Origin: Mogibacterium sp. | GTDB taxonomy: Bacteria; Bacillota; Clostridia; Peptostreptococcales; Anaerovoracaceae | Length of the DNA: 64,000 nt | Assembly (NCBI GenBank): GCA_017434025.1 | Contig: JAFRGC010000042.1 | Span: forward strand, 31,469-95,468 | Direction: 5' to 3' | In this document: in pieces, positions 1 through 64,000 of the stretch | How the letters are laid out: each line of letters begins with the position of its first letter | How positions within the stretch are numbered: the first letter of the stretch is position 1 | Program-made: the position numbers and the translations under genes | The notes under the pieces: model-generated | Told to the model about the DNA's origin: nothing | Seen by the model: the letters and a program-made list of their open reading frames with translations, nothing else | The model's database searches: none

Positions 1-1
1 C

Positions 2-808
2 GAGAGAGGTCTTCTGACTAATGTATTCGAGCCTGGAAGATATGTCAGCTATCATGCGTTTGGCGACACTTCGTTTTTCAGCAGAACTCATCAGGAAGCA
101 GTCAAAGCTCTGTGCGCCGGCGATCCGAAAGATGACCGGCTCTTCCTCCATGATGAGAAATGGGAGCATCATCCGAAGATCATCCGCGATGCAGACAGGA
201 TCATCATCTGTGAGGATGACGATAAGAGCTGTCTGGAGATCTATCAGGAGCTCTGCAGATGGTTTCCGACCGGAGCGATGATCCATGTGAGACTGGATCA
301 GGAATCAGATATGGTCACAGGTTTCGGCAGCTACAGCACGATATTTACGCTGAGATCGTTCGCAAGAGACGACATCAACAGACTTGCGGTGACTCTGAAC
401 GATATATACAACGAAAGTTCCGGCAATGGAGCCGCCTGGAATGATCTGAGCGATCACCTCAAGCGCTCCAACATAGCCGCTGCCGACCACATGATCGTCA
501 AAGCGAGATTTATTCTCGGTGACGACAGCATCACTGAACTTACAGAAGAGAACTGCCGCAGAGCTTACGAGGCGTTCTGCAACGCCGAACCGGAGCTGAG
601 AGACGCGTGCCGGGAGATGGAGCACAGGCGCTGGGTAAGATTCCACCAGATGTATAACTGGGTATATTCAGAGAAGAGGGATAACAGCCTGCGCAGGCAC
701 CCGCTTATGCTGCCTTACGCAGAGCTCAGTGAAGAGGATAAAGAGAAAGACGCGTATGCATGGGAGATGTTCTCGGCAGTCGCAGCCAGAACAGCAGCTG
801 AACAGTAA
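2..808 (+). CDS. RyR-domain protein, 5' end cut by window edge
   Basis: The frame is open from base 2 to the stop, giving 268 visible residues with no convincing start, so the N-terminus lies outside the window. The last ~65 residues match the bacterial ryanodine-receptor (RyR) repeat: an EHRRW helix, a W-V-Y turn, RRHPLMLPY, then a Leu-Ser-Glu-Glu-Asp-Lys-Glu-Lys-Asp stretch. The part before it (DADRIIICEDDD and the following ~60 residues) reads like the end of a Rossmann-type TrkA-N domain; that is an inference. RyR domains in bacteria are thought to bind nucleotide-derived ligands and are found beside TIR proteins. The two TIR genes follow 30 bp downstream on the same strand, so co-transcription is likely. 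An ATG at 278 exists but would cut the Rossmann-like part in half. Confidence 0.75.
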   Translation, partial: ERGLLTNVFEPGRYVSYHAFGDTSFFSRTHQEAVKALCAGDPKDDRLFLHDEKWEHHPKIIRDADRIIICEDDDKSCLEIYQELCRWFPTGAMIHVRLDQESDMVTGFGSYSTIFTLRSFARDDINRLAVTLNDIYNESSGNGAAWNDLSDHLKRSNIAAADHMIVKARFILGDDSITELTEENCRRAYEAFCNAEPELRDACREMEHRRWVRFHQMYNWVYSEKRDNSLRRHPLMLPYAELSEEDKEKDAYAWEMFSAVAARTAAEQ

Positions 809-838
809 TCAGCGCGCAGAAAGAAGAGAGATCAGGGG

Positions 839-1681
839 ATGAAGGACTACGATATCGTCATTCTGGCTGTAGCCGGTGACGCATCAGTCGCGAATAGTCT
901 TGCTGACAGCATTCGCAGGTACAGGCTTCCGTCCGGCACAGTACTGCCTGACAGAAGTCTGAATTACAGGCGGATCTATGTTGACGTGGCCGGCAGACCG
1001 ATGGATGATGAGGCGCGCGCTGTACTGGACAACAGCCGATACATGGCGGTCCTCTGCTCCCCGGAGACCAGGACAGATCCGTTCGTCCTGGAGCGACTTG
1101 ATTATTTCCGCAAGATAGGAAAAGACGATAATATCATTGCAGTCATAGTCCGGGGAGAGCCAGCAGACTCTTTCCCGGAGTCTTTTATTGAAAAGAAGCT
1201 CGTCCGCAAGATCCTTCCTGACATGACGGTGATCGAGCGTATTGAGACGATAGAGCCTGTCGCCTCAGATCTGCGCGCGGATACACCGGCTAGGTGGAAA
1301 GAAGTGCTGAGCTATGAGACGGTAAGGATCATCGCTTCCGTCCTGGGGCTCCATCCTGATGACCTCGAACAGCGCCACCGCATGAGGCGCCGCAGAACAG
1401 CCGCTTTGTTCGTTTCAGTCATTGCCGGCATCAGTCTTGCCGCAGCAGGGATCTTCGCTTATCTGGGGCATGTTGCAAGGACCGAGGGTGAGATAGCTGA
1501 TCAGCAGGCAGAACTGTGCGTGGAGATCGCGGAACGAACGATCAATGAATTGCCTGCCGCTTTCGCTGATGAACCGCAGGCGCTTGAATATATAGATGAA
1601 GCGATCGCGAATGCCGAGAACGCGCTCAGAGAGCTCGGACTCGATGCAAGAACAGGTGACCAGCCTGTAACGGGAGGCTAG
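839..1681 (+). CDS. Degenerate TIR-domain membrane protein
   Basis: 280 residues. Residues ~1-165 align without gaps over long stretches to the TIR domain of the next gene (YDIV start strand, RRYRLPS, a CS strand end, and a SFPES segment). One membrane helix lies at ~185-208 behind a basic HRMRRRR stretch, followed by ~70 residues predicted outside or as a short helix. At the position of the usual TIR catalytic glutamate (E91 of the neighbour) this protein has Arg86, and the preceding Trp is Phe. It is therefore probably not an NAD hydrolase but a scaffold or partner for the intact TIR protein. The ATG follows an AGGGG-type ribosome site, and the stop is 2 bp before the next start, so the two are translationally linked. 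Confidence 0.7.
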   Translation: MKDYDIVILAVAGDASVANSLADSIRRYRLPSGTVLPDRSLNYRRIYVDVAGRPMDDEARAVLDNSRYMAVLCSPETRTDPFVLERLDYFRKIGKDDNIIAVIVRGEPADSFPESFIEKKLVRKILPDMTVIERIETIEPVASDLRADTPARWKEVLSYETVRIIASVLGLHPDDLEQRHRMRRRRTAALFVSVIAGISLAAAGIFAYLGHVARTEGEIADQQAELCVEIAERTINELPAAFADEPQALEYIDEAIANAENALRELGLDARTGDQPVTGG

Positions 1682-1683
1682 AC

Positions 1684-3741
1684 ATGTTTGATTATGATGT
1701 GTTCTTCAGCTACCGTCACAGGACGCTGGACAGTGAAATAACGCAGAAACTATTCAACCTCGTGGAGAACTACCGCCTCCCGTCATCTTTGCGTGCACAA
1801 GGGATGCATGGAGTGAGACGCGCCTTCAGAGATACTGAGGAGCTGGCAGTCAGCAGGATACTGACCGACACTATTGACAAAGCACTTCATTCGACTGACT
1901 GTCTCGTTGTGGTCTGCTCTACTGACACTCCTTCGTCTGAATGGGTCGACCGCGAAGTCGCGACATTCATCGAGATCGGGCGGGCGGACAAGGTTTTTCC
2001 GGTGCTGATAACAGGTGATCCTGAGACCTCTTTCCCGGATTCGATGAAACTGATCCCGGACATCATGGACCGGTTGATCGATATTCGCGTCAAGGGAAAC
2101 GATGTGCGGAAGATCATGGAGCTCGCCAGGACGGAAATGCTCAAGGTGATCGCAAATGTCGCCGGCTGCACCGAAGACGAACTGGAGAGAGAACATCATA
2201 TTGAACAGAACAAACGGATCATCAGGCGCGCTGTCATTGCTGCGGCTGCGTCGGTACTGATCGGAGCAGTGGCACTCAGTCTCATGATCCGGGCACAGAG
2301 CTACAGAGCTGAGGCAGAGAAGAGAGAGGCTGCTTCCATGCAGATCCTCAACGAACTCACTTACGGTCTGCCGGACAAACTTGCGGAAATACCGGGTGCC
2401 TACAGCCGGATCAAAGATATCCTGCACAGCAATACCGAGGATATCAATAAGATCCTGAGACTGACGAAGAATAAAGAAGCCGGTGAGTATGCAGCGGCAG
2501 TCAACTACGAGAAGCTGGCGACTGCAGAAAGCGTACTGGGAATGTATTCCGATGCGCTGGGATCTGAGGATACTGCAATATCACTCTTCGAGGGACTGGC
2601 GGGGAGCGGCTATGAACAGGGTGCTGTCGGCGCTGCTTCCGGCTATAATAACCGCGCTGTGATCCTCGATACAGCCGGTCGTTACGAAGAAGCCGGAGCT
2701 GATTACGATAAAGCGATCAGTCTGCAGGAAGCGCTGGAGCCTGGCGACAGTCTTGTGCTGGCAAGGATGCTCTTCAATTCCGGCGGCAACGCGATCAATC
2801 GGGGCGATGGTGATCTTGCCGCAGAGCGGTTCGAGCAGAGTCTGGAACTGCTGGAAGGCATGCCGAAGAGCGCAGACGTTCTGGATGCGCTCAGCACCGT
2901 AAAATACGATTATGGCATCCTGCTGTACCGGTCCGGACTGTATGATGACGCAGCTGCGATGCTGACCGATGCCTGCAGCGATCTTACGGACCTCATCGCG
3001 CTCAACGATTCTCTGCAGAGCCGGGGCAACTATGTCAAAGCAGCATCAGTACTGGCGGCTTGTCTGACAGATTCCGGCAAATATGACCAGGCAGATCAGT
3101 ACTATGAAGAGGCGATCAAGGCTGCGGAAGTCCTGGCTCAGGATCAGGAGAATACAGCATATCAGCAGATCCTTGCAGAGTTGTATAACAACAGAGGTCT
3201 CAGCCAGAATATCCGGGGCGATTATAAAGCGGCAGACGAGTATTACGTACAAGCCGCCGAAATATACGGAAATATATATCAGAAGACCGGTACGGATGCG
3301 GACAGAGCGGCGTATGCTGTCAGTCTGCTCAACACGGGGGAGAATGCCTTCAAGGCACAGGATCAGGAACGGTCAGTGGAATACTTCGAACTGGGGCTTG
3401 AGGAATACCGTCAGGCGTCCGAATCGCTCGGAACTTACGACAAAGCACAGTATCTCACATGGCGTTCCTATTACGAACTGATACATCAGAGAGATTTCGG
3501 CACTGCGTTCATGTCGGCGACAGCGGCATACTTGCTGCAGCCGGACAATACTCTGGTCAAAATGAATTTTGCATATGCATGCCTGTACACGGGTGAGAAT
3601 GAGACTGCGGAGGAGCTGCTGTCGGAGATCGCCGCGTCGGGACTTGGTGAAGCTGAGACGATCCGGCGTGACATACAGGCGCAGAAGAGCGCCGGTCTTA
3701 TCAATGAGGAACAGGACGTGATCCTTGACATGATCGGATAG
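1684..3741 (+). CDS. TIR-domain protein with membrane helix and TPR-like repeats
   Basis: 685 residues. Residues 1-~150 form a TIR domain: opening strand YDVFFSYRH, BB-loop-like RRAFRDTEE, and SSEWVDREVATF carrying the candidate catalytic Glu91. A membrane helix at ~180-202 follows a basic patch. Residues ~230-680 are helical repeats with the TPR pattern (repeated A-x-x-Y-x-x-A and G-x-Y-x-x-A units such as GRYEEAGADYDKAI and GKYDQADQYYEEAI). TIR domains of this type cleave NAD or make ADP-ribose-type signals in bacterial immunity; the repeats probably sense or bind a partner. It sits at the centre of the RyR-TIR-TIR cluster. Its full length and conserved motifs suggest it is functional. Whether it is a defence gene or a host-interaction factor cannot be told from sequence. 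Confidence 0.82.
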   Translation: MFDYDVFFSYRHRTLDSEITQKLFNLVENYRLPSSLRAQGMHGVRRAFRDTEELAVSRILTDTIDKALHSTDCLVVVCSTDTPSSEWVDREVATFIEIGRADKVFPVLITGDPETSFPDSMKLIPDIMDRLIDIRVKGNDVRKIMELARTEMLKVIANVAGCTEDELEREHHIEQNKRIIRRAVIAAAASVLIGAVALSLMIRAQSYRAEAEKREAASMQILNELTYGLPDKLAEIPGAYSRIKDILHSNTEDINKILRLTKNKEAGEYAAAVNYEKLATAESVLGMYSDALGSEDTAISLFEGLAGSGYEQGAVGAASGYNNRAVILDTAGRYEEAGADYDKAISLQEALEPGDSLVLARMLFNSGGNAINRGDGDLAAERFEQSLELLEGMPKSADVLDALSTVKYDYGILLYRSGLYDDAAAMLTDACSDLTDLIALNDSLQSRGNYVKAASVLAACLTDSGKYDQADQYYEEAIKAAEVLAQDQENTAYQQILAELYNNRGLSQNIRGDYKAADEYYVQAAEIYGNIYQKTGTDADRAAYAVSLLNTGENAFKAQDQERSVEYFELGLEEYRQASESLGTYDKAQYLTWRSYYELIHQRDFGTAFMSATAAYLLQPDNTLVKMNFAYACLYTGENETAEELLSEIAASGLGEAETIRRDIQAQKSAGLINEEQDVILDMIG

Positions 3742-3786
3742 AAGATCGATATCGAAGCAGTTGGCAGACAGAAAGGAGAGGGGAGG

Positions 3787-4455
3787 ATGTTTGTATTCTG
3801 GGGAGACGGATCTCAGACTGCGATGGATCTGGTGAACAGCATCGTCGTGCGCAGCACTGAGAACTTCAATTGGACATTTATTTTCATTCTGGCGGTAGTA
3901 TTCTATGTATACTGGTCAGAGATACAGAAGAAGAACTTTGAGGTCATATACGCCGGCCTGGCACTGTACGGAGTCCACTGGCTGTATGAGATCGGCAATG
4001 CGATCATAGGGCATGTGACCGGTTATCCGCTATGGTCGGTCAGCAATGAATCGACGACTTTCATCCTGTTGATTGGAGTGTGCTGGGAACTGTCGATGAT
4101 GTTCTCTCTGGCCGGTATCATTTCATTCAAGATGCTGCCGGATGACCGGAATACCAGATATTTCGCGAAGGACGGCAAAGGCGGGATCAGCTGCAAGTTC
4201 GCCGGAGCTCTCAGCATGGCGCTGCTGTTCGCTTTGTTCGAATCATTCCTGGCCGGTACATCCAATCACTCATTCATCTGGGTGTACAAATGGTGGGGCG
4301 TGCTGCCGGTATTCATCACAACGTACATACCGTTCTTCCTGGCATCCAACTATGTGCCTGACATGGCACCTGCAAAGAGGAAGAGGTTCCTGATCACAGT
4401 GTGGGGCGCAGTCGCGGTGCTGCTCATCGTGCTGATACCGCTGGGTGTGATCTGA
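3787..4455 (+). CDS. Six-helix integral membrane protein, unknown function
   Basis: 222 residues with six hydrophobic helices at about 27-47, 53-78, 92-113, 136-155, 165-187 and 199-220. No catalytic motif is recognised. Many aromatic residues (Trp and Tyr) lie in the helices, and a polar loop rich in Asp/Arg/Lys lies between helices 3 and 4. The ATG is preceded by a strong AAAGGAGAGGGGAGG site. It starts 45 bp after the TIR/TPR gene on the same strand with no terminator between, so it may be the membrane output of that cluster, but it could also be an unrelated gene. I do not recognise the family. Confidence 0.6.
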   Translation: MFVFWGDGSQTAMDLVNSIVVRSTENFNWTFIFILAVVFYVYWSEIQKKNFEVIYAGLALYGVHWLYEIGNAIIGHVTGYPLWSVSNESTTFILLIGVCWELSMMFSLAGIISFKMLPDDRNTRYFAKDGKGGISCKFAGALSMALLFALFESFLAGTSNHSFIWVYKWWGVLPVFITTYIPFFLASNYVPDMAPAKRKRFLITVWGAVAVLLIVLIPLGVI

Positions 4456-4515
4456 AAGACAGAAAATAACGCAAACCAGGATTATCAGTCAAAGTAATAT
4501 GGAAAGGTAATTATA

Positions 4516-4956
4516 ATGGCATATCACGTTTCACAGGAAAGAATGGAAGAACTTGTATGGGGGGAGCTCAATACAAGAGGAGAGAAAGGCGGAGAGATCT
4601 GCTCCATGCTCACTCTTGAATTTGTCAGCTGCGATGTTGAAGAAGGTGAGCTGGTTCTCCGCCATACAGTGCCACAGTCTGCTGCTAACCCTAATGGCAA
4701 TCTCCACGGGGGAATCATTGCCTGGCTGCTGGACTCGACGATGGGTATGCTGAGCAGATGTTATACAGGGTATGAGATGACTGTGACAATGGATATACAT
4801 GTCAGTTTCCTCAGAGCGATACATATCGGAGATGAGATGATACTGAAAGGGCATATCAATCATTCCGGCAGACAGACCGTGAATGTATGCGCAGAAGCGT
4901 ATGTGAACGGAAAGAAATGCGCAACAGCTGATTCTATATTCTTCAGAACAAAATAA
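4516..4956 (+). CDS. PaaI-type hotdog-fold thioesterase
   Basis: 146 residues, the usual size of PaaI/YdiI-type acyl-CoA thioesterases. The core motif NPNGNLHGGIIAWLLDSTMG matches the hotdog signature (G-x-x-H-G-G followed by the long helix with a catalytic Asp/Glu/Ser region), and the later strands TVTMDIHVSFLRAI and GRQTVNVCAEAY fit the fold. It would hydrolyse an acyl-CoA in the cytoplasm; the substrate cannot be told. The ATG is preceded by GGAAAGG. The next gene, an alpha/beta hydrolase, starts 50 bp downstream on the same strand. Confidence 0.85.
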   Translation: MAYHVSQERMEELVWGELNTRGEKGGEICSMLTLEFVSCDVEEGELVLRHTVPQSAANPNGNLHGGIIAWLLDSTMGMLSRCYTGYEMTVTMDIHVSFLRAIHIGDEMILKGHINHSGRQTVNVCAEAYVNGKKCATADSIFFRTK

Positions 4957-5006
4957 ATCAAAATTGCCGGAATACTGGATATGATCCATGACAGGGAGGA
5001 AGAATC

Positions 5007-5939
5007 ATGAGAAGAGAGAATGTGACAGTGGGCTTGGGCACAGAGTTCCCGCTGAACGGAATGCTTACGCTGCCGGATAATGTGGATGTCACCAGACCTG
5101 TTCCTGCTGTCGTCATGGTGCATGGCTCCGGGTCAAGCAATATGGATGAGAAGGTCATGAAGCTGACACCGTTCAAAGATCTGGCGGATGGCCTTGCGCA
5201 GCACGGGATCGCTTCACTGCGTTATGATAAGCGTACATTTGCTCACGCGCGCAAAATGGTCAGGATGGACATGTCCGGGATGACCGTCAGGGAAGAAACG
5301 ATCGATGATGCGATCATGGCGCTGGATATATTAAGGAAGGATCCGAGGATCGACAGCGACCGTTTATTCATCCTCGGACACAGTATGGGAGCAATGCTCG
5401 CCCCGAGGATAGATGCAGAGGGCGGCAATGTCAGAGGCCTCATCATGATGGCCGGGACTCCATACCGGCTGGAAGATATCGTTGTCAGACAGCTGAATCA
5501 GGCAGGAGGCAAGGGCCTCCTCAAATGGGTCGTAGGACTGGAATCCAGAATATACTCCGGGAAGTTCGACAGGCTGTATGAGATGACCGATGAAGAGGCG
5601 AAGAAGACGAAGTTCGCAGGGACCGTATATCTGTACTACTTCAAGGAGATGGGACAGAAGACAGCCACCGATTATCTTCTGGAAAGCGACAAACCGGCTC
5701 TGATCATGCAGGGCGGAAGGGACTTCCAGGTGCTTGCTGAGGTTGACTTCGCCGGTTTCAAAGAACAGCTGAAGGACCGTGACAAGATCACATATAAATT
5801 ATATCCGGATCTGAATCATATCTTCGTTCCGGCTCTGTACGACGATATCCTCAAAGCTTCGAAGGAATACAGTACCGAGCGGCATATCGGTGAAGATGTG
5901 ATCGGCGATATTGCAGCATTCATTGAGGATAATAAATAG
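5007..5939 (+). CDS. Alpha/beta hydrolase (dienelactone-hydrolase/S9-like)
   Basis: 310 residues. VVMVHGSGSSNMDE is the oxyanion-hole strand, GHSMGA at ~124-129 is the nucleophile elbow (Ser126), GGRDFQV near 240 gives the acid and LNHIF near 270 the histidine. The fold resembles bacterial hydrolases of the dienelactone-hydrolase or prolyl-oligopeptidase-like group that act on small esters. There is no signal peptide, so it is cytoplasmic. The start is supported by GGGAGGAAG 6-7 bp upstream. The neighbours are a thioesterase and a carboxylate symporter, so small acid or ester metabolism is plausible but unproven. Confidence 0.85.
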   Translation: MRRENVTVGLGTEFPLNGMLTLPDNVDVTRPVPAVVMVHGSGSSNMDEKVMKLTPFKDLADGLAQHGIASLRYDKRTFAHARKMVRMDMSGMTVREETIDDAIMALDILRKDPRIDSDRLFILGHSMGAMLAPRIDAEGGNVRGLIMMAGTPYRLEDIVVRQLNQAGGKGLLKWVVGLESRIYSGKFDRLYEMTDEEAKKTKFAGTVYLYYFKEMGQKTATDYLLESDKPALIMQGGRDFQVLAEVDFAGFKEQLKDRDKITYKLYPDLNHIFVPALYDDILKASKEYSTERHIGEDVIGDIAAFIEDNK

Positions 5940-5962
5940 CAGCATTTAACAGGGATTCGTTG

Positions 5963-7189
5963 ATGAGAAATTTGATGCGCAAAGAGAATCTGTTCATCAG
6001 GATCGCGATTGGCTTCGTGCTGGGTATTGCGATCGGTTTTGCTGCGCCTGGATTCGCTCACAGCATCAAATTCCTGGGAGATATCTATCTCAATCTGATC
6101 AAACTGATGGTCATACCGATCCTCTTCTGCGCAGTCGCGGGAGGCATCGTCAATTCGGCTGACTCTATCTCGCTCAGGAGGGTCACAGTCAAAACGATTC
6201 TGCTCTATGTAGTGATGTTCCTGTTCTCGTTCATAGTCTCGTTCGCTGTGGCGATGCTGATCCGTCCGGGGCGGGGGATCCTGTTCGAGAACCGGCCGAT
6301 GTTCAACGGCGAAGTTTCCGGCCCATTGAGTTTTGCCGAGATCGTCAGCCGACTGGTACCGGATAATGCTTTCCGCGCACTTCTGGACAACTCGATACTC
6401 CCGACCATTATCTTCACAGTCATCATTGCGTTCGCGATCATTGGCGCGGGTGAGAAGGGCAGAGTATTTAAAGAACTGCTGAACAGCATGACCGCGGTGA
6501 CCTTCAGCGTGCTGTCCATGATCATGGAAACCTCTCCTGTGGGAGTCATGGCGCTGATGGCATACTCTATCGCGGAGTACGGTTCCGGCATATTCATGGC
6601 CATAGGCAAGTATATTCTCTGCTGCTGGCTGGCATGCATCGCTGTATTCCTGATCGTATTCCTGATACCGGTCAAAGCATATACGGGGATCGACACCGGA
6701 CGGTTCCTGTCAGCATGCGGCAAAGTTGCTCTGATGACGATGTCAACGACAAGCTCAGCAGCGACCCTGCCGACAACGATCCGCGTGAGCGTGGAAGAAC
6801 TGGGTGCGCCTGAATCGATCAGTTCGTTCACACTTCCGCTCGGATGCACGATCAATATGTGCGGTGGAGCATGCTCGTTCTGCTGTCTGTCGCTGTTCGT
6901 GGCGGATTTCTACTCACTGGATCTCCCGCTGACCCAGCTGGCAGCCATGGCAGTCGTTGCTACTGTCCTTAATATGGCTGCTCCGGGTATCCCGGGAGGC
7001 GGCATCGTTCTGATGACTTCATATCTGACGATATTCGGACTGCCGATCGACCTGATCGGACCGATCGCTGCCTTCTACCGTCTTCTGGATATGGCATTCA
7101 CTACTATAAATGTAGAAGGCGATGTAGCAGCCAATCTGATCATCTCCAGATCGGAGGGGATGTGGAACCCGGAAACGCAGGGAAGATGA
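5963..7189 (+). CDS. Dicarboxylate/amino acid:cation symporter (SDF/DAACS family)
   Basis: 408 residues, typical for GltP/DctA-type sodium or proton symporters. The family marks are present: a serine-rich reentrant segment (MSTTSSAATLPTT near 260), the PLGCTINMCGGA stretch that corresponds to the NMDGT-type helix, and a C-terminal AAPGIPGGG hairpin followed by DMAFTTINVEGD for substrate and cation binding. About eight membrane helices are seen. The NMDGT motif is changed to NMCGG, as in some divergent family members, so the substrate (glutamate, aspartate, serine or a dicarboxylate) is uncertain. I chose the ATG at 5963 over a TTG one codon earlier. A terminator follows. Confidence 0.9.
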   Translation: MRNLMRKENLFIRIAIGFVLGIAIGFAAPGFAHSIKFLGDIYLNLIKLMVIPILFCAVAGGIVNSADSISLRRVTVKTILLYVVMFLFSFIVSFAVAMLIRPGRGILFENRPMFNGEVSGPLSFAEIVSRLVPDNAFRALLDNSILPTIIFTVIIAFAIIGAGEKGRVFKELLNSMTAVTFSVLSMIMETSPVGVMALMAYSIAEYGSGIFMAIGKYILCCWLACIAVFLIVFLIPVKAYTGIDTGRFLSACGKVALMTMSTTSSAATLPTTIRVSVEELGAPESISSFTLPLGCTINMCGGACSFCCLSLFVADFYSLDLPLTQLAAMAVVATVLNMAAPGIPGGGIVLMTSYLTIFGLPIDLIGPIAAFYRLLDMAFTTINVEGDVAANLIISRSEGMWNPETQGR

Positions 7190-7217
7190 TCTGAATTTCC
7201 GAAAAAACCGTATAATT

Positions 7218-7262
7218 GCGCCGGAAATGTATAAAAATACATGCATCCGGTGCTTTTTATTT
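7218..7262 (+). terminator. Rho-independent terminator after the symporter
   Basis: GCGCCGGA pairs with TCCGGTGC, with an inner ATGTAT/ATACAT stem, and TTTTTATTT follows directly. It separates the symporter from the arginine operon. Confidence 0.8.
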
Positions 7263-7279
7263 CCAAAAAATGCATAAAC

Positions 7280-7297
7280 AATGAATAAATATGCGTA
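7280..7297 (+). promoter_or_regulatory. Candidate ARG box (ArgR/AhrC operator) upstream of argG
   Basis: AATGAATAAATATGCGTA matches the Bacillus ARG box (CATGAATAAAAATGCAAT, recalled from the literature) at about 13-14 of 18 positions. It lies 27 bp before the -35 of the argG promoter, where an arginine-responsive repressor/activator could act. More AT-rich half-site-like sequence flanks it. Confidence 0.5.
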
Positions 7298-7323
7298 TTA
7301 ATTTATAAACATAAGAATAATCG

Positions 7324-7352
7324 TTGACTTTGCCCATAGGGGTCTTTATAAT
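7324..7352 (+). promoter_or_regulatory. Sigma-70/SigA-type promoter for the argG operon
   Basis: TTGACT (7324-7329), a 17 bp spacer and a perfect TATAAT (7347-7352). It gives a leader of about 100 nt before the argG start. Confidence 0.82.
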
Positions 7353-7459
7353 GACAGCAATGAAAAAACATAGAAAAACAAAGTGATACATAGCCTGCAA
7401 AATGCTGATGATCCTGAAGCATGAAAGCAGGACTGAATACAGAAGAAAGGGAACCGGAA

Positions 7460-8680
7460 ATGGATAAGAAAGAGATCAAGAAAGTAGTATTGGCGTATTC
7501 GGGGGGACTCGATACTTCGATCATCATTCCATGGCTCAAAGAGAACTACAACGATCCTGAGATCATTGCAGTAGCCGGCAACGTAGGACAGGCCGATGAG
7601 CTGGATGGACTTGAAGAGAAGGCTCTCAAGACTGGCGCAAGCAAACTGATCATTGCGGATCTGGTCGATGAGATGGTCGAAGAAGTCATCATCCCTTCAC
7701 TCAAGATGGGAGCGAAATATGAGAAGTATCTGCTGGGTACAGCATTTGCCCGTCCTATCATAGGAAGAAAGCTTGCTCAGATAGCACTCGAAGAAGGAGC
7801 TGACGCAGTTTGCCACGGATGCACAGGCAAAGGAAACGATCAGGTAAGATTCGAGCTTGCCGTCAAGAGATGGGCTCCTGGAATGAAGGTGATCGCTCCA
7901 TGGAGAGAATGGGACATTAAGTCCAGAGACCAGGAAATCGATTACGCTGAGGCTCACAACGTACCTCTGAAGATATCGAGAGAGACCAACTACTCCAAGG
8001 ACAAGAACCTGTGGCACCTGAGCCATGAAGGACTTGATCTCGAAGATCCGTCAAACGAACCACAGTATGATAAAGAAGGCTTCCTCGAGATGGGCGTTTC
8101 GCCGTTCAAGGCACCGGATGAACCGACCTATATCACTCTCGGATTCGAGGCAGGTGCTCCGGTATCGTTCAACGGCGAGAAGATGAAAGCCAGCAAGATC
8201 ATCGAGAAGCTCAACGAAGTCGGCGGAGCGAATGGTATCGGTATCATCGATATCGTCGAGAACAGACTGATCGGAATGAAAGACCGCGGCGTGTACGAGA
8301 CACCTGGCGGAACGATCCTGTATTTTGCACATGAACAGCTCGAAATGCTGACAGTAGATAAAGAGACACAGCACCTGAAGCAGAAGCTGGCGGTAGACTA
8401 CGCAGATATGATCTACAACGGCAAGTGGTTCTCACCGCTGCAGGAAGCACTCACAGCCTTCGCCAATGCGTCCAACAAGAACGTAACAGGAGAAGTCAAG
8501 CTCAAACTCTACAAGGGCAATATCATCCCGGCCGGAACGACTTCACCATATTCACTCTATTCAGAGGAGCTCGCGTCATTCGGTGAAACAGATTACGATC
8601 AGGCTCAGGCGGCAGGATTCATCAATATCTGGGGACTGCCTACAACAGTACAGGCGATGCTCGAGAAGAGCATGAAATAA
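7460..8680 (+). CDS. argG: Argininosuccinate synthase
   Basis: 406 residues. It joins citrulline and aspartate using ATP to form argininosuccinate, the seventh step of arginine synthesis. The N-terminal PP-loop motif AYSGGLDTS is present, followed by the conserved [14 protein letters not shown] stretch that binds citrulline and aspartate, and the family's later motifs (e.g. [13 protein letters not shown]). I place the start at the ATG at 7460, preceded by AGAAAGG, rather than an upstream in-frame ATG at 7421 that adds 13 unconserved residues. It is the first gene of an operon with argH, an amino-acid ABC transporter and a dimethylargininase. Confidence 0.97.
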
Positions 8681-8730
8681 CAGCCAAAAGGCTGACCACA
8701 GAACAAATAAGATAGTTAGAAGGACAGAAA

Positions 8731-10107
8731 ATGGATAAACTTTGGGCAGGCAGGACTGCCGGTACGACTGCAAATCTGGTAGATGAGATCAATTCTTCGA
8801 TCGCTGTAGACAGGAGACTCTATAAGAGAGATATCGCGGGCAGCATCGCTCACGCGAAGATGATGGCCAAGCAGGGGATCATCGGACAGAGGGAAGCCGA
8901 GGCGATCATAAGCGGACTGAAGGGGATCGAAGAAGACATCACGTCGGGGAAGCTTGCGATCGATCCTACAGCTGAAGACATCCACATGTTCGTGGAGAAA
9001 GTGCTGACGGACCGTATCGGTGATACGGGCAAAATGCTCCACACAGCGAGAAGCAGAAACGACCAGGTCGCTCTCGACACCAAAATGTACTGTATCGAGG
9101 AGATCGACAGCATCGATTACCTGATCGATCAGCTGCTCAAAGTGCTCGCGGACAAGGCAGAGAAGAACCTCGAAGTCATCATGCCGGGATACACGCATAT
9201 GCAGCACGCTCAGCCGGTATCATTCGCACAGCATCTGATGGCATACGCGATGATGTTCGACAGAGATAAGAGCAGACTCGTTGACTGCAAGAAGAGAATG
9301 ATCGAGAGATCACCGATCGGTGCCTGTGCACTGGCAGGAACGACTTTCGACATTGACAGAGAATATGAAGCAAGTCTGCTGGGATTTACCGGGATCGCGA
9401 TGAACAGCATGGATGCGGTTTCCGACAGAGACCACTTCGTAGAACTGATGTCAGCACTTGCGATCATCATGATGCATACATCGAGACTGTCGGAAGAGAT
9501 CATCATGTGGGCGACTTCGGAATTCGGTTTTGTCCAGCTCCCTGATGAGTATACGACAGGGTCCTCGATCATGCCACAGAAGAAGAACCCGGATGTGGCA
9601 GAGCTCTGCAGAGGTAAGACCGGAAGAGTCTACGGCAACCTGATGTCGATCCTGACGACCCTGAAGGGAATGCCGCTGGCATACAACAAGGACATCCAGG
9701 AAGATAAAGAGCCATTGTTCGACTCCGTCGAGACGGTCAAGCTGTGCATCGAGGCATTCATCGAGATCGTCGATGTAATGGAAGTCAACGAGAAGAACAT
9801 GTATGAATCGGCCAGGAAGGGATACATCAACGCGACTGACCTCGCAGACTACCTCGTAGTCAAGGGAATGCCTTTCCGCGACGCGTACAATGTATCCGGC
9901 AAAATCGTTTCATACTGTCTCGGCAGAGGCTGCGCGCTTGAGGATCTGCCTGTGGAGGAGTACAAACAGTTCTCCGATCTGATAGAGGAAGATATCCATC
10001 AGAGACTGGATCTCAGGACATGTGTAGAGAAGAGAAATTCTGCAGGAGGCACCAGTCCTTCATCAGTCATGAAACAGATCGAATATATAAGGACAATAAT
10101 TGATTAA
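8731..10107 (+). CDS. argH: Argininosuccinate lyase
   Basis: 458 residues, standard length. It splits argininosuccinate to arginine and fumarate. Motifs seen: HTARSRNDQVA (substrate and catalytic His region), the HMQHAQPVSFAQH stretch, and the superfamily signature GSSIMPQKKNPD with the mobile catalytic-serine loop. It lies 50 bp after argG. The fumarate formed could feed the class I fumarase encoded on the opposite strand at 13.4-14.9 kb. Confidence 0.97.
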   Translation: MDKLWAGRTAGTTANLVDEINSSIAVDRRLYKRDIAGSIAHAKMMAKQGIIGQREAEAIISGLKGIEEDITSGKLAIDPTAEDIHMFVEKVLTDRIGDTGKMLHTARSRNDQVALDTKMYCIEEIDSIDYLIDQLLKVLADKAEKNLEVIMPGYTHMQHAQPVSFAQHLMAYAMMFDRDKSRLVDCKKRMIERSPIGACALAGTTFDIDREYEASLLGFTGIAMNSMDAVSDRDHFVELMSALAIIMMHTSRLSEEIIMWATSEFGFVQLPDEYTTGSSIMPQKKNPDVAELCRGKTGRVYGNLMSILTTLKGMPLAYNKDIQEDKEPLFDSVETVKLCIEAFIEIVDVMEVNEKNMYESARKGYINATDLADYLVVKGMPFRDAYNVSGKIVSYCLGRGCALEDLPVEEYKQFSDLIEEDIHQRLDLRTCVEKRNSAGGTSPSSVMKQIEYIRTIID

Positions 10108-10151
10108 ACAGAAAAGCTATAAGGGTTATATACATTAAGGGAGGAAACAAG

Positions 10152-11009
10152 ATGAAGAATTCAATGCTCAAGAAAATTTCGGCAGCTATGCTGGCACTGA
10201 TCATGGTACTGGCACTGGTATCGTGCGGAGGCGGAAGCGGAAGCGGTGATGCTGAAGAGGGCGGCGGCAAGCTCGCTGCGATCCAGGAGAAGGGCAAGAT
10301 CGTCGTCTGCACAGACGCTGCATGGGCACCATTTGAATATATCGGAGCTAACGGAGAGGTAACAGGAGTAGATATCGAGATCGCTAAGGCAATCGCTGAC
10401 GCACTCGGAGTAGAGCTCGAGATCTCCAACATCGCATTCGATTCTATATCAACATATCTCGCAAATGACGAAGCAGATCTGGCTCTCGCCTGCATCACAA
10501 TTACAGATGAGCGTAAAGAGCAGATGGACTTCTCTGATCCATACACGACCGTACTGCAGTACATGATCGTAATGGCAGACAGTGATATCGCAACAATGGA
10601 TGATTTTGCAGGCAAGGCAGTAGGAACACACCTCGGAACTACCGGTGACTTCCTGATGAGCGATGAGATCTCCGGCGGAGTTCTTGCAGGAACAGGCGCT
10701 GAGAACAAGCAGTATAAGGCACTTCCTGACGCTGCACTCGCTATGAAGAGCGGTGAGCTCCAGGGTATCGTATGTGACTCCGTACTGGCAGAGAACATCG
10801 TTGCAGCAAATGGCGACGCATTCAAGTGCTTCCCGGTATCTTACAAGGATGCATCACTGAATCCGGAAACAGAGCAGATCGGTGCTGCCATGAGCAAGGG
10901 CGACGCAGAATTCCTGGCTAAGATCAATGAGATCATCAAGCCTCTCGCAGAGGACGGAACCATTGATCAGTGGATCATCCAGCACAGTGAAGAAGCTTCC
11001 AAGCTGTAA
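10152..11009 (+). CDS. Polar amino-acid ABC transporter, substrate-binding lipoprotein
   Basis: 285 residues. The N-terminus is a lipoprotein signal (basic start, hydrophobic run, lipobox LVSC at ~25), followed by a short Gly/Ser linker. The mature part matches family-3 periplasmic-type binding proteins: GKIVVCTDAAWAPFEY, GVDIEIAKAIADALGVE, SNIAFDSIS and the hinge region DLALACITITDERKE. Such proteins bind arginine, lysine, histidine, glutamine or citrulline outside the membrane. Its place between argH and a dimethylargininase suggests arginine, citrulline or a methylarginine as ligand. The ribosome site GGGAGGAAA is strong. Confidence 0.93.
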   Translation: MKNSMLKKISAAMLALIMVLALVSCGGGSGSGDAEEGGGKLAAIQEKGKIVVCTDAAWAPFEYIGANGEVTGVDIEIAKAIADALGVELEISNIAFDSISTYLANDEADLALACITITDERKEQMDFSDPYTTVLQYMIVMADSDIATMDDFAGKAVGTHLGTTGDFLMSDEISGGVLAGTGAENKQYKALPDAALAMKSGELQGIVCDSVLAENIVAANGDAFKCFPVSYKDASLNPETEQIGAAMSKGDAEFLAKINEIIKPLAEDGTIDQWIIQHSEEASKL

Positions 11010-11046
11010 ATCACAGATCAGACAGATAGTGACGTAATAAACCATG

Positions 11047-11075
11047 GCATGTACGGCTGAGCAGGCCGTACATGC
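11047..11075 (+). promoter_or_regulatory. Intercistronic hairpin between binding protein and permease
   Basis: GCATGTACGGC pairs perfectly with GCCGTACATGC across a 7-nt loop. No U-run follows, so it is more likely an mRNA 3'-end stabiliser or partial stop that keeps binding-protein mRNA more abundant than permease mRNA. Confidence 0.55.
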
Positions 11076-11101
11076 TGTCTGTATACATATAAGGAGATAA
11101 C

Positions 11102-11824
11102 GTGTTTGAAACGATCAAAGAAGGATTCATAAAGACCTTCATAAGAGACAATAGATATAAAGTCTTCGTCGAAGGTTTCAAGAATACGATCATCATTACT
11201 GTTATGGCCGCGATCATCGGTATCATAATAGGCGTGTTCGTATCTCTTGTTCATTCTCTTGCGGAGAATGCGAGAGACAAGCACCAGACCACAGCGGGAG
11301 CGAGGTTTGTCATGGTGCTGGATAAAATTTGCACTGCATATGTAGCTGTCATGCGAGGCACACCGCTTGCGATCCAGCTCATGATCATGACATTCATCAT
11401 CATGGGCGGTTTCCCGAATAAGATCATCGTCTGCTGCATCGCGTTCGGAGTCAACTCGGGAGCATATGTATCTGAAGTCATCAGAGGCGGAATCGCATCC
11501 GTCGACTACGGCCAGACAGAAGCAGGCCGTTCACTCGGACTCAGCCAGATCGGAACGCTCAGGCTGATCGTACTCCCTCAGGCCATCAAGAACATTCTGC
11601 CGGCTCTGTGCAACGAAGCGATCGCAGTACTCAAGGAAACTTCCATCTGCGGACTCGTCAGTGTCGTCGATCTGACAAGAGCAGGAGACCTTGTCAGGAG
11701 CAGGACGATGTCACCGTATTTCACTCTGATTTCGGTAGCGGTAGTATACTTTATCCTGGTATACGGCCTTTCCAAAGCAGTAGGAAGACTGGAAAGGAGG
11801 CTGGCTCAAAGTGATAGACATTAA
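11102..11824 (+). CDS. Polar amino-acid ABC transporter, permease
   Basis: 240 residues starting with GTG after AAGGAGATAAC. It has the HisMQ/GltJK-type fold with about five membrane helices. The EAA loop that docks to the ATPase is present ([20 protein letters not shown]), as is RGTPLAIQL near residue 82. It forms the membrane channel with the ATPase encoded next, whose start overlaps this gene by 14 bp, so translation is coupled. A loop at ~50-70 between the first helices is longer than usual. Confidence 0.93.
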
Positions 11825-12533
11825 GAGTCTGTGCAAAGACTTCGGAGATCTCAAAGTACTGAAGAATATAGATCTCCATATCGACCAGGGAGAGAGGGTC
11901 GTCATCATCGGACCGTCTGGCTCAGGCAAGAGTACTCTGCTGAGATGCATGAATCTGCTCGAGATCCCGACATCCGGACAGATCATCTTCGAAGGAGCGG
12001 ATCTGACCGACAAGAAGACGGATCTTGACAATGTGCGCTGCAAGATGGGAATGGTATTCCAGCAGTTCAATCTGTTCCCGCATAAGACGATCCTTGAGAA
12101 CCTGACACTCGCTCCGAGATATCACAAGATGATGTCAGAGGAGGAAGCGAACGAGACTGCCATGAAGCTGCTGACGAGGATCGGCCTGGCAGACAAAGCG
12201 AATGTGTATCCTTCGACTCTTTCGGGCGGTCAGAAGCAGCGTGTCGCTATCGTCCGCGCGCTCGCGATGGGACCGGATGTTATGCTGTTTGACGAGCCGA
12301 CCAGCGCGCTGGACCCTGAGATGGTAGGCGAGGTACTGGAACTCATCAGAGAGCTGGCACATGACGGCATGACCATGGCCATCGTTACACACGAAATGGG
12401 TTTTGCCAAAGAAGTCGGCACGAGAGTCCTGTTCATGGACGAAGGTGTGATAGCAGAGGAAAATACACCTGTAGAATTCTTCGAGCATCCGCAGAACCCG
12501 AGACTGCAGGATTTCCTGTCCAAAGTACTGTAA
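11811..12533 (+). CDS. Polar amino-acid ABC transporter, ATP-binding protein
   Basis: 240 residues, GTG start after GGAAAGGAGG located inside the permease gene. Walker [10 protein letters not shown] (~34-42), Q-loop [10 protein letters not shown], signature [15 protein letters not shown], Walker [15 protein letters not shown] and the switch His in TIVTHE-like AIVTHEMGF are all intact. It belongs to the GlnQ/HisP type that powers uptake of polar amino acids. It completes the three-part transporter of the arginine operon. Confidence 0.95.
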
Positions 12534-12564
12534 AAATATTTATTTAAAGGAGAACGGTATAGAA

Positions 12565-13335
12565 ATGTTCAAGCATACGATAGTTAGGACCCCTTGTTCG
12601 AAAGTCTGTGACGGTATCACTTCAGCGCCGGAACTCGGCCAGCCGATCTACGAAAAGGCTCTCGAACAGCATGAGAAATACATTGAGGCGCTCAAATCAA
12701 CAGGCGTGGATGTGATGGTGCTGCCGGCACTTGAGGAGTATCCGGATTCGTGTTTTGTCGAGGATGTTGCGGTGCTGTCAGAGAAATGCGCTCTGATCAC
12801 CAATCCGGGAGCAGGCACCAGGAACGGCGAGACGGAATTCATCATTCCTGCGATCAAGAAGTTCTATTCTGAGGATCAGATCGGGTATATCAAAGCCCCA
12901 GGAACACTAGAGGGCGGAGATGTTATGAAGGTCGGCGATACATTCTACGTCGGAGTGTCTGCAAGAACCAATGAAGAGGGCATCAAACAGTTCGCTGAAT
13001 TCTTCGGTTCCTATGGCTATGAGGTCAAAGCGGTTCCGCTGACCGAGGTGCTGCACCTCAAGACCGGAGTCAACTATATCGAGAACAACAAAATGCTGGT
13101 ATCCGGGGAATTCATCGACAAGCCGGAATTCGCAGGTTATGAGAAGATCATCGTTCCTGACGAGGAAGCTTATGGCGCGAATTGCATCTGGATGAACGGT
13201 ACAGTGATCGTTCCGCTCGGCTACGAGGCTGTCAAGGCTGCAGTCGAGAAGGCAGGATATCCGGTGATCACAGTTGACACTTCTGAGTTCAGGAAGATCG
13301 ACGGAGGACTCAGCTGCTTGTCACTGAGGTTCTGA
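12565..13335 (+). CDS. Dimethylarginine dimethylaminohydrolase-like (DDAH) enzyme
   Basis: 256 residues, the size of bacterial DDAH and far shorter than arginine deiminase (~410). It would hydrolyse N-omega-methylated arginine to citrulline and a methylamine. Key residues are visible: CFVEDVAV, LEGGDVM with the catalytic Glu, LHLKTGV with the catalytic His, and Cys251 in GGLSCLSLRF near the C-terminus. The ribosome site AAGGAGAACGG precedes the ATG. As the last gene of an operon with argG and argH it would supply citrulline directly to ArgG. Related guanidine-modifying enzymes with other substrates (e.g. free arginine) cannot be excluded. Confidence 0.85.
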   Translation: MFKHTIVRTPCSKVCDGITSAPELGQPIYEKALEQHEKYIEALKSTGVDVMVLPALEEYPDSCFVEDVAVLSEKCALITNPGAGTRNGETEFIIPAIKKFYSEDQIGYIKAPGTLEGGDVMKVGDTFYVGVSARTNEEGIKQFAEFFGSYGYEVKAVPLTEVLHLKTGVNYIENNKMLVSGEFIDKPEFAGYEKIIVPDEEAYGANCIWMNGTVIVPLGYEAVKAAVEKAGYPVITVDTSEFRKIDGGLSCLSLRF

Positions 13336-13361
13336 TGACGAATAATAATACAATATAAAAG

Positions 13362-13390
13362 CAGCTCCGGCTCAGTGCCGGAGCTGTTTC
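13362..13390. terminator. Terminator between convergent arginine and fumarase operons
   Basis: CAGCTCCGGC and GCCGGAGCTG form a perfect 10-bp stem with a 5-nt loop. The flanks are T-rich on the right and A-rich on the left, so it can stop transcription from both sides. Confidence 0.85.
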
Positions 13391-13391
13391 T

Positions 13392-14018
13392 CTATTTCGT
13401 GAAATGCACCTGTTTGCTTATGAGTTCTGTCTGTTCTCGCCTGATCCGGTCATACTCGGTCTTCTTCTCTTCGAAGTAATTGCGCCCGCTGGTATCTATG
13501 GTGACGATCAGCGGTCCAAGCTCTCTGACGCGGCAGTGCCATACCGCTTCCGGCATTCCGAGATCCAGCCAGTGGCCTCCCAGGATCTCCTCTGTGCAGA
13601 CGGCGCCTACGACAGCATTGCCTGCAGGCATGACACAGTGGATCGCTCCGAAATCCCTGCACGCTGCTGCTGTTGACGGTCCCATACCGCCTTTGCCGAC
13701 GATCACGCGGACACCGGTTGCTTTGACAAAGTCATATTCATACTTTTCCATGCGCATCGATGTGGTCGGACCGATCGAGATCATTTCCCAGCCACCGTCT
13801 TCTTTCTGCTTCACGATAGGGCCGGCATGCATCAGGACTTTGTCCCGGATATCCACAGGAAGGTCTTTGCCTTCGTAAACCGTGCGTTCATGGACTGAGT
13901 CACGCCCGGTAGCCAGCTCACCGTCGAGATAGAAAACATCTCCGATGCGGAGCCTCGCCAGATCACTCTCAGAGACAGGCGTAGTCAGAATCGTTCTTCC
14001 GTTCCTTACTTCGATCAT
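13392..14018 (-). CDS. Class I fumarate hydratase / tartrate dehydratase, beta subunit
   Basis: 208 residues, equal to the C-terminal part of FumA or to TtdB/FumB-beta of two-subunit enzymes. Conserved stretches seen: GDVFYLDGELATGRD, MHAGPIV, ISIGPTTSMRME, VGKGGMG and MPAGNA. With the alpha subunit it forms an oxygen-sensitive [4Fe-4S] hydro-lyase that interconverts fumarate and malate (or acts on tartrate). Its start overlaps the alpha stop by 4 bp. It is the last gene of the seven-gene minus-strand operon. Confidence 0.9.
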   Translation of the reverse strand: MIEVRNGRTILTTPVSESDLARLRIGDVFYLDGELATGRDSVHERTVYEGKDLPVDIRDKVLMHAGPIVKQKEDGGWEMISIGPTTSMRMEKYEYDFVKATGVRVIVGKGGMGPSTAAACRDFGAIHCVMPAGNAVVGAVCTEEILGGHWLDLGMPEAVWHCRVRELGPLIVTIDTSGRNYFEEKKTEYDRIRREQTELISKQVHFTK

Positions 14019-14926
14019 TTGCTGCCTCCCATATCAAATCCAGAGTGTGTACTGACGGTATAATTCAGATCACTGTCGAACGTTATGCGTCCTCTGCGGT
14101 GACACCAGCAGCTGACCGAGACCGCAACTCCGAGGTCAGCAGGATGACGCGCGGTGTTCACGACATTGACACCCATCACGGAGTGTCTGCCGCCCAACCC
14201 CTGAGGGCCAAAACCTATCGCGTTGATACCGTCCTCGAGCAGCTGCTCGAGCTTGGCAACACGCTCATTCTCGCTGCAGGAGCCTACCGGACGCATCAGC
14301 GCGTGCTTCGCGTTGAGCGCCGCTGTTTCCACGGATGTTCCGATACCCACACCGACCAGAAGAGGAGGGCAGGCATTGAGTCCGTAGGATGTCATCCGCT
14401 CTAGGACGAAATCGACGACAGCTTCATAGCCCTGCCCAGGCATCAGTACCATAGCGTGGCCCGGCAGAGAGCATCCTCCGCCAGCAGGATAGGTATAGAT
14501 CTCGCAGCCGTCCCACCCCGGGATGATATCCCACCAGAATGTCGGAGCTCCTGTGCCCGTATTGGTTCCCGTGTTGACTTCATCAAAGGTCTCTACGACA
14601 TTGTATCTGAGAGGCGTCTCTGCGGTTGCGATGCGGACTGCTTCGGTCAGAAGTCCTTCGAGTTCGCCGATAAGAGGGAAACTGCTGCCGCAGCGTATCC
14701 AGAACTGCATGTAGCCTGTGTCCTGGCAGATCGGTCGGTCGAGCTCTCTCGCCAGCTGCAGGTTCCTGAACATCAGGCTGTATATCTCCACGGCAAGTGG
14801 TTCCGTCTCCTGCGATCTGAGCGCTTCAAGCCTGGCCAGCACGTCGTCAGGCAGGTTCTTTGCTGTATAACTTATGAAAGCAGCCATTATTCCGGTCATT
14901 TTCCCGGCAGTTGCCAGATGCGACAT
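14015..14926 (-). CDS. Class I fumarate hydratase / tartrate dehydratase, alpha subunit
   Basis: 303 residues. Three cysteines at the family's cluster positions are seen: CQDTG (early), GGGCSLPGH (middle) and GSCSENERV (late), which ligate the catalytic [4Fe-4S] cluster. FNEVNTGTNTGTGAPTF-like sequence (DEVNTGTNTGTGAP) is also typical. I place the start at the ATG at 14926, which has AGGGAG 8 bp upstream, rather than at 14944. It follows the 2Fe-2S reductase gene by about 50 bp. Fumarate versus tartrate cannot be settled from sequence; fumarate from ArgH next door makes fumarase the better guess. Confidence 0.9.
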   Translation of the reverse strand: MSHLATAGKMTGIMAAFISYTAKNLPDDVLARLEALRSQETEPLAVEIYSLMFRNLQLARELDRPICQDTGYMQFWIRCGSSFPLIGELEGLLTEAVRIATAETPLRYNVVETFDEVNTGTNTGTGAPTFWWDIIPGWDGCEIYTYPAGGGCSLPGHAMVLMPGQGYEAVVDFVLERMTSYGLNACPPLLVGVGIGTSVETAALNAKHALMRPVGSCSENERVAKLEQLLEDGINAIGFGPQGLGGRHSVMGVNVVNTARHPADLGVAVSVSCWCHRRGRITFDSDLNYTVSTHSGFDMGGSK

Positions 14927-14975
14927 CTCGTCATTCTCCCTCATTCAGCAGATCAGATGCTGTTCAGATGTGATT

Positions 14976-16184
14976 CTAGTAATATTCTCCAGGTACCACA
15001 ATTGTGATATCGGAGAGGGCAAAACTTGCGCATGGGTGGATCTCACCGCACTGCTTGTCCGCCCATCTGCGGCCGTCCGTCGCGCCAGGGATGAATACGT
15101 CGCCCGATGTGACTCTGGAACGGCACCATCCGCATTCGCCGGAGCGGCATCTCGATGGAGCCTTGATGCCTGCGCGCTCGATCGCAACAAGGATCGGTTC
15201 GTTCGCTGAGCAGTCGCAGACGGTCTCGTTCGGTCCCTGTCTGACGGTCAGTTTGAATACTTTGTCTTTCTTGTCCTGCGGATAACCCGGCTCCAGCCAG
15301 ACTGTTTTGGTCGCACCGAGGAACTCCTGACGGACGTTCTTCTTCTCGAGACCGAGTTTGTCGACTTCCTTGCCTACGAAGCGGTACATCGCTTCCGGTC
15401 CGCAGATGAATACACTGTAAGGATCATTGCCTGCGTACTTTTTGATGAGGTCCGCAGTGATGAATCCGTTCTCGAATCCTTTCTTCTTCTCATCGGAGAG
15501 GACATGCACGACTTTGACCTTGTCAGTCTCAGCGCAGATCTCGTCGAGCTCTTTCCTGAACAGGATCGCATCTTCCGTCCTGCTTCCGAACAGTATCGTA
15601 AGATCGAAATCCTCGATCCCGTCTCTGATCGCGTAAGCCATCGAGAGGAATGGTGTGATGCCGGAGCCGCCTGCAAGAGCGATGACGTGTCTGGCATCCC
15701 TGTACTTCTCGTAGAAGAAAGAGCCGAGACCTTCGGAACCCTTGACCTCATCACCGACTTTGAAGTTGTCCAGCATCCAGTCCGCTGCGAATCCACCAGG
15801 ATTGGCTTTGACTGTGACAGCGACCAGACCGTCGAGTGCCCATGTAGGAGATGAGCTGATAGAGTATGGGCGGGTAACGAAACTGTCTCCGATAGGCAGT
15901 TTGAGCGAGATATACTGGCCGGCCCTGAAATAGGATGCAGGCTTGCCGTCAGATCTCTTGAGTATGAATGACTTTGCGCCTGCAGCAGCGTGGTCGATGA
16001 TATCTTCGATCACGAACGGCTGATAATCAGGGTGCATTGCCTTGGCGAATTTGTTCACCGGATAGTCAGCAGTGATCTCATTGGCAGGAGCGCTGGCGAT
16101 CACTTTCTCTCTGTCTTTGGCCAGATTTGCAAATTTGAGCATATCCAGAAGTCCGATAAGACCTACTTTGAAATTCAGTGCCAT
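14976..16184 (-). CDS. FAD/NAD(P) reductase with C-terminal 2Fe-2S ferredoxin domain
   Basis: 402 residues. Residues ~55-160 form a ferredoxin-reductase FAD domain (FRAGQYISLKLP, TRPYSISSSP), ~165-290 the nucleotide domain (ALAGGSGITPFLSMA, the conserved FICGPEAMY), and ~315-402 a plant-type ferredoxin domain with CRSGECGWC and a last Cys near the end. The N-terminal ~50 residues are extra. It can pass electrons between NAD(P)H and a redox partner. Its start overlaps the stop of the CrtI-like flavoprotein by one base (TAATG-type), so that flavoprotein is the likely partner. Confidence 0.88.
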   Translation of the reverse strand: MALNFKVGLIGLLDMLKFANLAKDREKVIASAPANEITADYPVNKFAKAMHPDYQPFVIEDIIDHAAAGAKSFILKRSDGKPASYFRAGQYISLKLPIGDSFVTRPYSISSSPTWALDGLVAVTVKANPGGFAADWMLDNFKVGDEVKGSEGLGSFFYEKYRDARHVIALAGGSGITPFLSMAYAIRDGIEDFDLTILFGSRTEDAILFRKELDEICAETDKVKVVHVLSDEKKKGFENGFITADLIKKYAGNDPYSVFICGPEAMYRFVGKEVDKLGLEKKNVRQEFLGATKTVWLEPGYPQDKKDKVFKLTVRQGPNETVCDCSANEPILVAIERAGIKAPSRCRSGECGWCRSRVTSGDVFIPGATDGRRWADKQCGEIHPCASFALSDITIVVPGEYY

Positions 16185-17722
16185 TACTTGTTACCTCCTT
16201 CCCTGAGATCTGCACAGACCAGTTGAGCACACAGGTCTCCATTGATCCATGTGGATGAATAACCGTCTGCCATGAAGGAACCGGCACCGATGTGGCGGAG
16301 TCCCTTGATGGTGAAGTCTGCCTGGATATCCATCATTCTTGCGATGATACCATCCCAGTCACTCAGTTCAAATCCGTAAGGAGTGCCGTCCGGTGTACCG
16401 AGGTATCTTGCGAATGTCATCGGGGTAGCGACTTCGACTTCTTCGATGTAAGGCGTCAGATCGATACCGAGATTCTTCTTGACATCCGCGATACATTTGC
16501 CGATCATTTTGTCCTTCATCTTGTAGTATTCCTGAGGAGTCAGTTTCGCCCAGTCTTCAGACTCGCTGAAGAGCTTGGTGAAGCTGATGACGCTGGTGCC
16601 TGCAGGTGAGAAGTCCGGGATAAGAGTGTTGTAGCTGATAAGGATGTTGTAATCATTATCGATACTCTTCATGTACTCGTATTCTTTCCTGGAATCAGCC
16701 GTCTCCGCGAAGAAGATACAGTAATCATTGATGCCGATCTCTTCGATAGGCTTATTGAGCGCCATGTAGATCATGCAGAATTTGGTGCTGAACTTCTTGT
16801 TCCTTGCTGCGGAGAGCTTCTTGTCTCTCTCCGGAACTCTGTCTTTAGGGATCATCTTCGCGTCGATGATATCCGGATTGATATTGGCAAGACACTGCTC
16901 ACACTCGACATCGCCGAGGCTCGTCCTCACACCGCATACTTTGTCGCCGTCAAACAGGAACTCTTCTGCTCTGCAGTTGAACCATGCCTCGCCGCCCAGT
17001 TCATAGAATCTGTTCAGGAAGGTCATGGAGATCTCATGAGAGGTGTGATGAGGAATGACCGCCTGACGGATGACATACATGTCGATCATGTTTCCGAAGT
17101 GGAAGAAATTGATCGTGTCGAGCGGAACTCCGAGATACGGCCAGTATACTCCGAGAATATCGATAGCCTTCTGAGGGATCTTCAGCGCCTGGAGGACTTT
17201 GAGGGTGTTGTAACCGCATGCCCTCAGGGTGTTAGGGAAGTGCTTCTGCATGTATTTGGCGTCGTTAGGTGTGCCGTCGTTCATGTAGACTTTGGCCGCT
17301 CTGATCTCGAGAAGCAGGTCAAAGAATTTCTCCATCGAAGGACGCGAACCCGGCACGTATTTCTCCATTGCCGCGATGAAGTTCTCACGTCCGCAAGGCA
17401 TTGTTACGTCCATCGGGGTGCCGTCGGAGTATGTCGAGATGCATCTGTAGCAATCCGGAACTGTGATCCAATTCACATTGACGCCATTTCTCTCCATGAG
17501 AAGTCTGACATGGCCCTTGTTGTCTTCAGGACCGAAGTCACAGATCTCATGGACGCTCGGGTCAAACTCAAAACGCCCCCTCCTGAAGCTGGACGCGCAT
17601 CCGCCGGGCAGGTTGTGCTGATCGATAAGCAATACTTTATAGCCTTCGACTGCGCACTTAACAGCTGCACTCAGGCCGGCATTTCCGGCTCCGACAACAA
17701 CTACATCGTACTTTGCTGCCAT
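16184..17722 (-). CDS. Phytoene-desaturase-like NAD(P)/FAD oxidoreductase
   Basis: 512 residues. The N-terminal dinucleotide fold VVVVGAGNAGLSAAVKCA, the acidic end of strand 2 and the GGCASSFRRGRFEFDPSVH stretch match the CrtI/phytoene-desaturase and amine-oxidase-like group; the C-terminal GAGSFMADGYSSTWINGD closes the FAD site. These enzymes oxidise or isomerise unsaturated lipids or other hydrophobic substrates; no carotenoid genes are near, so the name marks fold only. A good GGAAAGGAG site lies before the ATG, which overlaps the MoxR gene by 22 bp. The tight link to a 2Fe-2S reductase suggests a two-component redox enzyme. Confidence 0.82.
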   Translation of the reverse strand: MAAKYDVVVVGAGNAGLSAAVKCAVEGYKVLLIDQHNLPGGCASSFRRGRFEFDPSVHEICDFGPEDNKGHVRLLMERNGVNVNWITVPDCYRCISTYSDGTPMDVTMPCGRENFIAAMEKYVPGSRPSMEKFFDLLLEIRAAKVYMNDGTPNDAKYMQKHFPNTLRACGYNTLKVLQALKIPQKAIDILGVYWPYLGVPLDTINFFHFGNMIDMYVIRQAVIPHHTSHEISMTFLNRFYELGGEAWFNCRAEEFLFDGDKVCGVRTSLGDVECEQCLANINPDIIDAKMIPKDRVPERDKKLSAARNKKFSTKFCMIYMALNKPIEEIGINDYCIFFAETADSRKEYEYMKSIDNDYNILISYNTLIPDFSPAGTSVISFTKLFSESEDWAKLTPQEYYKMKDKMIGKCIADVKKNLGIDLTPYIEEVEVATPMTFARYLGTPDGTPYGFELSDWDGIIARMMDIQADFTIKGLRHIGAGSFMADGYSSTWINGDLCAQLVCADLREGGNK

Positions 17723-19167
17723 AATTTCTCTCCTTTCTGTAGGATCTCAAGTTTTCTCTCATACAACTTCAACGAATCATTATTTCTATAATATGCATCG
17801 CATCCATATCTTGCTATGAATCTCGATGAGTAGAAACCTATTGTGAGTTCGGTGACGAGTATCACCATTTCCTGTCCCGCGCCCCAGACGTTTTCCGCGA
17901 AAGCAAACAGATTGTCGAGTCTTGCTCTGGCTGCGGCAGCCGCAAGCTTCATATCTGAAACGATGCGGTCATAATCCGCTTTGATATCGGCAAAATCCGC
18001 ACCCACGGAATGTTTCCGCAGGAACTCGATGACCGTCTCGTATTTGAGCCTCGCGTCAGGAGAGAGCACGCCCATCCTGAGATAGCGCGTGTACAGTTCT
18101 TCCTCGCTGTCCGCGATCTCACTGATATCTCCACCTTCCTTGACCTGCCTGAGCAGTTTGACCAGTTCGGAGGCGACATCCTCTGTCTTGACTACAGCGG
18201 CGATCTCCTCACGGATGATCCCAAGGAGCAGACCGAGGAGGGAAAGTCTCTCGTCGAACGGCGCATTGGCTGCACGGCTCCTGATCTCTTCGCTGGCGGT
18301 ACCGGACAGAATGTCTTCGAGTTTGTAGTCGGACCTGTACTTGTTGAAGAGGTCATAATACGACGCAAAATCTTCCGCGATCTCTGTATCCTGCAGGTAC
18401 TGGCTGATCAGCTTGAGGTCGACTTCGATGCCGAGCATTTCGTACATCCTGATGATGCTGCTCAGATCAGACCATCCTCTTGCTGTTACGAATTTCTTGC
18501 CCTCGATGCTCTCTTCGACTTTGTAGAAACTGCCTCTGCGCGCTTCGAGATAAGTGAGGACGCTGGCGTGGACATTCGTGACATAAGCGTATTTCTTCCA
18601 GGCTTCATAGTCCGGCTCGATGTCGACTCTCTTGAGCCTGTCCCATGTAACGATGTCAAATTCCTTGGCGTTGCGGTTGTACTCTATCGGGTTGCCGGCG
18701 GTGACGATGATCCAGCCTTCCGGCACTCTGTGCTTACCGAATGTCTTGAACTGAAGGAACTGCAGCATTGTTGGGGTGAGCGTCTCAGAAACACAGTTGA
18801 CCTCATCGAGGAACAGAATGCCTTCCCTGAGACCGGTCGCAGCCATCACATCGTATACCGATGCAATGATCTCGCTCATGGTGTATTCGGAAACGTCATA
18901 CTCTTCACCTGCGTACGACTTGTGGACGATCTTCGGAAGACCGAGCGCTGACTGACGGGTGTGGTGAGTTATGGAATAGCTCACAAGCCCGATCCCCAGT
19001 TCCTCAGCGACCTGTCTGACGATCGCAGTCTTGCCGATTCCCGGAGGACCCATGAGGAACAGCGGGCGCTGATCCTCAACAGGAAGCACATAATTGCCGA
19101 AGCGGTCCTTCATCGAATACGCCCTGATGGTATTGGTCAGCTGCTGCTTGGCTTCTGCTATATTCAT
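17701..19167 (-). CDS. MoxR-type AAA+ ATPase
   Basis: 488 residues. Walker A GPPGIGKT at 40-47, Walker B ILFLDEVN near 122, sensor-1 region IIVTAGNP and an Arg-finger-type segment DRLKRVDIEP. The AAA_5 core is followed by ~270 residues of helices, longer than typical MoxR (~330). MoxR ATPases work with VWA proteins as chaperones that insert metals or cofactors or remodel an enzyme. Its VWA partner is encoded two genes upstream in the same operon. The start overlaps the LRR gene by 4 bp and has an AAGGAG site. Confidence 0.88.
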   Translation of the reverse strand: MNIAEAKQQLTNTIRAYSMKDRFGNYVLPVEDQRPLFLMGPPGIGKTAIVRQVAEELGIGLVSYSITHHTRQSALGLPKIVHKSYAGEEYDVSEYTMSEIIASVYDVMAATGLREGILFLDEVNCVSETLTPTMLQFLQFKTFGKHRVPEGWIIVTAGNPIEYNRNAKEFDIVTWDRLKRVDIEPDYEAWKKYAYVTNVHASVLTYLEARRGSFYKVEESIEGKKFVTARGWSDLSSIIRMYEMLGIEVDLKLISQYLQDTEIAEDFASYYDLFNKYRSDYKLEDILSGTASEEIRSRAANAPFDERLSLLGLLLGIIREEIAAVVKTEDVASELVKLLRQVKEGGDISEIADSEEELYTRYLRMGVLSPDARLKYETVIEFLRKHSVGADFADIKADYDRIVSDMKLAAAAARARLDNLFAFAENVWGAGQEMVILVTELTIGFYSSRFIARYGCDAYYRNNDSLKLYERKLEILQKGEKLWQQSTM

Positions 19168-19850
19168 AGATCAAATTCTCCTTCATCAAATCGGCGGGGA
19201 ACGGACATGAGCAGGGCAGTGATCTCGCTCCTGCCTGCGCTGTGAGCCTGCTGGATATAGGCATCAAGATCGCCTTCCAGCAGTCCCAGTCTGGCGATCC
19301 CGTTCATCGCCGGAATATTATTATGCTTGATGATCCATTCTATCATGAGTTGCTCGTGTTTGTGTATGAAGGCTCGCGCACGTTCTGCTGTGATACTGCT
19401 GTGCCTTTCCGGGCAGGAACACCAGAGCAGAGTGTACTGCAGCTCCTCGTGATGGCGAATGTTGTCCGGATAGCCGCACGCGATGAACCCTTCGTGCAGG
19501 TCATCACAGCAGCTGAAAGCGTCGCTTTCGATCACGGTGCTGACTCCCGGAACTTCGATCTTCCTGAGATCATCGCAGCTGAAGAATGCTTTCTCAGCGA
19601 TCAGTTCCATTCCTGCCGGCAGCAGGACTTCTTCGATCGCTGTCTCGCCAAATGCTTCTTCCCTGATAAACCGCAGACTTTCAGGAAAGACGACTTCTCT
19701 CAGATTGCTGCACCCGTAGAATGCGACCTCCCCGATATCTGTGATGCCCTCAGGTATCACGACAGAAGTAAAGCTGCTGTCTTCTGCGTACGCGCCTTCG
19801 ACGAGGCGGCCGTTATTGACTTTGGACGGATCTATCGTCAGTTTGCTCAT
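19164..19850 (-). CDS. Leucine-rich-repeat (BspA-type LRR_5) protein
   Basis: 228 residues. Residues ~25-125 hold four BspA-type repeats with the pattern I-x-x-x-A-F-x-x-C-x-x-L-x-x-V-x-x-P (FYGCSNLREVVFPESL, FFSCDDLRKIEVPGV, FSCCDDLHEGFI). The last ~90 residues are helical and include MIEWIIKHNNIPAMNGIARL, like an ankyrin-type end. There is no signal peptide, so it is cytoplasmic and probably a protein-protein adaptor. It overlaps both the VWA and MoxR genes by 4 bp, which implies it works with them. Confidence 0.82.
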   Translation of the reverse strand: MSKLTIDPSKVNNGRLVEGAYAEDSSFTSVVIPEGITDIGEVAFYGCSNLREVVFPESLRFIREEAFGETAIEEVLLPAGMELIAEKAFFSCDDLRKIEVPGVSTVIESDAFSCCDDLHEGFIACGYPDNIRHHEELQYTLLWCSCPERHSSITAERARAFIHKHEQLMIEWIIKHNNIPAMNGIARLGLLEGDLDAYIQQAHSAGRSEITALLMSVPRRFDEGEFDL

Positions 19851-21151
19851 AGTTTCATGAATTCTTCAGTAGGCATATCGACTTTCATGGCCCATTCCGG
19901 CACCCACACATCGGTAAGTGTGTCGTTGTGGATGATGAATGCCACATCGTAATCCGGGGAATGGGAAGGGAAGGTTCCTTTGCCGTCGGTAAAATACAGC
20001 AGCCCGCGCATTTCGGTGAGTTTGCGTTCTTCGATGAGTTTGTCCACATACGCGAATACCGGGCGGAAATCCGTCCTGCCGAGCCCCTTGATCTCCATGC
20101 TGCTGAGATAATTGTCAAAATCTTCCCGGCAGGTGATCAGTACAGAATCGCGTATTGCATCGTCACACTGCAGGATGTACAGGTTCGTCCGCGTGTCAAA
20201 ACTGTTCTGGCCGGTGAGTATGTCATGGGTGTGCTGGACAAATTTCTGCACGACCGCGCCTTCGACACTGCCGGATGTGTCAATGGCGATCACGAAATCC
20301 CGGATCTTCCTGCTGTCTCTGTACTCGAGCGGTTCGATCAGAGGGATGTCCCCGTACAGCTCTATGCCATAAGTATAGTAGATGTTATCGAATTCCTCAT
20401 CGGAGACTTTCATGGTCTCCGAGCGGAGGCTGAACCGCTTGAGAAATTCCGTATAGTTATATCTGATACGGTTGATCTCTCTCAGATTCTGAGTGAGTGC
20501 TCCGTCATCTTTGTCAAAAAGTTCGAGCTCTGTCTGCATCCGCCTGGCGATATCTTTCCACAGCTGCTCAAGATCGATATTGCTCGCGATAGGGTAGTAT
20601 GCGGCATCTGTTCCGTACCACAGATCGTGATCATCACCGTGGAACAGCTCACTCCACTGATAGCACTGTACATAAGAGACCTTGCCGCTATTGAGATAGC
20701 TGTAGATCCTCTCTGCAGTCAGATAGGGGAGTTCCTCCCTGAGACGGCCGATCACTTCTGCCTGAGCGGTTTCACGTTTGGCTCTGAGACAGTCTTTCCC
20801 GAGCTCGTTGATACTGTTCTCAGCAGCGATATCACATGCCAGATCCCATCTGAGTCTGTCGATCCCCTCACCGACGATACTGTGCCTGAGCACATTGTGG
20901 AGAGCGCAGTGGATCAGGTTGCGTGTAACGGAGTTCTGATCATCGTGATACATGTTGATCAGACTCCACGGGCTGTAGAAAACAAAAGCACCGTTGCCTG
21001 CGAATCTGAAATTCATATCAGGAACGATGCGGAGATTGCCGATCGCGCGGTCCATGAACCTCAAATTGACAAGAATAGTGTTTCTTGCCAGTGCGATTAT
21101 TTCCTGTGACAATTCTTCTGCCTGTCGGTCGCGTTCGGTCAGATTGTTCAT
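19847..21151 (-). CDS. VWA-domain protein, DUF2201-like (MoxR partner)
   Basis: 434 residues, first gene of the seven-gene operon. The C-terminal half has a VWA fold with MIDAS motif DTSGSV near 300, a later GRTDF threonine and YFTDGKG. The N-terminal half resembles the DUF2201 metallopeptidase-like part, but the zinc-protease-type helix reads HCALHNVLRH, with the catalytic Glu of HExxH absent. It therefore looks like a binding rather than a cutting domain. It should pair with the MoxR ATPase encoded downstream. The operon's promoter must lie in 21152-21250, an AT-rich stretch where no clear minus-strand -35/-10 pair stands out. Confidence 0.82.
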   Translation of the reverse strand: MNNLTERDRQAEELSQEIIALARNTILVNLRFMDRAIGNLRIVPDMNFRFAGNGAFVFYSPWSLINMYHDDQNSVTRNLIHCALHNVLRHSIVGEGIDRLRWDLACDIAAENSINELGKDCLRAKRETAQAEVIGRLREELPYLTAERIYSYLNSGKVSYVQCYQWSELFHGDDHDLWYGTDAAYYPIASNIDLEQLWKDIARRMQTELELFDKDDGALTQNLREINRIRYNYTEFLKRFSLRSETMKVSDEEFDNIYYTYGIELYGDIPLIEPLEYRDSRKIRDFVIAIDTSGSVEGAVVQKFVQHTHDILTGQNSFDTRTNLYILQCDDAIRDSVLITCREDFDNYLSSMEIKGLGRTDFRPVFAYVDKLIEERKLTEMRGLLYFTDGKGTFPSHSPDYDVAFIIHNDTLTDVWVPEWAMKVDMPTEEFMKL

Positions 21152-21289
21152 GGCGGGATGCTCTGATGGTTGTTGTTTGTTTTCAATTCTAATAATAAAT
21201 ATATCATTTTGGATTGTTTGATGATATGGCTAGTCAAAAATGTATAATAAAAAATATAAGGATGGTACTCAGCAGAGAGGGGGAAGTAT

Positions 21290-22306
21290 ATGAAATGCGC
21301 AATTTACGGTGCCGGATCTCTGGGCACGATATTAGGAGCTTATCTCACGAAGAACGGTTTCCCGATCGAGCTGGTGAACCGCAATGTAAAACATGTAGAA
21401 GCACTGCAGAAGAACGGAGCTCACATCACGGGAACGGTCGATTTCACTACTCCGGTCAACGCGATCCTGCCGGATCAGATGGAAGGCCCGTATGACATCA
21501 TTTTCCTGATGACAAAGCAGCTCCATAACCCGGAAATCGTCACCATGCTCAAGCCAAAGCTTGCTGATGACGGTGTCATCGTGACGCTGCAGAACGGCAT
21601 CCCTGAACCCGGTATCGCAGAGATCGTGGGCGAAGACAGGACTGTCGGCTGCACGGTGGAATGGGGCGCGACTATGACGGAGCCGGGCTGCTGTATCCTG
21701 ACCAGTGAGCCGGAAAGCCTGTCATTCCATATGGGAGGCATGAAAGGCATATCGCCGGAAACGCTTGAACGGGTGAAGAGCGTGCTTGAGAAAATGTGTC
21801 CTGTGGACATCGAGGACAATCTGATCGGCGCGCGCTGGTCCAAACTCCTGATCAATGCCACATTCTCCGGACTTGGGTCTGTTATCGGAGGTACCTTCGG
21901 TGATGTCGCGACGTGGAAGCCTGCCAACAAGGTAGCGGTAAAATGCATGAAAGAATGCATCGATGTCGCTCATGCCGGCGGAGTCGAATTTGCACCGGTC
22001 CAGGGCAAAGACATCACGAAACTCTTCTACTACACGAACAAAGCGAAACAGAAAATTGCGGAGATACTCGTGCCGATAGCCATGAAAAAGCACTTCGGGA
22101 TCGTTCCGTCGATGCTGCAGGATCTCCAGAAAGGCAAGCCTTGCGAGATCGACGCGATCAACGGCGTTGTCTGTGAGTGGGGCAGGAAGTACGGCGTACC
22201 GACTCCTGTGAATGACAGGATCGTAGAGATCGTCAAGAAGGAAGAGAAGGAAGGCCTCAGACCGATGCTGGCGAATATCCAGTACCTGGAGGAATTCTAC
22301 AAATAG
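21290..22306 (+). CDS. Ketopantoate reductase family protein (ApbA/PanE)
   Basis: 338 residues. The N-terminal NADP site AIYGAGSLGTILGAYL and VNRNVKHVEAL, the LTKQ-like MTKQLHN stretch, VTLQNGI, and the C-terminal helical domain with the conserved Lys (RWSKLLINATFS) and a late PSMLQDLQKG-EID motif all fit 2-dehydropantoate 2-reductases. It would reduce ketopantoate to pantoate for coenzyme A, though many paralogues act on other 2-keto acids. ATG follows GAGAGGGGGAAG. A TATAAT at 21243-21248 is a possible -10. A pantothenate symporter is encoded at 40.6 kb, so the strain may both make and import pantothenate. Confidence 0.85.
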   Translation: MKCAIYGAGSLGTILGAYLTKNGFPIELVNRNVKHVEALQKNGAHITGTVDFTTPVNAILPDQMEGPYDIIFLMTKQLHNPEIVTMLKPKLADDGVIVTLQNGIPEPGIAEIVGEDRTVGCTVEWGATMTEPGCCILTSEPESLSFHMGGMKGISPETLERVKSVLEKMCPVDIEDNLIGARWSKLLINATFSGLGSVIGGTFGDVATWKPANKVAVKCMKECIDVAHAGGVEFAPVQGKDITKLFYYTNKAKQKIAEILVPIAMKKHFGIVPSMLQDLQKGKPCEIDAINGVVCEWGRKYGVPTPVNDRIVEIVKKEEKEGLRPMLANIQYLEEFYK

Positions 22307-22320
22307 TGTAATAAGAAACG

Positions 22321-22356
22321 ACACCCGGATGATGCATGTCATCCGGGTGTTTTGCT
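22321..22356. terminator. Bidirectional terminator
   Basis: ACACCCGGATGA pairs with TCATCCGGGTGT around a 6-nt loop, followed by TTTTG. It lies between the convergent PanE-like and GH25 genes. Confidence 0.85.
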
Positions 22357-22361
22357 GTGGG

Positions 22362-23609
22362 TCATTCATAGAGGATATTCATGTCGACATCACCGTCGAT
22401 GCCGTTTATTCTGCCGGTGTTGCTGGCCTGCCATATCATGTAAGGACCTTCATAATCAGTCTTGTCGGTATAGTGGGCGAGCCATATAGGTCTCGTATTC
22501 GTATCCTCCCAGACCTTCTCGAGAAAGTTCAGGCTGCCGTAGAGCATACAATCGTAACCGCCTGCCGAGAGCTCCTCTGCGAACGCGTCGTAGAGATTGT
22601 TCAAATCGGTAAAACTCATTTCGTACTCCTGGAACCTCCCGAAATCTTCCCAGTCAAAGGCGACCGGAAGATCCAGACTGCTGCCGCCGAGCTTCTCGAC
22701 GACCCATCTGGCAGAAGAACGCACCTTGTCGATGGTATTGTCGTAGCTGAAGAGATAGATGCCGACCCTGAGCCCGGCTTCTCTTGCCCGTTCGATGTTC
22801 TGCTCGTATGTATCATCGATGTTGACTTCACCATCGACCGAGTATCCGATCCTGATGATCACAAAGTCGCATCCCGCAGCTTTCACTGCCTTGAAATCGA
22901 TGTCTCCCTGCCAGGTCGAGACGTCGATGCCGAAAGATCGACCTTTACCCTTGTGCCCGGAGACAAACTTCCTGAATGGAGTGCTGTCCGATGTATACGG
23001 GTAATCAGGCACGCTGTCCGCAACAATGACGGTGAGATCGCACTCCGCAGAATTCCCGGATGCGTCGGTCACGGTTACATGGAGCGGGTAGCTGCCGGAA
23101 GTGTCCATATCGACTTTGCCGTCGACAGTCACGGCCGGTGCCGGATCCGCGTTGTCACCATAACCGAGCACATCATTGAGGTTGAATTCGGTCCCGCGCT
23201 GCAGGGTCGTGCCGCTGCCGTTCCACAATATCAGAGGATCAACAGTATCGACTACAGTGTAGGTGAGGGTGAAGTCGCGTGTTGGTGTCAGCAGACCGCC
23301 AAACAGAGGCTGGGAGACCGTGTAGACCAGCGCTTCGCTGCCGAGTGTATCAGCCTCCAGGCTGTCTTCGGCAGGTGATACGATGCCCTCCGATCCACTC
23401 ACGTAATCCATCGCGGGATAATCGCCTCCGAATTCAACGCTCGGCGCTTCCTCCGTGAAACTGACGTACAGAGAATCCAGCGTGGAATTATAGTAATACA
23501 AGACTGCTCCTGCTATCGCGACTATAAGGAACAGTATGAGTACAAGCAGGATCCTGAGGGTCCTGCCCTTGCTCTTACGAGGTTGTTCTGTCTGTCTTCC
23601 GGTCCTCAT
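22362..23609 (-). CDS. Membrane-anchored GH25 lysozyme with Ig-like domain
   Basis: 415 residues. A cytoplasmic basic N-terminus is followed by one membrane helix (~18-40). Residues ~85-200 form an Ig-like domain of the DUF5011 type (FNLNDVLGYGDNAD, a SYPLHVTVTDASGNSA strand pair). Residues ~225-415 are the glycoside hydrolase 25 domain: FGIDVSTWQGDID with the first catalytic Asp, IIRIGY, GIYLFSY and the VAFDWED pair that carries Asp and Glu. It would cut the N-acetylmuramic acid bond of peptidoglycan outside the membrane. The start has GAGAGGA upstream. Confidence 0.92.
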   Translation of the reverse strand: MRTGRQTEQPRKSKGRTLRILLVLILFLIVAIAGAVLYYYNSTLDSLYVSFTEEAPSVEFGGDYPAMDYVSGSEGIVSPAEDSLEADTLGSEALVYTVSQPLFGGLLTPTRDFTLTYTVVDTVDPLILWNGSGTTLQRGTEFNLNDVLGYGDNADPAPAVTVDGKVDMDTSGSYPLHVTVTDASGNSAECDLTVIVADSVPDYPYTSDSTPFRKFVSGHKGKGRSFGIDVSTWQGDIDFKAVKAAGCDFVIIRIGYSVDGEVNIDDTYEQNIERAREAGLRVGIYLFSYDNTIDKVRSSARWVVEKLGGSSLDLPVAFDWEDFGRFQEYEMSFTDLNNLYDAFAEELSAGGYDCMLYGSLNFLEKVWEDTNTRPIWLAHYTDKTDYEGPYMIWQASNTGRINGIDGDVDMNILYE

Positions 23610-23734
23610 GCATCATCCTCTCTAATCCCAGAAATCTTGAATGCTGGAATCCATTATAACCTAAATGCAATCATGTTGCACACTATCCGGCAGATCATCC
23701 GGATCCCGCTGCTGCCGGATCTTGAGTGTGGTAC

Positions 23735-23765
23735 TTGACAGCTATGAGAACTCTGGATGTATAAT
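23735..23765 (+). promoter_or_regulatory. Possible promoter of the Nudix gene
   Basis: TTGACA (23735-23740) and TATAAT (23760-23765) with a longer than ideal 19 bp spacer. Confidence 0.45.
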
Positions 23766-23815
23766 TCTCAATAGTCAGTTTATAATTGCATAATAATATA
23801 TGAGGTGAGTTGATC

Positions 23816-24316
23816 TTGAACAGCAGTTTTTGCAGAGAATGCGGCACGAAACTGGTGCCGAAGGAACTGGAACATGAGGGCATCGTGCCATACTGTCCAT
23901 CGTGCGGGAAGTTCAGGTTTCCGCAGTACAATGTGGCCGTCATCATGATCGTGGTTGATGAAGAGAAACAGAAGATACTGCTGATCCAGCAGTACGGCAG
24001 ACCGCAGTATATCCTCGTGGCAGGATATGTAGCCAGAGGAGAATCTCTGGAAGACGCAGTAGCAAGGGAAGTGCGTGAAGAGACCGGCATGACAGTGTCT
24101 CACATCAAATTCAACCGAACGCAGTTCTATGAAGGTTCAGGATCACTGATGTGCAATTTCACAGCTTTCGTCAGGAATGCGGAAGAGTTTGCTCCGAACT
24201 ATGAGATCGACTCCTCGAAGTGGTTTACGTTCGAAGAAGCCAGGCAGAATATACGTCATGGCAGCCTGGCGGAATATTTCCTCGTCTCATATCTGGATGA
24301 GCTGGAGCAGGAATGA
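23816..24316 (+). CDS. Nudix hydrolase with N-terminal zinc ribbon
   Basis: 166 residues. Two CxxC pairs (FCRECG and YCPSCG) form an N-terminal zinc ribbon as in NudC. The Nudix box is intact: GYVARGESLEDAVAREVREETG, with the REVREE core. It would hydrolyse a nucleotide diphosphate such as NADH, ADP-ribose or a capped RNA end; NudC's own C-terminal specificity motif is not clear. I place the start at the TTG at 23816, 7 bp after GAGGTGA, because the TTG at 23810 would touch the ribosome site. Confidence 0.87.
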   Translation: MNSSFCRECGTKLVPKELEHEGIVPYCPSCGKFRFPQYNVAVIMIVVDEEKQKILLIQQYGRPQYILVAGYVARGESLEDAVAREVREETGMTVSHIKFNRTQFYEGSGSLMCNFTAFVRNAEEFAPNYEIDSSKWFTFEEARQNIRHGSLAEYFLVSYLDELEQE

Positions 24317-24387
24317 ATGATAAGTCCGGATAATATGCCCCGGACTGAGTAATATCAGAGTGGATGAAATAGAAAGGGTTGGAAGAA

Positions 24388-25017
24388 ATGAATCAGAACA
24401 TCGTCAAGAGAAATGATCTGCTTGCGCAGACAGTCATCAAAGGTCTCAAATCCCGTAACATGAACGGTTATTACGCTCACGATAAGGAAGAAGCACTTAA
24501 GATGGCGCTCGAAATGATCGAAGAGGGCAGCTCCGTGACAATGGGCGGAGCGATGAGCGCTCACGAGATCGGCCTGGTAGAAGCACTTAAGAACGGTAAC
24601 TATAACTTTATCGACAGAGATGCCATGGAGGACAAGCGCGCAGCGATGCTCGCAGCGTATGACGCGGATGTGTTCCTTGCGAGCTGCAATGCGATGACAC
24701 AGGACGGCGTATTGGTCAATATCGATGGCAATGCCAACAGAGTATCCGCGATCGCGCAGGGACCGAAGAAAGTCCTTTTCATCGTAGGCATGAACAAGAT
24801 CTGCGACGATGTCGACGGCGCTATGAAGAGAGCCCGCAGCGTAGCTGCTGTGACCAATGTTCAGAGATTCGGCCTCAGCACACCGTGCACGAAGACAGGC
24901 ACCTGCATGAACTGCAAGTCGCCTGACACGATCTGCTGCCAGTTCCTCATTACGAGATTTTCCAGACATGCGGGCAGGATCAATGTGATCCTCGTCAATG
25001 ATAATCTGGGATTCTAG
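24388..25017 (+). CDS. LUD-domain (LutC/YkgG-like) protein
   Basis: 209 residues. The LUD fold is shown by GSSVTMGGAMSAHEIGLVEAL and the AYDADVFLASCNAMTQDGVLVNIDGNANR stretch (read in parts), and by a Cys-rich tail CTKTGTCMNC with more cysteines after it. LUD proteins belong to lactate-utilisation complexes, but stand-alone forms in Clostridia have no known role. No LutA or LutB gene is near. The ATG at 24388 has AAAGGG 9 bp upstream. The next gene, an MFS transporter, starts 9 bp after the stop, so they are one transcription unit. Confidence 0.85.
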   Translation: MNQNIVKRNDLLAQTVIKGLKSRNMNGYYAHDKEEALKMALEMIEEGSSVTMGGAMSAHEIGLVEALKNGNYNFIDRDAMEDKRAAMLAAYDADVFLASCNAMTQDGVLVNIDGNANRVSAIAQGPKKVLFIVGMNKICDDVDGAMKRARSVAAVTNVQRFGLSTPCTKTGTCMNCKSPDTICCQFLITRFSRHAGRINVILVNDNLGF

Positions 25018-25026
25018 AAACATCTG

Positions 25027-26235
25027 ATGATCGGGCAGCTGAGAGAGACATTCAGGCCGGATTCGGGATACAGGGCGTTCTTCCTTTCCATGGTGACGTT
25101 CGCCCTCTCTTATGGTCTGTACAAAGGCGTCCTCGATAACTATCTTGCCGAGGTCGCCGGAATGTCTGAGTTCGATAAAGGCGTTTCTGAATTCTTCCGG
25201 GAGATGCCGGGATTCGCTCTGATACTCGTGCTGGCGGTCCTGTATATGCTCTCCGCTGAGAGGATATACCAGATCGGTGCTCTGATCATGCTTGCCGGAA
25301 TGACCATGCAGGCTGCGATCCCGTCGACCAAAGTCCTGGTCATCATGGCGATCTTCATCTATTCGCTGGGCGAGCATATCCAGCTCGCGATGAGAAATAC
25401 TCTGACGCTCGAATACGCGCAGGAGGGCAAAAGCGGGATCGCTCTCGGCCGGCAGAACGCGGTGTACCAGATCGGCACACTCGCGGGATATATGGTCGTC
25501 ATCGTGATGTCGCTGATCATCCGCAGCCGGACGGCCCTTTTCAAGCCGATGTTCTGGGCGAGTTCCGCGATCATACTGATCGGCTTTATCTCGTCTCTCA
25601 GGATCAAAGGGGACAGCAAGCCTGATGTTTCCAGACAGAGGTTCTACTTCCACAGGAAGTATACCAAGTATTACATGCTTGAACTGTTCTACGGCGCGAG
25701 GAAGCAGGTGTTCTTCACATTCGGCCCTTATGTGCTGGTGCTGTTCTATGGCGCGAGTGCCATGGACATCAGCATCCTGTTCGCGGTCACATCGATCTGC
25801 TCGTATTTCGCGTCGCCGCTGGTAGGCCGGATCATCGACAGATTCGGGTACAAGATCGTCATGATAAGCGACACCCTGATACTCGTGATCGTGTGCTTCT
25901 TCTATGGATTTGCGCATCATATCTTCCCGATGCATATCGCATTCATAATATGCTGCGCAAACTATGTGCTCGATTCGGTGATCTCACTCGCGAGTATGGC
26001 ATCGAACGTGTATGTGCAGGATCTTGCAGACAATGCGGATGAGATGCGCGCGACGATCTCCACCGGAGTCTCAGTGAATCATTTTATAACGATCCTGGTT
26101 GCGCTGTTCGGCGGGTGGGTGTGGAAAACACTCGGGGTAGAAACGCTGTTCATTCTGTCAGCGGTGCTCGGCCTGTGCAACAGCGCTTATGCAGCGACGA
26201 TCAAGACCGGAGCGCAGATGCGGGGAAGCAAATAA
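25027..26235 (+). CDS. Major facilitator superfamily transporter
   Basis: 402 residues with about twelve hydrophobic segments. The loop GRIIDRFGYK between helices 8 and 9 matches the MFS loop motif, and the two halves are joined by a basic loop (SRQRFYFHRKYTK near 200-215). The substrate is not clear. It is coupled to the LUD gene upstream. A very long open frame on the other strand across this gene is only a shadow. Confidence 0.85.
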   Translation: MIGQLRETFRPDSGYRAFFLSMVTFALSYGLYKGVLDNYLAEVAGMSEFDKGVSEFFREMPGFALILVLAVLYMLSAERIYQIGALIMLAGMTMQAAIPSTKVLVIMAIFIYSLGEHIQLAMRNTLTLEYAQEGKSGIALGRQNAVYQIGTLAGYMVVIVMSLIIRSRTALFKPMFWASSAIILIGFISSLRIKGDSKPDVSRQRFYFHRKYTKYYMLELFYGARKQVFFTFGPYVLVLFYGASAMDISILFAVTSICSYFASPLVGRIIDRFGYKIVMISDTLILVIVCFFYGFAHHIFPMHIAFIICCANYVLDSVISLASMASNVYVQDLADNADEMRATISTGVSVNHFITILVALFGGWVWKTLGVETLFILSAVLGLCNSAYAATIKTGAQMRGSK

Positions 26236-26248
26236 GAAAACCTATAGA

Positions 26249-26282
26249 ACCAAAAAGACCGCACGATGTGCGGTTTTTTGGT
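26249..26282 (+). terminator. Terminator after the LUD-MFS unit
   Basis: ACCGCAC-GAT-GTGCGGT stem flanked by CCAAAAAG and TTTTTTGG, giving a long hairpin with a T-run on the + strand. Confidence 0.88.
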
Positions 26283-26447
26283 GTAGATATTGTAATGGTC
26301 TCAATGAATAGTATTATGGCGTAGTTATTTTCATGAACATAATAGCATGCACATATCCTACTGTCAAGGTAGGAATTAATAAATAACGATCTTATTTCTA
26401 TGATTCCTTTGAGGAAAAATATGGATGAATAAATATATGCCTATTCG

Positions 26448-26456
26448 TGCTATAAT
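26448..26456 (+). promoter_or_regulatory. Extended -10 promoter of the YbaK operon
   Basis: TGCTATAAT is a perfect extended -10 element. There is no good -35, which such promoters do not need. Its position supports the downstream ATG at 26494 as the start of the next gene. Confidence 0.6.
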
Positions 26457-26493
26457 GAGTCCAATCATCTTAAAATCGCTGCAGGAGCTGCAT

Positions 26494-26970
26494 ATGTACG
26501 AAGCTGAAATAAGAGGACGGGCTTTCCTCGCTGAGAAGGGCATGTCCGACCGCATCATAGATTTCAAGAATACAGATATCACTGCTGACAGTACGGCACT
26601 GGCACTCAACGTAGATGTTGACCGCATCTGCAAGGGCCTCGCGTTCAAGGGCAAGAACGGAACGGCGATCGTCATCATCGCTTCCGGACGCTCCAAGGTC
26701 GACAACGGCAGATTCAAAGATGTGTTTGGCTTCAGGCCGAGCATGCTGCCCGCAGAGCAGACCGAGGAGCTGATCGGACACATCGCAGGTACGATCAATC
26801 CGTTTTGCCTCAAGGAGACGGCAAGGCTCTATCTGGATATCTCGATCAGGAAGCATGTAAATGAAACGGTATTCCCGGGAATCGGAGGAGAGGACTCTGT
26901 CGTCGAACTGACGGTCAGGGAACTCGAGAAGCTCTCTGACCCGGTATGCTGGGTGGCTGTAACGAAGTGA
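26494..26970 (+). CDS. YbaK/EbsC-type aminoacyl-tRNA deacylase
   Basis: 158 residues, the normal length of YbaK/ProXp proteins. The core CKGLAFKGKNGTAIVIIASG with the conserved Lys, followed by GFRPSMLPAEQTEEL, and the C-terminal ELTVRELEKL, fit the family that clears mischarged Cys- or Ala-tRNA. I chose the ATG at 26494 (AGGAG 6 bp upstream, after the extended -10) rather than 26425, which would begin upstream of the likely transcript start. It opens a run of eight close genes to 31715. Confidence 0.88.
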   Translation: MYEAEIRGRAFLAEKGMSDRIIDFKNTDITADSTALALNVDVDRICKGLAFKGKNGTAIVIIASGRSKVDNGRFKDVFGFRPSMLPAEQTEELIGHIAGTINPFCLKETARLYLDISIRKHVNETVFPGIGGEDSVVELTVRELEKLSDPVCWVAVTK

Positions 26971-26989
26971 ACCGGAGGAGACACAGCAC

Positions 26990-27808
26990 ATGATACTGAA
27001 TGCGAAGAATGGACACATAGAGATCAATGGCTGGAACTGCGACTATATCAGTTTTGGCCGCGGGGATGATGTGCTCATCATGCTTCCGGGTGTAGGGGAC
27101 GGATTCAAGACGGCAAAGGGCGTCGCGGTTCCTTTCGCCCTTATGTACAGAATGTTCGCTGAGCATTTCAAAGTGTACGTCTTCAGCAGAAGAAATGATA
27201 TGCCTGAGGGATTCACTACACGCGATATGGCAGATGACCTTGATCTGATCATGAACAAGCTCGGCATCAGCAGCGCTGATGTTTTCGGAGTCTCTCAGGG
27301 AGGTATGATCGCTCAGCAGCTTGCGATCCGCTATCCGGAGAGAGTCAGGAGCCTTGTGCTTGCAGTGACCGCTCCGAGGGCAAATGATCTGATGCGCGAG
27401 TCGATCGGGACCTGGCTGAAAATGGCAGACGAGCACGACTACAGAGGGATCATGCTCGATACCGCAGAGCGTTCCTATACCGGCAAGTATCTGGAACGCG
27501 GCAGGCTGATCAACAATCTGCTCGCAGTTGTCAAGCCGGATGATTACACGAGGTTCAGGATCCTGTGCGAATCATGCCTGGAGCACGATGCATATGATGA
27601 TCTCGGCAGGATCAGCTGCCCGACTCTGATATTGGGGGCAGACCGCGACAGGATCGTCGGAGCGCAGGCTTCAGCTGAGATGCATGAGGCGATCAGGGAC
27701 AGTCAATTGTATATATATGAAGGGTACAGCCACGGTGTGTATGAGCAGGCGGGGGACTTCAACGGCAGAGTGCTCAGGTACCTCATGTGGCAGAAGATAG
27801 GAAGATAG
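26990..27808 (+). CDS. Alpha/beta hydrolase
   Basis: 272 residues. LIMLPGVGDG is the oxyanion strand, VFGVSQGGMIAQ the nucleophile elbow, LILGADRDRIV the acid and YSHGVYEQ the catalytic His. It resembles the large group of esterase/lactonase-type hydrolases of unknown substrate. GGAGGAG lies before the ATG and it begins 19 bp after the YbaK gene. Confidence 0.85.
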   Translation: MILNAKNGHIEINGWNCDYISFGRGDDVLIMLPGVGDGFKTAKGVAVPFALMYRMFAEHFKVYVFSRRNDMPEGFTTRDMADDLDLIMNKLGISSADVFGVSQGGMIAQQLAIRYPERVRSLVLAVTAPRANDLMRESIGTWLKMADEHDYRGIMLDTAERSYTGKYLERGRLINNLLAVVKPDDYTRFRILCESCLEHDAYDDLGRISCPTLILGADRDRIVGAQASAEMHEAIRDSQLYIYEGYSHGVYEQAGDFNGRVLRYLMWQKIGR

Positions 27809-27818
27809 GAAAGGTAAA

Positions 27819-28688
27819 TTGGGTAATAACGGGGTCTCATCGAGATTGCAGCTGATTTTTTCAATGATGCTGTTCGGCACCATCGGTACGTTATCAAGGT
27901 ATATCAACATGCCTTCGAGCGTGATATGCCTTGGAAGAGCGTTCTTTGGCGTTCTGATCATTCTGGCGATCCTGGCAGTGCGCAGAGAGAAACCCGATAC
28001 AGAAGCCATCCGGCGCAATATTGGGTGGCTGGTCCTCAGTTCGACGTTCATGTGCGTCAACTGGATCTGCCAGTTCGAAGCATTCAAATACACAACGATC
28101 GCGACGAGTACGCTGTGCTATTACATGCAGCCGGTCTTCTACATCCTGGCTGCGGCAGCAGTCCTCAGGGAAAAACTCTCTGCGAGAAAGATCGCCTGCG
28201 TTATCATCGCGTTCTGCGGTATGATCTTCGTCTCCGGAGTACTGCAGACAGGCCTGCATATATCTGAACTCAAAGGCGTGCTGTTCGCGATATCCGGAGG
28301 GTTCTTCTACGCGATGGTCGTTCTGATCAATAAGTACATGAAGGACATCTCTCCTGTGGATACGACGATCATGCAGCTTGCTCTGGTGTCTGTCATAATG
28401 CTTCCATATTCAGCAGTCACGGGAGCATTCGGACAGGTGAGCATAACAACTACAGGTATCATTTGCCTGCTTGTGCTGGGTTTCCTGCACACCGGCATTG
28501 GTTATATAATATACTTTGATGCGGTCAATAAACTGCCGGCCCAGACAGTCGGTATTCTCAGCTATATCGACCCGGTTGAGGCTGTGATGCTGTCGGCATT
28601 CTTCCTGAAAGAGCCCGTTACTGTATTCACGGTCATCGGTGCGGTCATGATTCTGGGAGCAGCAGCATACAGTGAATTATCTGAATAA
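27819..28688 (+). CDS. EamA/DMT-family transporter
   Basis: 289 residues with ten membrane helices in two EamA repeats (first ends near 140, second near 285, with PVEAVMLSAFFLKEP as the family's late motif). Likely an exporter of amino acids or other metabolites. The start is a TTG at 27819, 5 bp after GGAAAGG and 10 bp after the hydrolase stop; the first ATG in frame (27864) would remove part of helix 1. Confidence 0.85.
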   Translation: MGNNGVSSRLQLIFSMMLFGTIGTLSRYINMPSSVICLGRAFFGVLIILAILAVRREKPDTEAIRRNIGWLVLSSTFMCVNWICQFEAFKYTTIATSTLCYYMQPVFYILAAAAVLREKLSARKIACVIIAFCGMIFVSGVLQTGLHISELKGVLFAISGGFFYAMVVLINKYMKDISPVDTTIMQLALVSVIMLPYSAVTGAFGQVSITTTGIICLLVLGFLHTGIGYIIYFDAVNKLPAQTVGILSYIDPVEAVMLSAFFLKEPVTVFTVIGAVMILGAAAYSELSE

Positions 28689-28703
28689 CTATTGGGGGTA
28701 CAT

Positions 28704-29321
28704 ATGAGAAAAGAACTTGAACATTTTGAAATAGGCAACTCATACGGAGGCAATCAGGACTGGTTCCGCACGTTTATGATGAGGATCGGCGGCTGCGGAG
28801 CTGAGACAGCCTGTGACTGCAGCCTGTATTTCCGTATCCACAGTGATCTGGAAAATATATATCCTTACGATCTCAGCCTCCTGTCCAAGCATGACTATAT
28901 CTCATTTGCCCACTTGATGGAGCAATACCTGTGGCCTAGGATGTCAGGCATCGACAGCCCGGAGATCTTCATTGCCGGATATTCAAGATATCTGAGCGAC
29001 CGCGGCGTAGAGTGCCTGTCAATGAAACCTTTCAGCGGCAGTGAGCCTTATGAAAAGGCGGAGAAAGCTTTGATGAGGCAGATCGATGCAGGATTTCCTG
29101 TGCCGACTCTGATCCTTAACCACAAAGACAAGGAGTACCGTGACTATGTATGGCACTGGTTCATCATCAACGGTTACAACAAACCGGAAGGCGAGGGTGC
29201 GGAGGATAATCTGTATGTCAAGGCTGTGTCGTACAGCAGTTACAGATGGCTGGATTTCAGGAAACTCTGGAATACAGGATACTCTCAGAAGGGCGGACTG
29301 GTCCTGTTCGATATGAAGTAA
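28704..29321 (+). CDS. Putative papain-like (C39-type) cysteine-peptidase-fold protein
   Basis: 205 residues, cytoplasmic. An N-terminal NSYGGNQDWFR segment is followed by GGCGAETACD, which looks like the nucleophile Cys at a helix start in C39/papain-like folds, and a much later DYVWHWFIINGY offers a His at the right distance before a beta strand. The family is not one I can name with certainty. ATG at 28704 is preceded by GGGGG. It sits in the middle of the YbaK-to-SEC-C gene run. Confidence 0.55.
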   Translation: MRKELEHFEIGNSYGGNQDWFRTFMMRIGGCGAETACDCSLYFRIHSDLENIYPYDLSLLSKHDYISFAHLMEQYLWPRMSGIDSPEIFIAGYSRYLSDRGVECLSMKPFSGSEPYEKAEKALMRQIDAGFPVPTLILNHKDKEYRDYVWHWFIINGYNKPEGEGAEDNLYVKAVSYSSYRWLDFRKLWNTGYSQKGGLVLFDMK

Positions 29322-29342
29322 ATTTATACAGGGGGAAGGGAA

Positions 29343-29999
29343 ATGAGAAATATCGTCAGGGATGCATCGGTGGATGCTGACAGGCATCTGGGGATACTGG
29401 AAGTATGGTATCCGGACAGCAGTGAATGGGACACGGAGGCGTTCATAGCCCTGAGAGACAGCGAACTCAGTCTCATCAGGGAGGAAGGCGCTGAGTACGA
29501 CCGTGAAACATGGTTCAGACAGGAGCCGTACTTCCGCTATTTCAGGAAGTTCAAGAAGACGAGCCCTGTCATGATGCAGGTCGAATCATTCCTGCTCAAG
29601 GGAAGGCCGTTTCCTGAGGGAAGATTCACGAATGCCGTCGCGTTCCTTACGGAACTCAAGACAAGGTGTCTGCTCGGTTCGCATGACGCAGATATGATAG
29701 AAGGCGATCTGGTCTTCTATAATGATACGGCCAAAACCACTTTCCCGAGCATCCACGGCGGCGAAGCTCACAGCTACCCGGGAGACATCACGTGCAGAGA
29801 TGACATATCGGTAGTCGTCAGCATGATCGCGGGAGCCGATGCCCGCACATGTCTCAATGAGGACAGCAGACACGTTATGTATTTCGCGTTCGGAACACCG
29901 GGCATGGAGGAAGAGACCCTCAAGGGATATCTGGGGCAGGTCGAAGAATACGTCAAAGTGCTCGCACCTTCCGCCAGAACAGAGCTGCATATGCTTTAG
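29343..29999 (+). CDS. B3/B4 tRNA-binding domain protein (PheT editing-domain like)
   Basis: 218 residues. YFRKFKKTSPVMMQVESFL, RFTNAVAFLTELKTRCLLGSHD (read in two parts), GDLVFYNDTA and the closing DSRHVMYFAFGTPGM match the stand-alone B3/B4 domain of phenylalanyl-tRNA synthetase beta subunits, which holds that enzyme's editing site. It may clear mischarged tRNA, or bind another ligand. It is the second tRNA-editing-type gene in this run. ATG follows GGGGGAAGGG. Confidence 0.8.
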   Translation: MRNIVRDASVDADRHLGILEVWYPDSSEWDTEAFIALRDSELSLIREEGAEYDRETWFRQEPYFRYFRKFKKTSPVMMQVESFLLKGRPFPEGRFTNAVAFLTELKTRCLLGSHDADMIEGDLVFYNDTAKTTFPSIHGGEAHSYPGDITCRDDISVVVSMIAGADARTCLNEDSRHVMYFAFGTPGMEEETLKGYLGQVEEYVKVLAPSARTELHML

Positions 30000-30023
30000 G
30001 TATATTTTGTTTGAAAAGGAGAT

Positions 30024-30428
30024 ATGACAATGGGTAAAGTAAATGATTTTCTGACAGAAGCAGGCGTTTTCTACCTCGCAACCGTTGACGGCGATCAGCC
30101 TAAAGTAAGGCCTCTTGGCGCTCACATGGAGATGGACGGCAAGGTGCTGTTCGGAGTAGGCGATTTCAAGGAAGTGTATAAGCAGCTCCTGGCTAATCCT
30201 AAGGTCGAGATCGCAAGCGCCAAGGCAGACGGACACTGGCTCCGTTATACCGGTAAAGCCGTGTTCGAGACGGATCCGAAGTATGCAGAGGCTTCACTGG
30301 AGGCTATGCCGATGCTCAGGAATATCTACAATGACGAGACCGGCCACAAGCTGATGATGTTCCATCTGGAAGACGCGACTGCAGTGGACATCCCGATGAT
30401 GGGACCGGGAGAAGATCTGCTCAAGTAA
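30024..30428 (+). CDS. Pyridoxamine 5'-phosphate oxidase-like flavin-binding protein
   Basis: 134 residues. FYLATVDGDQPKVRPLG is the typical first strand pair of the split-barrel flavin fold, followed by KQLLANPKVEIAS and HWLRYTGKA. Small proteins of this type bind FMN or F420 and reduce small molecules (NimA-like nitroreductases belong here). The exact activity is unknown. AAAAGGAGA precedes the ATG. Confidence 0.85.
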   Translation: MTMGKVNDFLTEAGVFYLATVDGDQPKVRPLGAHMEMDGKVLFGVGDFKEVYKQLLANPKVEIASAKADGHWLRYTGKAVFETDPKYAEASLEAMPMLRNIYNDETGHKLMMFHLEDATAVDIPMMGPGEDLLK

Positions 30429-30429
30429 T

Positions 30430-30654
30430 ATGGCTTTATTCAGAAAACGGAAAACCGAATATCCTGCTTTCCCACAGGGCGATCTCGAACCGGTACTACG
30501 CTGCAGTATCTGCACCGGAGAGCAGGTGCTCTGCGCCAGAGACAGGAAGACAAAAGAAGTGCATGAGCTGATGCTCATCAGGGGGCCGGAGGAATTAGAG
30601 GCGTATTGCCGGGCTAACGGTCTTGACGCGGCCCGGATCGAGAAGATTTACTGA
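30430..30654 (+). CDS. Small conserved protein, unknown function
   Basis: 74 residues. [16 protein letters not shown] is a Cys-containing stretch and [15 protein letters not shown] a short helix; I recall similar short proteins in other Clostridia, where the annotation 'aspartate dehydrogenase' seems to be a spurious label. No signal peptide or membrane helix. It begins one base after the stop of the flavin protein, so the two are translated together. Confidence 0.6.
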
Positions 30655-30674
30655 AACGGATTTGCACAGAAGAA

Positions 30675-31715
30675 ATGACTGATACAACTAGCAACAACTA
30701 TTCAGGCAGTGGGGCAAGGCTGAGACTTGCTCCTGAAGTACTGGAAGACAGGCTCACCGCTCTCGGAGAGAGCGAGATGGAGCTGTTCAGATTCCTGCTG
30801 GACAAGCCTGCAGGGGTGATACTCACTGCAGATACGGACAAAATGCTTGCCGACCTGCTGGAAGCGGACGGCCTTCTCGAGAAGTTCCCGGAAGGCGACG
30901 CTGAAGGTGTCAGGATCCCCAGGATCATCAGGAAGGATTACGAGCTCATCAGATCAGATGAGATGACACTCAGGTGGCGCAAGCGCAACTGGATGTACAA
31001 ATGCCTTGAAGCGGGCAAATACCTGTACGGTGTCATGACCTGGGAGGTGCTCAAGGATCTGTTTGGCCTGTGGTATCCGCATGCTGAGATGGATGAGATC
31101 CGGGAACTGTTCAATACTACGCCGGTTTATTATCAGTGGTTCACTGAGAGGAACGGCAGGCTGGTGCTCAACGGATATGAGCAGGATAACTATTACATCT
31201 ATCTGGAGCAGCAGATCCAGCGCGGTATCCCGTACTACAAGCCGACCAGGCAAGAGGTAGAGGAACTGTACGAGAAAGGCTGCCTTCTCAGCGGGGAAGC
31301 GCATGCCAAGATGCTCAAATTCATCACTGAAACTTATGGATGTGACGAAGACATGGCCGGTCTCAAAGTGCACGAACTGTATGACGCAGTCAACAATCAG
31401 ATGCGTGTGAATGATGCGGCAGAAATGTTTGCGTCGGGAGGGGAGAACGGCGGAAGCAGTTTTGCTTTTCCGTCAGATGAAGCGCATGTGAAGTTCATCG
31501 AGCTGTTCATGGAGATGAGCAGGGAGTGCCGCGTACGGCAGAATCGCGGACATGACTCGTACGAAATGATCGCGATCATGGCAGAGAGAAGCCGGAACGA
31601 AGCTGCTGACGCTGCAGGCAGCAAAACTGTTGTGAAGCGTGTCAAGATCGGGAGAAATGATCCATGCCCTTGCGGCAGCGGGAAGAAGTACAAGAACTGC
31701 TGCGGAAGGAACTGA
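30675..31715 (+). CDS. SEC-C zinc-motif protein
   Basis: 346 residues. The C-terminus [20 protein letters not shown] is a complete SEC-C zinc motif as in SecA and UPF0149/YecA proteins. The first ~300 residues are mostly helical with no recognised active site; [14 protein letters not shown] looks like a helical repeat. It probably binds a protein or ribosome partner. It is the last gene before a terminator. Confidence 0.8.
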
Positions 31716-31760
31716 TCTTTCCCCGCAGCCCTGATCAAGTAATGAAAAGAATACAGACAA

Positions 31761-31797
31761 AATGCCGCGTGAGTCATGATACGCGGCATTTATTTTG
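31761..31797 (+). terminator. Terminator after the SEC-C gene
   Basis: AATGCCGCGT pairs with ACGCGGCATT across a 10-nt loop, followed by TATTTTGC. Confidence 0.78.
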
Positions 31798-31875
31798 CTG
31801 TGGATTGATGGTATTATTAGTTTGTATAAGTATGTTTTATCGGAACACAGCAGCATAGACAGAGGATGATCCATT

Positions 31876-33882
31876 ATGAAGAACGTGAGTAAGATCGGTC
31901 GCAGGACAATGAGTACCATGGCTTTCCTGACTATAATAATCAGTGTTGCTGTCTGCACCATGGCGGGTTATCAATACTATACCAACAGGATGGAGAGCTA
32001 CCGTTCTGAAGCATACGGATATGCAGGGACCCTTGCGAATATGATCAGCGGTGACAGGGTCGAGAAATATGCTGAGACTCATATCAAAGATACATACTAT
32101 GATGCGGTACAGAGATACATGGATTCCGCTCTCAAAGAATGCGGGATGCTGTATTACTATGTTTTCATTCCTCATGAAAACGATCTGATGTATATATGGG
32201 ATGCTGATAATGAACTTGACCGTGCCTATCTTGGCGAATATGAGAAATATGTAGAAGGGGATAAAGAGGCTGCATTTGAAGCAATGAGTCCGAATCCGCC
32301 GAAAGAACTCAGGATAACCAAGGATGACAAATATGGCACAGTTGTTTCGGCATTTTCTCCGGTATTTAACAAGCGTGGCGAAGCGGTCGCGATAGCCGCA
32401 TGTGATTTCGAGCTTTCTGATATGCTGACAGATATGCTGAAGTACATTCTGACACTGATCGGAGGTATCGTGCTGATCAGCTTCGGTGCAGGCGTGATGC
32501 TCACCAAACTGCTCAGCAGTGAACTGGTGCAGCCGATCCTGGATCTCAATACCGCAGCAAGCAACATGATCAACAATCTGGACAGCGATTCGGATTTTGA
32601 ATTGAATATTCATACCGGTGATGAGCTTGAGGACCTTGCACAATCATTCAGAAAGATGCATACCGACCTCAAAACATATATCGGGCAGCTGGCTGATGTA
32701 ACTGCTGAGAAGGAACGTATCGGTACCGAGCTTGTGCTTGCCCGCCGGATACAGGCAGATTTGCTGCCAAGTGTTTTCCCGCCTTTCCCGGAACGTTCGG
32801 ACTTCGATATATTCGCAAGCATGAAGCCTGCCAAAGAAGTCGGAGGAGATTTCTACGATTTCTATCTGATAGACGATTATCACCTCGGATTCTGCATAGC
32901 TGACGTTTCCGGCAAAGGTATCCCGGCAGCCTTGTTCATGATGATGTCAAGGATCATGCTGAGGAATTACACGATGAGCGGCAAGAACCCTGCGGAGGTA
33001 CTTGAGATCGTCAACAGGCAGCTGTGCTCCAATAACCGTGAAGAGATGTTCGTAACTGTCTGGCTCGGAATAATGGATATGAAGACAGGCAAGGTAATAG
33101 CATCCAACGCCGGCCATGAGTATCCTGTCATCAAGGCACCAGACGGAGATTTCAAGGTGCTCAAGGATAAACACGGATTCGTTCTGGGCGGAATCGACGG
33201 TATGCAGTACACGAATTATGAACTTCAGATGGAACCTGGATCGAAGATCTTCCTGTACACAGACGGAGTCACCGAGACAACCAATGTGAATAATGAACTG
33301 TTCGGGATGGACCGGATGATCAATGCCCTGAATTCAGTCAACAAGGCCGCTCCGCTGGATATTATCAATAAGGTCAACTGGTCGATCACAAATTATGCCG
33401 GAGCTGCACCGCAGTTCGACGATATCACCATGCTGTGTATCGAGTATAACGGTTATGATCCGGACCATGGCAAGATCGATGAGCTCACACTTGAGGCGAC
33501 GATAGAGAATATCAACAGAGTCACAGGCTTCATCAACAAGCGTCTGGAAGAAATCAACTGTCCGCCGAAAGCGATCATGCAGATAGACGTTGCCATCGAC
33601 GAGCTGTTCGGTAATATAGCTCATTATGCTTATGATCCGCAAATCGGTCCTGCAACGGTACGGATCGGTGTAGATGAGGATCCGATGGCTGCTGTGATCA
33701 CATTCATCGATCACGGAAAACCATATGACCCTCTTGCCAAAGAAGACCCGGATACATCATTATCTGCCGAAGAGCGCAAGATAGGCGGCCTGGGGATTTT
33801 CCTCGTCAAGCAGACGATGGATCAGGTCGAGTATGAATACAAGGATGGTCAGAATATACTGAAGATCAAGAAAAACATGTGA
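31876..33882 (+). CDS. SpoIIE-type PP2C phosphatase with sensor, HAMP and RsbW-like domain
   Basis: 668 residues. A membrane helix at ~12-35, an extracytoplasmic sensor region to ~180, a second helix at ~190-213, a HAMP-like linker, then a SpoIIE-type phosphatase (~290-500: LARRIQADLLP, KEVGGDFYDFY, CIADVSGKGIPAALFM, FLYTDGVTE, FDDITML). The last ~135 residues are a HATPase of the RsbW type (DVAIDELFGNIAHYAY N-box, GGLGIFLVKQ). Such proteins control anti-sigma or anti-anti-sigma factors; having both phosphatase and kinase-like domains in one chain is a compact partner-switching design. No STAS protein is nearby. Confidence 0.92.
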   Translation: MKNVSKIGRRTMSTMAFLTIIISVAVCTMAGYQYYTNRMESYRSEAYGYAGTLANMISGDRVEKYAETHIKDTYYDAVQRYMDSALKECGMLYYYVFIPHENDLMYIWDADNELDRAYLGEYEKYVEGDKEAAFEAMSPNPPKELRITKDDKYGTVVSAFSPVFNKRGEAVAIAACDFELSDMLTDMLKYILTLIGGIVLISFGAGVMLTKLLSSELVQPILDLNTAASNMINNLDSDSDFELNIHTGDELEDLAQSFRKMHTDLKTYIGQLADVTAEKERIGTELVLARRIQADLLPSVFPPFPERSDFDIFASMKPAKEVGGDFYDFYLIDDYHLGFCIADVSGKGIPAALFMMMSRIMLRNYTMSGKNPAEVLEIVNRQLCSNNREEMFVTVWLGIMDMKTGKVIASNAGHEYPVIKAPDGDFKVLKDKHGFVLGGIDGMQYTNYELQMEPGSKIFLYTDGVTETTNVNNELFGMDRMINALNSVNKAAPLDIINKVNWSITNYAGAAPQFDDITMLCIEYNGYDPDHGKIDELTLEATIENINRVTGFINKRLEEINCPPKAIMQIDVAIDELFGNIAHYAYDPQIGPATVRIGVDEDPMAAVITFIDHGKPYDPLAKEDPDTSLSAEERKIGGLGIFLVKQTMDQVEYEYKDGQNILKIKKNM

Positions 33883-33898
33883 GCCGGAGAACAGACTG

Positions 33899-35065
33899 AT
33901 GTCGGAATTCAGAAACGATGAGGCAAGGAGATCGGCAGCAGCAGAGAACCTTGCGCGCAGGAAAGAAGAATTGCGGGGCAGCAGGAAACGCAGCCCTAAG
34001 AAACCCGAACGCAGCGGCGGGAGCATCACTCTGCCATGGCGCAAACTGGCAGTTGTGATCCTGCTTGTCGCCCTGCTGATACTGATCTGTTTCGGAGTAA
34101 AGCATCTGCTCGCAGGTGCCGGTAAGGACCGTGCTTCCGATAAGATCGTCATCGGCCTCAAGGGTTCATCGGTCCAGATCGTTCTGCAAGGTGAACCGTA
34201 CATCGAGAACGGCGCATTCGCGATAGACCGCAGTATTGGAGCTGTCGATGAGTCGGAGATCAAGGTCAAAGGCAAAGTCAAGACGGATGAGCCGGGCGAC
34301 TATACTGTTGAGTACAGTGTCAAGACGGAGAATGGGCGCGCGAAGGCCGTGAGGACAGTAAGAGTTCTTGCGGAAGAAGAGTTTGGTGACAGAGCCTCCA
34401 ATGTGCCTGTCCTTATGTATCACTGGGTGTATACCGCTTCGGACAAACCGGACAGCCTGGACGGCAACTGGATACAGGATACTGTACTGGATGAGCAGAT
34501 GGCATATCTCGAAGAGAATGAGTTCTACTTCCCGGGCTGGAAGGAACTGAGAGCATGGGTGGATGGCAAGATCTCTCTGCCGGCAAAATGCACTGTCGTC
34601 ACATTCGACGACGGCAGGAAGAACTTCCTCAGGAACGGCGTGCCTGTCCTTGAGAGGCACCACATTCCGGTCACATCTTTCATGATCTGCGGAGGCAAGA
34701 GCGATGGAGCCGGTAAGATCAAAGAGTTCGCGTCACCATACGTGGACTTCGAGAGCCATACATACGACATGCACCAGCAGGGCAATACCTCCGGGCACAA
34801 AGGCATCGTCGGCGATATGAGCAAGGAAGAGATCCTCGCGGATATGGCCAAAGCAAGAGAGGTCACGGGCAACAACGACGCGATCGCTTATCCGTACGGC
34901 GACTATACCGATGAGATGCTCGAAGCCGTGAGCGAGCAGGGCATGCAGTGCGGTTTTACCGTCGAATATGACAGAGTGAAGCAGGGACAGGATCCCCTGA
35001 AGCTGCCGAGGATCAGAGTGCTTGGAACAGAGAGCTTCTCGACCTGGAAGGACTCTGTCGAATAG
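33899..35065 (+). CDS. Membrane-anchored polysaccharide deacetylase with Ig-like domain
   Basis: 388 residues. A basic cytoplasmic N-terminus, one membrane helix at ~48-68, an Ig-like DUF5011-type domain (~80-155, with KTDEPGDYTVEYSVK) and a NodB-type deacetylase (~165-388): VPVLMYHWV, TFDDGRKN with the metal/base Asp pair, and FESHTYDMH for the two metal His. It would remove acetyl groups from peptidoglycan or another surface glycan. The start lies 16 bp after the SpoIIE-type gene, so they are probably co-transcribed. The Ig-like domain recalls that of the GH25 enzyme at 22.4 kb. Confidence 0.9.
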   Translation: MSEFRNDEARRSAAAENLARRKEELRGSRKRSPKKPERSGGSITLPWRKLAVVILLVALLILICFGVKHLLAGAGKDRASDKIVIGLKGSSVQIVLQGEPYIENGAFAIDRSIGAVDESEIKVKGKVKTDEPGDYTVEYSVKTENGRAKAVRTVRVLAEEEFGDRASNVPVLMYHWVYTASDKPDSLDGNWIQDTVLDEQMAYLEENEFYFPGWKELRAWVDGKISLPAKCTVVTFDDGRKNFLRNGVPVLERHHIPVTSFMICGGKSDGAGKIKEFASPYVDFESHTYDMHQQGNTSGHKGIVGDMSKEEILADMAKAREVTGNNDAIAYPYGDYTDEMLEAVSEQGMQCGFTVEYDRVKQGQDPLKLPRIRVLGTESFSTWKDSVE

Positions 35066-35081
35066 ATACTGGCAATGAATG

Positions 35082-35112
35082 AAGCCCGCATCCATATGGG
35101 TGCGGGCTTTTC
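35082..35112. terminator. Terminator after the deacetylase gene
   Basis: AAGCCCGCATCC pairs with GGGTGCGGGCTT around ATAT, with T residues after it. It lies between convergent genes. Confidence 0.88.
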
Positions 35113-35136
35113 GGGTGCTGTGGGTACCTGTCCGGT

Positions 35137-36168
35137 CTACTTAACGCTGACTTCTCCTGCAAGGACTCTCTTATAGTCCTCGTAGTTCTTCCGGAGAAGT
35201 TCAGGTGTGTCGAGCTCGTATGGGCCGTGTGCAGTACATTGGTGGCAGTTGATGCAAGTTTCGATCTTCTTCATCTCAGCCTGCCAGTGGTCATTCAGCC
35301 ACGCGTCCGAAGGGGCGCGGCGAAGCATCAGCGACATCCTTGCGCACTGGTTGATCGTGATGCCCATAGGACAGGTCGGCATGCAGTATCCGCATCCGCG
35401 GCAGAAGTCGCCTGAGAGTTCCTTCTTCTCTGCCTCGATATATTCTCTCATCTCATCGGTGAGCACCGGAGTATTCTCCATGTAGGACAGGAACTCCTCG
35501 AGCTCGGAATCTTTCTGGATGCCCCAGATCGGCAGTACATTAGGGAAATCCTCCAGGAAAGCCATAGCTACGTCAGATCTGCTGATCAGTCCGCCGGCCA
35601 GACTCTTCATCGCGATAAATCCCATGTTCTTCTCTGCGCAGAGACGCGCAAGTTCGAAATCTCTCTCATCAGACAGATAGCTGAACGGGAACTGCATCGT
35701 TTCGTAGAGTCCCGACTCAACACACTCGAACGCCACGCCGATCTTGTGTGCAGTTACGCCAAAGTGGCGGATCTTGCCGGCTTCTTTGGCCTCGACAAGT
35801 GCTTCATAGACGCCTGTGCCGTCGCCCGGCTTATAGCACTGGCCTACCATGTGAAGCTGGTACAGATCGATGTAGTCGGTGCGGAGTTCACGCAGCGATG
35901 TCTCGAGATCCGCTCTGACCGCATCACCGGTCTTGCCTGCGGTTTTGGTTGCGATGAAGAGCTTGTCTCTGATCCCTTCGAATGCGATGCCGAGCTTGGT
36001 CTCGCTGTCAGAATAAGCTCTTGCAGTATCAAAATATGTCATCCCGCCTTCGTATGCTCTGCGTAGGATCCTGACGGCATCGTCGACCGTCCTGCGCTGG
36101 ATCGGCAGCGCGCCGAACGCGTTCTGCGGCACCGTTATGCCGGTGGTCCCCAATGTCAGTTGTCTCAT
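35137..36168 (-). CDS. Aldo/keto reductase with C-terminal ferredoxin-type domain
   Basis: 343 residues. The AKR barrel is shown by TYFDTARAYSDSE (catalytic Tyr), the Lys in IATKTAG, and DLYQLHMVG with the catalytic His. The C-terminus has CRGCGYCMPTCP and CINCHQC, which can bind Fe-S. This AKR group is common in anaerobes and may take electrons from ferredoxin. I place the start at 36168, 10 bp after GGAGG; the ATG at 36177 sits too close to it. The gene stands alone, convergent with the deacetylase. Confidence 0.9.
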   Translation of the reverse strand: MRQLTLGTTGITVPQNAFGALPIQRRTVDDAVRILRRAYEGGMTYFDTARAYSDSETKLGIAFEGIRDKLFIATKTAGKTGDAVRADLETSLRELRTDYIDLYQLHMVGQCYKPGDGTGVYEALVEAKEAGKIRHFGVTAHKIGVAFECVESGLYETMQFPFSYLSDERDFELARLCAEKNMGFIAMKSLAGGLISRSDVAMAFLEDFPNVLPIWGIQKDSELEEFLSYMENTPVLTDEMREYIEAEKKELSGDFCRGCGYCMPTCPMGITINQCARMSLMLRRAPSDAWLNDHWQAEMKKIETCINCHQCTAHGPYELDTPELLRKNYEDYKRVLAGEVSVK

Positions 36169-36312
36169 ATGAACCATACCTCCATTTCATCTCTCTGAGA
36201 TAATTATGTACCAAAAAGGATCATATCTCAATGGACAGAAGATGAAAAAACAGAAAGGATAGAGTATAATCAATTTGCACTCTAAACTACTATTCAAACA
36301 GGAGTTGTTTAT

Positions 36313-39243
36313 ATGAAGTACAGGATCAATAAGACGAATTACTGCAATTTTAATTCATACAGGATCAATGAACTGGCTCCGAGGAGCTATTTTATTGCCT
36401 ATCCTGACAGAGAGCAGGCTGACAGCGTCTGCGGCCGTGACAAGAGATATAAGTCACCTAAGGTGATCTGCCTCAACGGAGACTGGGACTTCAGGTTCTA
36501 TCCGAGACCGGCCGAGCTGCCGGATGTCCTCGATACGGATGAAGTATCCTTTGATAAGATCGATGTCCCATCCTGCTGGCAGTTCAGGGGATACGACAGG
36601 CCATTCTATCTGAATACGAGATATCAGTTCCCGTTCGACCCGCCGAAGATCCCGCAGACAGATAAAGCCGGAAAAACATTCAGCTGGACCGGTGCGGATA
36701 TAGGACTCAGACCGAAGTGGCTCGATCCGGGCGAAGAATACAACTTCGTCGGTGTCTACCGCACGTTCTTTGAAGTAGACGATCTCTCGAAGATCTATGA
36801 ACTCGCTTTCCTCGGTGTTGCAAGCTGCGCGGATGTGTACGTCAACGGCAGATTCACAGGATATACCGAAGGCTCCCACAATACAGCAGAATTCTATATC
36901 AATCCGAATCTCCATGAAGGAAAGAACGAACTGCTGGTTGTCGTCCACAGATGGTGCAATGGAACCTACCTGGAAGCCCAGGACATGCTCCGCAATAACG
37001 GCATATTCCGCGATGTACTCCTGAGGAAGTCGGACAGGAACGATATCAGGGATATCAGTTTTGACACGGAGAAACGCAAAGGTGGATACAGAGCTGTCGT
37101 CAGGGCGGAACTGTATGGTGACAACGAAGTGACTTTTACGCTCAAAGGTCATGGTCTGGAAGTCAGCAAGACGGTCAGTTCGAAAGACAAAACAGCGCAG
37201 GCGGTCTTTGAAGGGCTCGATGTCAGAGAGTGGAATGCAGAGGAGCCGGTGCTCTACGATCTGTATTACGAAGTGCCTGGCACTTGCATCAGAGAGAGAG
37301 TCGGCTTCAGACAGATCAGGATCGAGGGAGACCTGTTCCTGGTCAATGGAAAGGCGATCAAGTTCCACGGCGTGAATCACCACGATACAAGCTGCACCAA
37401 TGGCTATTCGATGAAGCCGGAAGAGATCGAGCGCGACATGCGCCTCTGCAAGGAGTTCAATATCGACACAGTCAGGACTTCACATTATCCGCCGGATCCT
37501 TATCTGCTCGAGATGTGCGATGAACTCGGTATCTATGTTGTCGATGAAGCTGACCTGGAGACACACGGAGTTTATACGCAGAAGCTGCCTGCAAGTTACA
37601 ACTGGATCAGCCACGATCCGAAGTGGGAGAAGCATTACCTCGACAGGGCAGAGCATCTGTATCAGCGTGACAAGATGCACGTTTCGATCATGATGTGGAG
37701 TCTCGGAAATGAATCCGGAGGTTACCGCAACACGGATGCCATGTACGACTACATCAAGCAGCATTCGGATCTCCCGATCCACTATGAAAGTGCGGTCCAC
37801 TGTGCTAAGAAAGCATATGACGTCGCCAGCGAGATGTATCCACCTGTGGCGCGGGTCTATGAGATCGGCGAGAAGACTTATAAGATCAAGAGGATGTGCG
37901 ACAGACCGTATTTCCTGTGCGAATACGCACATGCAATGGGTGTCGGCCCTGGAGACATGGAGGCATACTGGAAAGAGATCTATACGCATGACAGTCTGAT
38001 GGGCGGATGCGTATGGGAGATGGTCGACCATGCTGTTCTGCATGAGGACGGATCATATACCTACGGCGGAGACCACGGAGAATGGATGCACGACGGGAAC
38101 TTCTGTGTCGACGGAATGTTCTATCCTGACCGAACACCTTCGACTGGCGCTAAGATCACCAGATTCATATACAGACCGATCAGATTCAGGCATGTTGCCG
38201 GAGATATTTTCGAGCTCTTCAATACCAAAGGCTTCACGGACGGCAGTGCATATCTGCTGAAGTGCAGATGGAGCGACGGCGCAGAGGAAGAGATCATCCC
38301 TCAGGTCGGTCCGCTCGAGAAACAGAAAATCATTCTTGATGTGGAGAAGCATCTGAAAGCCGCATCAGAGGCAGGAACAGACTGCGCACTGACCGTGACG
38401 ACTGTTGAGAGGGCATCCGGCAGGGAAGTTGCGTGTGAACAGGTGATGCTTGCTGAGCATTTCAGCAAAGTGCCTGAAGATGCCGGGACACTCCCTGTGC
38501 AGGACCCGTGTGCGTCCGGCAGCTTCCTGAAGAAGGGAGATCCCTACACGATCCTGTTCCGCGCGCCTACCGACAATGACTTCATATTCTTCGGGATCAA
38601 GGACAGCATGAAAGAATTCTCCGGAGAGGCAGAAGAGAAGGTGACTGTTGAAGAACAGGACGGCGCCAAGATCGTGACCACCAGGATCAGGACCGGCAAG
38701 CATTCGTTCATCTGCACTGATATCTATGAGCAGTGCAGCGAAGGCATTATCGTCACCAGTAAGCTCCACTGCACAAGGGGCGGCGGCAACCTGCCGAGAT
38801 TCGGCAAAGCGTTCATACTGGACAGCAGTTTTGACGATGTCGAATACTATGGAAGAAGCGGTGAGTCTTACGCTGACATGAAGGAACAGTTCCCGATATG
38901 TCAGGTGAAGTGCAAAGTCGCAGACATGACCGAACCGAACATCAAGCCTCAGGAGAGTGGCAACCGCTGCGACTGCAGATGGGCTAGTGTCAGCAACGGC
39001 AAGCACAAAGTGACTTTCACAGCGATCGGCAAGCCATTTGAACTCGGGATCAAGCCATACAGCGACAGAGAACTGTATGGGATGAAGCACAGAGAAGATG
39101 AAGTGCGTACCGGCACATATGTTACGATTTCCGCATTCCAGCAGGGCATCGGGACAGGCATCTGCGGTCCGGTCACAGCACCGGAATACTGTTATCCGGT
39201 CAAGGAAGACTATGAACTGAAGTTCCTGATCACGATTGAATAG
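36313..39243 (+). CDS. lacZ: GH2 beta-galactosidase (LacZ type)
   Basis: 976 residues, close to E. coli LacZ (~1023). The domain order is sugar-binding jelly roll (LNGDWDFRFY, CADVYVNGRFTGY), Ig-like domain, TIM barrel and C-terminal beta-sandwich. Acid/base Glu467 lies in WSLGNESGG and nucleophile Glu537 in LCEYAHAMG. It hydrolyses beta-galactosides in the cytoplasm; no signal peptide is present. A TATAAT at 36265-36270 may be its -10, without a clear -35. There is no sugar transporter or regulator beside it, so it is a stand-alone gene. Confidence 0.93.
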   Translation: MKYRINKTNYCNFNSYRINELAPRSYFIAYPDREQADSVCGRDKRYKSPKVICLNGDWDFRFYPRPAELPDVLDTDEVSFDKIDVPSCWQFRGYDRPFYLNTRYQFPFDPPKIPQTDKAGKTFSWTGADIGLRPKWLDPGEEYNFVGVYRTFFEVDDLSKIYELAFLGVASCADVYVNGRFTGYTEGSHNTAEFYINPNLHEGKNELLVVVHRWCNGTYLEAQDMLRNNGIFRDVLLRKSDRNDIRDISFDTEKRKGGYRAVVRAELYGDNEVTFTLKGHGLEVSKTVSSKDKTAQAVFEGLDVREWNAEEPVLYDLYYEVPGTCIRERVGFRQIRIEGDLFLVNGKAIKFHGVNHHDTSCTNGYSMKPEEIERDMRLCKEFNIDTVRTSHYPPDPYLLEMCDELGIYVVDEADLETHGVYTQKLPASYNWISHDPKWEKHYLDRAEHLYQRDKMHVSIMMWSLGNESGGYRNTDAMYDYIKQHSDLPIHYESAVHCAKKAYDVASEMYPPVARVYEIGEKTYKIKRMCDRPYFLCEYAHAMGVGPGDMEAYWKEIYTHDSLMGGCVWEMVDHAVLHEDGSYTYGGDHGEWMHDGNFCVDGMFYPDRTPSTGAKITRFIYRPIRFRHVAGDIFELFNTKGFTDGSAYLLKCRWSDGAEEEIIPQVGPLEKQKIILDVEKHLKAASEAGTDCALTVTTVERASGREVACEQVMLAEHFSKVPEDAGTLPVQDPCASGSFLKKGDPYTILFRAPTDNDFIFFGIKDSMKEFSGEAEEKVTVEEQDGAKIVTTRIRTGKHSFICTDIYEQCSEGIIVTSKLHCTRGGGNLPRFGKAFILDSSFDDVEYYGRSGESYADMKEQFPICQVKCKVADMTEPNIKPQESGNRCDCRWASVSNGKHKVTFTAIGKPFELGIKPYSDRELYGMKHREDEVRTGTYVTISAFQQGIGTGICGPVTAPEYCYPVKEDYELKFLITIE

Positions 39244-39276
39244 CACAGACCGGCGATCATAGGAAAAATCAAAAAT

Positions 39277-39318
39277 ACCCGTCGTATCATCCGGGAAAGG
39301 ATGAAATGACGGGTGTTT
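39277..39318. terminator. Bidirectional terminator after lacZ
   Basis: ACCCGTC...GACGGGT with an inner TCATCC/GGATGA stem, A-rich on the left and TTTCTTT on the right. It serves both convergent genes. Confidence 0.82.
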
Positions 39319-39343
39319 CTTTATGGTGCTTTCATATGTGCAG

Positions 39344-40156
39344 CTATCGTGTCTTGCGCAGCACGATCTTTCCTGTGAGATATGGGTGTCCGTCGCATAT
39401 GGTGATGCGAATCGTCCCACCTGGCTGGATCACATCTGTATAGGACCGGTTAAGATACCATCCGACTGCTGTGCTGCCGGATGCGCAGCCGCTTTCCCAG
39501 ACCAGAGTATCGGATCCACGCACATAGACCAGCGGTCTGACGTGTATAGAATGCTCGTCCGCTTCCGAACAAAGCATGATGCCGAGCGCCGGGATCCCCA
39601 TTTCTTCTGCAAGATGCCTGATTGCTGATTCGGCCGCTTCCTGGCTGAGCGCTCCGCTCTGAACGATGATATGCGATATTCCGTCTAAGTGGACGATCGG
39701 ATAAGCGGAACGGGTTCCTCCGGAGTCCGCGAGCATAACTGAACCGATGCGAGGAACAGGCATCTTAACGGTTCCCTCAAATGCGGGCTGTGCTTGTCCG
39801 CTTGGATCACTGCTGTAGTGATCATCCAGCCTGCGGACGCTGATGCTGAGAGGGGCATCGACTCCGGAAGAGTCAATGATGATCTCTCTTTCTTCTCCGA
39901 CGCCGATCCCTTCAAGATATGCCTGCCACGCTGCTGAACTGAGAGCAGCGTTGCCGCAGAACTCATATCCCATCATCTCCAGATGGATCTTACCGGGATC
40001 TTCGCTGTCATGCATGACAAAACCGACCTGCTCACAGTCAGGCTCGCGCTCGAATGCTGCTCTGATGATCTCCTGTCGGTCGTCGGGTGTGTACGGAGAG
40101 GTCACCAGAACTGTAATATTACCTGTCGGATCAGCAACTATGTAGTCAAACTTCAT
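39344..40156 (-). CDS. DapF-fold racemase/epimerase, CntK-like
   Basis: 270 residues. The diaminopimelate-epimerase fold is marked by the start ADPTGNITVLV, a first catalytic Cys in FCGNAALS and a second in SGCASGSTAVG. The pair of cysteines acts as acid and base in cofactor-free racemisation. The overall pattern resembles CntK, the histidine racemase of staphylopine synthesis, more than DapF itself. No nicotianamine-synthase-like gene or opine dehydrogenase lies near, so the substrate is open. I place the start at 40156, where similarity to the family begins, rather than at 40195. Confidence 0.78.
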   Translation of the reverse strand: MKFDYIVADPTGNITVLVTSPYTPDDRQEIIRAAFEREPDCEQVGFVMHDSEDPGKIHLEMMGYEFCGNAALSSAAWQAYLEGIGVGEEREIIIDSSGVDAPLSISVRRLDDHYSSDPSGQAQPAFEGTVKMPVPRIGSVMLADSGGTRSAYPIVHLDGISHIIVQSGALSQEAAESAIRHLAEEMGIPALGIMLCSEADEHSIHVRPLVYVRGSDTLVWESGCASGSTAVGWYLNRSYTDVIQPGGTIRITICDGHPYLTGKIVLRKTR

Positions 40157-40331
40157 GCTGTTATAATAACATTTCCCGTGACTATTTTGAATCATGATGT
40201 ATCATAGTTCGTGCAGTACTTTTGCTTATAATTGCAATACATTTGTGATAATATAATCTGCTGTAAAGTATTGCTCCTGATGAAAGCTGCAGTGACCGCA
40301 AACGCGGCAGGGACAGCGGAAAGGAAAGAAA

Positions 40332-40604
40332 ATGAATAAACCTGCAACCAGAGAAGAGAAAGACCGGCAGATCCGCCGTGAAGCTCGCGCCACTTTCATA
40401 TTGTTCGCAATATGTTTTGTATGGCATGTCGGCTGGGCATTCGGACTGTCAGGGACCGGAATTCGTGTAGCGGGACTCCCGCTTTGGTGGCTGCTGAGCA
40501 CGCCTGGCGTGTTCGTGGTAGCCGTGATCGGAGTAGTGTATCTGCTGAAGAAAGTCTTCGTGGATATGGACTTCGAGGAGGGAGGTGCAGACAATGACAG
40601 GTAA
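40332..40604 (+). CDS. yhdT: YhdT-like small membrane subunit (DUF997)
   Basis: 90 residues with two membrane helices (~22-42 and ~55-72). FAICFVWHVGWAFGLSG and GLPLWWLLS are typical of YhdT, a small protein encoded before panF in many bacteria. It overlaps the panF start by 11 bp and likely helps assemble or regulate that symporter. GGAAAGG precedes its ATG. Confidence 0.85.
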   Translation: MNKPATREEKDRQIRREARATFILFAICFVWHVGWAFGLSGTGIRVAGLPLWWLLSTPGVFVVAVIGVVYLLKKVFVDMDFEEGGADNDR

Positions 40605-42138
40605 GCATCTCACAGTCCTCATTATTCTGATGGCATACCTCCTGATCAACCTGTTCGCCGGCATCTATATGAGCCGGAAATCAGCAAGTGAGAACAGTTC
40701 GAAAGGATTCCTGACGAACTATTTTGCAGGCGCGAGAGGTATGGGAGGATTCGTCCTCGCTATGACACTCGTCGCTACATATACCAGCGCAAGCTCCTTC
40801 CTCGGAGGACCGGGACTTGCTGCAAGTGTCGGACTCACACAGTCTTGGATCGCCGGAGTCCAGATCGGAGCAACATTCCTGACTCTCGGTGTTCTGGGTA
40901 AGAAGTTCGCACTCATTTCACGCCGCATCAACGCGGTCACTATCACAGATTATCTTCGCGCCAGATACCAGTCAGATGCAGTAGTTATTGTCTGCGGGCT
41001 GGCACTGGTCGTGTTCTTCATAACACAGATGGTCGCTCAGTTCATCGGCGGAGCGACTCTGATACAATCCGTAACAGGACTGCCGTACGCAGCGGGATTG
41101 CTGCTATTCGGCGCAGTAGTCATAGCGTATACGGCTTTCGGCGGCTTCAGAGCAGTTGTCATCACGGATACGATCCAGGGCATTGTAATGACCATCGGAA
41201 CTTTCCTGCTGATGTTCTTCGTGATCCACGCGTGCGGAGGCACAGGAGAGATCGTAGCTCAGCTCGATGCCGGCAACCCTGGCTGGGATCTCATCGGCAA
41301 GGGTGAATATGGCAGAGAGATCATCTCGATGTCGCCTGGCTATCTGCTGTCATACTGGGTGCTGGTAGGCGTGGCGATCCTCGGTATCCCGCAGACGGCA
41401 GTGAGATGTATGGGATTCAAAGACACCAAAGCGATGCACAACGCCATGATCTACGGCACGGTAGTCGTAGGCATACTGATGATCGGAATGCATTTTATCG
41501 GTACGATGACATATCCGCTGCTTCCTGAAGGCGGACTGGACAGCACCGACAAAGTGATACCTTATGTGGTGATGCAGTACATGCCGGGATGGGCTGCGGG
41601 ATTCTTCCTTGCAGCACCGCTGGCAGCCGTGATGTCCACGGTCGATTCGCTGCTGATACTTGCTTCAGCTACGATCATCAAAGACCTGTATGTACACTAT
41701 GTTGTCAGGAAGCCTCAGACGGCTGAGACCGGCAAGGAAGAAGAGGACTCTGAGTCATCAAACAGCGATCTCATGAAGAGGGTACCGGTCTACAGTCTGA
41801 TCATCACTTTCGTGATCGGTGTGATCGCATGCCTTCTGGCGTTCAACCCGCCGGATATCATCGTCTGGATCAACCTGTTCGCGTTCGGAGGACTGGAAGC
41901 GACGTTCTTCTGGCCGATCATCGGAGGCCTGTACTGGAAGAAAGGCAACAGCACAGCGTGCCTCGCTTCAACGGTCATAGGACTGGCGACATTCATATTC
42001 TTCAACAGGGTCAAGATCGTACCGTTCCACATTCATGAAATAGTGGTTGCGCTGGTAGTCGGAGGCATTGTATACTTCGCTGTCGGCAAGCTCACCGCGA
42101 GGGAGCCGGATCCGGAAATGATCAGGAAGTGCTTCTGA
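40594..42138 (+). CDS. panF: Sodium/pantothenate symporter
   Basis: 514 residues, about thirteen membrane helices. The solute:sodium-symporter signs are GYLLSYWVLVGVAILGIPQ, LAAPLAAVMSTVDSLLI (helix 9 motif) and the early ATYTSASSFLGGPG. Pairing with YhdT points to PanF, which imports pantothenate for coenzyme A. The ATG at 40594 is 8 bp after a GGAGGGAGG site; a GTG at 40585 lies within that site and is unlikely. Confidence 0.92.
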   Translation: MTGKHLTVLIILMAYLLINLFAGIYMSRKSASENSSKGFLTNYFAGARGMGGFVLAMTLVATYTSASSFLGGPGLAASVGLTQSWIAGVQIGATFLTLGVLGKKFALISRRINAVTITDYLRARYQSDAVVIVCGLALVVFFITQMVAQFIGGATLIQSVTGLPYAAGLLLFGAVVIAYTAFGGFRAVVITDTIQGIVMTIGTFLLMFFVIHACGGTGEIVAQLDAGNPGWDLIGKGEYGREIISMSPGYLLSYWVLVGVAILGIPQTAVRCMGFKDTKAMHNAMIYGTVVVGILMIGMHFIGTMTYPLLPEGGLDSTDKVIPYVVMQYMPGWAAGFFLAAPLAAVMSTVDSLLILASATIIKDLYVHYVVRKPQTAETGKEEEDSESSNSDLMKRVPVYSLIITFVIGVIACLLAFNPPDIIVWINLFAFGGLEATFFWPIIGGLYWKKGNSTACLASTVIGLATFIFFNRVKIVPFHIHEIVVALVVGGIVYFAVGKLTAREPDPEMIRKCF

Positions 42139-42234
42139 TAGATGCGTTCGTATAATGCATTTCACGATCAGACCAAATCATTAGAAAACATTATTTTGTC
42201 ATTATAGTAGGTTGTTATTGGGTAATAGAAAAGA

Positions 42235-44256
42235 ATGAACGAGAAGAAGGGCGTTAATGCAATAGATTTCTTTTGCATAGGGTTCGGCGCTATCGTAGGT
42301 GTAGGCTGGGCAGTTTCCATCAATAACTGGATGGCAGGAAGCGGCGGCCCGCTGCCTGCTGCAGTGGGATATATTCTGGCGCTGGTGCTGATGATACCTA
42401 TCGCTTTGTGTTACTGTGAGCTCTGCGCTATGCTGCCGGTTTCCGGAGGAGGTATGGCGTATGCGTTCAGAGCATTTGGCGATAACGTAGCATTCATATC
42501 GGGCTGGGCGGCTTTCGGTGCTTTCGTTACGATCATTCCGTGGGAGGCGATCTATGTTGTAGATATTCTCAGCATCGTCTTCCCGCAGCTCAAAGGCGGA
42601 GCACCGTTGTATACACTGGCTGGTGCAGATGTCTATATGGGACATATCCTGATCGGACTGGCGATCTCGCTCGTGCTCTTCTTCATCAACAGGAAAGGCG
42701 TGTCGTCATCGGCAACGATGCAGAGGGTCCTCTGTTTCGTGCTGGTCGGCGCGGGGATCCTGGCAATGATTTTTGCCACGGTCAAATTCGATCCGGCAAA
42801 TCTCCAGCCTGTATATGAAAACATCGGCAAGGGCAGCCATAAGTCGTTCATCGGCGGTGCGCTGGTCATTCTTGCATCGGCACCGTTCTTCCTGGCGGGG
42901 TTTGAAACAATACCGCAGGGGATCGAGAGCGCAGGCGGAGATGTCAAATCAGTAGGCAAAACCGTCGTACTGACAGTATTCCTCTCATGCATGTTCTACG
43001 CGCTGCTGCTCTTCACTCTCGGCGGCGCGATGCCTTGGCAGGACTTCATCCATTTTGACAGCCCTGCAGCGGCACTTCTGTTCAGAGATTCCTATGGCGG
43101 ACCGATAGGGAAGGGCCTCTATCTGTTCATCCTGACCGGCGCGATCTGCGGACTGATCACGACATGGAACGGCTTCATGATGGCTTCGTCCCAGATCCTC
43201 ATGGCGATGGCGAGAGTCAGTATCGTTCCGGATGTTCTGGCGGAGCAGCATCCAGTTTATAAGACACCGGTCAATGCACTCAAAGTGTGTCTGATCGCTT
43301 CGATCGCAGGACCGTTCCTCGGAAGCGGACTGATCGGATCCCTGACGACTTTCTCTGCAGCCGGATACGTTACGAGCTGGATGATCACAGCTTTCTCGCT
43401 GATCAGACTGCGCCATGAGGAACCGGGTCTTGCACGACCGTATAAGATCCCGGGCGGAGAGAAGACTGCGTGGTTCGCTGGTCTCAGCATGGCGGCTTTG
43501 CTGTTTCTGCTGGTGATCCCGGGACAGCCGGTATTTATGGGCGGATTCGCTGTAGCGATGTTCGGCGGCTGGATGATGATCGGTCTTGTACTGTTCATCC
43601 TGGACTACCGTCAGAGGAGACAGTATTCCAAGCTCAAGAGAGCTTCCTTCCTGTTCGCCAGTATGATGGCATCACAGGGCGATATTGTTCTGCCTGATTT
43701 CACGGAATACTTCGAAGATGATTACAGATATATTTCATTCGTTGTGCCGAAAGAGGTCGATTATTCAGGAAAGACCTTGAATGAGCTTGGATGGGGCAGA
43801 AGCCAGAACATTTTCATCCTCAAGATCGAGCATGGCACCGAAATGATCTTCATGCCAAACGGCAAGACTCGCGTGTACAAGGGAGACCGCGTATTCGCTG
43901 TCGGCGTAGAGAAGGATATCATCAGGTTCCGTGAAGGCCAGTATATAGGGAACAAATGCACGATCGGCAACCTTTTAGACTTCATGGGCTTTGGAGATAC
44001 AGAGGCGCAGGTGCCTCTGGTCTGCCGTGTCGTCAAAGTCATCGCGGATGCGCCGTACTGCAACAAACCGCTCAAATATTCCGGAATTACCGAGTATACG
44101 CACTGCATGGTCATCGGCCTGCAGTCATTGGGCAAGACTTTCATGATGCCTAACGCAAACACCCTTATTGAGGAGGGTGATGAGCTGTGGATCGTAGGTC
44201 TGGAAGAGAATGTCGAGAAATTCGTCGCACTGACAGCTGACTCAGCAAGGTCCTGA
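42235..44256 (+). CDS. APC-family amino-acid permease with C-terminal tandem RCK_C domains
   Basis: 673 residues, about 200 more than a usual permease. Residues 1-~465 are an APC permease with ~12 helices (GFGAIVGVGWAVSI is the first-helix motif). Residues ~500-575 (KTLNELGWGRSQNIFILKI, VYKGDRVFAVG) and ~595-670 (KYSGITEYTHCMVIGL, LIEEGDELWIVG) read as two TrkA_C/RCK_C domains. RCK_C domains bind small ligands such as c-di-AMP, so uptake may be ligand-gated. The substrate is unknown. The ribosome site before the ATG is weak (GAAAAG). Confidence 0.87.
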   Translation: MNEKKGVNAIDFFCIGFGAIVGVGWAVSINNWMAGSGGPLPAAVGYILALVLMIPIALCYCELCAMLPVSGGGMAYAFRAFGDNVAFISGWAAFGAFVTIIPWEAIYVVDILSIVFPQLKGGAPLYTLAGADVYMGHILIGLAISLVLFFINRKGVSSSATMQRVLCFVLVGAGILAMIFATVKFDPANLQPVYENIGKGSHKSFIGGALVILASAPFFLAGFETIPQGIESAGGDVKSVGKTVVLTVFLSCMFYALLLFTLGGAMPWQDFIHFDSPAAALLFRDSYGGPIGKGLYLFILTGAICGLITTWNGFMMASSQILMAMARVSIVPDVLAEQHPVYKTPVNALKVCLIASIAGPFLGSGLIGSLTTFSAAGYVTSWMITAFSLIRLRHEEPGLARPYKIPGGEKTAWFAGLSMAALLFLLVIPGQPVFMGGFAVAMFGGWMMIGLVLFILDYRQRRQYSKLKRASFLFASMMASQGDIVLPDFTEYFEDDYRYISFVVPKEVDYSGKTLNELGWGRSQNIFILKIEHGTEMIFMPNGKTRVYKGDRVFAVGVEKDIIRFREGQYIGNKCTIGNLLDFMGFGDTEAQVPLVCRVVKVIADAPYCNKPLKYSGITEYTHCMVIGLQSLGKTFMMPNANTLIEEGDELWIVGLEENVEKFVALTADSARS

Positions 44257-44270
44257 GCAGGAGGTGTGAA

Positions 44271-44876
44271 ATGATGTCGCGGACACATCTGGCTGTCGGG
44301 ATGGCAGCCGCCGTAACGGTTGCTGCACCTCGTACGATCGAGGAAGCCGTACCTGTGATCATCGGCGGGGCGATCGGGAGTGTCATCTGCGATATCGATT
44401 GTCGGAAAGGCGGCGGGCGCAAAGACACTTTGGCCGGCAGGATCATCGCGGCAGTTATCGTGGTGCTCGCGCTGTTTATGGATACTGTGCTCGGCGCACA
44501 TATCCTGGAGTCGGCAGCAGGGGAAGGCCCTTATGTGCTGGCATTCGGAGCGGGACTCATGGCGATAGTGTGTTTTGCCGCGATGCATTCAGTGCACAGA
44601 GGATTTGCACATTCATTGCTTGCCGGAGCTCTCGAGGCGCTGGCTGTCAGCATGATCTTCAGGCAGGCGGTCATACCGTTCGCAGCGGCATTCCTCTCGC
44701 ATGTGGTACTGGACCTTCTCAACTGGAAACCGGTGAGAGTGCTGTACCCCTTGAAGCAGGGATTCTGCCTGCGCATGTTCCGCAGCGATAGAATGGTCAA
44801 TGGACTATGCACTGTGCTGGGGCTGATATGGCTGACAGCAGCGGTCGTGATCAATGGAGCGGCCGCATGGAGATAG
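44271..44876 (+). CDS. YdjM/DUF457-like membrane metal-binding protein
   Basis: 201 residues, about four membrane helices. The family's metal-binding residues are seen: an N-terminal TH (RTHLAVG), CDIDC, HRGFAHS and SHVVLDLLN. E. coli YdjM is an SOS-induced membrane protein of this group whose chemistry is not known. It begins 14 bp after the permease with GCAGGAGG before the ATG. Confidence 0.85.
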   Translation: MMSRTHLAVGMAAAVTVAAPRTIEEAVPVIIGGAIGSVICDIDCRKGGGRKDTLAGRIIAAVIVVLALFMDTVLGAHILESAAGEGPYVLAFGAGLMAIVCFAAMHSVHRGFAHSLLAGALEALAVSMIFRQAVIPFAAAFLSHVVLDLLNWKPVRVLYPLKQGFCLRMFRSDRMVNGLCTVLGLIWLTAAVVINGAAAWR

Positions 44877-44894
44877 ATTAGGGAGGACATTATT

Positions 44895-45566
44895 GTGAAG
44901 AAACTGATCAGACTGACAGGAATAATTACATTGATAATGATGCTGGCGCTGCTGGCCGCATGCGGTCAGGCGGACGATACTTCTGCTGATACACAGGAAA
45001 GTGATGCGCCGCAGGTGGAGGAACAGACCAGTGATGAGAGCAACGCTCAGGCATCTCCGGAGGGAATCGGTATCCATCACGCAGAGATCGAGGTTGCAGA
45101 TTACGGAACGATCAAACTGGAACTCGATGGTGATACAGCACCGGTAACGGTACAGAACTTCATGGATCTTGCTAATGCCGGATTCTACGACGGACTGACA
45201 TTCCACCGCATCATGGACGGGTTCATGATCCAGGGCGGAGATCCGACTGGCACCGGAGCAGGCGGCTCCGACCAGAACATAGTCGGAGAATTTGCCGTCA
45301 ACAGATATGAGAACAACATTTCACACGTCAAAGGCGTCATCTCGATGGCAAGAAGGGGTGATGACATGAACAGCGCGAGCTCGCAGTTCTTCATCACAGT
45401 CGCAGATGCGGATTTCCTCGACGGGCAGTATGCAGCTTTTGGCCACGTGACAGAAGGCCAGGACGTTGCTGACAAGATCGCATCCGACGCAAAGCCACTC
45501 GATGACAACGGCACAATAGCACCGGAAGATCAGCCAGTAATAACAACGGTCAGAATCATAGACTGA
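44895..45566 (+). CDS. Lipoprotein cyclophilin-type peptidyl-prolyl isomerase
   Basis: 223 residues. GTG start after AGGGAGGAC. An N-terminal lipoprotein signal ends at LAAC (~22), followed by an acidic/Ser/Gln linker (~25-58) and a cyclophilin domain: FYDGLTFHRIMDGFMIQGGD, SASSQFFITV and GHVTEGQDVADKI. It would catalyse proline isomerisation in proteins folding outside the membrane. The conserved Arg, Phe and Gln of the active site are present. Confidence 0.93.
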   Translation: MKKLIRLTGIITLIMMLALLAACGQADDTSADTQESDAPQVEEQTSDESNAQASPEGIGIHHAEIEVADYGTIKLELDGDTAPVTVQNFMDLANAGFYDGLTFHRIMDGFMIQGGDPTGTGAGGSDQNIVGEFAVNRYENNISHVKGVISMARRGDDMNSASSQFFITVADADFLDGQYAAFGHVTEGQDVADKIASDAKPLDDNGTIAPEDQPVITTVRIID

Positions 45567-45567
45567 T

Positions 45568-45595
45568 GGGGGACAGGGGACGGTTCTCTGTCTCC
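45568..45595. repeat. REP-like palindrome
   Basis: GGGGACAG (45569-45576) pairs with CTGTCTCC (45588-45595) across an 11-nt loop, GGGACGGTTCT. Sequences of this kind occur in many copies in some bacteria, often linked to RAYT transposases. Only one copy is seen here. Confidence 0.55.
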
Positions 45596-45668
45596 TTAGA
45601 CCTCTCATAGGCGGTTCGGTCAGGCTGATACCAATAATCAGGCGGGTTGAAGTAATCAAGCGATGAAC

Positions 45669-45710
45669 AAAGACAATCTTTATGGCATTGACGCGATAGA
45701 GATTGTCTTT
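45669..45710 (+). terminator. Long hairpin, possible terminator of the cyclophilin gene
   Basis: AAAGACAATC and GATTGTCTTT form a perfect stem (11 bp with the next pair) around a 20-nt loop, followed by one more T. The loop is long and the T-run short, so it may be a structured element rather than a terminator. Confidence 0.45.
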
Positions 45711-45762
45711 TCAATTGGAGAATATCGGGTGTAGGAGCCTTACTACAGCCTGACCGAAGGAT

Positions 45763-45987
45763 ATAGTTACGGATTGAGAAAGCTTTAAAACCGTAACTAT
45801 AAACAGACCGCAGAAAGCCCGGGATATAGTTACGGATTGAGAAAGAAATAAGACCGTAACTATAAACAGACCGCGAAAGCCCGGGATATAGTTACGGATT
45901 GAGAAAGAAATAAGACCGTAACTATAAACAGACCGAACAAGCCCGAAATATAGTTACCGAATGAAAAAGAATTAAAACGGTAACTAT
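45763..45987. repeat. Four tandem 62-63 bp hairpin repeats
   Basis: Each unit has ATAGTTACGG and CCGTAACTAT arms 18 nt apart: 45763/45791, 45826/45854, 45888/45916. The fourth (45950/45978) has ATAGTTACCG with CGGTAACTAT, so both arms changed together and still pair. Between hairpins, ACAGACCG and AAGCCCG stretches are shared. It may be a structured RNA, a protein-binding array or a mobile repeat family. Confidence 0.8.
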
Positions 45988-46200
45988 CTGAGTCCTGCTG
46001 TGAATTCGGATCCTGCTTGGGGATGCCTGAATCTTTGTTGTGCGACTGTGCTTACAAGTTGTTGCTGGAATTAATTGACCTATTATCGTATAGTTAGCTT
46101 GTGGGCAAACTGCCCGGCTGAGATTGCTGGCATTAATACTTACATGAGTAATACCTGTCTGTATAAAGCCTGCATGACGTCTGCATGAGAGGGGAAGGCT

Positions 46201-47670
46201 ATGCCATTTGAAATAATCAGGAACGATATCACCAAAGTCAAGGCCGATGCCATTGTGAATACGGCGAATCCGTATGTTGCGATCGGCGAAGGTACTGACC
46301 GTGCAATATATGAGGCTGCCGGAGCTGAACAGCTGCTTGCTGAAAGGGCGAAGATCGGAGCGATGAGGCCGGGACAGGCGGCGGTAACGCCGGCTTTTGC
46401 GCTGGATGCGAAATATATTATCCATACTGTCGGCCCGGCATGGCAGGGAGGGACCCATGGAGAGAAGGAGACTGTTGCTGAGTGTTACCGGAACAGCCTC
46501 AGGCTTGCCGAAGAGCTGAAGTGTGAGTCGGTCGCATTCCCGCTGATCTCTTCCGGAACATATGGCTTCCCTAAGGATGAAGCCCTCAGGATCGCGGTCA
46601 GCGAGATCAGTTCGTTCCTGTTCAGCCACGACATGGATGTGTATCTCGTGGTTTACGACAAAGAATCGTTCGTAGTCTCGGGCAAAGCTTTCTCCGACAT
46701 CCGCTCATTCATCGAAGACCGCGACGTGAAATTGCCGCTGGCACAGGAGAGACGTTCCAGGCAGATGCCGGATTCAAATGATTACCGGGAGTACAGATCC
46801 GCAGCTCCGAGCGATGGATGGGTATATAAATCCGCGACTCCGAGTGCTGACAGTGAAGAGTCAACTCAGCGGAAACGTGAGAGCATCGCCAGCAAGCGGA
46901 AGAGATTCTTCGAGAGATTAAGAAGAGGCCGTGCAGAAAGCGCAGAATCTGCGGAACCTGAAAGGCTGGCGCCTCAGCCTGAAGAGATGCTCGAAGAGTC
47001 GCAGAGATGGGAAGCACAGCCAGCGGAGAGGTGTGAACTGCCCGAAGAGCAGACTTACGGCAGCTATAGTTCTTCAATAAGCAAAGACACTCTGTCATTC
47101 GACTCTGATGAGTTGATGTATGATCTTGATCAGGAGGAATTTGCAGAGGAAGCTCCAACGCCTTCGGTGCCGATGGGAGAAACGTTCAAAATCGTTTTGC
47201 CGGACAGCGCTGAGTCAAAGTATGCCGGATCCGAGTATTCAATGCCGGAGATGGAACCGCCGATGCCTCGGTCTGCCGTCAAGCCTTCAGTCAGGTCCGA
47301 GGGCTCCCTCGAGGATCTGCTTAAAAACAAGGAGGAGACCTTCCAGCAGAAACTCTTCAGCATCATCGACAGCAGAGGACTGACCGATCCGGAGGTGTAC
47401 AAGCGGGCTAATATCGACCGCAAGCTATTCTCCAAGATCCGCGGCGACGTGAATTATAATCCGTCCAAAAAGACGGCACTCGCCCTGTCGATCGCTCTCG
47501 GTCTGAATCTCGATGAAACGACAGATCTGCTGCGCAAATCAGGTTTGTCGCTGTCACCGAGCAACAATTTCGACATCATCATCAAATACTGCATCGAACA
47601 CGGATTGTACGACATATATGAGATCAACTGTCTGTTGTTCAAATTCGATCAGCCACTGCTCGGTGCGTAG
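46201..47670 (+). CDS. Macro-domain protein with helical C-terminal domain
   Basis: 489 residues. Residues 1-~170 are a macro domain (NTANP, GEGTDRAIYEAAG, YIIHTVGPAW, FPLISSGTYGFPK), which binds or removes ADP-ribose. Residues ~175-375 are a low-complexity, charged and Ser/Pro/Glu-rich linker. Residues ~380-489 are helical: RGLTDPEVYKRANIDRK and KKTALALSIALGLNLDETTD look like an XRE-type helix-turn-helix, followed by a C-terminal helical end. It may connect ADP-ribose sensing to DNA or protein binding. GAGGGGAAGG lies before the ATG. It could be linked in theme, not position, to the TIR genes at the start of the window. Confidence 0.82.
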   Translation: MPFEIIRNDITKVKADAIVNTANPYVAIGEGTDRAIYEAAGAEQLLAERAKIGAMRPGQAAVTPAFALDAKYIIHTVGPAWQGGTHGEKETVAECYRNSLRLAEELKCESVAFPLISSGTYGFPKDEALRIAVSEISSFLFSHDMDVYLVVYDKESFVVSGKAFSDIRSFIEDRDVKLPLAQERRSRQMPDSNDYREYRSAAPSDGWVYKSATPSADSEESTQRKRESIASKRKRFFERLRRGRAESAESAEPERLAPQPEEMLEESQRWEAQPAERCELPEEQTYGSYSSSISKDTLSFDSDELMYDLDQEEFAEEAPTPSVPMGETFKIVLPDSAESKYAGSEYSMPEMEPPMPRSAVKPSVRSEGSLEDLLKNKEETFQQKLFSIIDSRGLTDPEVYKRANIDRKLFSKIRGDVNYNPSKKTALALSIALGLNLDETTDLLRKSGLSLSPSNNFDIIIKYCIEHGLYDIYEINCLLFKFDQPLLGA

Positions 47671-47727
47671 ATCGGCACATAGTTCGACGTGTAGATAGGT
47701 ACATAGTTCGGCGTATAGGATACATAG
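47667..47727. repeat. Short direct repeat, ~24-bp period
   Basis: GTAGAT-GG-ACATAGTTCG-C occurs at 47667-47688 and 47691-47712, with a degenerate third copy to 47727. It starts in the macro stop codon and ends at the tex start, so it fills the whole gap. Confidence 0.55.
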
Positions 47728-47728
47728 A

Positions 47729-49948
47729 ATGGAAAAGATAATGGCAGCCATATCAGAAGATAACGACAAGAATACAAATACAAATGACAGCAGGATCGCT
47801 GCTGCGATAGCCGAAGAACTGGGAATCAAGCTGTGGCAGGCTGCCGCGGTCATCGACCTGATCGACAGCGGCAGCACCATCCCATTCATAGCCCGGTACC
47901 GCAAAGAGGCAACAGGAGCACTGGATGACGAAACACTCAGAGACTTCGACGAGAGGCTCAGATACCTGAGGAACCTGGCAGACAGGAAACAGACAGTCCT
48001 GGCCTCGATCGAAGAACAGGGCAAGCTGACAGAAGAACTCAGAGCACGCATAGAAGCAGCAGAGACCGCAGCAGTTCTGGAAGATCTGTACCGGCCATAC
48101 AAGCCGAAGCGCAAGACGCGCGCGGACATCGCGCGCGAGAAAGGCCTCGAGGGACTGGCGAAATACCTGCTGGATCCATCCGCGTCCGGAGACCCGGTCA
48201 TGGAGGCAGAGAAATACATATCAGAAGAACACGAAGTCGCCGACGCTGATACCGCTCTCAAACTGGCACAGGATATCATCGCCGGCGACATATCAGACAA
48301 TGCAGACTACCGGGGCTGGATCAGGAACAGGACAACGAAAGCCGGCGAGATCGTATGCTCCCTCGCATCCAAGGGCAAGGAAGCCGTTGCTGCCGGCGAG
48401 AGGACCGTATATGAGAACTACTACGAATACCGCGAACCGGTGAGTCGGATCCCGGGGCACAGAGTCCTCGCTGTCAACCGCGGAGAGAAGGAGAAGATCC
48501 TCTCGGTATCCATAGACGCGCCAGTCGATGACATCCTGGAATATCTGGAGCGCAAGGCTGCCCGCAGAGTCACAGACAGCTGCAGACCGTATGTGCTCGA
48601 TGCCATAGCTGACGGGTACAAGAGGCTCATTGCACCGTCCATCGAGACCGAGATCCGGAACAGCCTCACCGAAACGGCTGAAGAAGGGGCCATCAGGATA
48701 TTCGGCTCCAACCTGGAACAGCTGCTCATGCAGCCGCCGGTCAGAGGCAAGACCGTCCTCGGCTGGGATCCGGCCTTCCGCACAGGATGCAAACTCGCGG
48801 TTTGCGACCCGACAGGCAAGATACTGGACACTGCGGTGATATACCCGACCGCGCCGCAGAACAAAGTCACTGAGGCCGTCAAAGTTCTCCGGAGGCTCTG
48901 CGACAAGTACGGGATCGACATCATCTCCGTAGGCAATGGCACAGCGTCGCGCGAATCCGAGAAGATCATAGCGGATTTTATCAGGGGATACAGCAGGAAG
49001 AAGCTCCAGTACGTGATCGTCAACGAGGCAGGCGCTTCCGTGTATTCCGCAAGCAAACTCGCGACAGAAGAGTATCCGGACCTCGATGTAGGGGAGAGGA
49101 GCTCCGCTTCGATCGCCAGAAGGCTCCAGGATCCGCTCTCGGAGCTTGTCAAGATCGATCCGAAAGCGATCGGAGTGGGCCAGTATCAGCATGATATGAA
49201 CCAGAAACGCCTCGGCGAGGCACTCGGTGCTGTCGTTGAGACGTGCGTGAACAAAGTCGGCGTGGATGTCAATACCGCATCGCCTTCACTGCTCGGCTAT
49301 GTGTCCGGAATCAGCAGACAGATCGCCGATAATATAGTAAAATACAGGGAGGCGAACGGCCGGTTCAACAACAGGAAAGAACTGCTCAAAGTCCCTAAAC
49401 TCGGACCGAAAGCTTTCGAGCAGTGCGCGGGTTTCCTGCGTATCACGGAAGGGACCGAGCCGCTCGACGCAACAGCTGTCCATCCGGAGAGTTACGAAGC
49501 AGCAAGATCGATACTCGCAGCCAGCGGCTACGAAGTAGCAGACATTCTCAGAGGAAATGTGCGCGGGCTGGCCGGTAAGGCAGCACTGGCACGCAAGCTT
49601 GGGATCGGCGAATATACTTTTGCCGATATCGCGGCAGAACTCGAGAAACCGGGCAGAGACCCGAGAGACGAGGCTCCTGCACCGGTGCTGAGGAGCGATG
49701 TCTTGGAGATGTCCGATCTCAGGCCGGACATGGAACTCAAAGGAACGGTAAGGAACATCGTAGATTTTGGCGCATTCGTGGACATCGGAGTCCATCAGGA
49801 CGGGCTGGTACACATATCCGAGCTTTCGGATAGATTTGTAAAGCATCCGCTCGATGTCGTCAAAGTCGGAGATGTCGTCGATGTCCGCGTTCTCTCCGTT
49901 GATGAGAAGCGCGGCAAGATCGCGCTTTCGATGAAGAAACGCAGATAG
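47729..49948 (+). CDS. tex: Tex-family RNA-binding transcription accessory protein
   Basis: 739 residues, usual length. N-terminal helical Tex region (TIPFIARYRKEATGALDDE, LEDLYRPYKPKRKTRA), a YqgF-like RNase H fold (VLGWDPAFRTGCKLAV, ISVGNGTASRESE), helix-hairpin-helix repeats (ASPSLLGYVSGI, LKVPKLGPKAFEQCAGFLRI) and a C-terminal S1 domain (KGTVRNIVDFGAFVDIGVHQ). It binds nucleic acids and affects transcription. The ATG at 47729 has a poor ribosome site; the in-frame ATG at 47741 is an alternative. Confidence 0.95.
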   Translation: MEKIMAAISEDNDKNTNTNDSRIAAAIAEELGIKLWQAAAVIDLIDSGSTIPFIARYRKEATGALDDETLRDFDERLRYLRNLADRKQTVLASIEEQGKLTEELRARIEAAETAAVLEDLYRPYKPKRKTRADIAREKGLEGLAKYLLDPSASGDPVMEAEKYISEEHEVADADTALKLAQDIIAGDISDNADYRGWIRNRTTKAGEIVCSLASKGKEAVAAGERTVYENYYEYREPVSRIPGHRVLAVNRGEKEKILSVSIDAPVDDILEYLERKAARRVTDSCRPYVLDAIADGYKRLIAPSIETEIRNSLTETAEEGAIRIFGSNLEQLLMQPPVRGKTVLGWDPAFRTGCKLAVCDPTGKILDTAVIYPTAPQNKVTEAVKVLRRLCDKYGIDIISVGNGTASRESEKIIADFIRGYSRKKLQYVIVNEAGASVYSASKLATEEYPDLDVGERSSASIARRLQDPLSELVKIDPKAIGVGQYQHDMNQKRLGEALGAVVETCVNKVGVDVNTASPSLLGYVSGISRQIADNIVKYREANGRFNNRKELLKVPKLGPKAFEQCAGFLRITEGTEPLDATAVHPESYEAARSILAASGYEVADILRGNVRGLAGKAALARKLGIGEYTFADIAAELEKPGRDPRDEAPAPVLRSDVLEMSDLRPDMELKGTVRNIVDFGAFVDIGVHQDGLVHISELSDRFVKHPLDVVKVGDVVDVRVLSVDEKRGKIALSMKKRR

Positions 49949-49973
49949 TGACTGATCAGCAAGAGGTAGTGAT

Positions 49974-50918
49974 ATGAAGACCAACAAACTCGGCATCGTA
50001 TTGATCGGAGCGACTTTCGTGGATATCAAGGGATATCCGTTCTCGCAGTACATCCCTGCAGGGCGCAACTCCGGGATCGTGATCGAGGTGCATGGAGGCG
50101 TCAGCCGCAATATCGCAGAAGACATTGCCAATGTTGAGCTGAGGCCTACATTCGTCAGTGTCGTGGACCACAGAGAGATAAGCACCGAGGTCATAGAGAA
50201 ACTCAAGAGACACAAAGTCAATACAGACTATATAAGGCGCACCGATGACGGGCTCGGTACATGGCTCGCTGTTTTCGACCATACAGGAGACGTCGTCGGA
50301 TCGATCTCCAAGAGACCAGACATCAGCGAGATCGAGAACATACTGGATGAACAGGGCGATGAGATCTTCTCCAATGCGGACAGTATTGCGGTGGAATTCG
50401 ACATAGAAGTCCCGATCCTCAAGAGGATCCTGGCGCTTGCGGAGAAGCACGGCAAGAAGGTATACGCACCGGTATCCAACATGTCGATCGCATTCGAGAG
50501 GCGTGACCTGCTCAAGAATATCAGCTGCCTCGTATGCAACAAACAGGAAGCAGGGATCCTCTTCATGGAGGACTTCGATGAAGTCAGCCAGGAAGAACTC
50601 CAGGAGATCCTTCTCAAGAAGATCACCCTTGCCCAGATCCCGGCGATGGTCGTGACCATGGGTGGAGAAGGCGCGGTTTATGCTGAACTCGGAGGCGAAT
50701 GTGGCTTCTGTCCGGCACAGAAAGTGAGCGTCAAAGATACCACCGGCGCCGGCGATGCGTTCTTCGCCGGAGTTGCGATCGGCCTGACTTACGGCAAAAC
50801 CCTCGGCGAGGCATGCCAGATCGGCACGAGACTGTCATCGTCCGTCATAGTGACTGACGAGAGTGTCTGCCCGAGGTTCCTGCCGGCTGAATTCGGTCTG
50901 GACGTTGACAAAGAATAG
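49974..50918 (+). CDS. PfkB-family kinase (sugar or nucleoside)
   Basis: 314 residues. The N-terminal GGVSRNIAEDIA binds substrate and the C-terminal DTTGAGDAFFAG holds the anion hole and the catalytic Asp. The layout is near pseudouridine-kinase or ribokinase-like members; the substrate cannot be set. AAGAGGTAGTG precedes the ATG. It is the first gene of a trio with an MFS transporter 9 bp downstream and a pyridoxal/pyridoxamine kinase. Confidence 0.88.
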   Translation: MKTNKLGIVLIGATFVDIKGYPFSQYIPAGRNSGIVIEVHGGVSRNIAEDIANVELRPTFVSVVDHREISTEVIEKLKRHKVNTDYIRRTDDGLGTWLAVFDHTGDVVGSISKRPDISEIENILDEQGDEIFSNADSIAVEFDIEVPILKRILALAEKHGKKVYAPVSNMSIAFERRDLLKNISCLVCNKQEAGILFMEDFDEVSQEELQEILLKKITLAQIPAMVVTMGGEGAVYAELGGECGFCPAQKVSVKDTTGAGDAFFAGVAIGLTYGKTLGEACQIGTRLSSSVIVTDESVCPRFLPAEFGLDVDKE

Positions 50919-50927
50919 CAATCATAT

Positions 50928-52172
50928 ATGGATCTTATTTCCCAGTACAAAGGCCTCAGGAGAGAAAACTACATACTGGCATTCGGCAGACTGGTGACAA
51001 GCCTTGGCTCGATGGTATGGCCGATGCTGACTCTGATCCTCAGTCAGAAGATGGGGGTAGGGGCCAAAGAGATATCCTGGCTGCTCGCAGCATCAATGAT
51101 ACTCATGGCTCCGGCTGTTTACGTGGGTGGAAAGATCGCTGATCATACGGACAAGAAGATGACCATCATCATTCTTGATCTGATCTCAGTAGTGTGCTAT
51201 ATGACATGCGCGTTCATTCCCATGTCATGGCTCTCTATATTCCTGATGTTCATAGGAGCGCTCGGGCAGAACATGGAGAATCCTGCTTACAGCGCTTTGA
51301 CAGCAGACATCACACTGACTGCCGACCGGGATAAAGCATACGCGGTCCAGTATCTGTGCGCGAATCTGGGACTTGTACTGGCACCGACGCTGGCCGGACT
51401 CTTGTTTGTTCACTATCTATGGGTGGTGTTTCTGCTCAATGGAACATCGATACTCTGCTCGACACTGCTGATCTTCTTCCAGATCAAAGATTATACACCT
51501 GTCTGCGAGACTACCGAGCAGGCAGCATATCAGAAGGAGAGGCATGACGCGTCGATATGGGAGGTGCTGAAAGACAATAAGGTCGTTCTGGCATTCCTCA
51601 TAGTAATGAGCGGATACTATTCCATCTATCAGATGTACACTTATCTCATGCCTCTGGATATGGCAGCCATGCACGGAGATAGCGGCGCGCTGATCTTCGG
51701 ATCAGTGACTAGTATCAACTGCATTGTAGTCGTGCTTTTCACCCCTTTCATAACCAGACTGTTCGGAAGCAGACCTGAACCGGACAGAGTTATAACAGGT
51801 GTGGTACTTATGGTGAGCGGTTTTGCGCTGTTCACACTGTTCAAAGGCCACATTCCGATGTATTATTTCTCGATGATAGTTCTGACCTGGGGAGAGATCT
51901 TCGTTCTGACTGCAGAGAGTGCGTATCTGTCGCGGAGAGTACCATCTACTCACAGAGGTCAGATCAATGGTGTACTGACGGTCATCAGGACCATTATGGT
52001 CAGTACCATCCAGCTGATCGCCGGTGCTGTATATGAAGCACATGGCTCGATGTCCGCCTGGTTGACTGTTCTGGCTGCAGGAGCGGGACTTATCCTGCTT
52101 GCAGTTGTTTCGAGGAACAGAGACCGCAGCGAATACCCGAGACTGTACGAAAAGAACATGGAGGTTCAATAG
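50928..52172 (+). CDS. Major facilitator superfamily transporter
   Basis: 414 residues with about twelve membrane helices. GGKIADHTDKK is the loop 2-3 motif of MFS drug/metabolite transporters (G-x-x-x-D-x-x-x-x-K pattern). The stop abuts the ATG of the next gene directly. Standing between two kinases, it may import the substrate that one of them phosphorylates (a vitamin B6 form or a nucleoside), but an efflux role is equally possible. Confidence 0.88.
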   Translation: MDLISQYKGLRRENYILAFGRLVTSLGSMVWPMLTLILSQKMGVGAKEISWLLAASMILMAPAVYVGGKIADHTDKKMTIIILDLISVVCYMTCAFIPMSWLSIFLMFIGALGQNMENPAYSALTADITLTADRDKAYAVQYLCANLGLVLAPTLAGLLFVHYLWVVFLLNGTSILCSTLLIFFQIKDYTPVCETTEQAAYQKERHDASIWEVLKDNKVVLAFLIVMSGYYSIYQMYTYLMPLDMAAMHGDSGALIFGSVTSINCIVVVLFTPFITRLFGSRPEPDRVITGVVLMVSGFALFTLFKGHIPMYYFSMIVLTWGEIFVLTAESAYLSRRVPSTHRGQINGVLTVIRTIMVSTIQLIAGAVYEAHGSMSAWLTVLAAGAGLILLAVVSRNRDRSEYPRLYEKNMEVQ

Positions 52173-53000
52173 ATGAAAAGAGTTCTGACAATACAGGATA
52201 TATCATGTCTTGGCAAATGTTCGATCACCATCGCACTGCCGGTGATCTCTGCGCTCGGATCGGAGGCTGTCATACTGCCGACAGCGCTGCTCTCGACACA
52301 CACGATGTTCAACGGATTTACCGTTAAGGATCTGTCCGACCAGATCGAACCGATCGTGGCACACTGGAAGCAGGAAGATGTCAGATTCGACTGCATCTAT
52401 ACGGGCTATCTCGGATCGATCGAGCAGATCGATCAGGTCAAAGAGATCTTCCGGACATTCCGCAGAGAGGACACGGTGATATTCGTAGACCCGGTGATGG
52501 CGGACAACGGCAAGCTGTATCCGACATTTGACATGGACTATGTCAGGAAGAATACCGAACTCTGCAGGGAAGCAGACATCATAGTCCCGAACATCACAGA
52601 AGCATGTCTGATGACTGATATGGAGTACCGTGTGGATCACGACGAGAAGTACATCAGAGAACTCATGGACAGGCTGTGTGAGTTCGGCGCTAAGATCACT
52701 GTGCTGACAGGAGTTTGCCTGGAGCCGGGAATGACCGGAGTCATGGGGTATGACCGTGACAAGGACGAATTCTTCCTGTATCAGAACAGGAAGATCGATG
52801 CGACATTCCACGGGACCGGAGATCTGTTCTCGAGCACTTGTGTCGGCGAGATCATGAAGGGCCGGGACTGGCGTGATGCGATGAGGATTGCTGCGGATTA
52901 CACTGCGCATACGATCGAAGTGACGATGAAGGATCCGAAGAAGCCGTGGTATGGCGTTAATTTCGAAGAGACGATCCCGTATCTGGTCAATGCAGAGTGA
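52173..53000 (+). CDS. Pyridoxal/pyridoxamine kinase (PdxY/PdxK-like)
   Basis: 275 residues, typical of the family. VLTIQDISCLGKCSITIALP is the opening strand-helix, followed by LPTALLSTHTMFNGFT, DPVMADNGKLY, and the HGTGDLFSS motif with the catalytic Asp. It would phosphorylate a vitamin B6 vitamer to the 5'-phosphate. It starts directly after the MFS stop, so the trio is one operon. ACATGGAGGTT gives the ribosome site. Confidence 0.9.
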   Translation: MKRVLTIQDISCLGKCSITIALPVISALGSEAVILPTALLSTHTMFNGFTVKDLSDQIEPIVAHWKQEDVRFDCIYTGYLGSIEQIDQVKEIFRTFRREDTVIFVDPVMADNGKLYPTFDMDYVRKNTELCREADIIVPNITEACLMTDMEYRVDHDEKYIRELMDRLCEFGAKITVLTGVCLEPGMTGVMGYDRDKDEFFLYQNRKIDATFHGTGDLFSSTCVGEIMKGRDWRDAMRIAADYTAHTIEVTMKDPKKPWYGVNFEETIPYLVNAE

Positions 53001-53036
53001 TCTGCGGACAGAGCAGGGCTGCTTTTTAAGAAAACA

Positions 53037-53058
53037 ATAGTTAATGGACGTTAACTAT
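53037..53058. promoter_or_regulatory. Inverted-repeat operator candidate before feoAB
   Basis: ATAGTTAA-TGGACG-TTAACTAT is a perfect 8-bp inverted repeat around 6 bp. It overlaps the likely -35. Position and shape suit a DtxR/MntR- or Fur-type metal repressor. Confidence 0.5.
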
Positions 53059-53074
53059 CCCATTCAAATATGAT
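53045..53074 (+). promoter_or_regulatory. Weak promoter candidate for feoAB
   Basis: TGGACG (53045-53050) and TATGAT (53069-53074) with an 18 bp spacer. The -35 lies inside the inverted repeat, so binding there would block polymerase. Confidence 0.45.
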
Positions 53075-53117
53075 ATCATCTGTTAAACGGACAGATGATA
53101 TGATGAAGGATAGTTAT

Positions 53118-55475
53118 ATGACATTAAAAGAACTGGAAATAGGAAAGAGTGCTGTTATTCGTTCTGTCGGAGGCGACGGAGCGCTTAGACAGCACTTTCT
53201 TGATATGGGCGTTATTCCGGGGGCAGAGGTCACCGTGGTCAAATATGCTCCGATGGGCGATCCGATCGAGCTTATGATCCACGGATATGAGCTGACGCTG
53301 AGGCTGGATGACGCTGCGAAGATAGAGATAGAGAGGATCGAGCGATCGACCGGAGCATCTGCAGAGAATGACACGGATTCAGAGACTCTGCGAGTTGAGT
53401 CGGAACACCCGGGCTTCGGTGAAGGCGGCAAATTCCACCCGAAGGGGACAGGTGATCCTCTGCCTGACGATACCACTCTGACATTCGCTCTGGTAGGCAA
53501 CCAGAATAGCGGCAAAACGACGTTGTTCAATCAGCTGACCGGCGCGAATCAGCATGTCGGCAATTTCCCGGGCGTCACCGTTGACCGCAAAGACGGCGTG
53601 ATCAAAGGCCATCCGGAGACGCTCATCACCGACCTGCCGGGCATCTATTCGATGTCACCGTACAGCAGCGAGGAGATGGTCTCCAGAAGTTTTGTCATCA
53701 ATGAGAAACCGAAAGCGATCATCAACATTGTCGACGCGACCAACATCGAGAGGAACATGTATCTGACGATGCAGCTCCTCGAGATGAATATCCCGGTCGT
53801 CATCGCGCTCAATATGATGGACGAGCTGCACTCAAACGGCGGAACGATCGACGTGAACGAGATGGAGCTGATACTGGGGACGCCGGTCGTACCGATATCC
53901 GCTGCCAAGAACCAGGGTATCGACGAGCTCGTCGACCATGCGATCCATATCGCGAGGTACCAGGAGAAGCCGCAGAGATATGACTTCTGTGACGAGACAG
54001 ATCACGGCGGAGCGGTGCACAGGTGCATCCATGCGATCGCACACCTGATACAGGATCATGCGCAGAGATCCGGTCTCCCGATCAGATTCGCGGCGACCAA
54101 AGTCATAGAAGGGGACAAGGACGTCATCCGTCAGCTCGATCTCGATCAGAACGAGCTGGAGATGATCGAACATATCGTTCTGCAGATGGAGGAAGAGCGC
54201 GGACTGGACAGGAGCGCGGCGATCGCGGACATGCGTTTTGCATTCATACAGAAAGTCTGTGATCAGACCGTGCGCAAGCCTCATGAGAGCAAGGAAAGAG
54301 TGCGCAGTGAGAAACTCGATAATATACTGACCGGCAGATACACGGCGATACCGGCATTCATCGCTATTATGGGGATCGTGTTCTGGCTTACCTTCAATGT
54401 GATCGGTGCCTGGCTGCAGGAGCTTCTCGAAGGAGGCATCGGCGCACTCACCGATTATATAGACGCGGTATTGACGGCAGGCAATGTCAACGAAGCGGTG
54501 CACGGCCTGATCGTCAAAGGCATCTGCGAAGGAGTAGGGAGTGTCGTGAGCTTCCTGCCGATCATCGTAACGCTGTTCTTCTTCCTGTCGATCCTCGAGG
54601 ACTCCGGTTATATCGCGAGAGTCGCGTTCGTCATGGACAAATCTCTCCGTAAGATCGGACTCTCCGGCAGGAGCATCGTGCCGATGCTGATAGGATTTGG
54701 CTGTACGGTCCCGGCCGTCATGGCGACAAGGACGCTTCCGAGCGAGAGGGACCGCAGGATGACCATCCTGCTCACACCTTTCATGAGCTGCACGGCCAAA
54801 CTGCCGATCTACGCATTCTTCGTCAATGCGTTCTTCCCGGGGAAAGGCGCGCTGATCATGGTCGGACTGTATCTGCTGGGTATCATCATGGGCGTGCTGA
54901 TCGCATTCCTGTACAGATCAGTATTGTTCCGGGGAGATGCTGTGCCGTTTGTCATGGAACTGCCTAACTACAGGATGCCTGGTGCGAAGAATGTGCTGAG
55001 ACTGCTGTGGGACAAGGCCAAGGATTTCCTGCAGAGGGCGTTCTCTGTGATCCTGATCGCGACAGTGGTCATCTGGCTGCTGCAGAGTTTTGACTTCAGA
55101 TTCAGGATGGTCGCGGATCAGCAGGACAGCATGCTGGCGGCAGTCGCAGGATTGCTGGCTCCGCTGATGACACCTGTAGGACTGGGAGACTGGCGCATCT
55201 GCACATCCCTGATCTCCGGATTCATGGCCAAGGAGAGCGTGGTATCCACACTGCAGATCCTGTTCGGACAGGGTGTAAGGAATGCTTTGACAGCTGCGTC
55301 GGCAGGATCGCTGCTGGTTTTCTCACTTCTGTATACTCCATGCGTTGCAGCCATCGCTTCGATCCGCAGAGAGATGGGCTCGCGGTGGGCATTCGCTGTA
55401 GTGATATGGCAATGCGTGGTCGCGTGGATCGCGGCACTGGCAGTTTACTGGATCTGTGTAGGAGCAGGACTTTAG
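53118..55475 (+). CDS. feoB: Fused FeoA-FeoB ferrous iron transporter
   Basis: 785 residues. Residues 1-~75 are a FeoA (SH3-like) domain (FLDMGVIPGAEVTVV, HGYELTLRL). After a charged linker, the FeoB G domain starts near 130: GNQNSGKTTLFNQLTG (G1), the DLPGIYS G3, NMMDE G4. Then a helical GDI-like part and a membrane domain with the two Gate motifs (FLPIIVTLFFFLS-ILEDSGYIARVAFVMD and GFGCTVPAVMATRTL). It takes up Fe2+. I place the start at 53118, 8 bp after AAGGA; in-frame ATGs upstream (53100, 53103) lack ribosome sites. Confidence 0.95.
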   Translation: MTLKELEIGKSAVIRSVGGDGALRQHFLDMGVIPGAEVTVVKYAPMGDPIELMIHGYELTLRLDDAAKIEIERIERSTGASAENDTDSETLRVESEHPGFGEGGKFHPKGTGDPLPDDTTLTFALVGNQNSGKTTLFNQLTGANQHVGNFPGVTVDRKDGVIKGHPETLITDLPGIYSMSPYSSEEMVSRSFVINEKPKAIINIVDATNIERNMYLTMQLLEMNIPVVIALNMMDELHSNGGTIDVNEMELILGTPVVPISAAKNQGIDELVDHAIHIARYQEKPQRYDFCDETDHGGAVHRCIHAIAHLIQDHAQRSGLPIRFAATKVIEGDKDVIRQLDLDQNELEMIEHIVLQMEEERGLDRSAAIADMRFAFIQKVCDQTVRKPHESKERVRSEKLDNILTGRYTAIPAFIAIMGIVFWLTFNVIGAWLQELLEGGIGALTDYIDAVLTAGNVNEAVHGLIVKGICEGVGSVVSFLPIIVTLFFFLSILEDSGYIARVAFVMDKSLRKIGLSGRSIVPMLIGFGCTVPAVMATRTLPSERDRRMTILLTPFMSCTAKLPIYAFFVNAFFPGKGALIMVGLYLLGIIMGVLIAFLYRSVLFRGDAVPFVMELPNYRMPGAKNVLRLLWDKAKDFLQRAFSVILIATVVIWLLQSFDFRFRMVADQQDSMLAAVAGLLAPLMTPVGLGDWRICTSLISGFMAKESVVSTLQILFGQGVRNALTAASAGSLLVFSLLYTPCVAAIASIRREMGSRWAFAVVIWQCVVAWIAALAVYWICVGAGL

Positions 55476-55495
55476 AATACTTATGAGATATGAGG

Positions 55496-55525
55496 AAGGA
55501 GCACTCCGGTGCTCCTTCTTTTTCT
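55496..55525 (+). terminator. Terminator after feoAB
   Basis: AAGGAGCAC-TCCG-GTGCTCCTT followed by CTTTTTC. Confidence 0.9.
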
Positions 55526-55581
55526 GTGTCTGATCAGTTCAGGCTTAGCATGCAGATGCAGTGTTTTCGGGTGACTTTTTG

Positions 55582-55610
55582 TTGACATCGATACTGCTGT
55601 GTGATATATA
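55582..55610 (+). promoter_or_regulatory. Promoter of the SPFH operon
   Basis: Perfect TTGACA (55582-55587), 17 bp spacer and TATATA (55605-55610). Confidence 0.75.
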
Positions 55611-55612
55611 AA

Positions 55613-55631
55613 TGATATCAAATTGATATCA
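55613..55631. promoter_or_regulatory. Tandem TGATATCA sites at the SPFH transcript start
   Basis: Two copies of the palindrome TGATATCA (55613-55620 and 55624-55631), centres 11 bp apart, i.e. one helix turn. This is the spacing used by ribbon-helix-helix dimers that bind side by side. The RHH gene at 56712 of the same operon is the natural candidate regulator. Confidence 0.5.
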
Positions 55632-55683
55632 CTATGTATGCGGCGAAGCATACTTTCCAGATAGCAGATCGGAGGAAGATACA

Positions 55684-56709
55684 ATGGAAAGGGAATACAC
55701 TAACATCCAGCAGAGAGAGCTCAACCCGCCGAGCGGGATCCTTGTGCTCATTCTGCTCATACTCGCAAGCATTTTTTCGGTCGTCGGCTTCGTAGCGGGA
55801 CTCGCCGGCGGGAGCATTGTCCTGATCCTGCTGTGTGTATTGCTGTGGTGCGTCCTGCCGTTCATGTTCGCGGGACTCCGCAGCGTGAGACCTAACGAAG
55901 CACTGGTACTGACACTCTTCGGCAAGTATTACGGGACGATCCTCAAGCCGGGATATTTCTTCGTGAATCCTTTCTCGAGGTACAACAACCCTGCATACGA
56001 GGCCCAGGAGGCAGCAGACACTGCAGAGACGACAGAAGCTTTTCTGAACGGCAAGGGCAAGATCGCAACGAAGAGCAAGACTTCGGCGACCAGAGCGAAG
56101 AAGACAGTCTCTCTCAAGCGTTCCACACTTGATAACGGAACACAGAAGGTCAACGATGCTCTCGGCAATCCTGTGATCATCGGAGCAGTCGTACTGTGGC
56201 ACGTAGAGGACCCTACCAAGGCAGTATTCAATGTTGAGAATTACACGGAGTTCCTGTCGATCCAGACAGATTCCACGATAAGGAACACAGCAAGACTGTA
56301 TCCTTACGATATCTTCGATGATGACGAAGATGCGAACGATGGCAAGGAAGAGCAGACACTGAGGGGCAGCTCGCAGGAGATCGCCGCTAAGATGAAAGTC
56401 GAGCTCGCGGAGAAAGTCGCTTTCGCCGGCCTCGTGATCGAGGAAGTCCGCATCACACATCTGTCATACGCGGAAGAGATCGCAGCAGCGATGCTCCAGA
56501 GGCAGCAGGCATCCGCGATCATAGCTGCCAGGACCAAGATCGTTGACGGAGCTGTCAGCATGGTCAAGATGGCGATCGACAAGCTGAACGAGGACGATAT
56601 CGTGATGCTCGATGAGGAGCGCAAGGCACAGATGGTATCCAATCTGCTCGTAGTACTCTGCGGCAATAAGGATGCTCAGCCTGTCGTCAACAGCGGATCA
56701 GTATATTAG
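55684..56709 (+). CDS. SPFH/Band-7 domain membrane protein
   Basis: 341 residues. Two hydrophobic helices close together (~18-45 and ~46-65) are followed by an SPFH domain: [49 protein letters not shown] and the ending [21 protein letters not shown] basic, Thr/Lys-rich insert (~118-145) interrupts the domain. SPFH proteins form membrane cages or platforms that shape lipid microdomains. GGAGGAAG lies before the ATG. The next gene is a small RHH protein, 2 bp away. Confidence 0.87.
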
Positions 56710-56711
56710 AC

Positions 56712-56999
56712 ATGAGCAGCAGAATACCCGGTAACAGAATGAATGATGAAGAGCAGCTTCTCAGGAGAGAGGAGCTGCTTCTTGCGCGTAAAGAGAAGCT
56801 CGATGCACTCGAGAAGGAACTTCGCGCGAGGGAGAAGGAACTCAGCGCTAAGGATGCGAGACGCAAGCAGATCATCCTCAGACTGCCTGAGTCGCTTTGG
56901 CGTGAGATCGCACGCTGGGCGGATGACGATTTCCGCTCGATCAACGGTCAGATAGAATACATCCTTACCAGAAGTGTCAGAGAACACAGATCGAAATAA
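56712..56999 (+). CDS. Small coiled-coil + ribbon-helix-helix (Arc-like) protein
   Basis: 95 residues. Residues ~12-50 are a highly charged coiled coil rich in Glu, Leu, Arg and Lys. Residues ~52-92 (QIILRLPESLWREIARWA, then INGQIEYILTRSV) fit an Arc-type RHH domain: a strand with alternating residues, then two helices. It may bind DNA as a dimer or serve as partner to the SPFH protein. The stop is 9 bp before the VanY gene. Confidence 0.75.
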   Translation: MSSRIPGNRMNDEEQLLRREELLLARKEKLDALEKELRAREKELSAKDARRKQIILRLPESLWREIARWADDDFRSINGQIEYILTRSVREHRSK

Positions 57000-57008
57000 G
57001 GAGCAGCT

Positions 57009-57872
57009 ATGGAGAAGATCATGAACAACCAGTTTACAACCGGATCATTACAGGATGATCCCGCAGCCGAGAGACCGACAACCGTCAGGAAGATCCCGCG
57101 CAAGAAGTACATCAGGATAAGGCTGAGCGATACGAAGAACCTCAGGATCCGGATCCCGCAGTTCTTCTATGACAAGCGCAAGAGGAGCGCTGTGGAGGTG
57201 ATCATCGGAGGCAGTCTGTGTATCATCATCATCCTGTCACTGCTGATCTCCGGTATCAGCAAAGCGGTGCAGAGCGAGAGGATCCATGAGTTCTTCAAAG
57301 CCCTCACCGAGAAGAGCTCCAAGTCGGACTTCGTGATCGAGAATGTAGGCGGAGTGACTGTCATCGATGGGATCAAGATCGCAAACAAGACTTACAGTCT
57401 GCCTGAAGATTACGGAGATGGGCTGACTGACGAGACATCGGCAGCGTTCGGCGCGATGCAGGAAGGCGCTGCTGCTGACGGTATCAAACTTGAGATCGTC
57501 AGCGGTTTCAGATCATACAAGACTCAGAAGAAGCTGTTTGAATCGTACTGCGACCAGTATGGAGAAGAGGAGACTGAGACGTTCTCAGCCAGGCCGGGAC
57601 ATTCAGAACACCAGCTCGGTGAGGCGATGGACCTCAACTGGATCGATCAGAAATTTGCTGATACGGATGCCGGCAAGTGGCTGAACGCGCACGCATACGA
57701 GTATGGATTCATTCTCAGATATCCACCGGAGAAGCAGGATGAGACAGGTTTCATCGCCGAGCCGTGGCACTTCAGATATGTCGGCAAGGAGCTTGCGGCC
57801 AAGCTGTATAACGGCGGCGACTGGATCACGATAGAAGATTATTTCGACATAACGAGCGAATATGAAATGTAA
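57009..57872 (+). CDS. Membrane-anchored VanY-type D-Ala-D-Ala carboxypeptidase
   Basis: 287 residues. A basic N-terminal cytoplasmic part (~1-60), one membrane helix (~62-85), then an M15B peptidase: SGFRSYKTQKKLFE, the metal motif SEHQLGEAMDLN (His and Asp) and EPWHFRYVG with the third His. It removes the last D-Ala from peptidoglycan stem peptides outside the membrane. The in-frame ATG at 57021 is another possible start. Its place before murF and ddl suggests a local set for cell wall tailoring. Confidence 0.9.
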   Translation: MEKIMNNQFTTGSLQDDPAAERPTTVRKIPRKKYIRIRLSDTKNLRIRIPQFFYDKRKRSAVEVIIGGSLCIIIILSLLISGISKAVQSERIHEFFKALTEKSSKSDFVIENVGGVTVIDGIKIANKTYSLPEDYGDGLTDETSAAFGAMQEGAAADGIKLEIVSGFRSYKTQKKLFESYCDQYGEEETETFSARPGHSEHQLGEAMDLNWIDQKFADTDAGKWLNAHAYEYGFILRYPPEKQDETGFIAEPWHFRYVGKELAAKLYNGGDWITIEDYFDITSEYEM

Positions 57873-57953
57873 AGCAGAGGCTAATGTGATAAACTAACAG
57901 GTAGGCTTATGAAGTCATAAGACTTAGAGATAGAGGAGTCAACGATCTGACGT

Positions 57954-58763
57954 ATGAATATCGTTATAGATGGTTACAACATAAATTATAAAATAACGGG
58001 ACCGGAGAATGCTGCCGGCACCGTCGTGATGCTGCAGGGATGGGGCACGAGCCTCGATCTGTACGATTTCGCTGCGGGGACGATCAATGACACATATCGT
58101 TTTGTCCAGTTCGACCTGCCGGGATTCGGCGACAGTGACGAACCGACCGAGCCGTGGAACGTTGAGGCGTATGCGAGGTTTTTCTGCAAGTTCATGCAGG
58201 CTCTGGATATCCGTGAGGCAGCGCTGATCGGGCATTCGTACGGAGGCAGGATCATTATCAAACTGGCGGAGCTGTCCGCGAAGGAAGAGCTGCCGTTCAG
58301 GATCACCAAAGTCGTGCTGATCGACAGCGCGGGGATCATGCCTGAGAGGTCGGCTGCTCAGAAGAGCAAGGTCAGACGCTACAAGATCATGCGCAGCTTC
58401 CTGACCAGCAAGCCGGTACACGCGATGTTCCCTGAGGTCATCGACTACTGGATGAGCCAGCAGGGCTCTGACGATTACAGGAACGCCAGCCCGATGATGA
58501 AGAAGTGTCTCGTAATGGCGGTCAATGAAGATCAGAGAACATGGCTGCCGTGGATCAGCCAGGAAACGCTGATCATCTGGGGCGATCTCGATGACGCGAC
58601 TCCTATCGGAGACGCGAAGATCATGGAGGAGATGATCCCGGATTCCGCGCTTATCGTACTGGAAGGAACCGGCCACTATTCATTCCTCGAGAAACCTGCG
58701 CAGTTCCGGGGGATCATGAGATCCTTCTTCGGCACTGACGCGAAGACAGGAGGTGCGGCATGA
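57954..58763 (+). CDS. Alpha/beta hydrolase
   Basis: 269 residues. VMLQGWGTSL is the oxyanion strand, LIGHSYGGRIIIKL the nucleophile elbow, IWGDLDDATP the acid and GTGHYSFLEKP the catalytic His. It overlaps the murF-like gene by 4 bp, so it is in the same operon. Hydrolases in this position next to murF and ddl may act on a cell wall precursor or lipid, but no substrate can be named. Confidence 0.85.
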   Translation: MNIVIDGYNINYKITGPENAAGTVVMLQGWGTSLDLYDFAAGTINDTYRFVQFDLPGFGDSDEPTEPWNVEAYARFFCKFMQALDIREAALIGHSYGGRIIIKLAELSAKEELPFRITKVVLIDSAGIMPERSAAQKSKVRRYKIMRSFLTSKPVHAMFPEVIDYWMSQQGSDDYRNASPMMKKCLVMAVNEDQRTWLPWISQETLIIWGDLDDATPIGDAKIMEEMIPDSALIVLEGTGHYSFLEKPAQFRGIMRSFFGTDAKTGGAA

Positions 58764-60373
58764 CCATATCTCTTGTGATAAGGACTTTGATAACACTGGC
58801 TCTCGCCGTTCCGGCCTTCTGGCTGACGATGCGGTACAACATGCACATGTTCCAGCTAAACGTTTACATGAACGGGGAACAGAAAGCGTGGATCAGGAAG
58901 AACTTCAGGCTGCAGTGGATCCTCGTGTTCGCGATGGCGCTCGGCGTCGTTAGGATGGTCGCGTCTATTGCATCGAAAGGCTGGCTGGACTGGGTGCTGG
59001 ATCTGCTGATCTGGCTGACGCTCGGAGTCATCATTCTGGTATACAGGGTGATGAAGGAAATGCATCAGAAGAAGAAACTCGTTTTCACTCCGAGAGTCAA
59101 AAGGATGATCGCAACGATCATCGTCCTGTGTGTGATCTTCTGCGCAGCAGCATTCCTCATCGGCAAACTGGTCCCGATGAGCGGAATGCTGGCATTCCTC
59201 GTCGGATCCCAGCTGTGGATGCAGATGCTCGCAAGGAACATCAATCAGCCGATCGAGAAGGGCGTCAACAACCATTACATCAATGATGCCAAACGCATCC
59301 TAAGCGGTAATCCTGACATGACCATCATCGGTGTCACGGGGAGCTATGGCAAGACGAGCGTCAAGTTTTTCCTGCAGACTCTGCTGCAGCAGAAGTACAG
59401 CGTGCTCGTGACTCCTGAGAGCTACAATACTCCGATGGGCGTCGTGATCACCATCAGGAAGTTCATGAAGCCTTCGCATCAGATCTTCGTCTGCGAGATG
59501 GGCGCGAGGTATGTGGGGGAGATCAAGGAGATCTGCGATCTGGTGCACCCGCACCATGGTCTGATCACGTCGATCGGTCCGCAGCACCTGGATACTTTTG
59601 GCAGTCTGGAGAACATCAAGAAGACCAAATTCGAACTGGCGGACGAGCTGCCGGAGGGAGCGATGATCTTCCTCAACGGCGACAATCAGTATATAGAGGA
59701 GTATCTCGCGGAGAACCCTGGCAGGTACGACGGTAAGGACAAAGTGTTCTATTACTCCGAGGGTACCGGTGAAGGTTACTGCGCGAAAGATATCAGGGTA
59801 TCGAATCTCGGTACCGAATTCACGGTGACTGCGCCGAATGGCGAGTCTGAGACATTCAGCATGAAGCTGATCGGAGCGCACAATGTCATCAATGTCATGG
59901 GTGCCATTGCAGTCGCGCACAGGCTGGGCATATCGCTGAGTGATCTCAGGATCCCGGTCAGGAGGCTGAGGCCGGTCAAGCACAGGATGGAGATGAAGGA
60001 GAACGGCAACGTTACGATCATTGACGATGCGTTCAACTCCAACCCGATCGGATCAAAGGCGGCGGTAGAGACACTGGCGCTGTTTGACGGAACGAGGATA
60101 CTCGTCACACCGGGCATGGTCGAACTCGGTGAGGACGAAGACGAATACAACAGGAAGTTCGGAACATACGCTGCTGATTGCTGTGACTGGATCCTGCTGG
60201 TGGGAAGGAAGCATACAGAGCCGGTGCTCGAAGGAGCGCTCAGCAAGGGCTTCCCGGAGAAGCACATCGTGGTGTTCGACAAGGTCGAAGACGCGATCAG
60301 CTATGCTTATGCGATCAAGGGCGAGGAGCACAAATACATCCTGCTCGAGAACGATCTGCCTGATAATTACTAG
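58760..60373 (+). CDS. murF: Membrane-anchored MurF homologue
   Basis: 537 residues. The first ~155 residues hold about five hydrophobic helices (4-22, 49-69, 73-95, 112-133, 137-155), absent from normal MurF (~450 residues). The Mur ligase core follows: P-loop GVTGSYGKTSVK near 192, FVCEMGARYVGEI, SIGPQHLDTFGS, and the C-terminal IIDDAFNSNPIGSKAA. MurF adds D-Ala-D-Ala to UDP-MurNAc-tripeptide using ATP. The helices would put the enzyme at the membrane. It overlaps the hydrolase by 4 bp and is followed by ddl. Confidence 0.88.
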   Translation: MTISLVIRTLITLALAVPAFWLTMRYNMHMFQLNVYMNGEQKAWIRKNFRLQWILVFAMALGVVRMVASIASKGWLDWVLDLLIWLTLGVIILVYRVMKEMHQKKKLVFTPRVKRMIATIIVLCVIFCAAAFLIGKLVPMSGMLAFLVGSQLWMQMLARNINQPIEKGVNNHYINDAKRILSGNPDMTIIGVTGSYGKTSVKFFLQTLLQQKYSVLVTPESYNTPMGVVITIRKFMKPSHQIFVCEMGARYVGEIKEICDLVHPHHGLITSIGPQHLDTFGSLENIKKTKFELADELPEGAMIFLNGDNQYIEEYLAENPGRYDGKDKVFYYSEGTGEGYCAKDIRVSNLGTEFTVTAPNGESETFSMKLIGAHNVINVMGAIAVAHRLGISLSDLRIPVRRLRPVKHRMEMKENGNVTIIDDAFNSNPIGSKAAVETLALFDGTRILVTPGMVELGEDEDEYNRKFGTYAADCCDWILLVGRKHTEPVLEGALSKGFPEKHIVVFDKVEDAISYAYAIKGEEHKYILLENDLPDNY

Positions 60374-60399
60374 GAATCAGATATAGGAGGATCCCGATT

Positions 60400-61620
60400 A
60401 TGAAGACGAGGGTCGCGATGATGTTCGGCGGCAAGACGGTCGAACACGAAGTCTCGGTAATATCCGGCATTCAGGCCTGCATGGCAATGGATACGGACAA
60501 ATATGAAGTGATCCCGGTTTACATGACCAAGGACAATGATATGTATATCGGCCCGGATACCGGAGATATCCGGTCGTACCGGGATATCCCGGCACTGCTC
60601 AAGCGGTCACAGAGGGTGATCATGATCAGCGACGGAGGCAAGTTCCTGCTGACACCTTACCCGATGAAGAAGTGGGGCGGTGCTAAACCGGTCGAGTTCG
60701 ATGTAGCGTTCCCGGTCGTTCACGGTACGAACGTCGAGGACGGCGCGCTGCAGGGATATCTGAAGACCGTTGGAGTGCCTTTTGTCGGTCCGGACGTCAC
60801 AGCAGCCGCGGTGAGCATGGACAAGTTTGTCACCAAAGCGATCCTCAAGGAGCATGGCGTTCCGGTGCTTGCTGCCAAAGTCTATACTTTGGCCGATTAC
60901 GCTGCGATGGACGGGATGATCAGCGACATCGAGGAGTCAATCGGTTATCCGGTCATCATCAAGCCGGTCAACCTCGGATCCAGTGTCGGCATCAGCGTCG
61001 CGAAGACGAGAGTAGAACTGATCAACTCGCTGGATGATGCTTTCAGATATGCATCCAGAGTTCTGGCGGAGCATGCGATCGCCAACCTGAGAGAGATCAA
61101 CTGCGCGGTCCTGGGTGACGAGAACGAGGCGGTCGCTTCGGAGTGTGAGGAACCGCTGCACACCAAGGACATCCTCAGCTACGAAGACAAATACGTCAAT
61201 AACGCCGGCGGCAAGGGCGGCAAGAACGGCGGAGCGAAAGGCGGCAATGGCGCGAAAGGTGCCGGAATGGCCAGCGTTGCCAGGAAGATCCCGGCAGAGC
61301 TCAGCCCGAAGAACAGGGAATTGGTGCGTGAACTCGCCGTGAGATCCTTCAAAGCCCTCGGCTGCAACGGCGTCTCCAGAATAGATTTCATGATCGATAA
61401 GGACAGCGGCAGGCTCTACTTCAACGAGATCAACCCGATACCGGGCTCACTGTCATTCTACCTGTGGGAGCCGGTCGGCGTACCATACACAGAACTGCTC
61501 GACCGCATGATCCAGCTCTCATTCAAGAGACAGCGCACAGAAGAGTCCCTGACATTCTCCTTCGACACCAACATCCTCGCCAACGCAAATCTCGGCGGAG
61601 CGAAAGGCAGCAAGCGGTAG
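60400..61620 (+). CDS. ddl: D-alanine-D-alanine ligase with Gly/Lys-rich insert
   Basis: 406 residues, ~50-70 longer than usual. ATP-grasp marks: MFGGKTVEHEVSVISG, HGTNVEDGALQG, IIKPVNLGSSVGISV, and the late FNEINPIPGS metal site. The omega-loop SYEDKY keeps the Lys-Tyr pair seen in true D-Ala-D-Ala ligases, so D-lactate or D-serine use is less likely. After it, residues ~270-289 are nearly all Gly, Lys, Ala and Asn, then GMASVARKIPAEL returns to the family. It works with MurF, whose gene is 26 bp upstream. GGAGG precedes the ATG. Confidence 0.93.
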   Translation: MKTRVAMMFGGKTVEHEVSVISGIQACMAMDTDKYEVIPVYMTKDNDMYIGPDTGDIRSYRDIPALLKRSQRVIMISDGGKFLLTPYPMKKWGGAKPVEFDVAFPVVHGTNVEDGALQGYLKTVGVPFVGPDVTAAAVSMDKFVTKAILKEHGVPVLAAKVYTLADYAAMDGMISDIEESIGYPVIIKPVNLGSSVGISVAKTRVELINSLDDAFRYASRVLAEHAIANLREINCAVLGDENEAVASECEEPLHTKDILSYEDKYVNNAGGKGGKNGGAKGGNGAKGAGMASVARKIPAELSPKNRELVRELAVRSFKALGCNGVSRIDFMIDKDSGRLYFNEINPIPGSLSFYLWEPVGVPYTELLDRMIQLSFKRQRTEESLTFSFDTNILANANLGGAKGSKR

Positions 61621-61685
61621 TACGGGCGCTGCCGAGGAGCGAAGAGCGGGAACGCTGGATTTGGTCGGAACAGAAAGTGATTTGG

Positions 61686-61719
61686 ACAGGTGCTTCAATA
61701 CATAAGCACCTGTTTTTTC
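61686..61719 (+). terminator. Terminator after ddl
   Basis: ACAGGTGCTT pairs with AAGCACCTGT across an 8-nt loop, followed by TTTTT. Confidence 0.9.
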
Positions 61720-61850
61720 TTGCTCTTAGCATTGTAGCCTGGAGAGAAACAGCAATTTCTCCTCGAGCTCTGGATTTCGTATAAGGGGAATGGGTATTTG
61801 TGAGTGTGGAGAAGGTCTGGTTATAAGGGAAATGAAAAATGTGAAAATTG

Positions 61851-61877
61851 TTAGCACTCTTTTGAAGTGAGTGCTAA
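61851..61877. promoter_or_regulatory. CIRCE element (HrcA operator)
   Basis: TTAGCACTC, 9 bp, GAGTGCTAA: a perfect match to the CIRCE consensus. It lies just before the clpB promoter and marks the gene as repressed by HrcA and induced by heat. Confidence 0.97.
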
Positions 61878-61884
61878 AAAAGTG

Positions 61885-61913
61885 TTTACAAACGTTGCAA
61901 TTTGTATTATTAT
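61885..61913 (+). promoter_or_regulatory. Promoter of clpB
   Basis: TTTACA (61885-61890), 17 bp spacer, TATTAT (61908-61913), 8 bp downstream of CIRCE. The leader to the ATG is about 150 nt; I see nothing else in it with confidence. Confidence 0.72.
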
Positions 61914-62069
61914 AGTTTTGCAAATAGGATGGGACTGCGGTTATTTCTGCTGTATCGATCCAAATTGTCTGGACCGTTCACATCATCCGGAACCATTACA
62001 TTGTTAAGTAAGGCGGCGGGCTCTTGTGCCTGCCAATGTATAAATATAGATTGCTGCAGGAGGTAGCGA

Positions 62070-63596
62070 ATGAACATTGAGAAATATACACAGAATGCAC
62101 AGCAGGTCGTTGTGGATTGCCAGAACATCGCGACGGCTTCCGGCCATCAGATGGTCGATGGCGAGCATGTCCACATGGCCCTGCTCAAACAGAAAGACGG
62201 GCTGATCCCGAAGCTCCTGAGGAACATGAGTATCGATCCTGATCTCGTTGCTCAGGATGTACAGTACGAACTCAACAAGATCCCTAAGGTCTCGGGCGGA
62301 GCTGACAATATGTACGGCACAAGGAGATTCAACAAGATCTTCATGGATGCAGAGGCGATTGCGGATCAGTTCAAGGACGAGTATGTCAGCGTCGAGCACA
62401 TCTACATGGCGCTGATCAACGAGAAGGGCACCCCGAGCGCCAAGATCTTTGCAAGATACGGGATCAACAGGGAGAACTTCCTGGGCGCTTTGTCCAAGGT
62501 CAGAGGCAACCAGAGGATCACCAGCCAGAACCCTGAAGACAATTATGAAGCGCTGGCGAAATACGGAAGAGACCTTGTCGAAATGGCCCGTGACGGCAAG
62601 CTCGACCCGGTCATCGGCCGAGATGCCGAGATCAGACACGCCATCCAGATCCTTTCCAGAAGGACCAAAAACAACCCGGTCATGATCGGTGAACCGGGTG
62701 TCGGCAAGACAGCAGTCGTCGAAGGACTTGCTCAGCGTATCCTCAACGGAGACGTTCCGGAAGGCCTCAAAGACAAGACGATTTACGCCCTTGATATGGG
62801 ATCGCTTATTGCAGGCGCGAAGTTCAGAGGTGAATTTGAAGAGAGACTCAAGGCAGTCCTCAATGAGATCGAGAAGTCCGACGGCAGGATCATCCTGTTC
62901 ATAGACGAGATCCACAATATCGTAGGCGCAGGCAGGACCGAAGGCTCAATGGATGCCGGCAACCTGCTCAAGCCAAAACTCGCCAGAGGCGAGCTGCACT
63001 GCATCGGTGCGACGACACTCGACGAATACCGCAAATACATCGAGAAAGACGCTGCTCTCGAGAGAAGATTCCAGAAAGTCCTGATCGATCAGCCTTCCGT
63101 AGAGGATACCGTATCGATCCTCAGAGGACTCAAAGAGAGATTTGAGATCCACCACGGTGTCAGGATCACTGACAGCGCGCTGATCGCCTGCGCGACACTC
63201 TCTGACAGATACATCACAGACAGATTCCTGCCGGACAAAGCCATCGACCTGATGGACGAAGCCGCTGCAAGGATCAGAACAGAGATCGACAGCATGCCGT
63301 CCGAACTCGACGAGATCTCCCGTAAGATCATGCAGCTCGAGATCGAGAAGCAGGCGCTGATGAAGGAAGACGACAAAGGCTCCATGGCCAGACTCGAGAT
63401 CCTCGAGAGAGAACTTGCTGAGCTCAAAGACCAGAGCGCTTCCATGAACGCTCAGTGGGAGAACGAGAAGAAAGATATCCTTGAAGTCAAAGATATCAAG
63501 AAGCAGATCGAAGATATCAAACTCGAGATGGAAGATGCCGAGAGACAGTACGATCTCGACAAGGTAGCCAAACTCAAATACGGCGTGCTGCCTTAA
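62070..63596 (+). CDS. clpB: ClpB disaggregase, N-terminal 508 residues up to an in-frame TAA
   Basis: 508 residues to the TAA. N-domain (~1-145), NBD1 with Walker A GEPGVGKT (~207-214), Walker [11 protein letters not shown] and sensor [12 protein letters not shown], and most of the coiled-coil middle domain. ClpB works with DnaK to pull apart aggregated proteins and needs both NBDs (~860 residues). Here translation would stop in the middle domain, in the LP-x-LEKQL segment where a Glu is normal. GCAGGAGG gives a strong ribosome site. Either the gene is broken, or the base is a sequencing or assembly error. Confidence 0.93.
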
Positions 63597-64000
63597 CTGG
63601 AGAAACAGCTGGAGGAGAAGAAAGCCGCCGCTGCCAAGACAGAAGAGGAGAGGCTCCTCAAAGAAGAAGTCACAGAAGAAGAGATCGCAGAGGTCGTTTC
63701 GGGCTGGACCGGCATCCCGGTCAGCAAGCTCGTCGAGACCGAGAGAGACAAACTGCTCAGGCTGCCGGACATCCTTCACAGGAGAGTCATCGGACAGGAT
63801 GAGGGCGTCCAGGCTGTCAGCGAGGCGATCCTGAGAGCGAGAGCAGGCCTCAAGGACGAGAACAGACCGATCGGTTCGTTCATCTTCCTCGGACCTACCG
63901 GCGTAGGAAAGACCGAATTGGCCAAAGCTTTGTCAGAAGCGCTCTTCGACACCGAGCGCAACATGATACGTATCGACATGTCCGAGTACATGGAGAAGCA
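63597..64000 (+). pseudogene. clpB: ClpB continuation after the in-frame stop, cut by window edge
   Basis: The same frame stays open from 63597 to the window end with no further stop and reads as Clp[45 protein letters not shown], and NBD2 Walker [15 protein letters not shown]. No start codon with a ribosome site lies just after the stop, so separate translation is unlikely. Codon use equals that of the first part, which suggests a very recent change (GAA to TAA, one base) or an error. Confidence 0.85.

Follow-up and report, generated by a model that had tools for sequence, protein, structure and literature searches.

What do an AAA+ ATPase, a VWA protein, a leucine-rich-repeat (LRR) protein, two flavin- and iron-sulfur-type enzymes and a two-subunit hydratase have in common, and which of these enzymes, if any, would the AAA+/VWA pair serve? 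The genes concerned lie in the window analyzed here (a 64,000-nt stretch of a Mogibacterium sp. genome), where a first-pass annotation had read them as a single seven-gene operon with two possible clients, the redox pair or a fumarase.

Layout of the locus

An ORF scan of the window recovered seven closely packed minus-strand ORFs at exactly the span first proposed (13392-21151), transcribed in the order VWA, LRR, AAA, CrtI, Red, TtdA and TtdB, with successive junctions of -4, -4, -22, -1, +31 and -4 nt. On the minus strand, no terminator-like site was found between Red and TtdA, and two weak 5-pair sites lie inside CrtI (17589-17575) and TtdB (13952-13940). A strong terminator-like hairpin (10 pairs, 8 of them G-C; 13362-13386, minus strand) stands 3' of TtdB and is common to the convergent DDAH gene; across both strands, 12 such sites were found vs. 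7.2 expected. Given the 31-nt gap and the lack of a terminator-like site within it, a single transcript running from Red into TtdA is possible in the window genome.

Features of the encoded proteins

Domains were assigned with Pfam and equivalogs with the NCBIfam cut-offs. The VWA protein (434 aa, 19847-21151) combines an N-terminal degenerate DUF2201 zincin-like domain with a C-terminal VWA domain carrying a full MIDAS. It passes PF09967 (DUF2201 VWA-like; 40.3 bits, cut-off 26.4) and falls below PF13203 (metallopeptidase-like, HExxH; 18.6 vs. 23.2), the zincin glutamate being lost and the three histidines kept in an HxxxHxxxxH motif (residues 81-90, 20882-20911). Residues H81, H85, H90 and D107 are invariant in 25/25 aligned sequences, and HExxH is retained in three of the eight DUF2201 proteins from a motif scan of the genus (L194, L195, L210). 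The MIDAS motif DTSGS lies at residues 291-295 (20267-20281); by alignment, D291, S293, S295, T360 and D389 are likewise invariant (25/25 VWA proteins), and the VWA domain extends to the C-terminus. The predicted model (mean pLDDT 80) places the VWA fold at about residues 281-434, and a fold search with it covered only residues ~238-434.

The second gene encodes a BspA-type LRR protein (228 aa, 19164-19850; PF13306, LRR_5, 80.3 bits), a probable adaptor. The third encodes an AAA+ ATPase (488 aa, 17701-19167) that passes AAA_5 (29.1 bits, cut-off 22) as well as AAA, and misses AAA_3 (14.3 vs. 27); the label "MoxR" given at first is therefore better worded as MoxR-like. Its Walker A, Walker B, sensor 1 and Arg residue are intact, with G40, P42, G43, G45, K46, T47, D121, E122, N159 and R177 conserved in all 111 aligned sequences.

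CrtI (512 aa, 16184-17722; NAD_binding_8), whose first 22 nt lie within the AAA gene, is an FAD protein that shares only its fold with the CrtISO/CrtI isomerases and desaturases, as it scores far under both equivalog cut-offs (98.6 vs. 586.9 for CrtISO, 50.5 vs. 238.1 for the CrtI family). Red (402 aa, 14976-16184) is an FAD/NAD/[2Fe-2S] reductase built from FAD_binding_6 (PF00970), NAD_binding_1 (PF00175) and Fer2 (PF00111), all above cut-off, and its [2Fe-2S] cysteines C346, C351, C354 and C385 (15030-15149) are found in 100% of 39 aligned Red proteins. Unlike CrtISO/CrtI, window-type CrtI has a reductase of its own, which adjoins it in 19 of the 20 fetched CrtI loci lacking AAA. CrtI-Red most likely works as a two-component flavoenzyme, driven by NAD(P)H, that would reduce or isomerize a C=C bond in some small hydrophobic compound; a literature search on CrtI-like reductases, with subscription journals mostly outside its reach, returned nothing relevant. 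Neighbors of CrtI-Red vary (mostly named by eye, few scanned) and include carboxylesterases, M20-type hydrolases, OYE-type enzymes and MoeA/TupA-like genes, and several pairs unlinked to the VWA-LRR-AAA triad have TetR/GntR-like neighbors (also by eye).

A five-gene cassette conserved among relatives

The conserved cassette is VWA-LRR-AAA-CrtI-Red (14976-21151), five genes rather than seven: although all genes of the proposed operon exist and are closely spaced, they fall into two units, of which the TtdA/TtdB part lies outside the conserved cassette. The five-gene order is fully visible in 10 of 80 related loci (L018-L020, L022-L026, L028, L047), and L021 shows VWA-LRR-AAA before its contig ends just past the CrtI start. 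Elsewhere the order is rearranged to CrtI-Red-VWA-LRR-AAA (L027, L031) or the VWA gene is inverted (L057, L070). A second, divergent CrtI-Red pair adjoins VWA in four loci (L019, L020, L022, L024), with CrtI only visible in L018. The overlap between AAA stop and CrtI start recurs at 22-25 nt in eight relatives. Genes were called as the longest ORFs, a procedure in which antisense ORFs mask real genes in GC-rich loci, so that some starts and gaps are uncertain (e.g., -97 in L028).

Phylogenetically, a single AAA clade gathers all CrtI-Red-linked rows and no others, both in a 110-row tree (16 rows, SH-aLRT 98; eight rows of this tree come from short contigs) and in a 135-row tree (17 rows, SH-aLRT 99). 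L021 was labeled as CrtI-linked by hand in both trees, because its contig stops 27 residues into CrtI, and L018 in the larger tree. The AAA-linked CrtI rows do not themselves form one clade, since L028 falls outside (p-AU 0.014, in a post hoc test on a long branch for which the Red tree cautions of long-branch joining). The partner CrtI lineage thus appears to have changed while the partnership with the AAA module persisted, which we take as support for the interpretation favored below. Consistent with such a partnership, 11 of 47 genus genomes have both lineage-I CrtI and clade-A AAA and 34 have neither, with one discordant genome each way (Fisher p 8e-9); the two genes are unlinked in 2 of the 11, and omitting the nine adjacent cases leaves p 0.013.

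Some results count against this interpretation. AAA or VWA was found in 0/20 other fetched CrtI loci (a few on short contigs, two being the window genome's extra copies), and of the 30 genus genomes with CrtI, five lack any AAA match (G530, G520, G521, G562, G536). CrtI-Red pairs being common without the module, the module is not strictly needed by them. In a class-wide sample of 21 AAA contexts, VWA neighbors AAA in all 21 and an LRR match is present in 17 (some weak, at 41-60 bits, or several kb off), and none of the 21 contains CrtI, Red or XDH; most VWA-AAA-LRR modules show no redox partner. Many loci are metagenome-assembled and related, and several occur in both collections, so that individual loci do not amount to independent observations. 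Filtering by composition and length removed 23 of 263 rows, and no count depends on the filtered set.

The hydratase genes as neighbors

The last two genes, first described as a class I fumarase, are better named L(+)-tartrate dehydratase, as both subunits exceed NCBIfam equivalog cut-offs (TtdA, 14015-14944, NF006084, 469.6 bits, cut-off 365; TtdB, 13392-14018, NF006082, 288.5 bits, cut-off 264), their Pfam domains being Fumerase/Fumerase_C. The true TtdA start may be at 14926, where it is preceded by GAGGGAG.

If all seven genes cooperated, this Fe-S hydratase would be the chaperone client, and the short gap after Red with its possible common transcript fits such an arrangement. However, tblastn with TtdA/TtdB (E 1e-5) matched none of the 80 related AAA loci (some on short contigs). 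Within the genus, 28 of 47 genomes carry ttdA, yet the window genome is the sole one in which it lies next to the AAA-CrtI cluster; ttdA shows no co-occurrence with the cassette (8/12 genomes with it vs. 20/35 without, Fisher p 0.74). Four relatives (L260-L263) keep ttdBA beside the window's DDAH gene with the cassette absent. We thus consider a hydratase client highly improbable, and ttdAB would most plausibly be a passenger, possibly read through from the cassette transcript in the window genome only. The first-pass annotation had staked its proposal on linkage in related genomes: the triad is linked to the redox part and not to the fumarase part.

Related modules beside other redox enzymes

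Related modules stand beside other redox systems. XDH-type FAD, 2Fe-2S and Mo subunit genes are followed by VWA-LRR-AAA on a single strand in four loci (L064, L078, L089, L097), of which L089 is from Anaerovorax odorimutans SL.3.17, and VWA-AAA modules also adjoin the corrinoid activator RACo in corrinoid/RACo operons. A plant-type [2Fe-2S] (Fer2) protein is common to all three partner sets (CrtI-Red, Mo-hydroxylase and corrinoid/RACo). Within the genus, a Fer2 domain lies no more than 10 kb from at least 26 of the 47 AAA copies (2.4 expected), these 26 cases representing two lineages; outside the genus, it is at least 1 of 30 (0.4 expected). Here the expected values used full per-genome counts, and the observed counts, which omit the weakest Fer2 matches, are lower bounds. 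A universal Fer2 rule for VWA-AAA was rejected on the figure from outside the genus.

The 18 RACo rows of the 135-row tree comprise 15 from the genus plus L105, L175 and L188. The corrinoid links of L175 and L188 have since been rejected, as their matches are large (881 and 756 aa), on the other strand and ~6 kb from AAA; these large proteins are perhaps MetH-like.

It is tempting to speculate, although we hold this broader view only tentatively, that clostridia have a family of modular AAA+/VWA chaperones in which the zincin-like metal site is degenerate and the repeat-protein adaptor can be exchanged. Coupling to at least three redox systems, unrelated but with a plant-type [2Fe-2S] domain in common (CrtI-Red, CoxMSL-like Mo hydroxylases and RACo-dependent corrinoid systems), would have arisen separately, and the shared task would be to deliver, repair or gate [2Fe-2S]/flavin electron transfer.

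Comparison with known AAA+/VWA systems

CbbQ/CbbO are an AAA+ and a VWA protein encoded with their client enzyme, ravA-viaA is not known to share an operon with its client, and CO dehydrogenase has FAD, 2Fe-2S and Mo as cofactors. To our knowledge, RavA-ViaA, NorQ/NorD and CbbQ/CbbO all lack an LRR partner. Clients also differ, being nitric-oxide reductase for NorQ/NorD and Rubisco for CbbQ/CbbO, with CrtI-Red the candidate in the window, and a further difference is that the window AAA does not reach AAA_3.

The parallels nonetheless offer precedent for the interpretation favored below. In NorQ/NorD, as in the window, AAA+ and VWA are encoded with an enzyme and the MIDAS is intact; there the remodeling is described as serving FeB insertion (PMC9976466), whereas the window's client is a candidate. 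The E. coli RavA and ViaA genes are also neighbors, and the VWA domain of ViaA is reported to bind FrdA, the flavoprotein of a flavin/Fe-S enzyme (PMC10585395); the window VWA protein differs by its DUF2201-type degenerate zincin at the N-terminus. CoxD/CoxE, described as maturing CO dehydrogenase (PMC3471820), likewise stand beside an FAD/2Fe-2S/Mo enzyme and are the closest parallel to the four Mo-hydroxylase loci; such an enzyme occurs here only at sister loci, the window's own partner being CrtI-Red. A literature search for VWA/MoxR with LRR, Mo hydroxylase, RACo or phytoene-type enzymes, again mostly outside subscription journals, did not find the combination.

A candidate chaperone and its alternatives

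We consider that VWA-LRR-AAA is probably a dedicated, ATP-driven MoxR-like AAA+/VWA remodeling chaperone, with the LRR protein as adaptor, for the CrtI-Red pair. The stable linkage of the two parts in many genomes makes the redox pair a plausible client, as originally suggested, and throughout the AAA clade that includes the window protein, CrtI-Red is encoded with the AAA+/VWA pair. Building on the observed gene order, motifs, linkage and phylogeny, we infer the following physical interactions: the AAA+ ring would couple to the VWA protein, whose MIDAS would grip an acidic patch on the client, with the LRR protein, the degenerate zincin-like domain or both conferring specificity. ATP turnover would then open the client, allowing a flavin or [2Fe-2S] cofactor to be inserted, exchanged or activated.

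The triad could alternatively regulate CrtI-Red, as an inhibitor or stress sensor, rather than mature it. RavA-ViaA is reported to lower Frd activity through the binding of FrdA by the ViaA VWA domain, an effect that other authors dispute according to the same paper (PMC10585395), and the many genomes with CrtI-Red and no module are what an optional regulator would leave. Yet CrtI-Red regulation can be transcriptional, given the TetR/GntR-like neighbors at several unlinked pairs, and we regard a regulatory role as rather unlikely. Less likely still would be a conflict system (phage defense or similar) with the LRR protein as sensor and CrtI-Red as effector or mere frequent neighbor. The triad resembles the layout described for "ternary" systems, in which a variable third component joins MoxR and vWA (Kaur et al., 2020, PMC7159879; PMC8195603), and the LRR protein varies most (in eight relatives, it shares 36-68% identity with that of the window vs. 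57-77% for AAA). Some triads also have arrays of LRR genes, and the window genome's second copy is followed by one small gene and then a TIR-TPR protein. Against this, bpMoxR stays under its cut-off (24.7 vs. 27), Pfam shows nothing further beyond the VWA domain, and PADLOC returned only weak matches (IetA, TRIP13 and mad8 for AAA, a desaturase model for CrtI, Csn2 at E 0.011 for VWA) and none for LRR or Red. The third components named in the accessible text of these papers (VMAP, iSTAND, FtsH, beta-propeller, iSTAND2, TERNS3) include neither a BspA-type LRR nor a flavoenzyme partner, and had no match among the seven window proteins (Pfam) or the five cassette proteins (PADLOC), although models may be lacking for some. 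A clade-wide link to a metabolic pair, along with the Mo-hydroxylase and corrinoid links, is also unlike what a defense island predicts.

Implications

Only a handful of clients are known for AAA+/VWA pairs. Here, one AAA clade is tied to a flavoenzyme pair for which the literature found describes no chaperone, with an LRR partner in addition, and the candidate client is corrected, in that the neighboring hydratase can be dropped. Sister AAA clades stand with other redox operons, which yields testable client assignments for a large uncharacterized family. In gut-type clostridia, a three-part machine traveling with a flavin and iron-sulfur pair probably assists other proteins in attaining their functional state, and the hydratase genes beside it here look like mere neighbors.

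A redox cassette beside hydratase genes

Seven closely spaced ORFs on the minus strand of the window (13392–21151) encode a von Willebrand-type MIDAS protein (VWA), a BspA-type leucine-rich-repeat protein (LRR), a MoxR-like AAA+ ATPase (AAA), a carotenoid-desaturase-fold FAD protein (CrtI), its partner FAD/NAD/[2Fe-2S] reductase (Red), and the hydratase subunits TtdA and TtdB. Junctions along VWA to TtdB are −4, −4, −22, −1, +31 and −4 nt, and the ORFs thus agree with the tightly packed run described in the first-pass annotation. “Class I fumarase”, its name for the last two genes, is not the best one, since both exceed NCBIfam equivalog cut-offs for L(+)-tartrate dehydratase alpha and beta. 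A ketopantoate-reductase-like gene (21290–22306) diverges from VWA; its 88% relative in genome G547 (L275:9638–10651) directly adjoins a CrtI-Red pair, with neighbors resembling, by eye, MoeA, TupA and MOSC proteins. The window's genome (2.22 Mb, 84% complete) also holds a second AAA-VWA-LRR copy, followed by a 155-aa gene and then an 847-aa TIR-TPR protein (L098:6767–9310), a possible link to defense.

The 47 genomes of the genus sample were searched for TtdA, CrtI and AAA, which matched in 28, 30 and 29, respectively, with AAA and CrtI side by side in 12. Eight of these 12 carried ttdA, adjacent only in the window's genome, ~25 kb away on the same contig in G559, and on a different contig in the other six. 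Because the genus genomes are related, p-values serve only as a guide, but across the 47 genomes ttdA and the cassette (VWA-LRR-AAA-CrtI-Red) did not co-occur (p 0.74), and lineage-I CrtI (≥78% identity) co-occurred with AAA of the CrtI-Red-linked clade (clade A; 11:1:1:34, p 8e-9). In G528 and G541, lineage-I CrtI lies elsewhere in the genome and the VWA-LRR-AAA triad is accompanied by another CrtI-Red pair. Outside the window, none of the eight ttdA contexts fetched (of 27) included VWA, AAA, CrtI or Red. In four of them (L260–L263), ttdBA is convergent with a DDAH gene also found in the window (12565–13335), followed by ABC-transporter genes in L260–L262 and by the contig end in L263. The most parsimonious account is that ttdBA was already there when the five-gene cassette arrived next to it.

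One AAA clade with apparently changing CrtI partners

A search of genome_contigs for relatives of AAA retained the best 80 of 253, a selection favoring near kin (several of the nearest from Mogibacterium sp., others from uncultured Clostridiales), and no TtdA or TtdB match was found in any of these 80 loci. Neighbor clustering, with ten more AAA contexts added (90 loci), recovered VWA in 77, LRR in 76, CrtI and Red in 14 each, and a Mo-hydroxylase triple in 5. The remaining listed clusters were antisense ORFs, neighbors common to near relatives, or generic families (ABC ATPases in 15 loci, LysR in 6, response regulators in 6); a 300–345 aa protein lay between VWA and AAA in 6 loci, and two small ~155-aa proteins preceded AAA in 5 and 4. 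Counts from genome_contigs and the genus sample were not summed, as several loci evidently represent the same genomes (identical gene coordinates, e.g., L023/L268, L057/L269).

All 16 CrtI-linked rows of the 110-row AAA tree formed one clade (SH-aLRT 98) with no unlinked row inside; eight rows came from short contigs, none of them within this clade. Adding 25 rows placed 17 of 17 CrtI-linked rows in it (SH-aLRT 99), with several gene orders represented. On a tree of 40 CrtI proteins, the AAA-linked label changes at least three times, and a one-clade constraint on AAA-linked rows (with L115), chosen after the tree was seen, was rejected (p-AU 0.014). Thus a CrtI-Red partner was apparently retained in the AAA clade even as the partner lineage was replaced one or more times (L028, which is a long branch). 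Elsewhere, CrtI is independent of the triad: it occurs in 16 of 391 class-sample genomes, and 20 fetched CrtI contexts (some short) lacked AAA and VWA, with Red adjoining CrtI in 19 and the last cut by a contig end.

Six carboxylesterase-like genes (one Pfam-scanned) flank the L026 cassette, four before (1557–7904) and two after (14265–17517), with relatives in L019, L020 and L024, possibly hinting at an ester substrate. A gene for the D-component of 2-hydroxyglutaryl-CoA dehydratase, another Fe-S enzyme, lies immediately downstream of AAA (L027:11549–12796), and one CrtI copy has an internal stop codon alongside a full-length Red gene (L143:782–2422).

The triad in the wider family

At E 1e-60, AAA was detected in 24 of 391 class-sample genomes. 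The 21 newly fetched class contexts contained VWA in every case and no CrtI, Red or Mo hydroxylase; 17 also gave an LRR match, in some cases a weak one or one several kb off. The wider-family core is thus VWA-AAA, to which LRR is usually added, whereas a redox partner is mostly absent. Within the genus, a third lineage (8 rows, support 100) comprises LRR-VWA-AAA alone, with no CrtI-Red, Mo-hydroxylase or corrinoid/corrinoid-activator (RACo) partner. Some triads (L053, L058, L072, L068, L092) sit within BspA-type LRR gene arrays of up to ~nine genes.

A further genus VWA-AAA lineage (L278–L289, L291–L295, L298) forms one clade of 18 rows (support 100), 14 of which had no LRR match within 6 kb. 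Tetrapyrrole/cobalamin-type genes lie upstream (by Pfam in L278 and L279, by eye in the rest), and a corrinoid protein and RACo both follow on the same strand in 14 of 18 rows, after intervening genes in L292. L291 shows the corrinoid protein and then ends, the L284 and L298 contigs stop at AAA, and L278 has neither gene in its 1.8 kb downstream. The downstream set reads UROD-like/corrinoid protein/RACo/MtaA-like. This lineage is reminiscent of cobaltochelatase CobS/CobT, an AAA/VWA pair. In L105, from another genus and AAA branch, RACo is directly next to VWA.

Four loci (L064, L078, L089, L097), whose AAA proteins share 69–73% identity in one clade, carry XDH_FAD-2Fe2S-Mo-VWA-LRR-AAA on a single strand with a trigger-factor-like gene downstream (Trigger_N/Trigger_C in L089, the locus Pfam-scanned). 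The L089 record names a strain and is not a MAG. In L037 a Mo hydroxylase is also upstream, with AAA on a separate branch.

The plant-type [2Fe-2S] domain Fer2 is common to Red, RACo and the 2Fe-2S subunit of XDH. Among 59 AAA-bearing genomes, Fer2 lay within 10 kb of at least 26 of 47 genus AAA copies (2.4 expected), compared with at least 1 of the 30 copies from other genera (0.4 expected). Since the genus copies concerned belong to just two AAA lineages, they count as two events rather than 26.

A possible role for the triad

Published work describes binding of the flavoprotein FrdA by the VWA domain of ViaA (PMC10585395), a proposed MIDAS grip on the client with ATP-driven opening for metal insertion in NorQ/NorD (PMC9976466), and a need for CoxD and CoxE in forming the [CuSMoO2] center of CO dehydrogenase (PMC3471820). 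By analogy with these systems, we propose that VWA-LRR-AAA remodels CrtI-Red. The effect could be maturation, repair or repression. Because CrtI-Red is often found in genomes where it stands apart from the triad, an accessory role is favored over an essential one.
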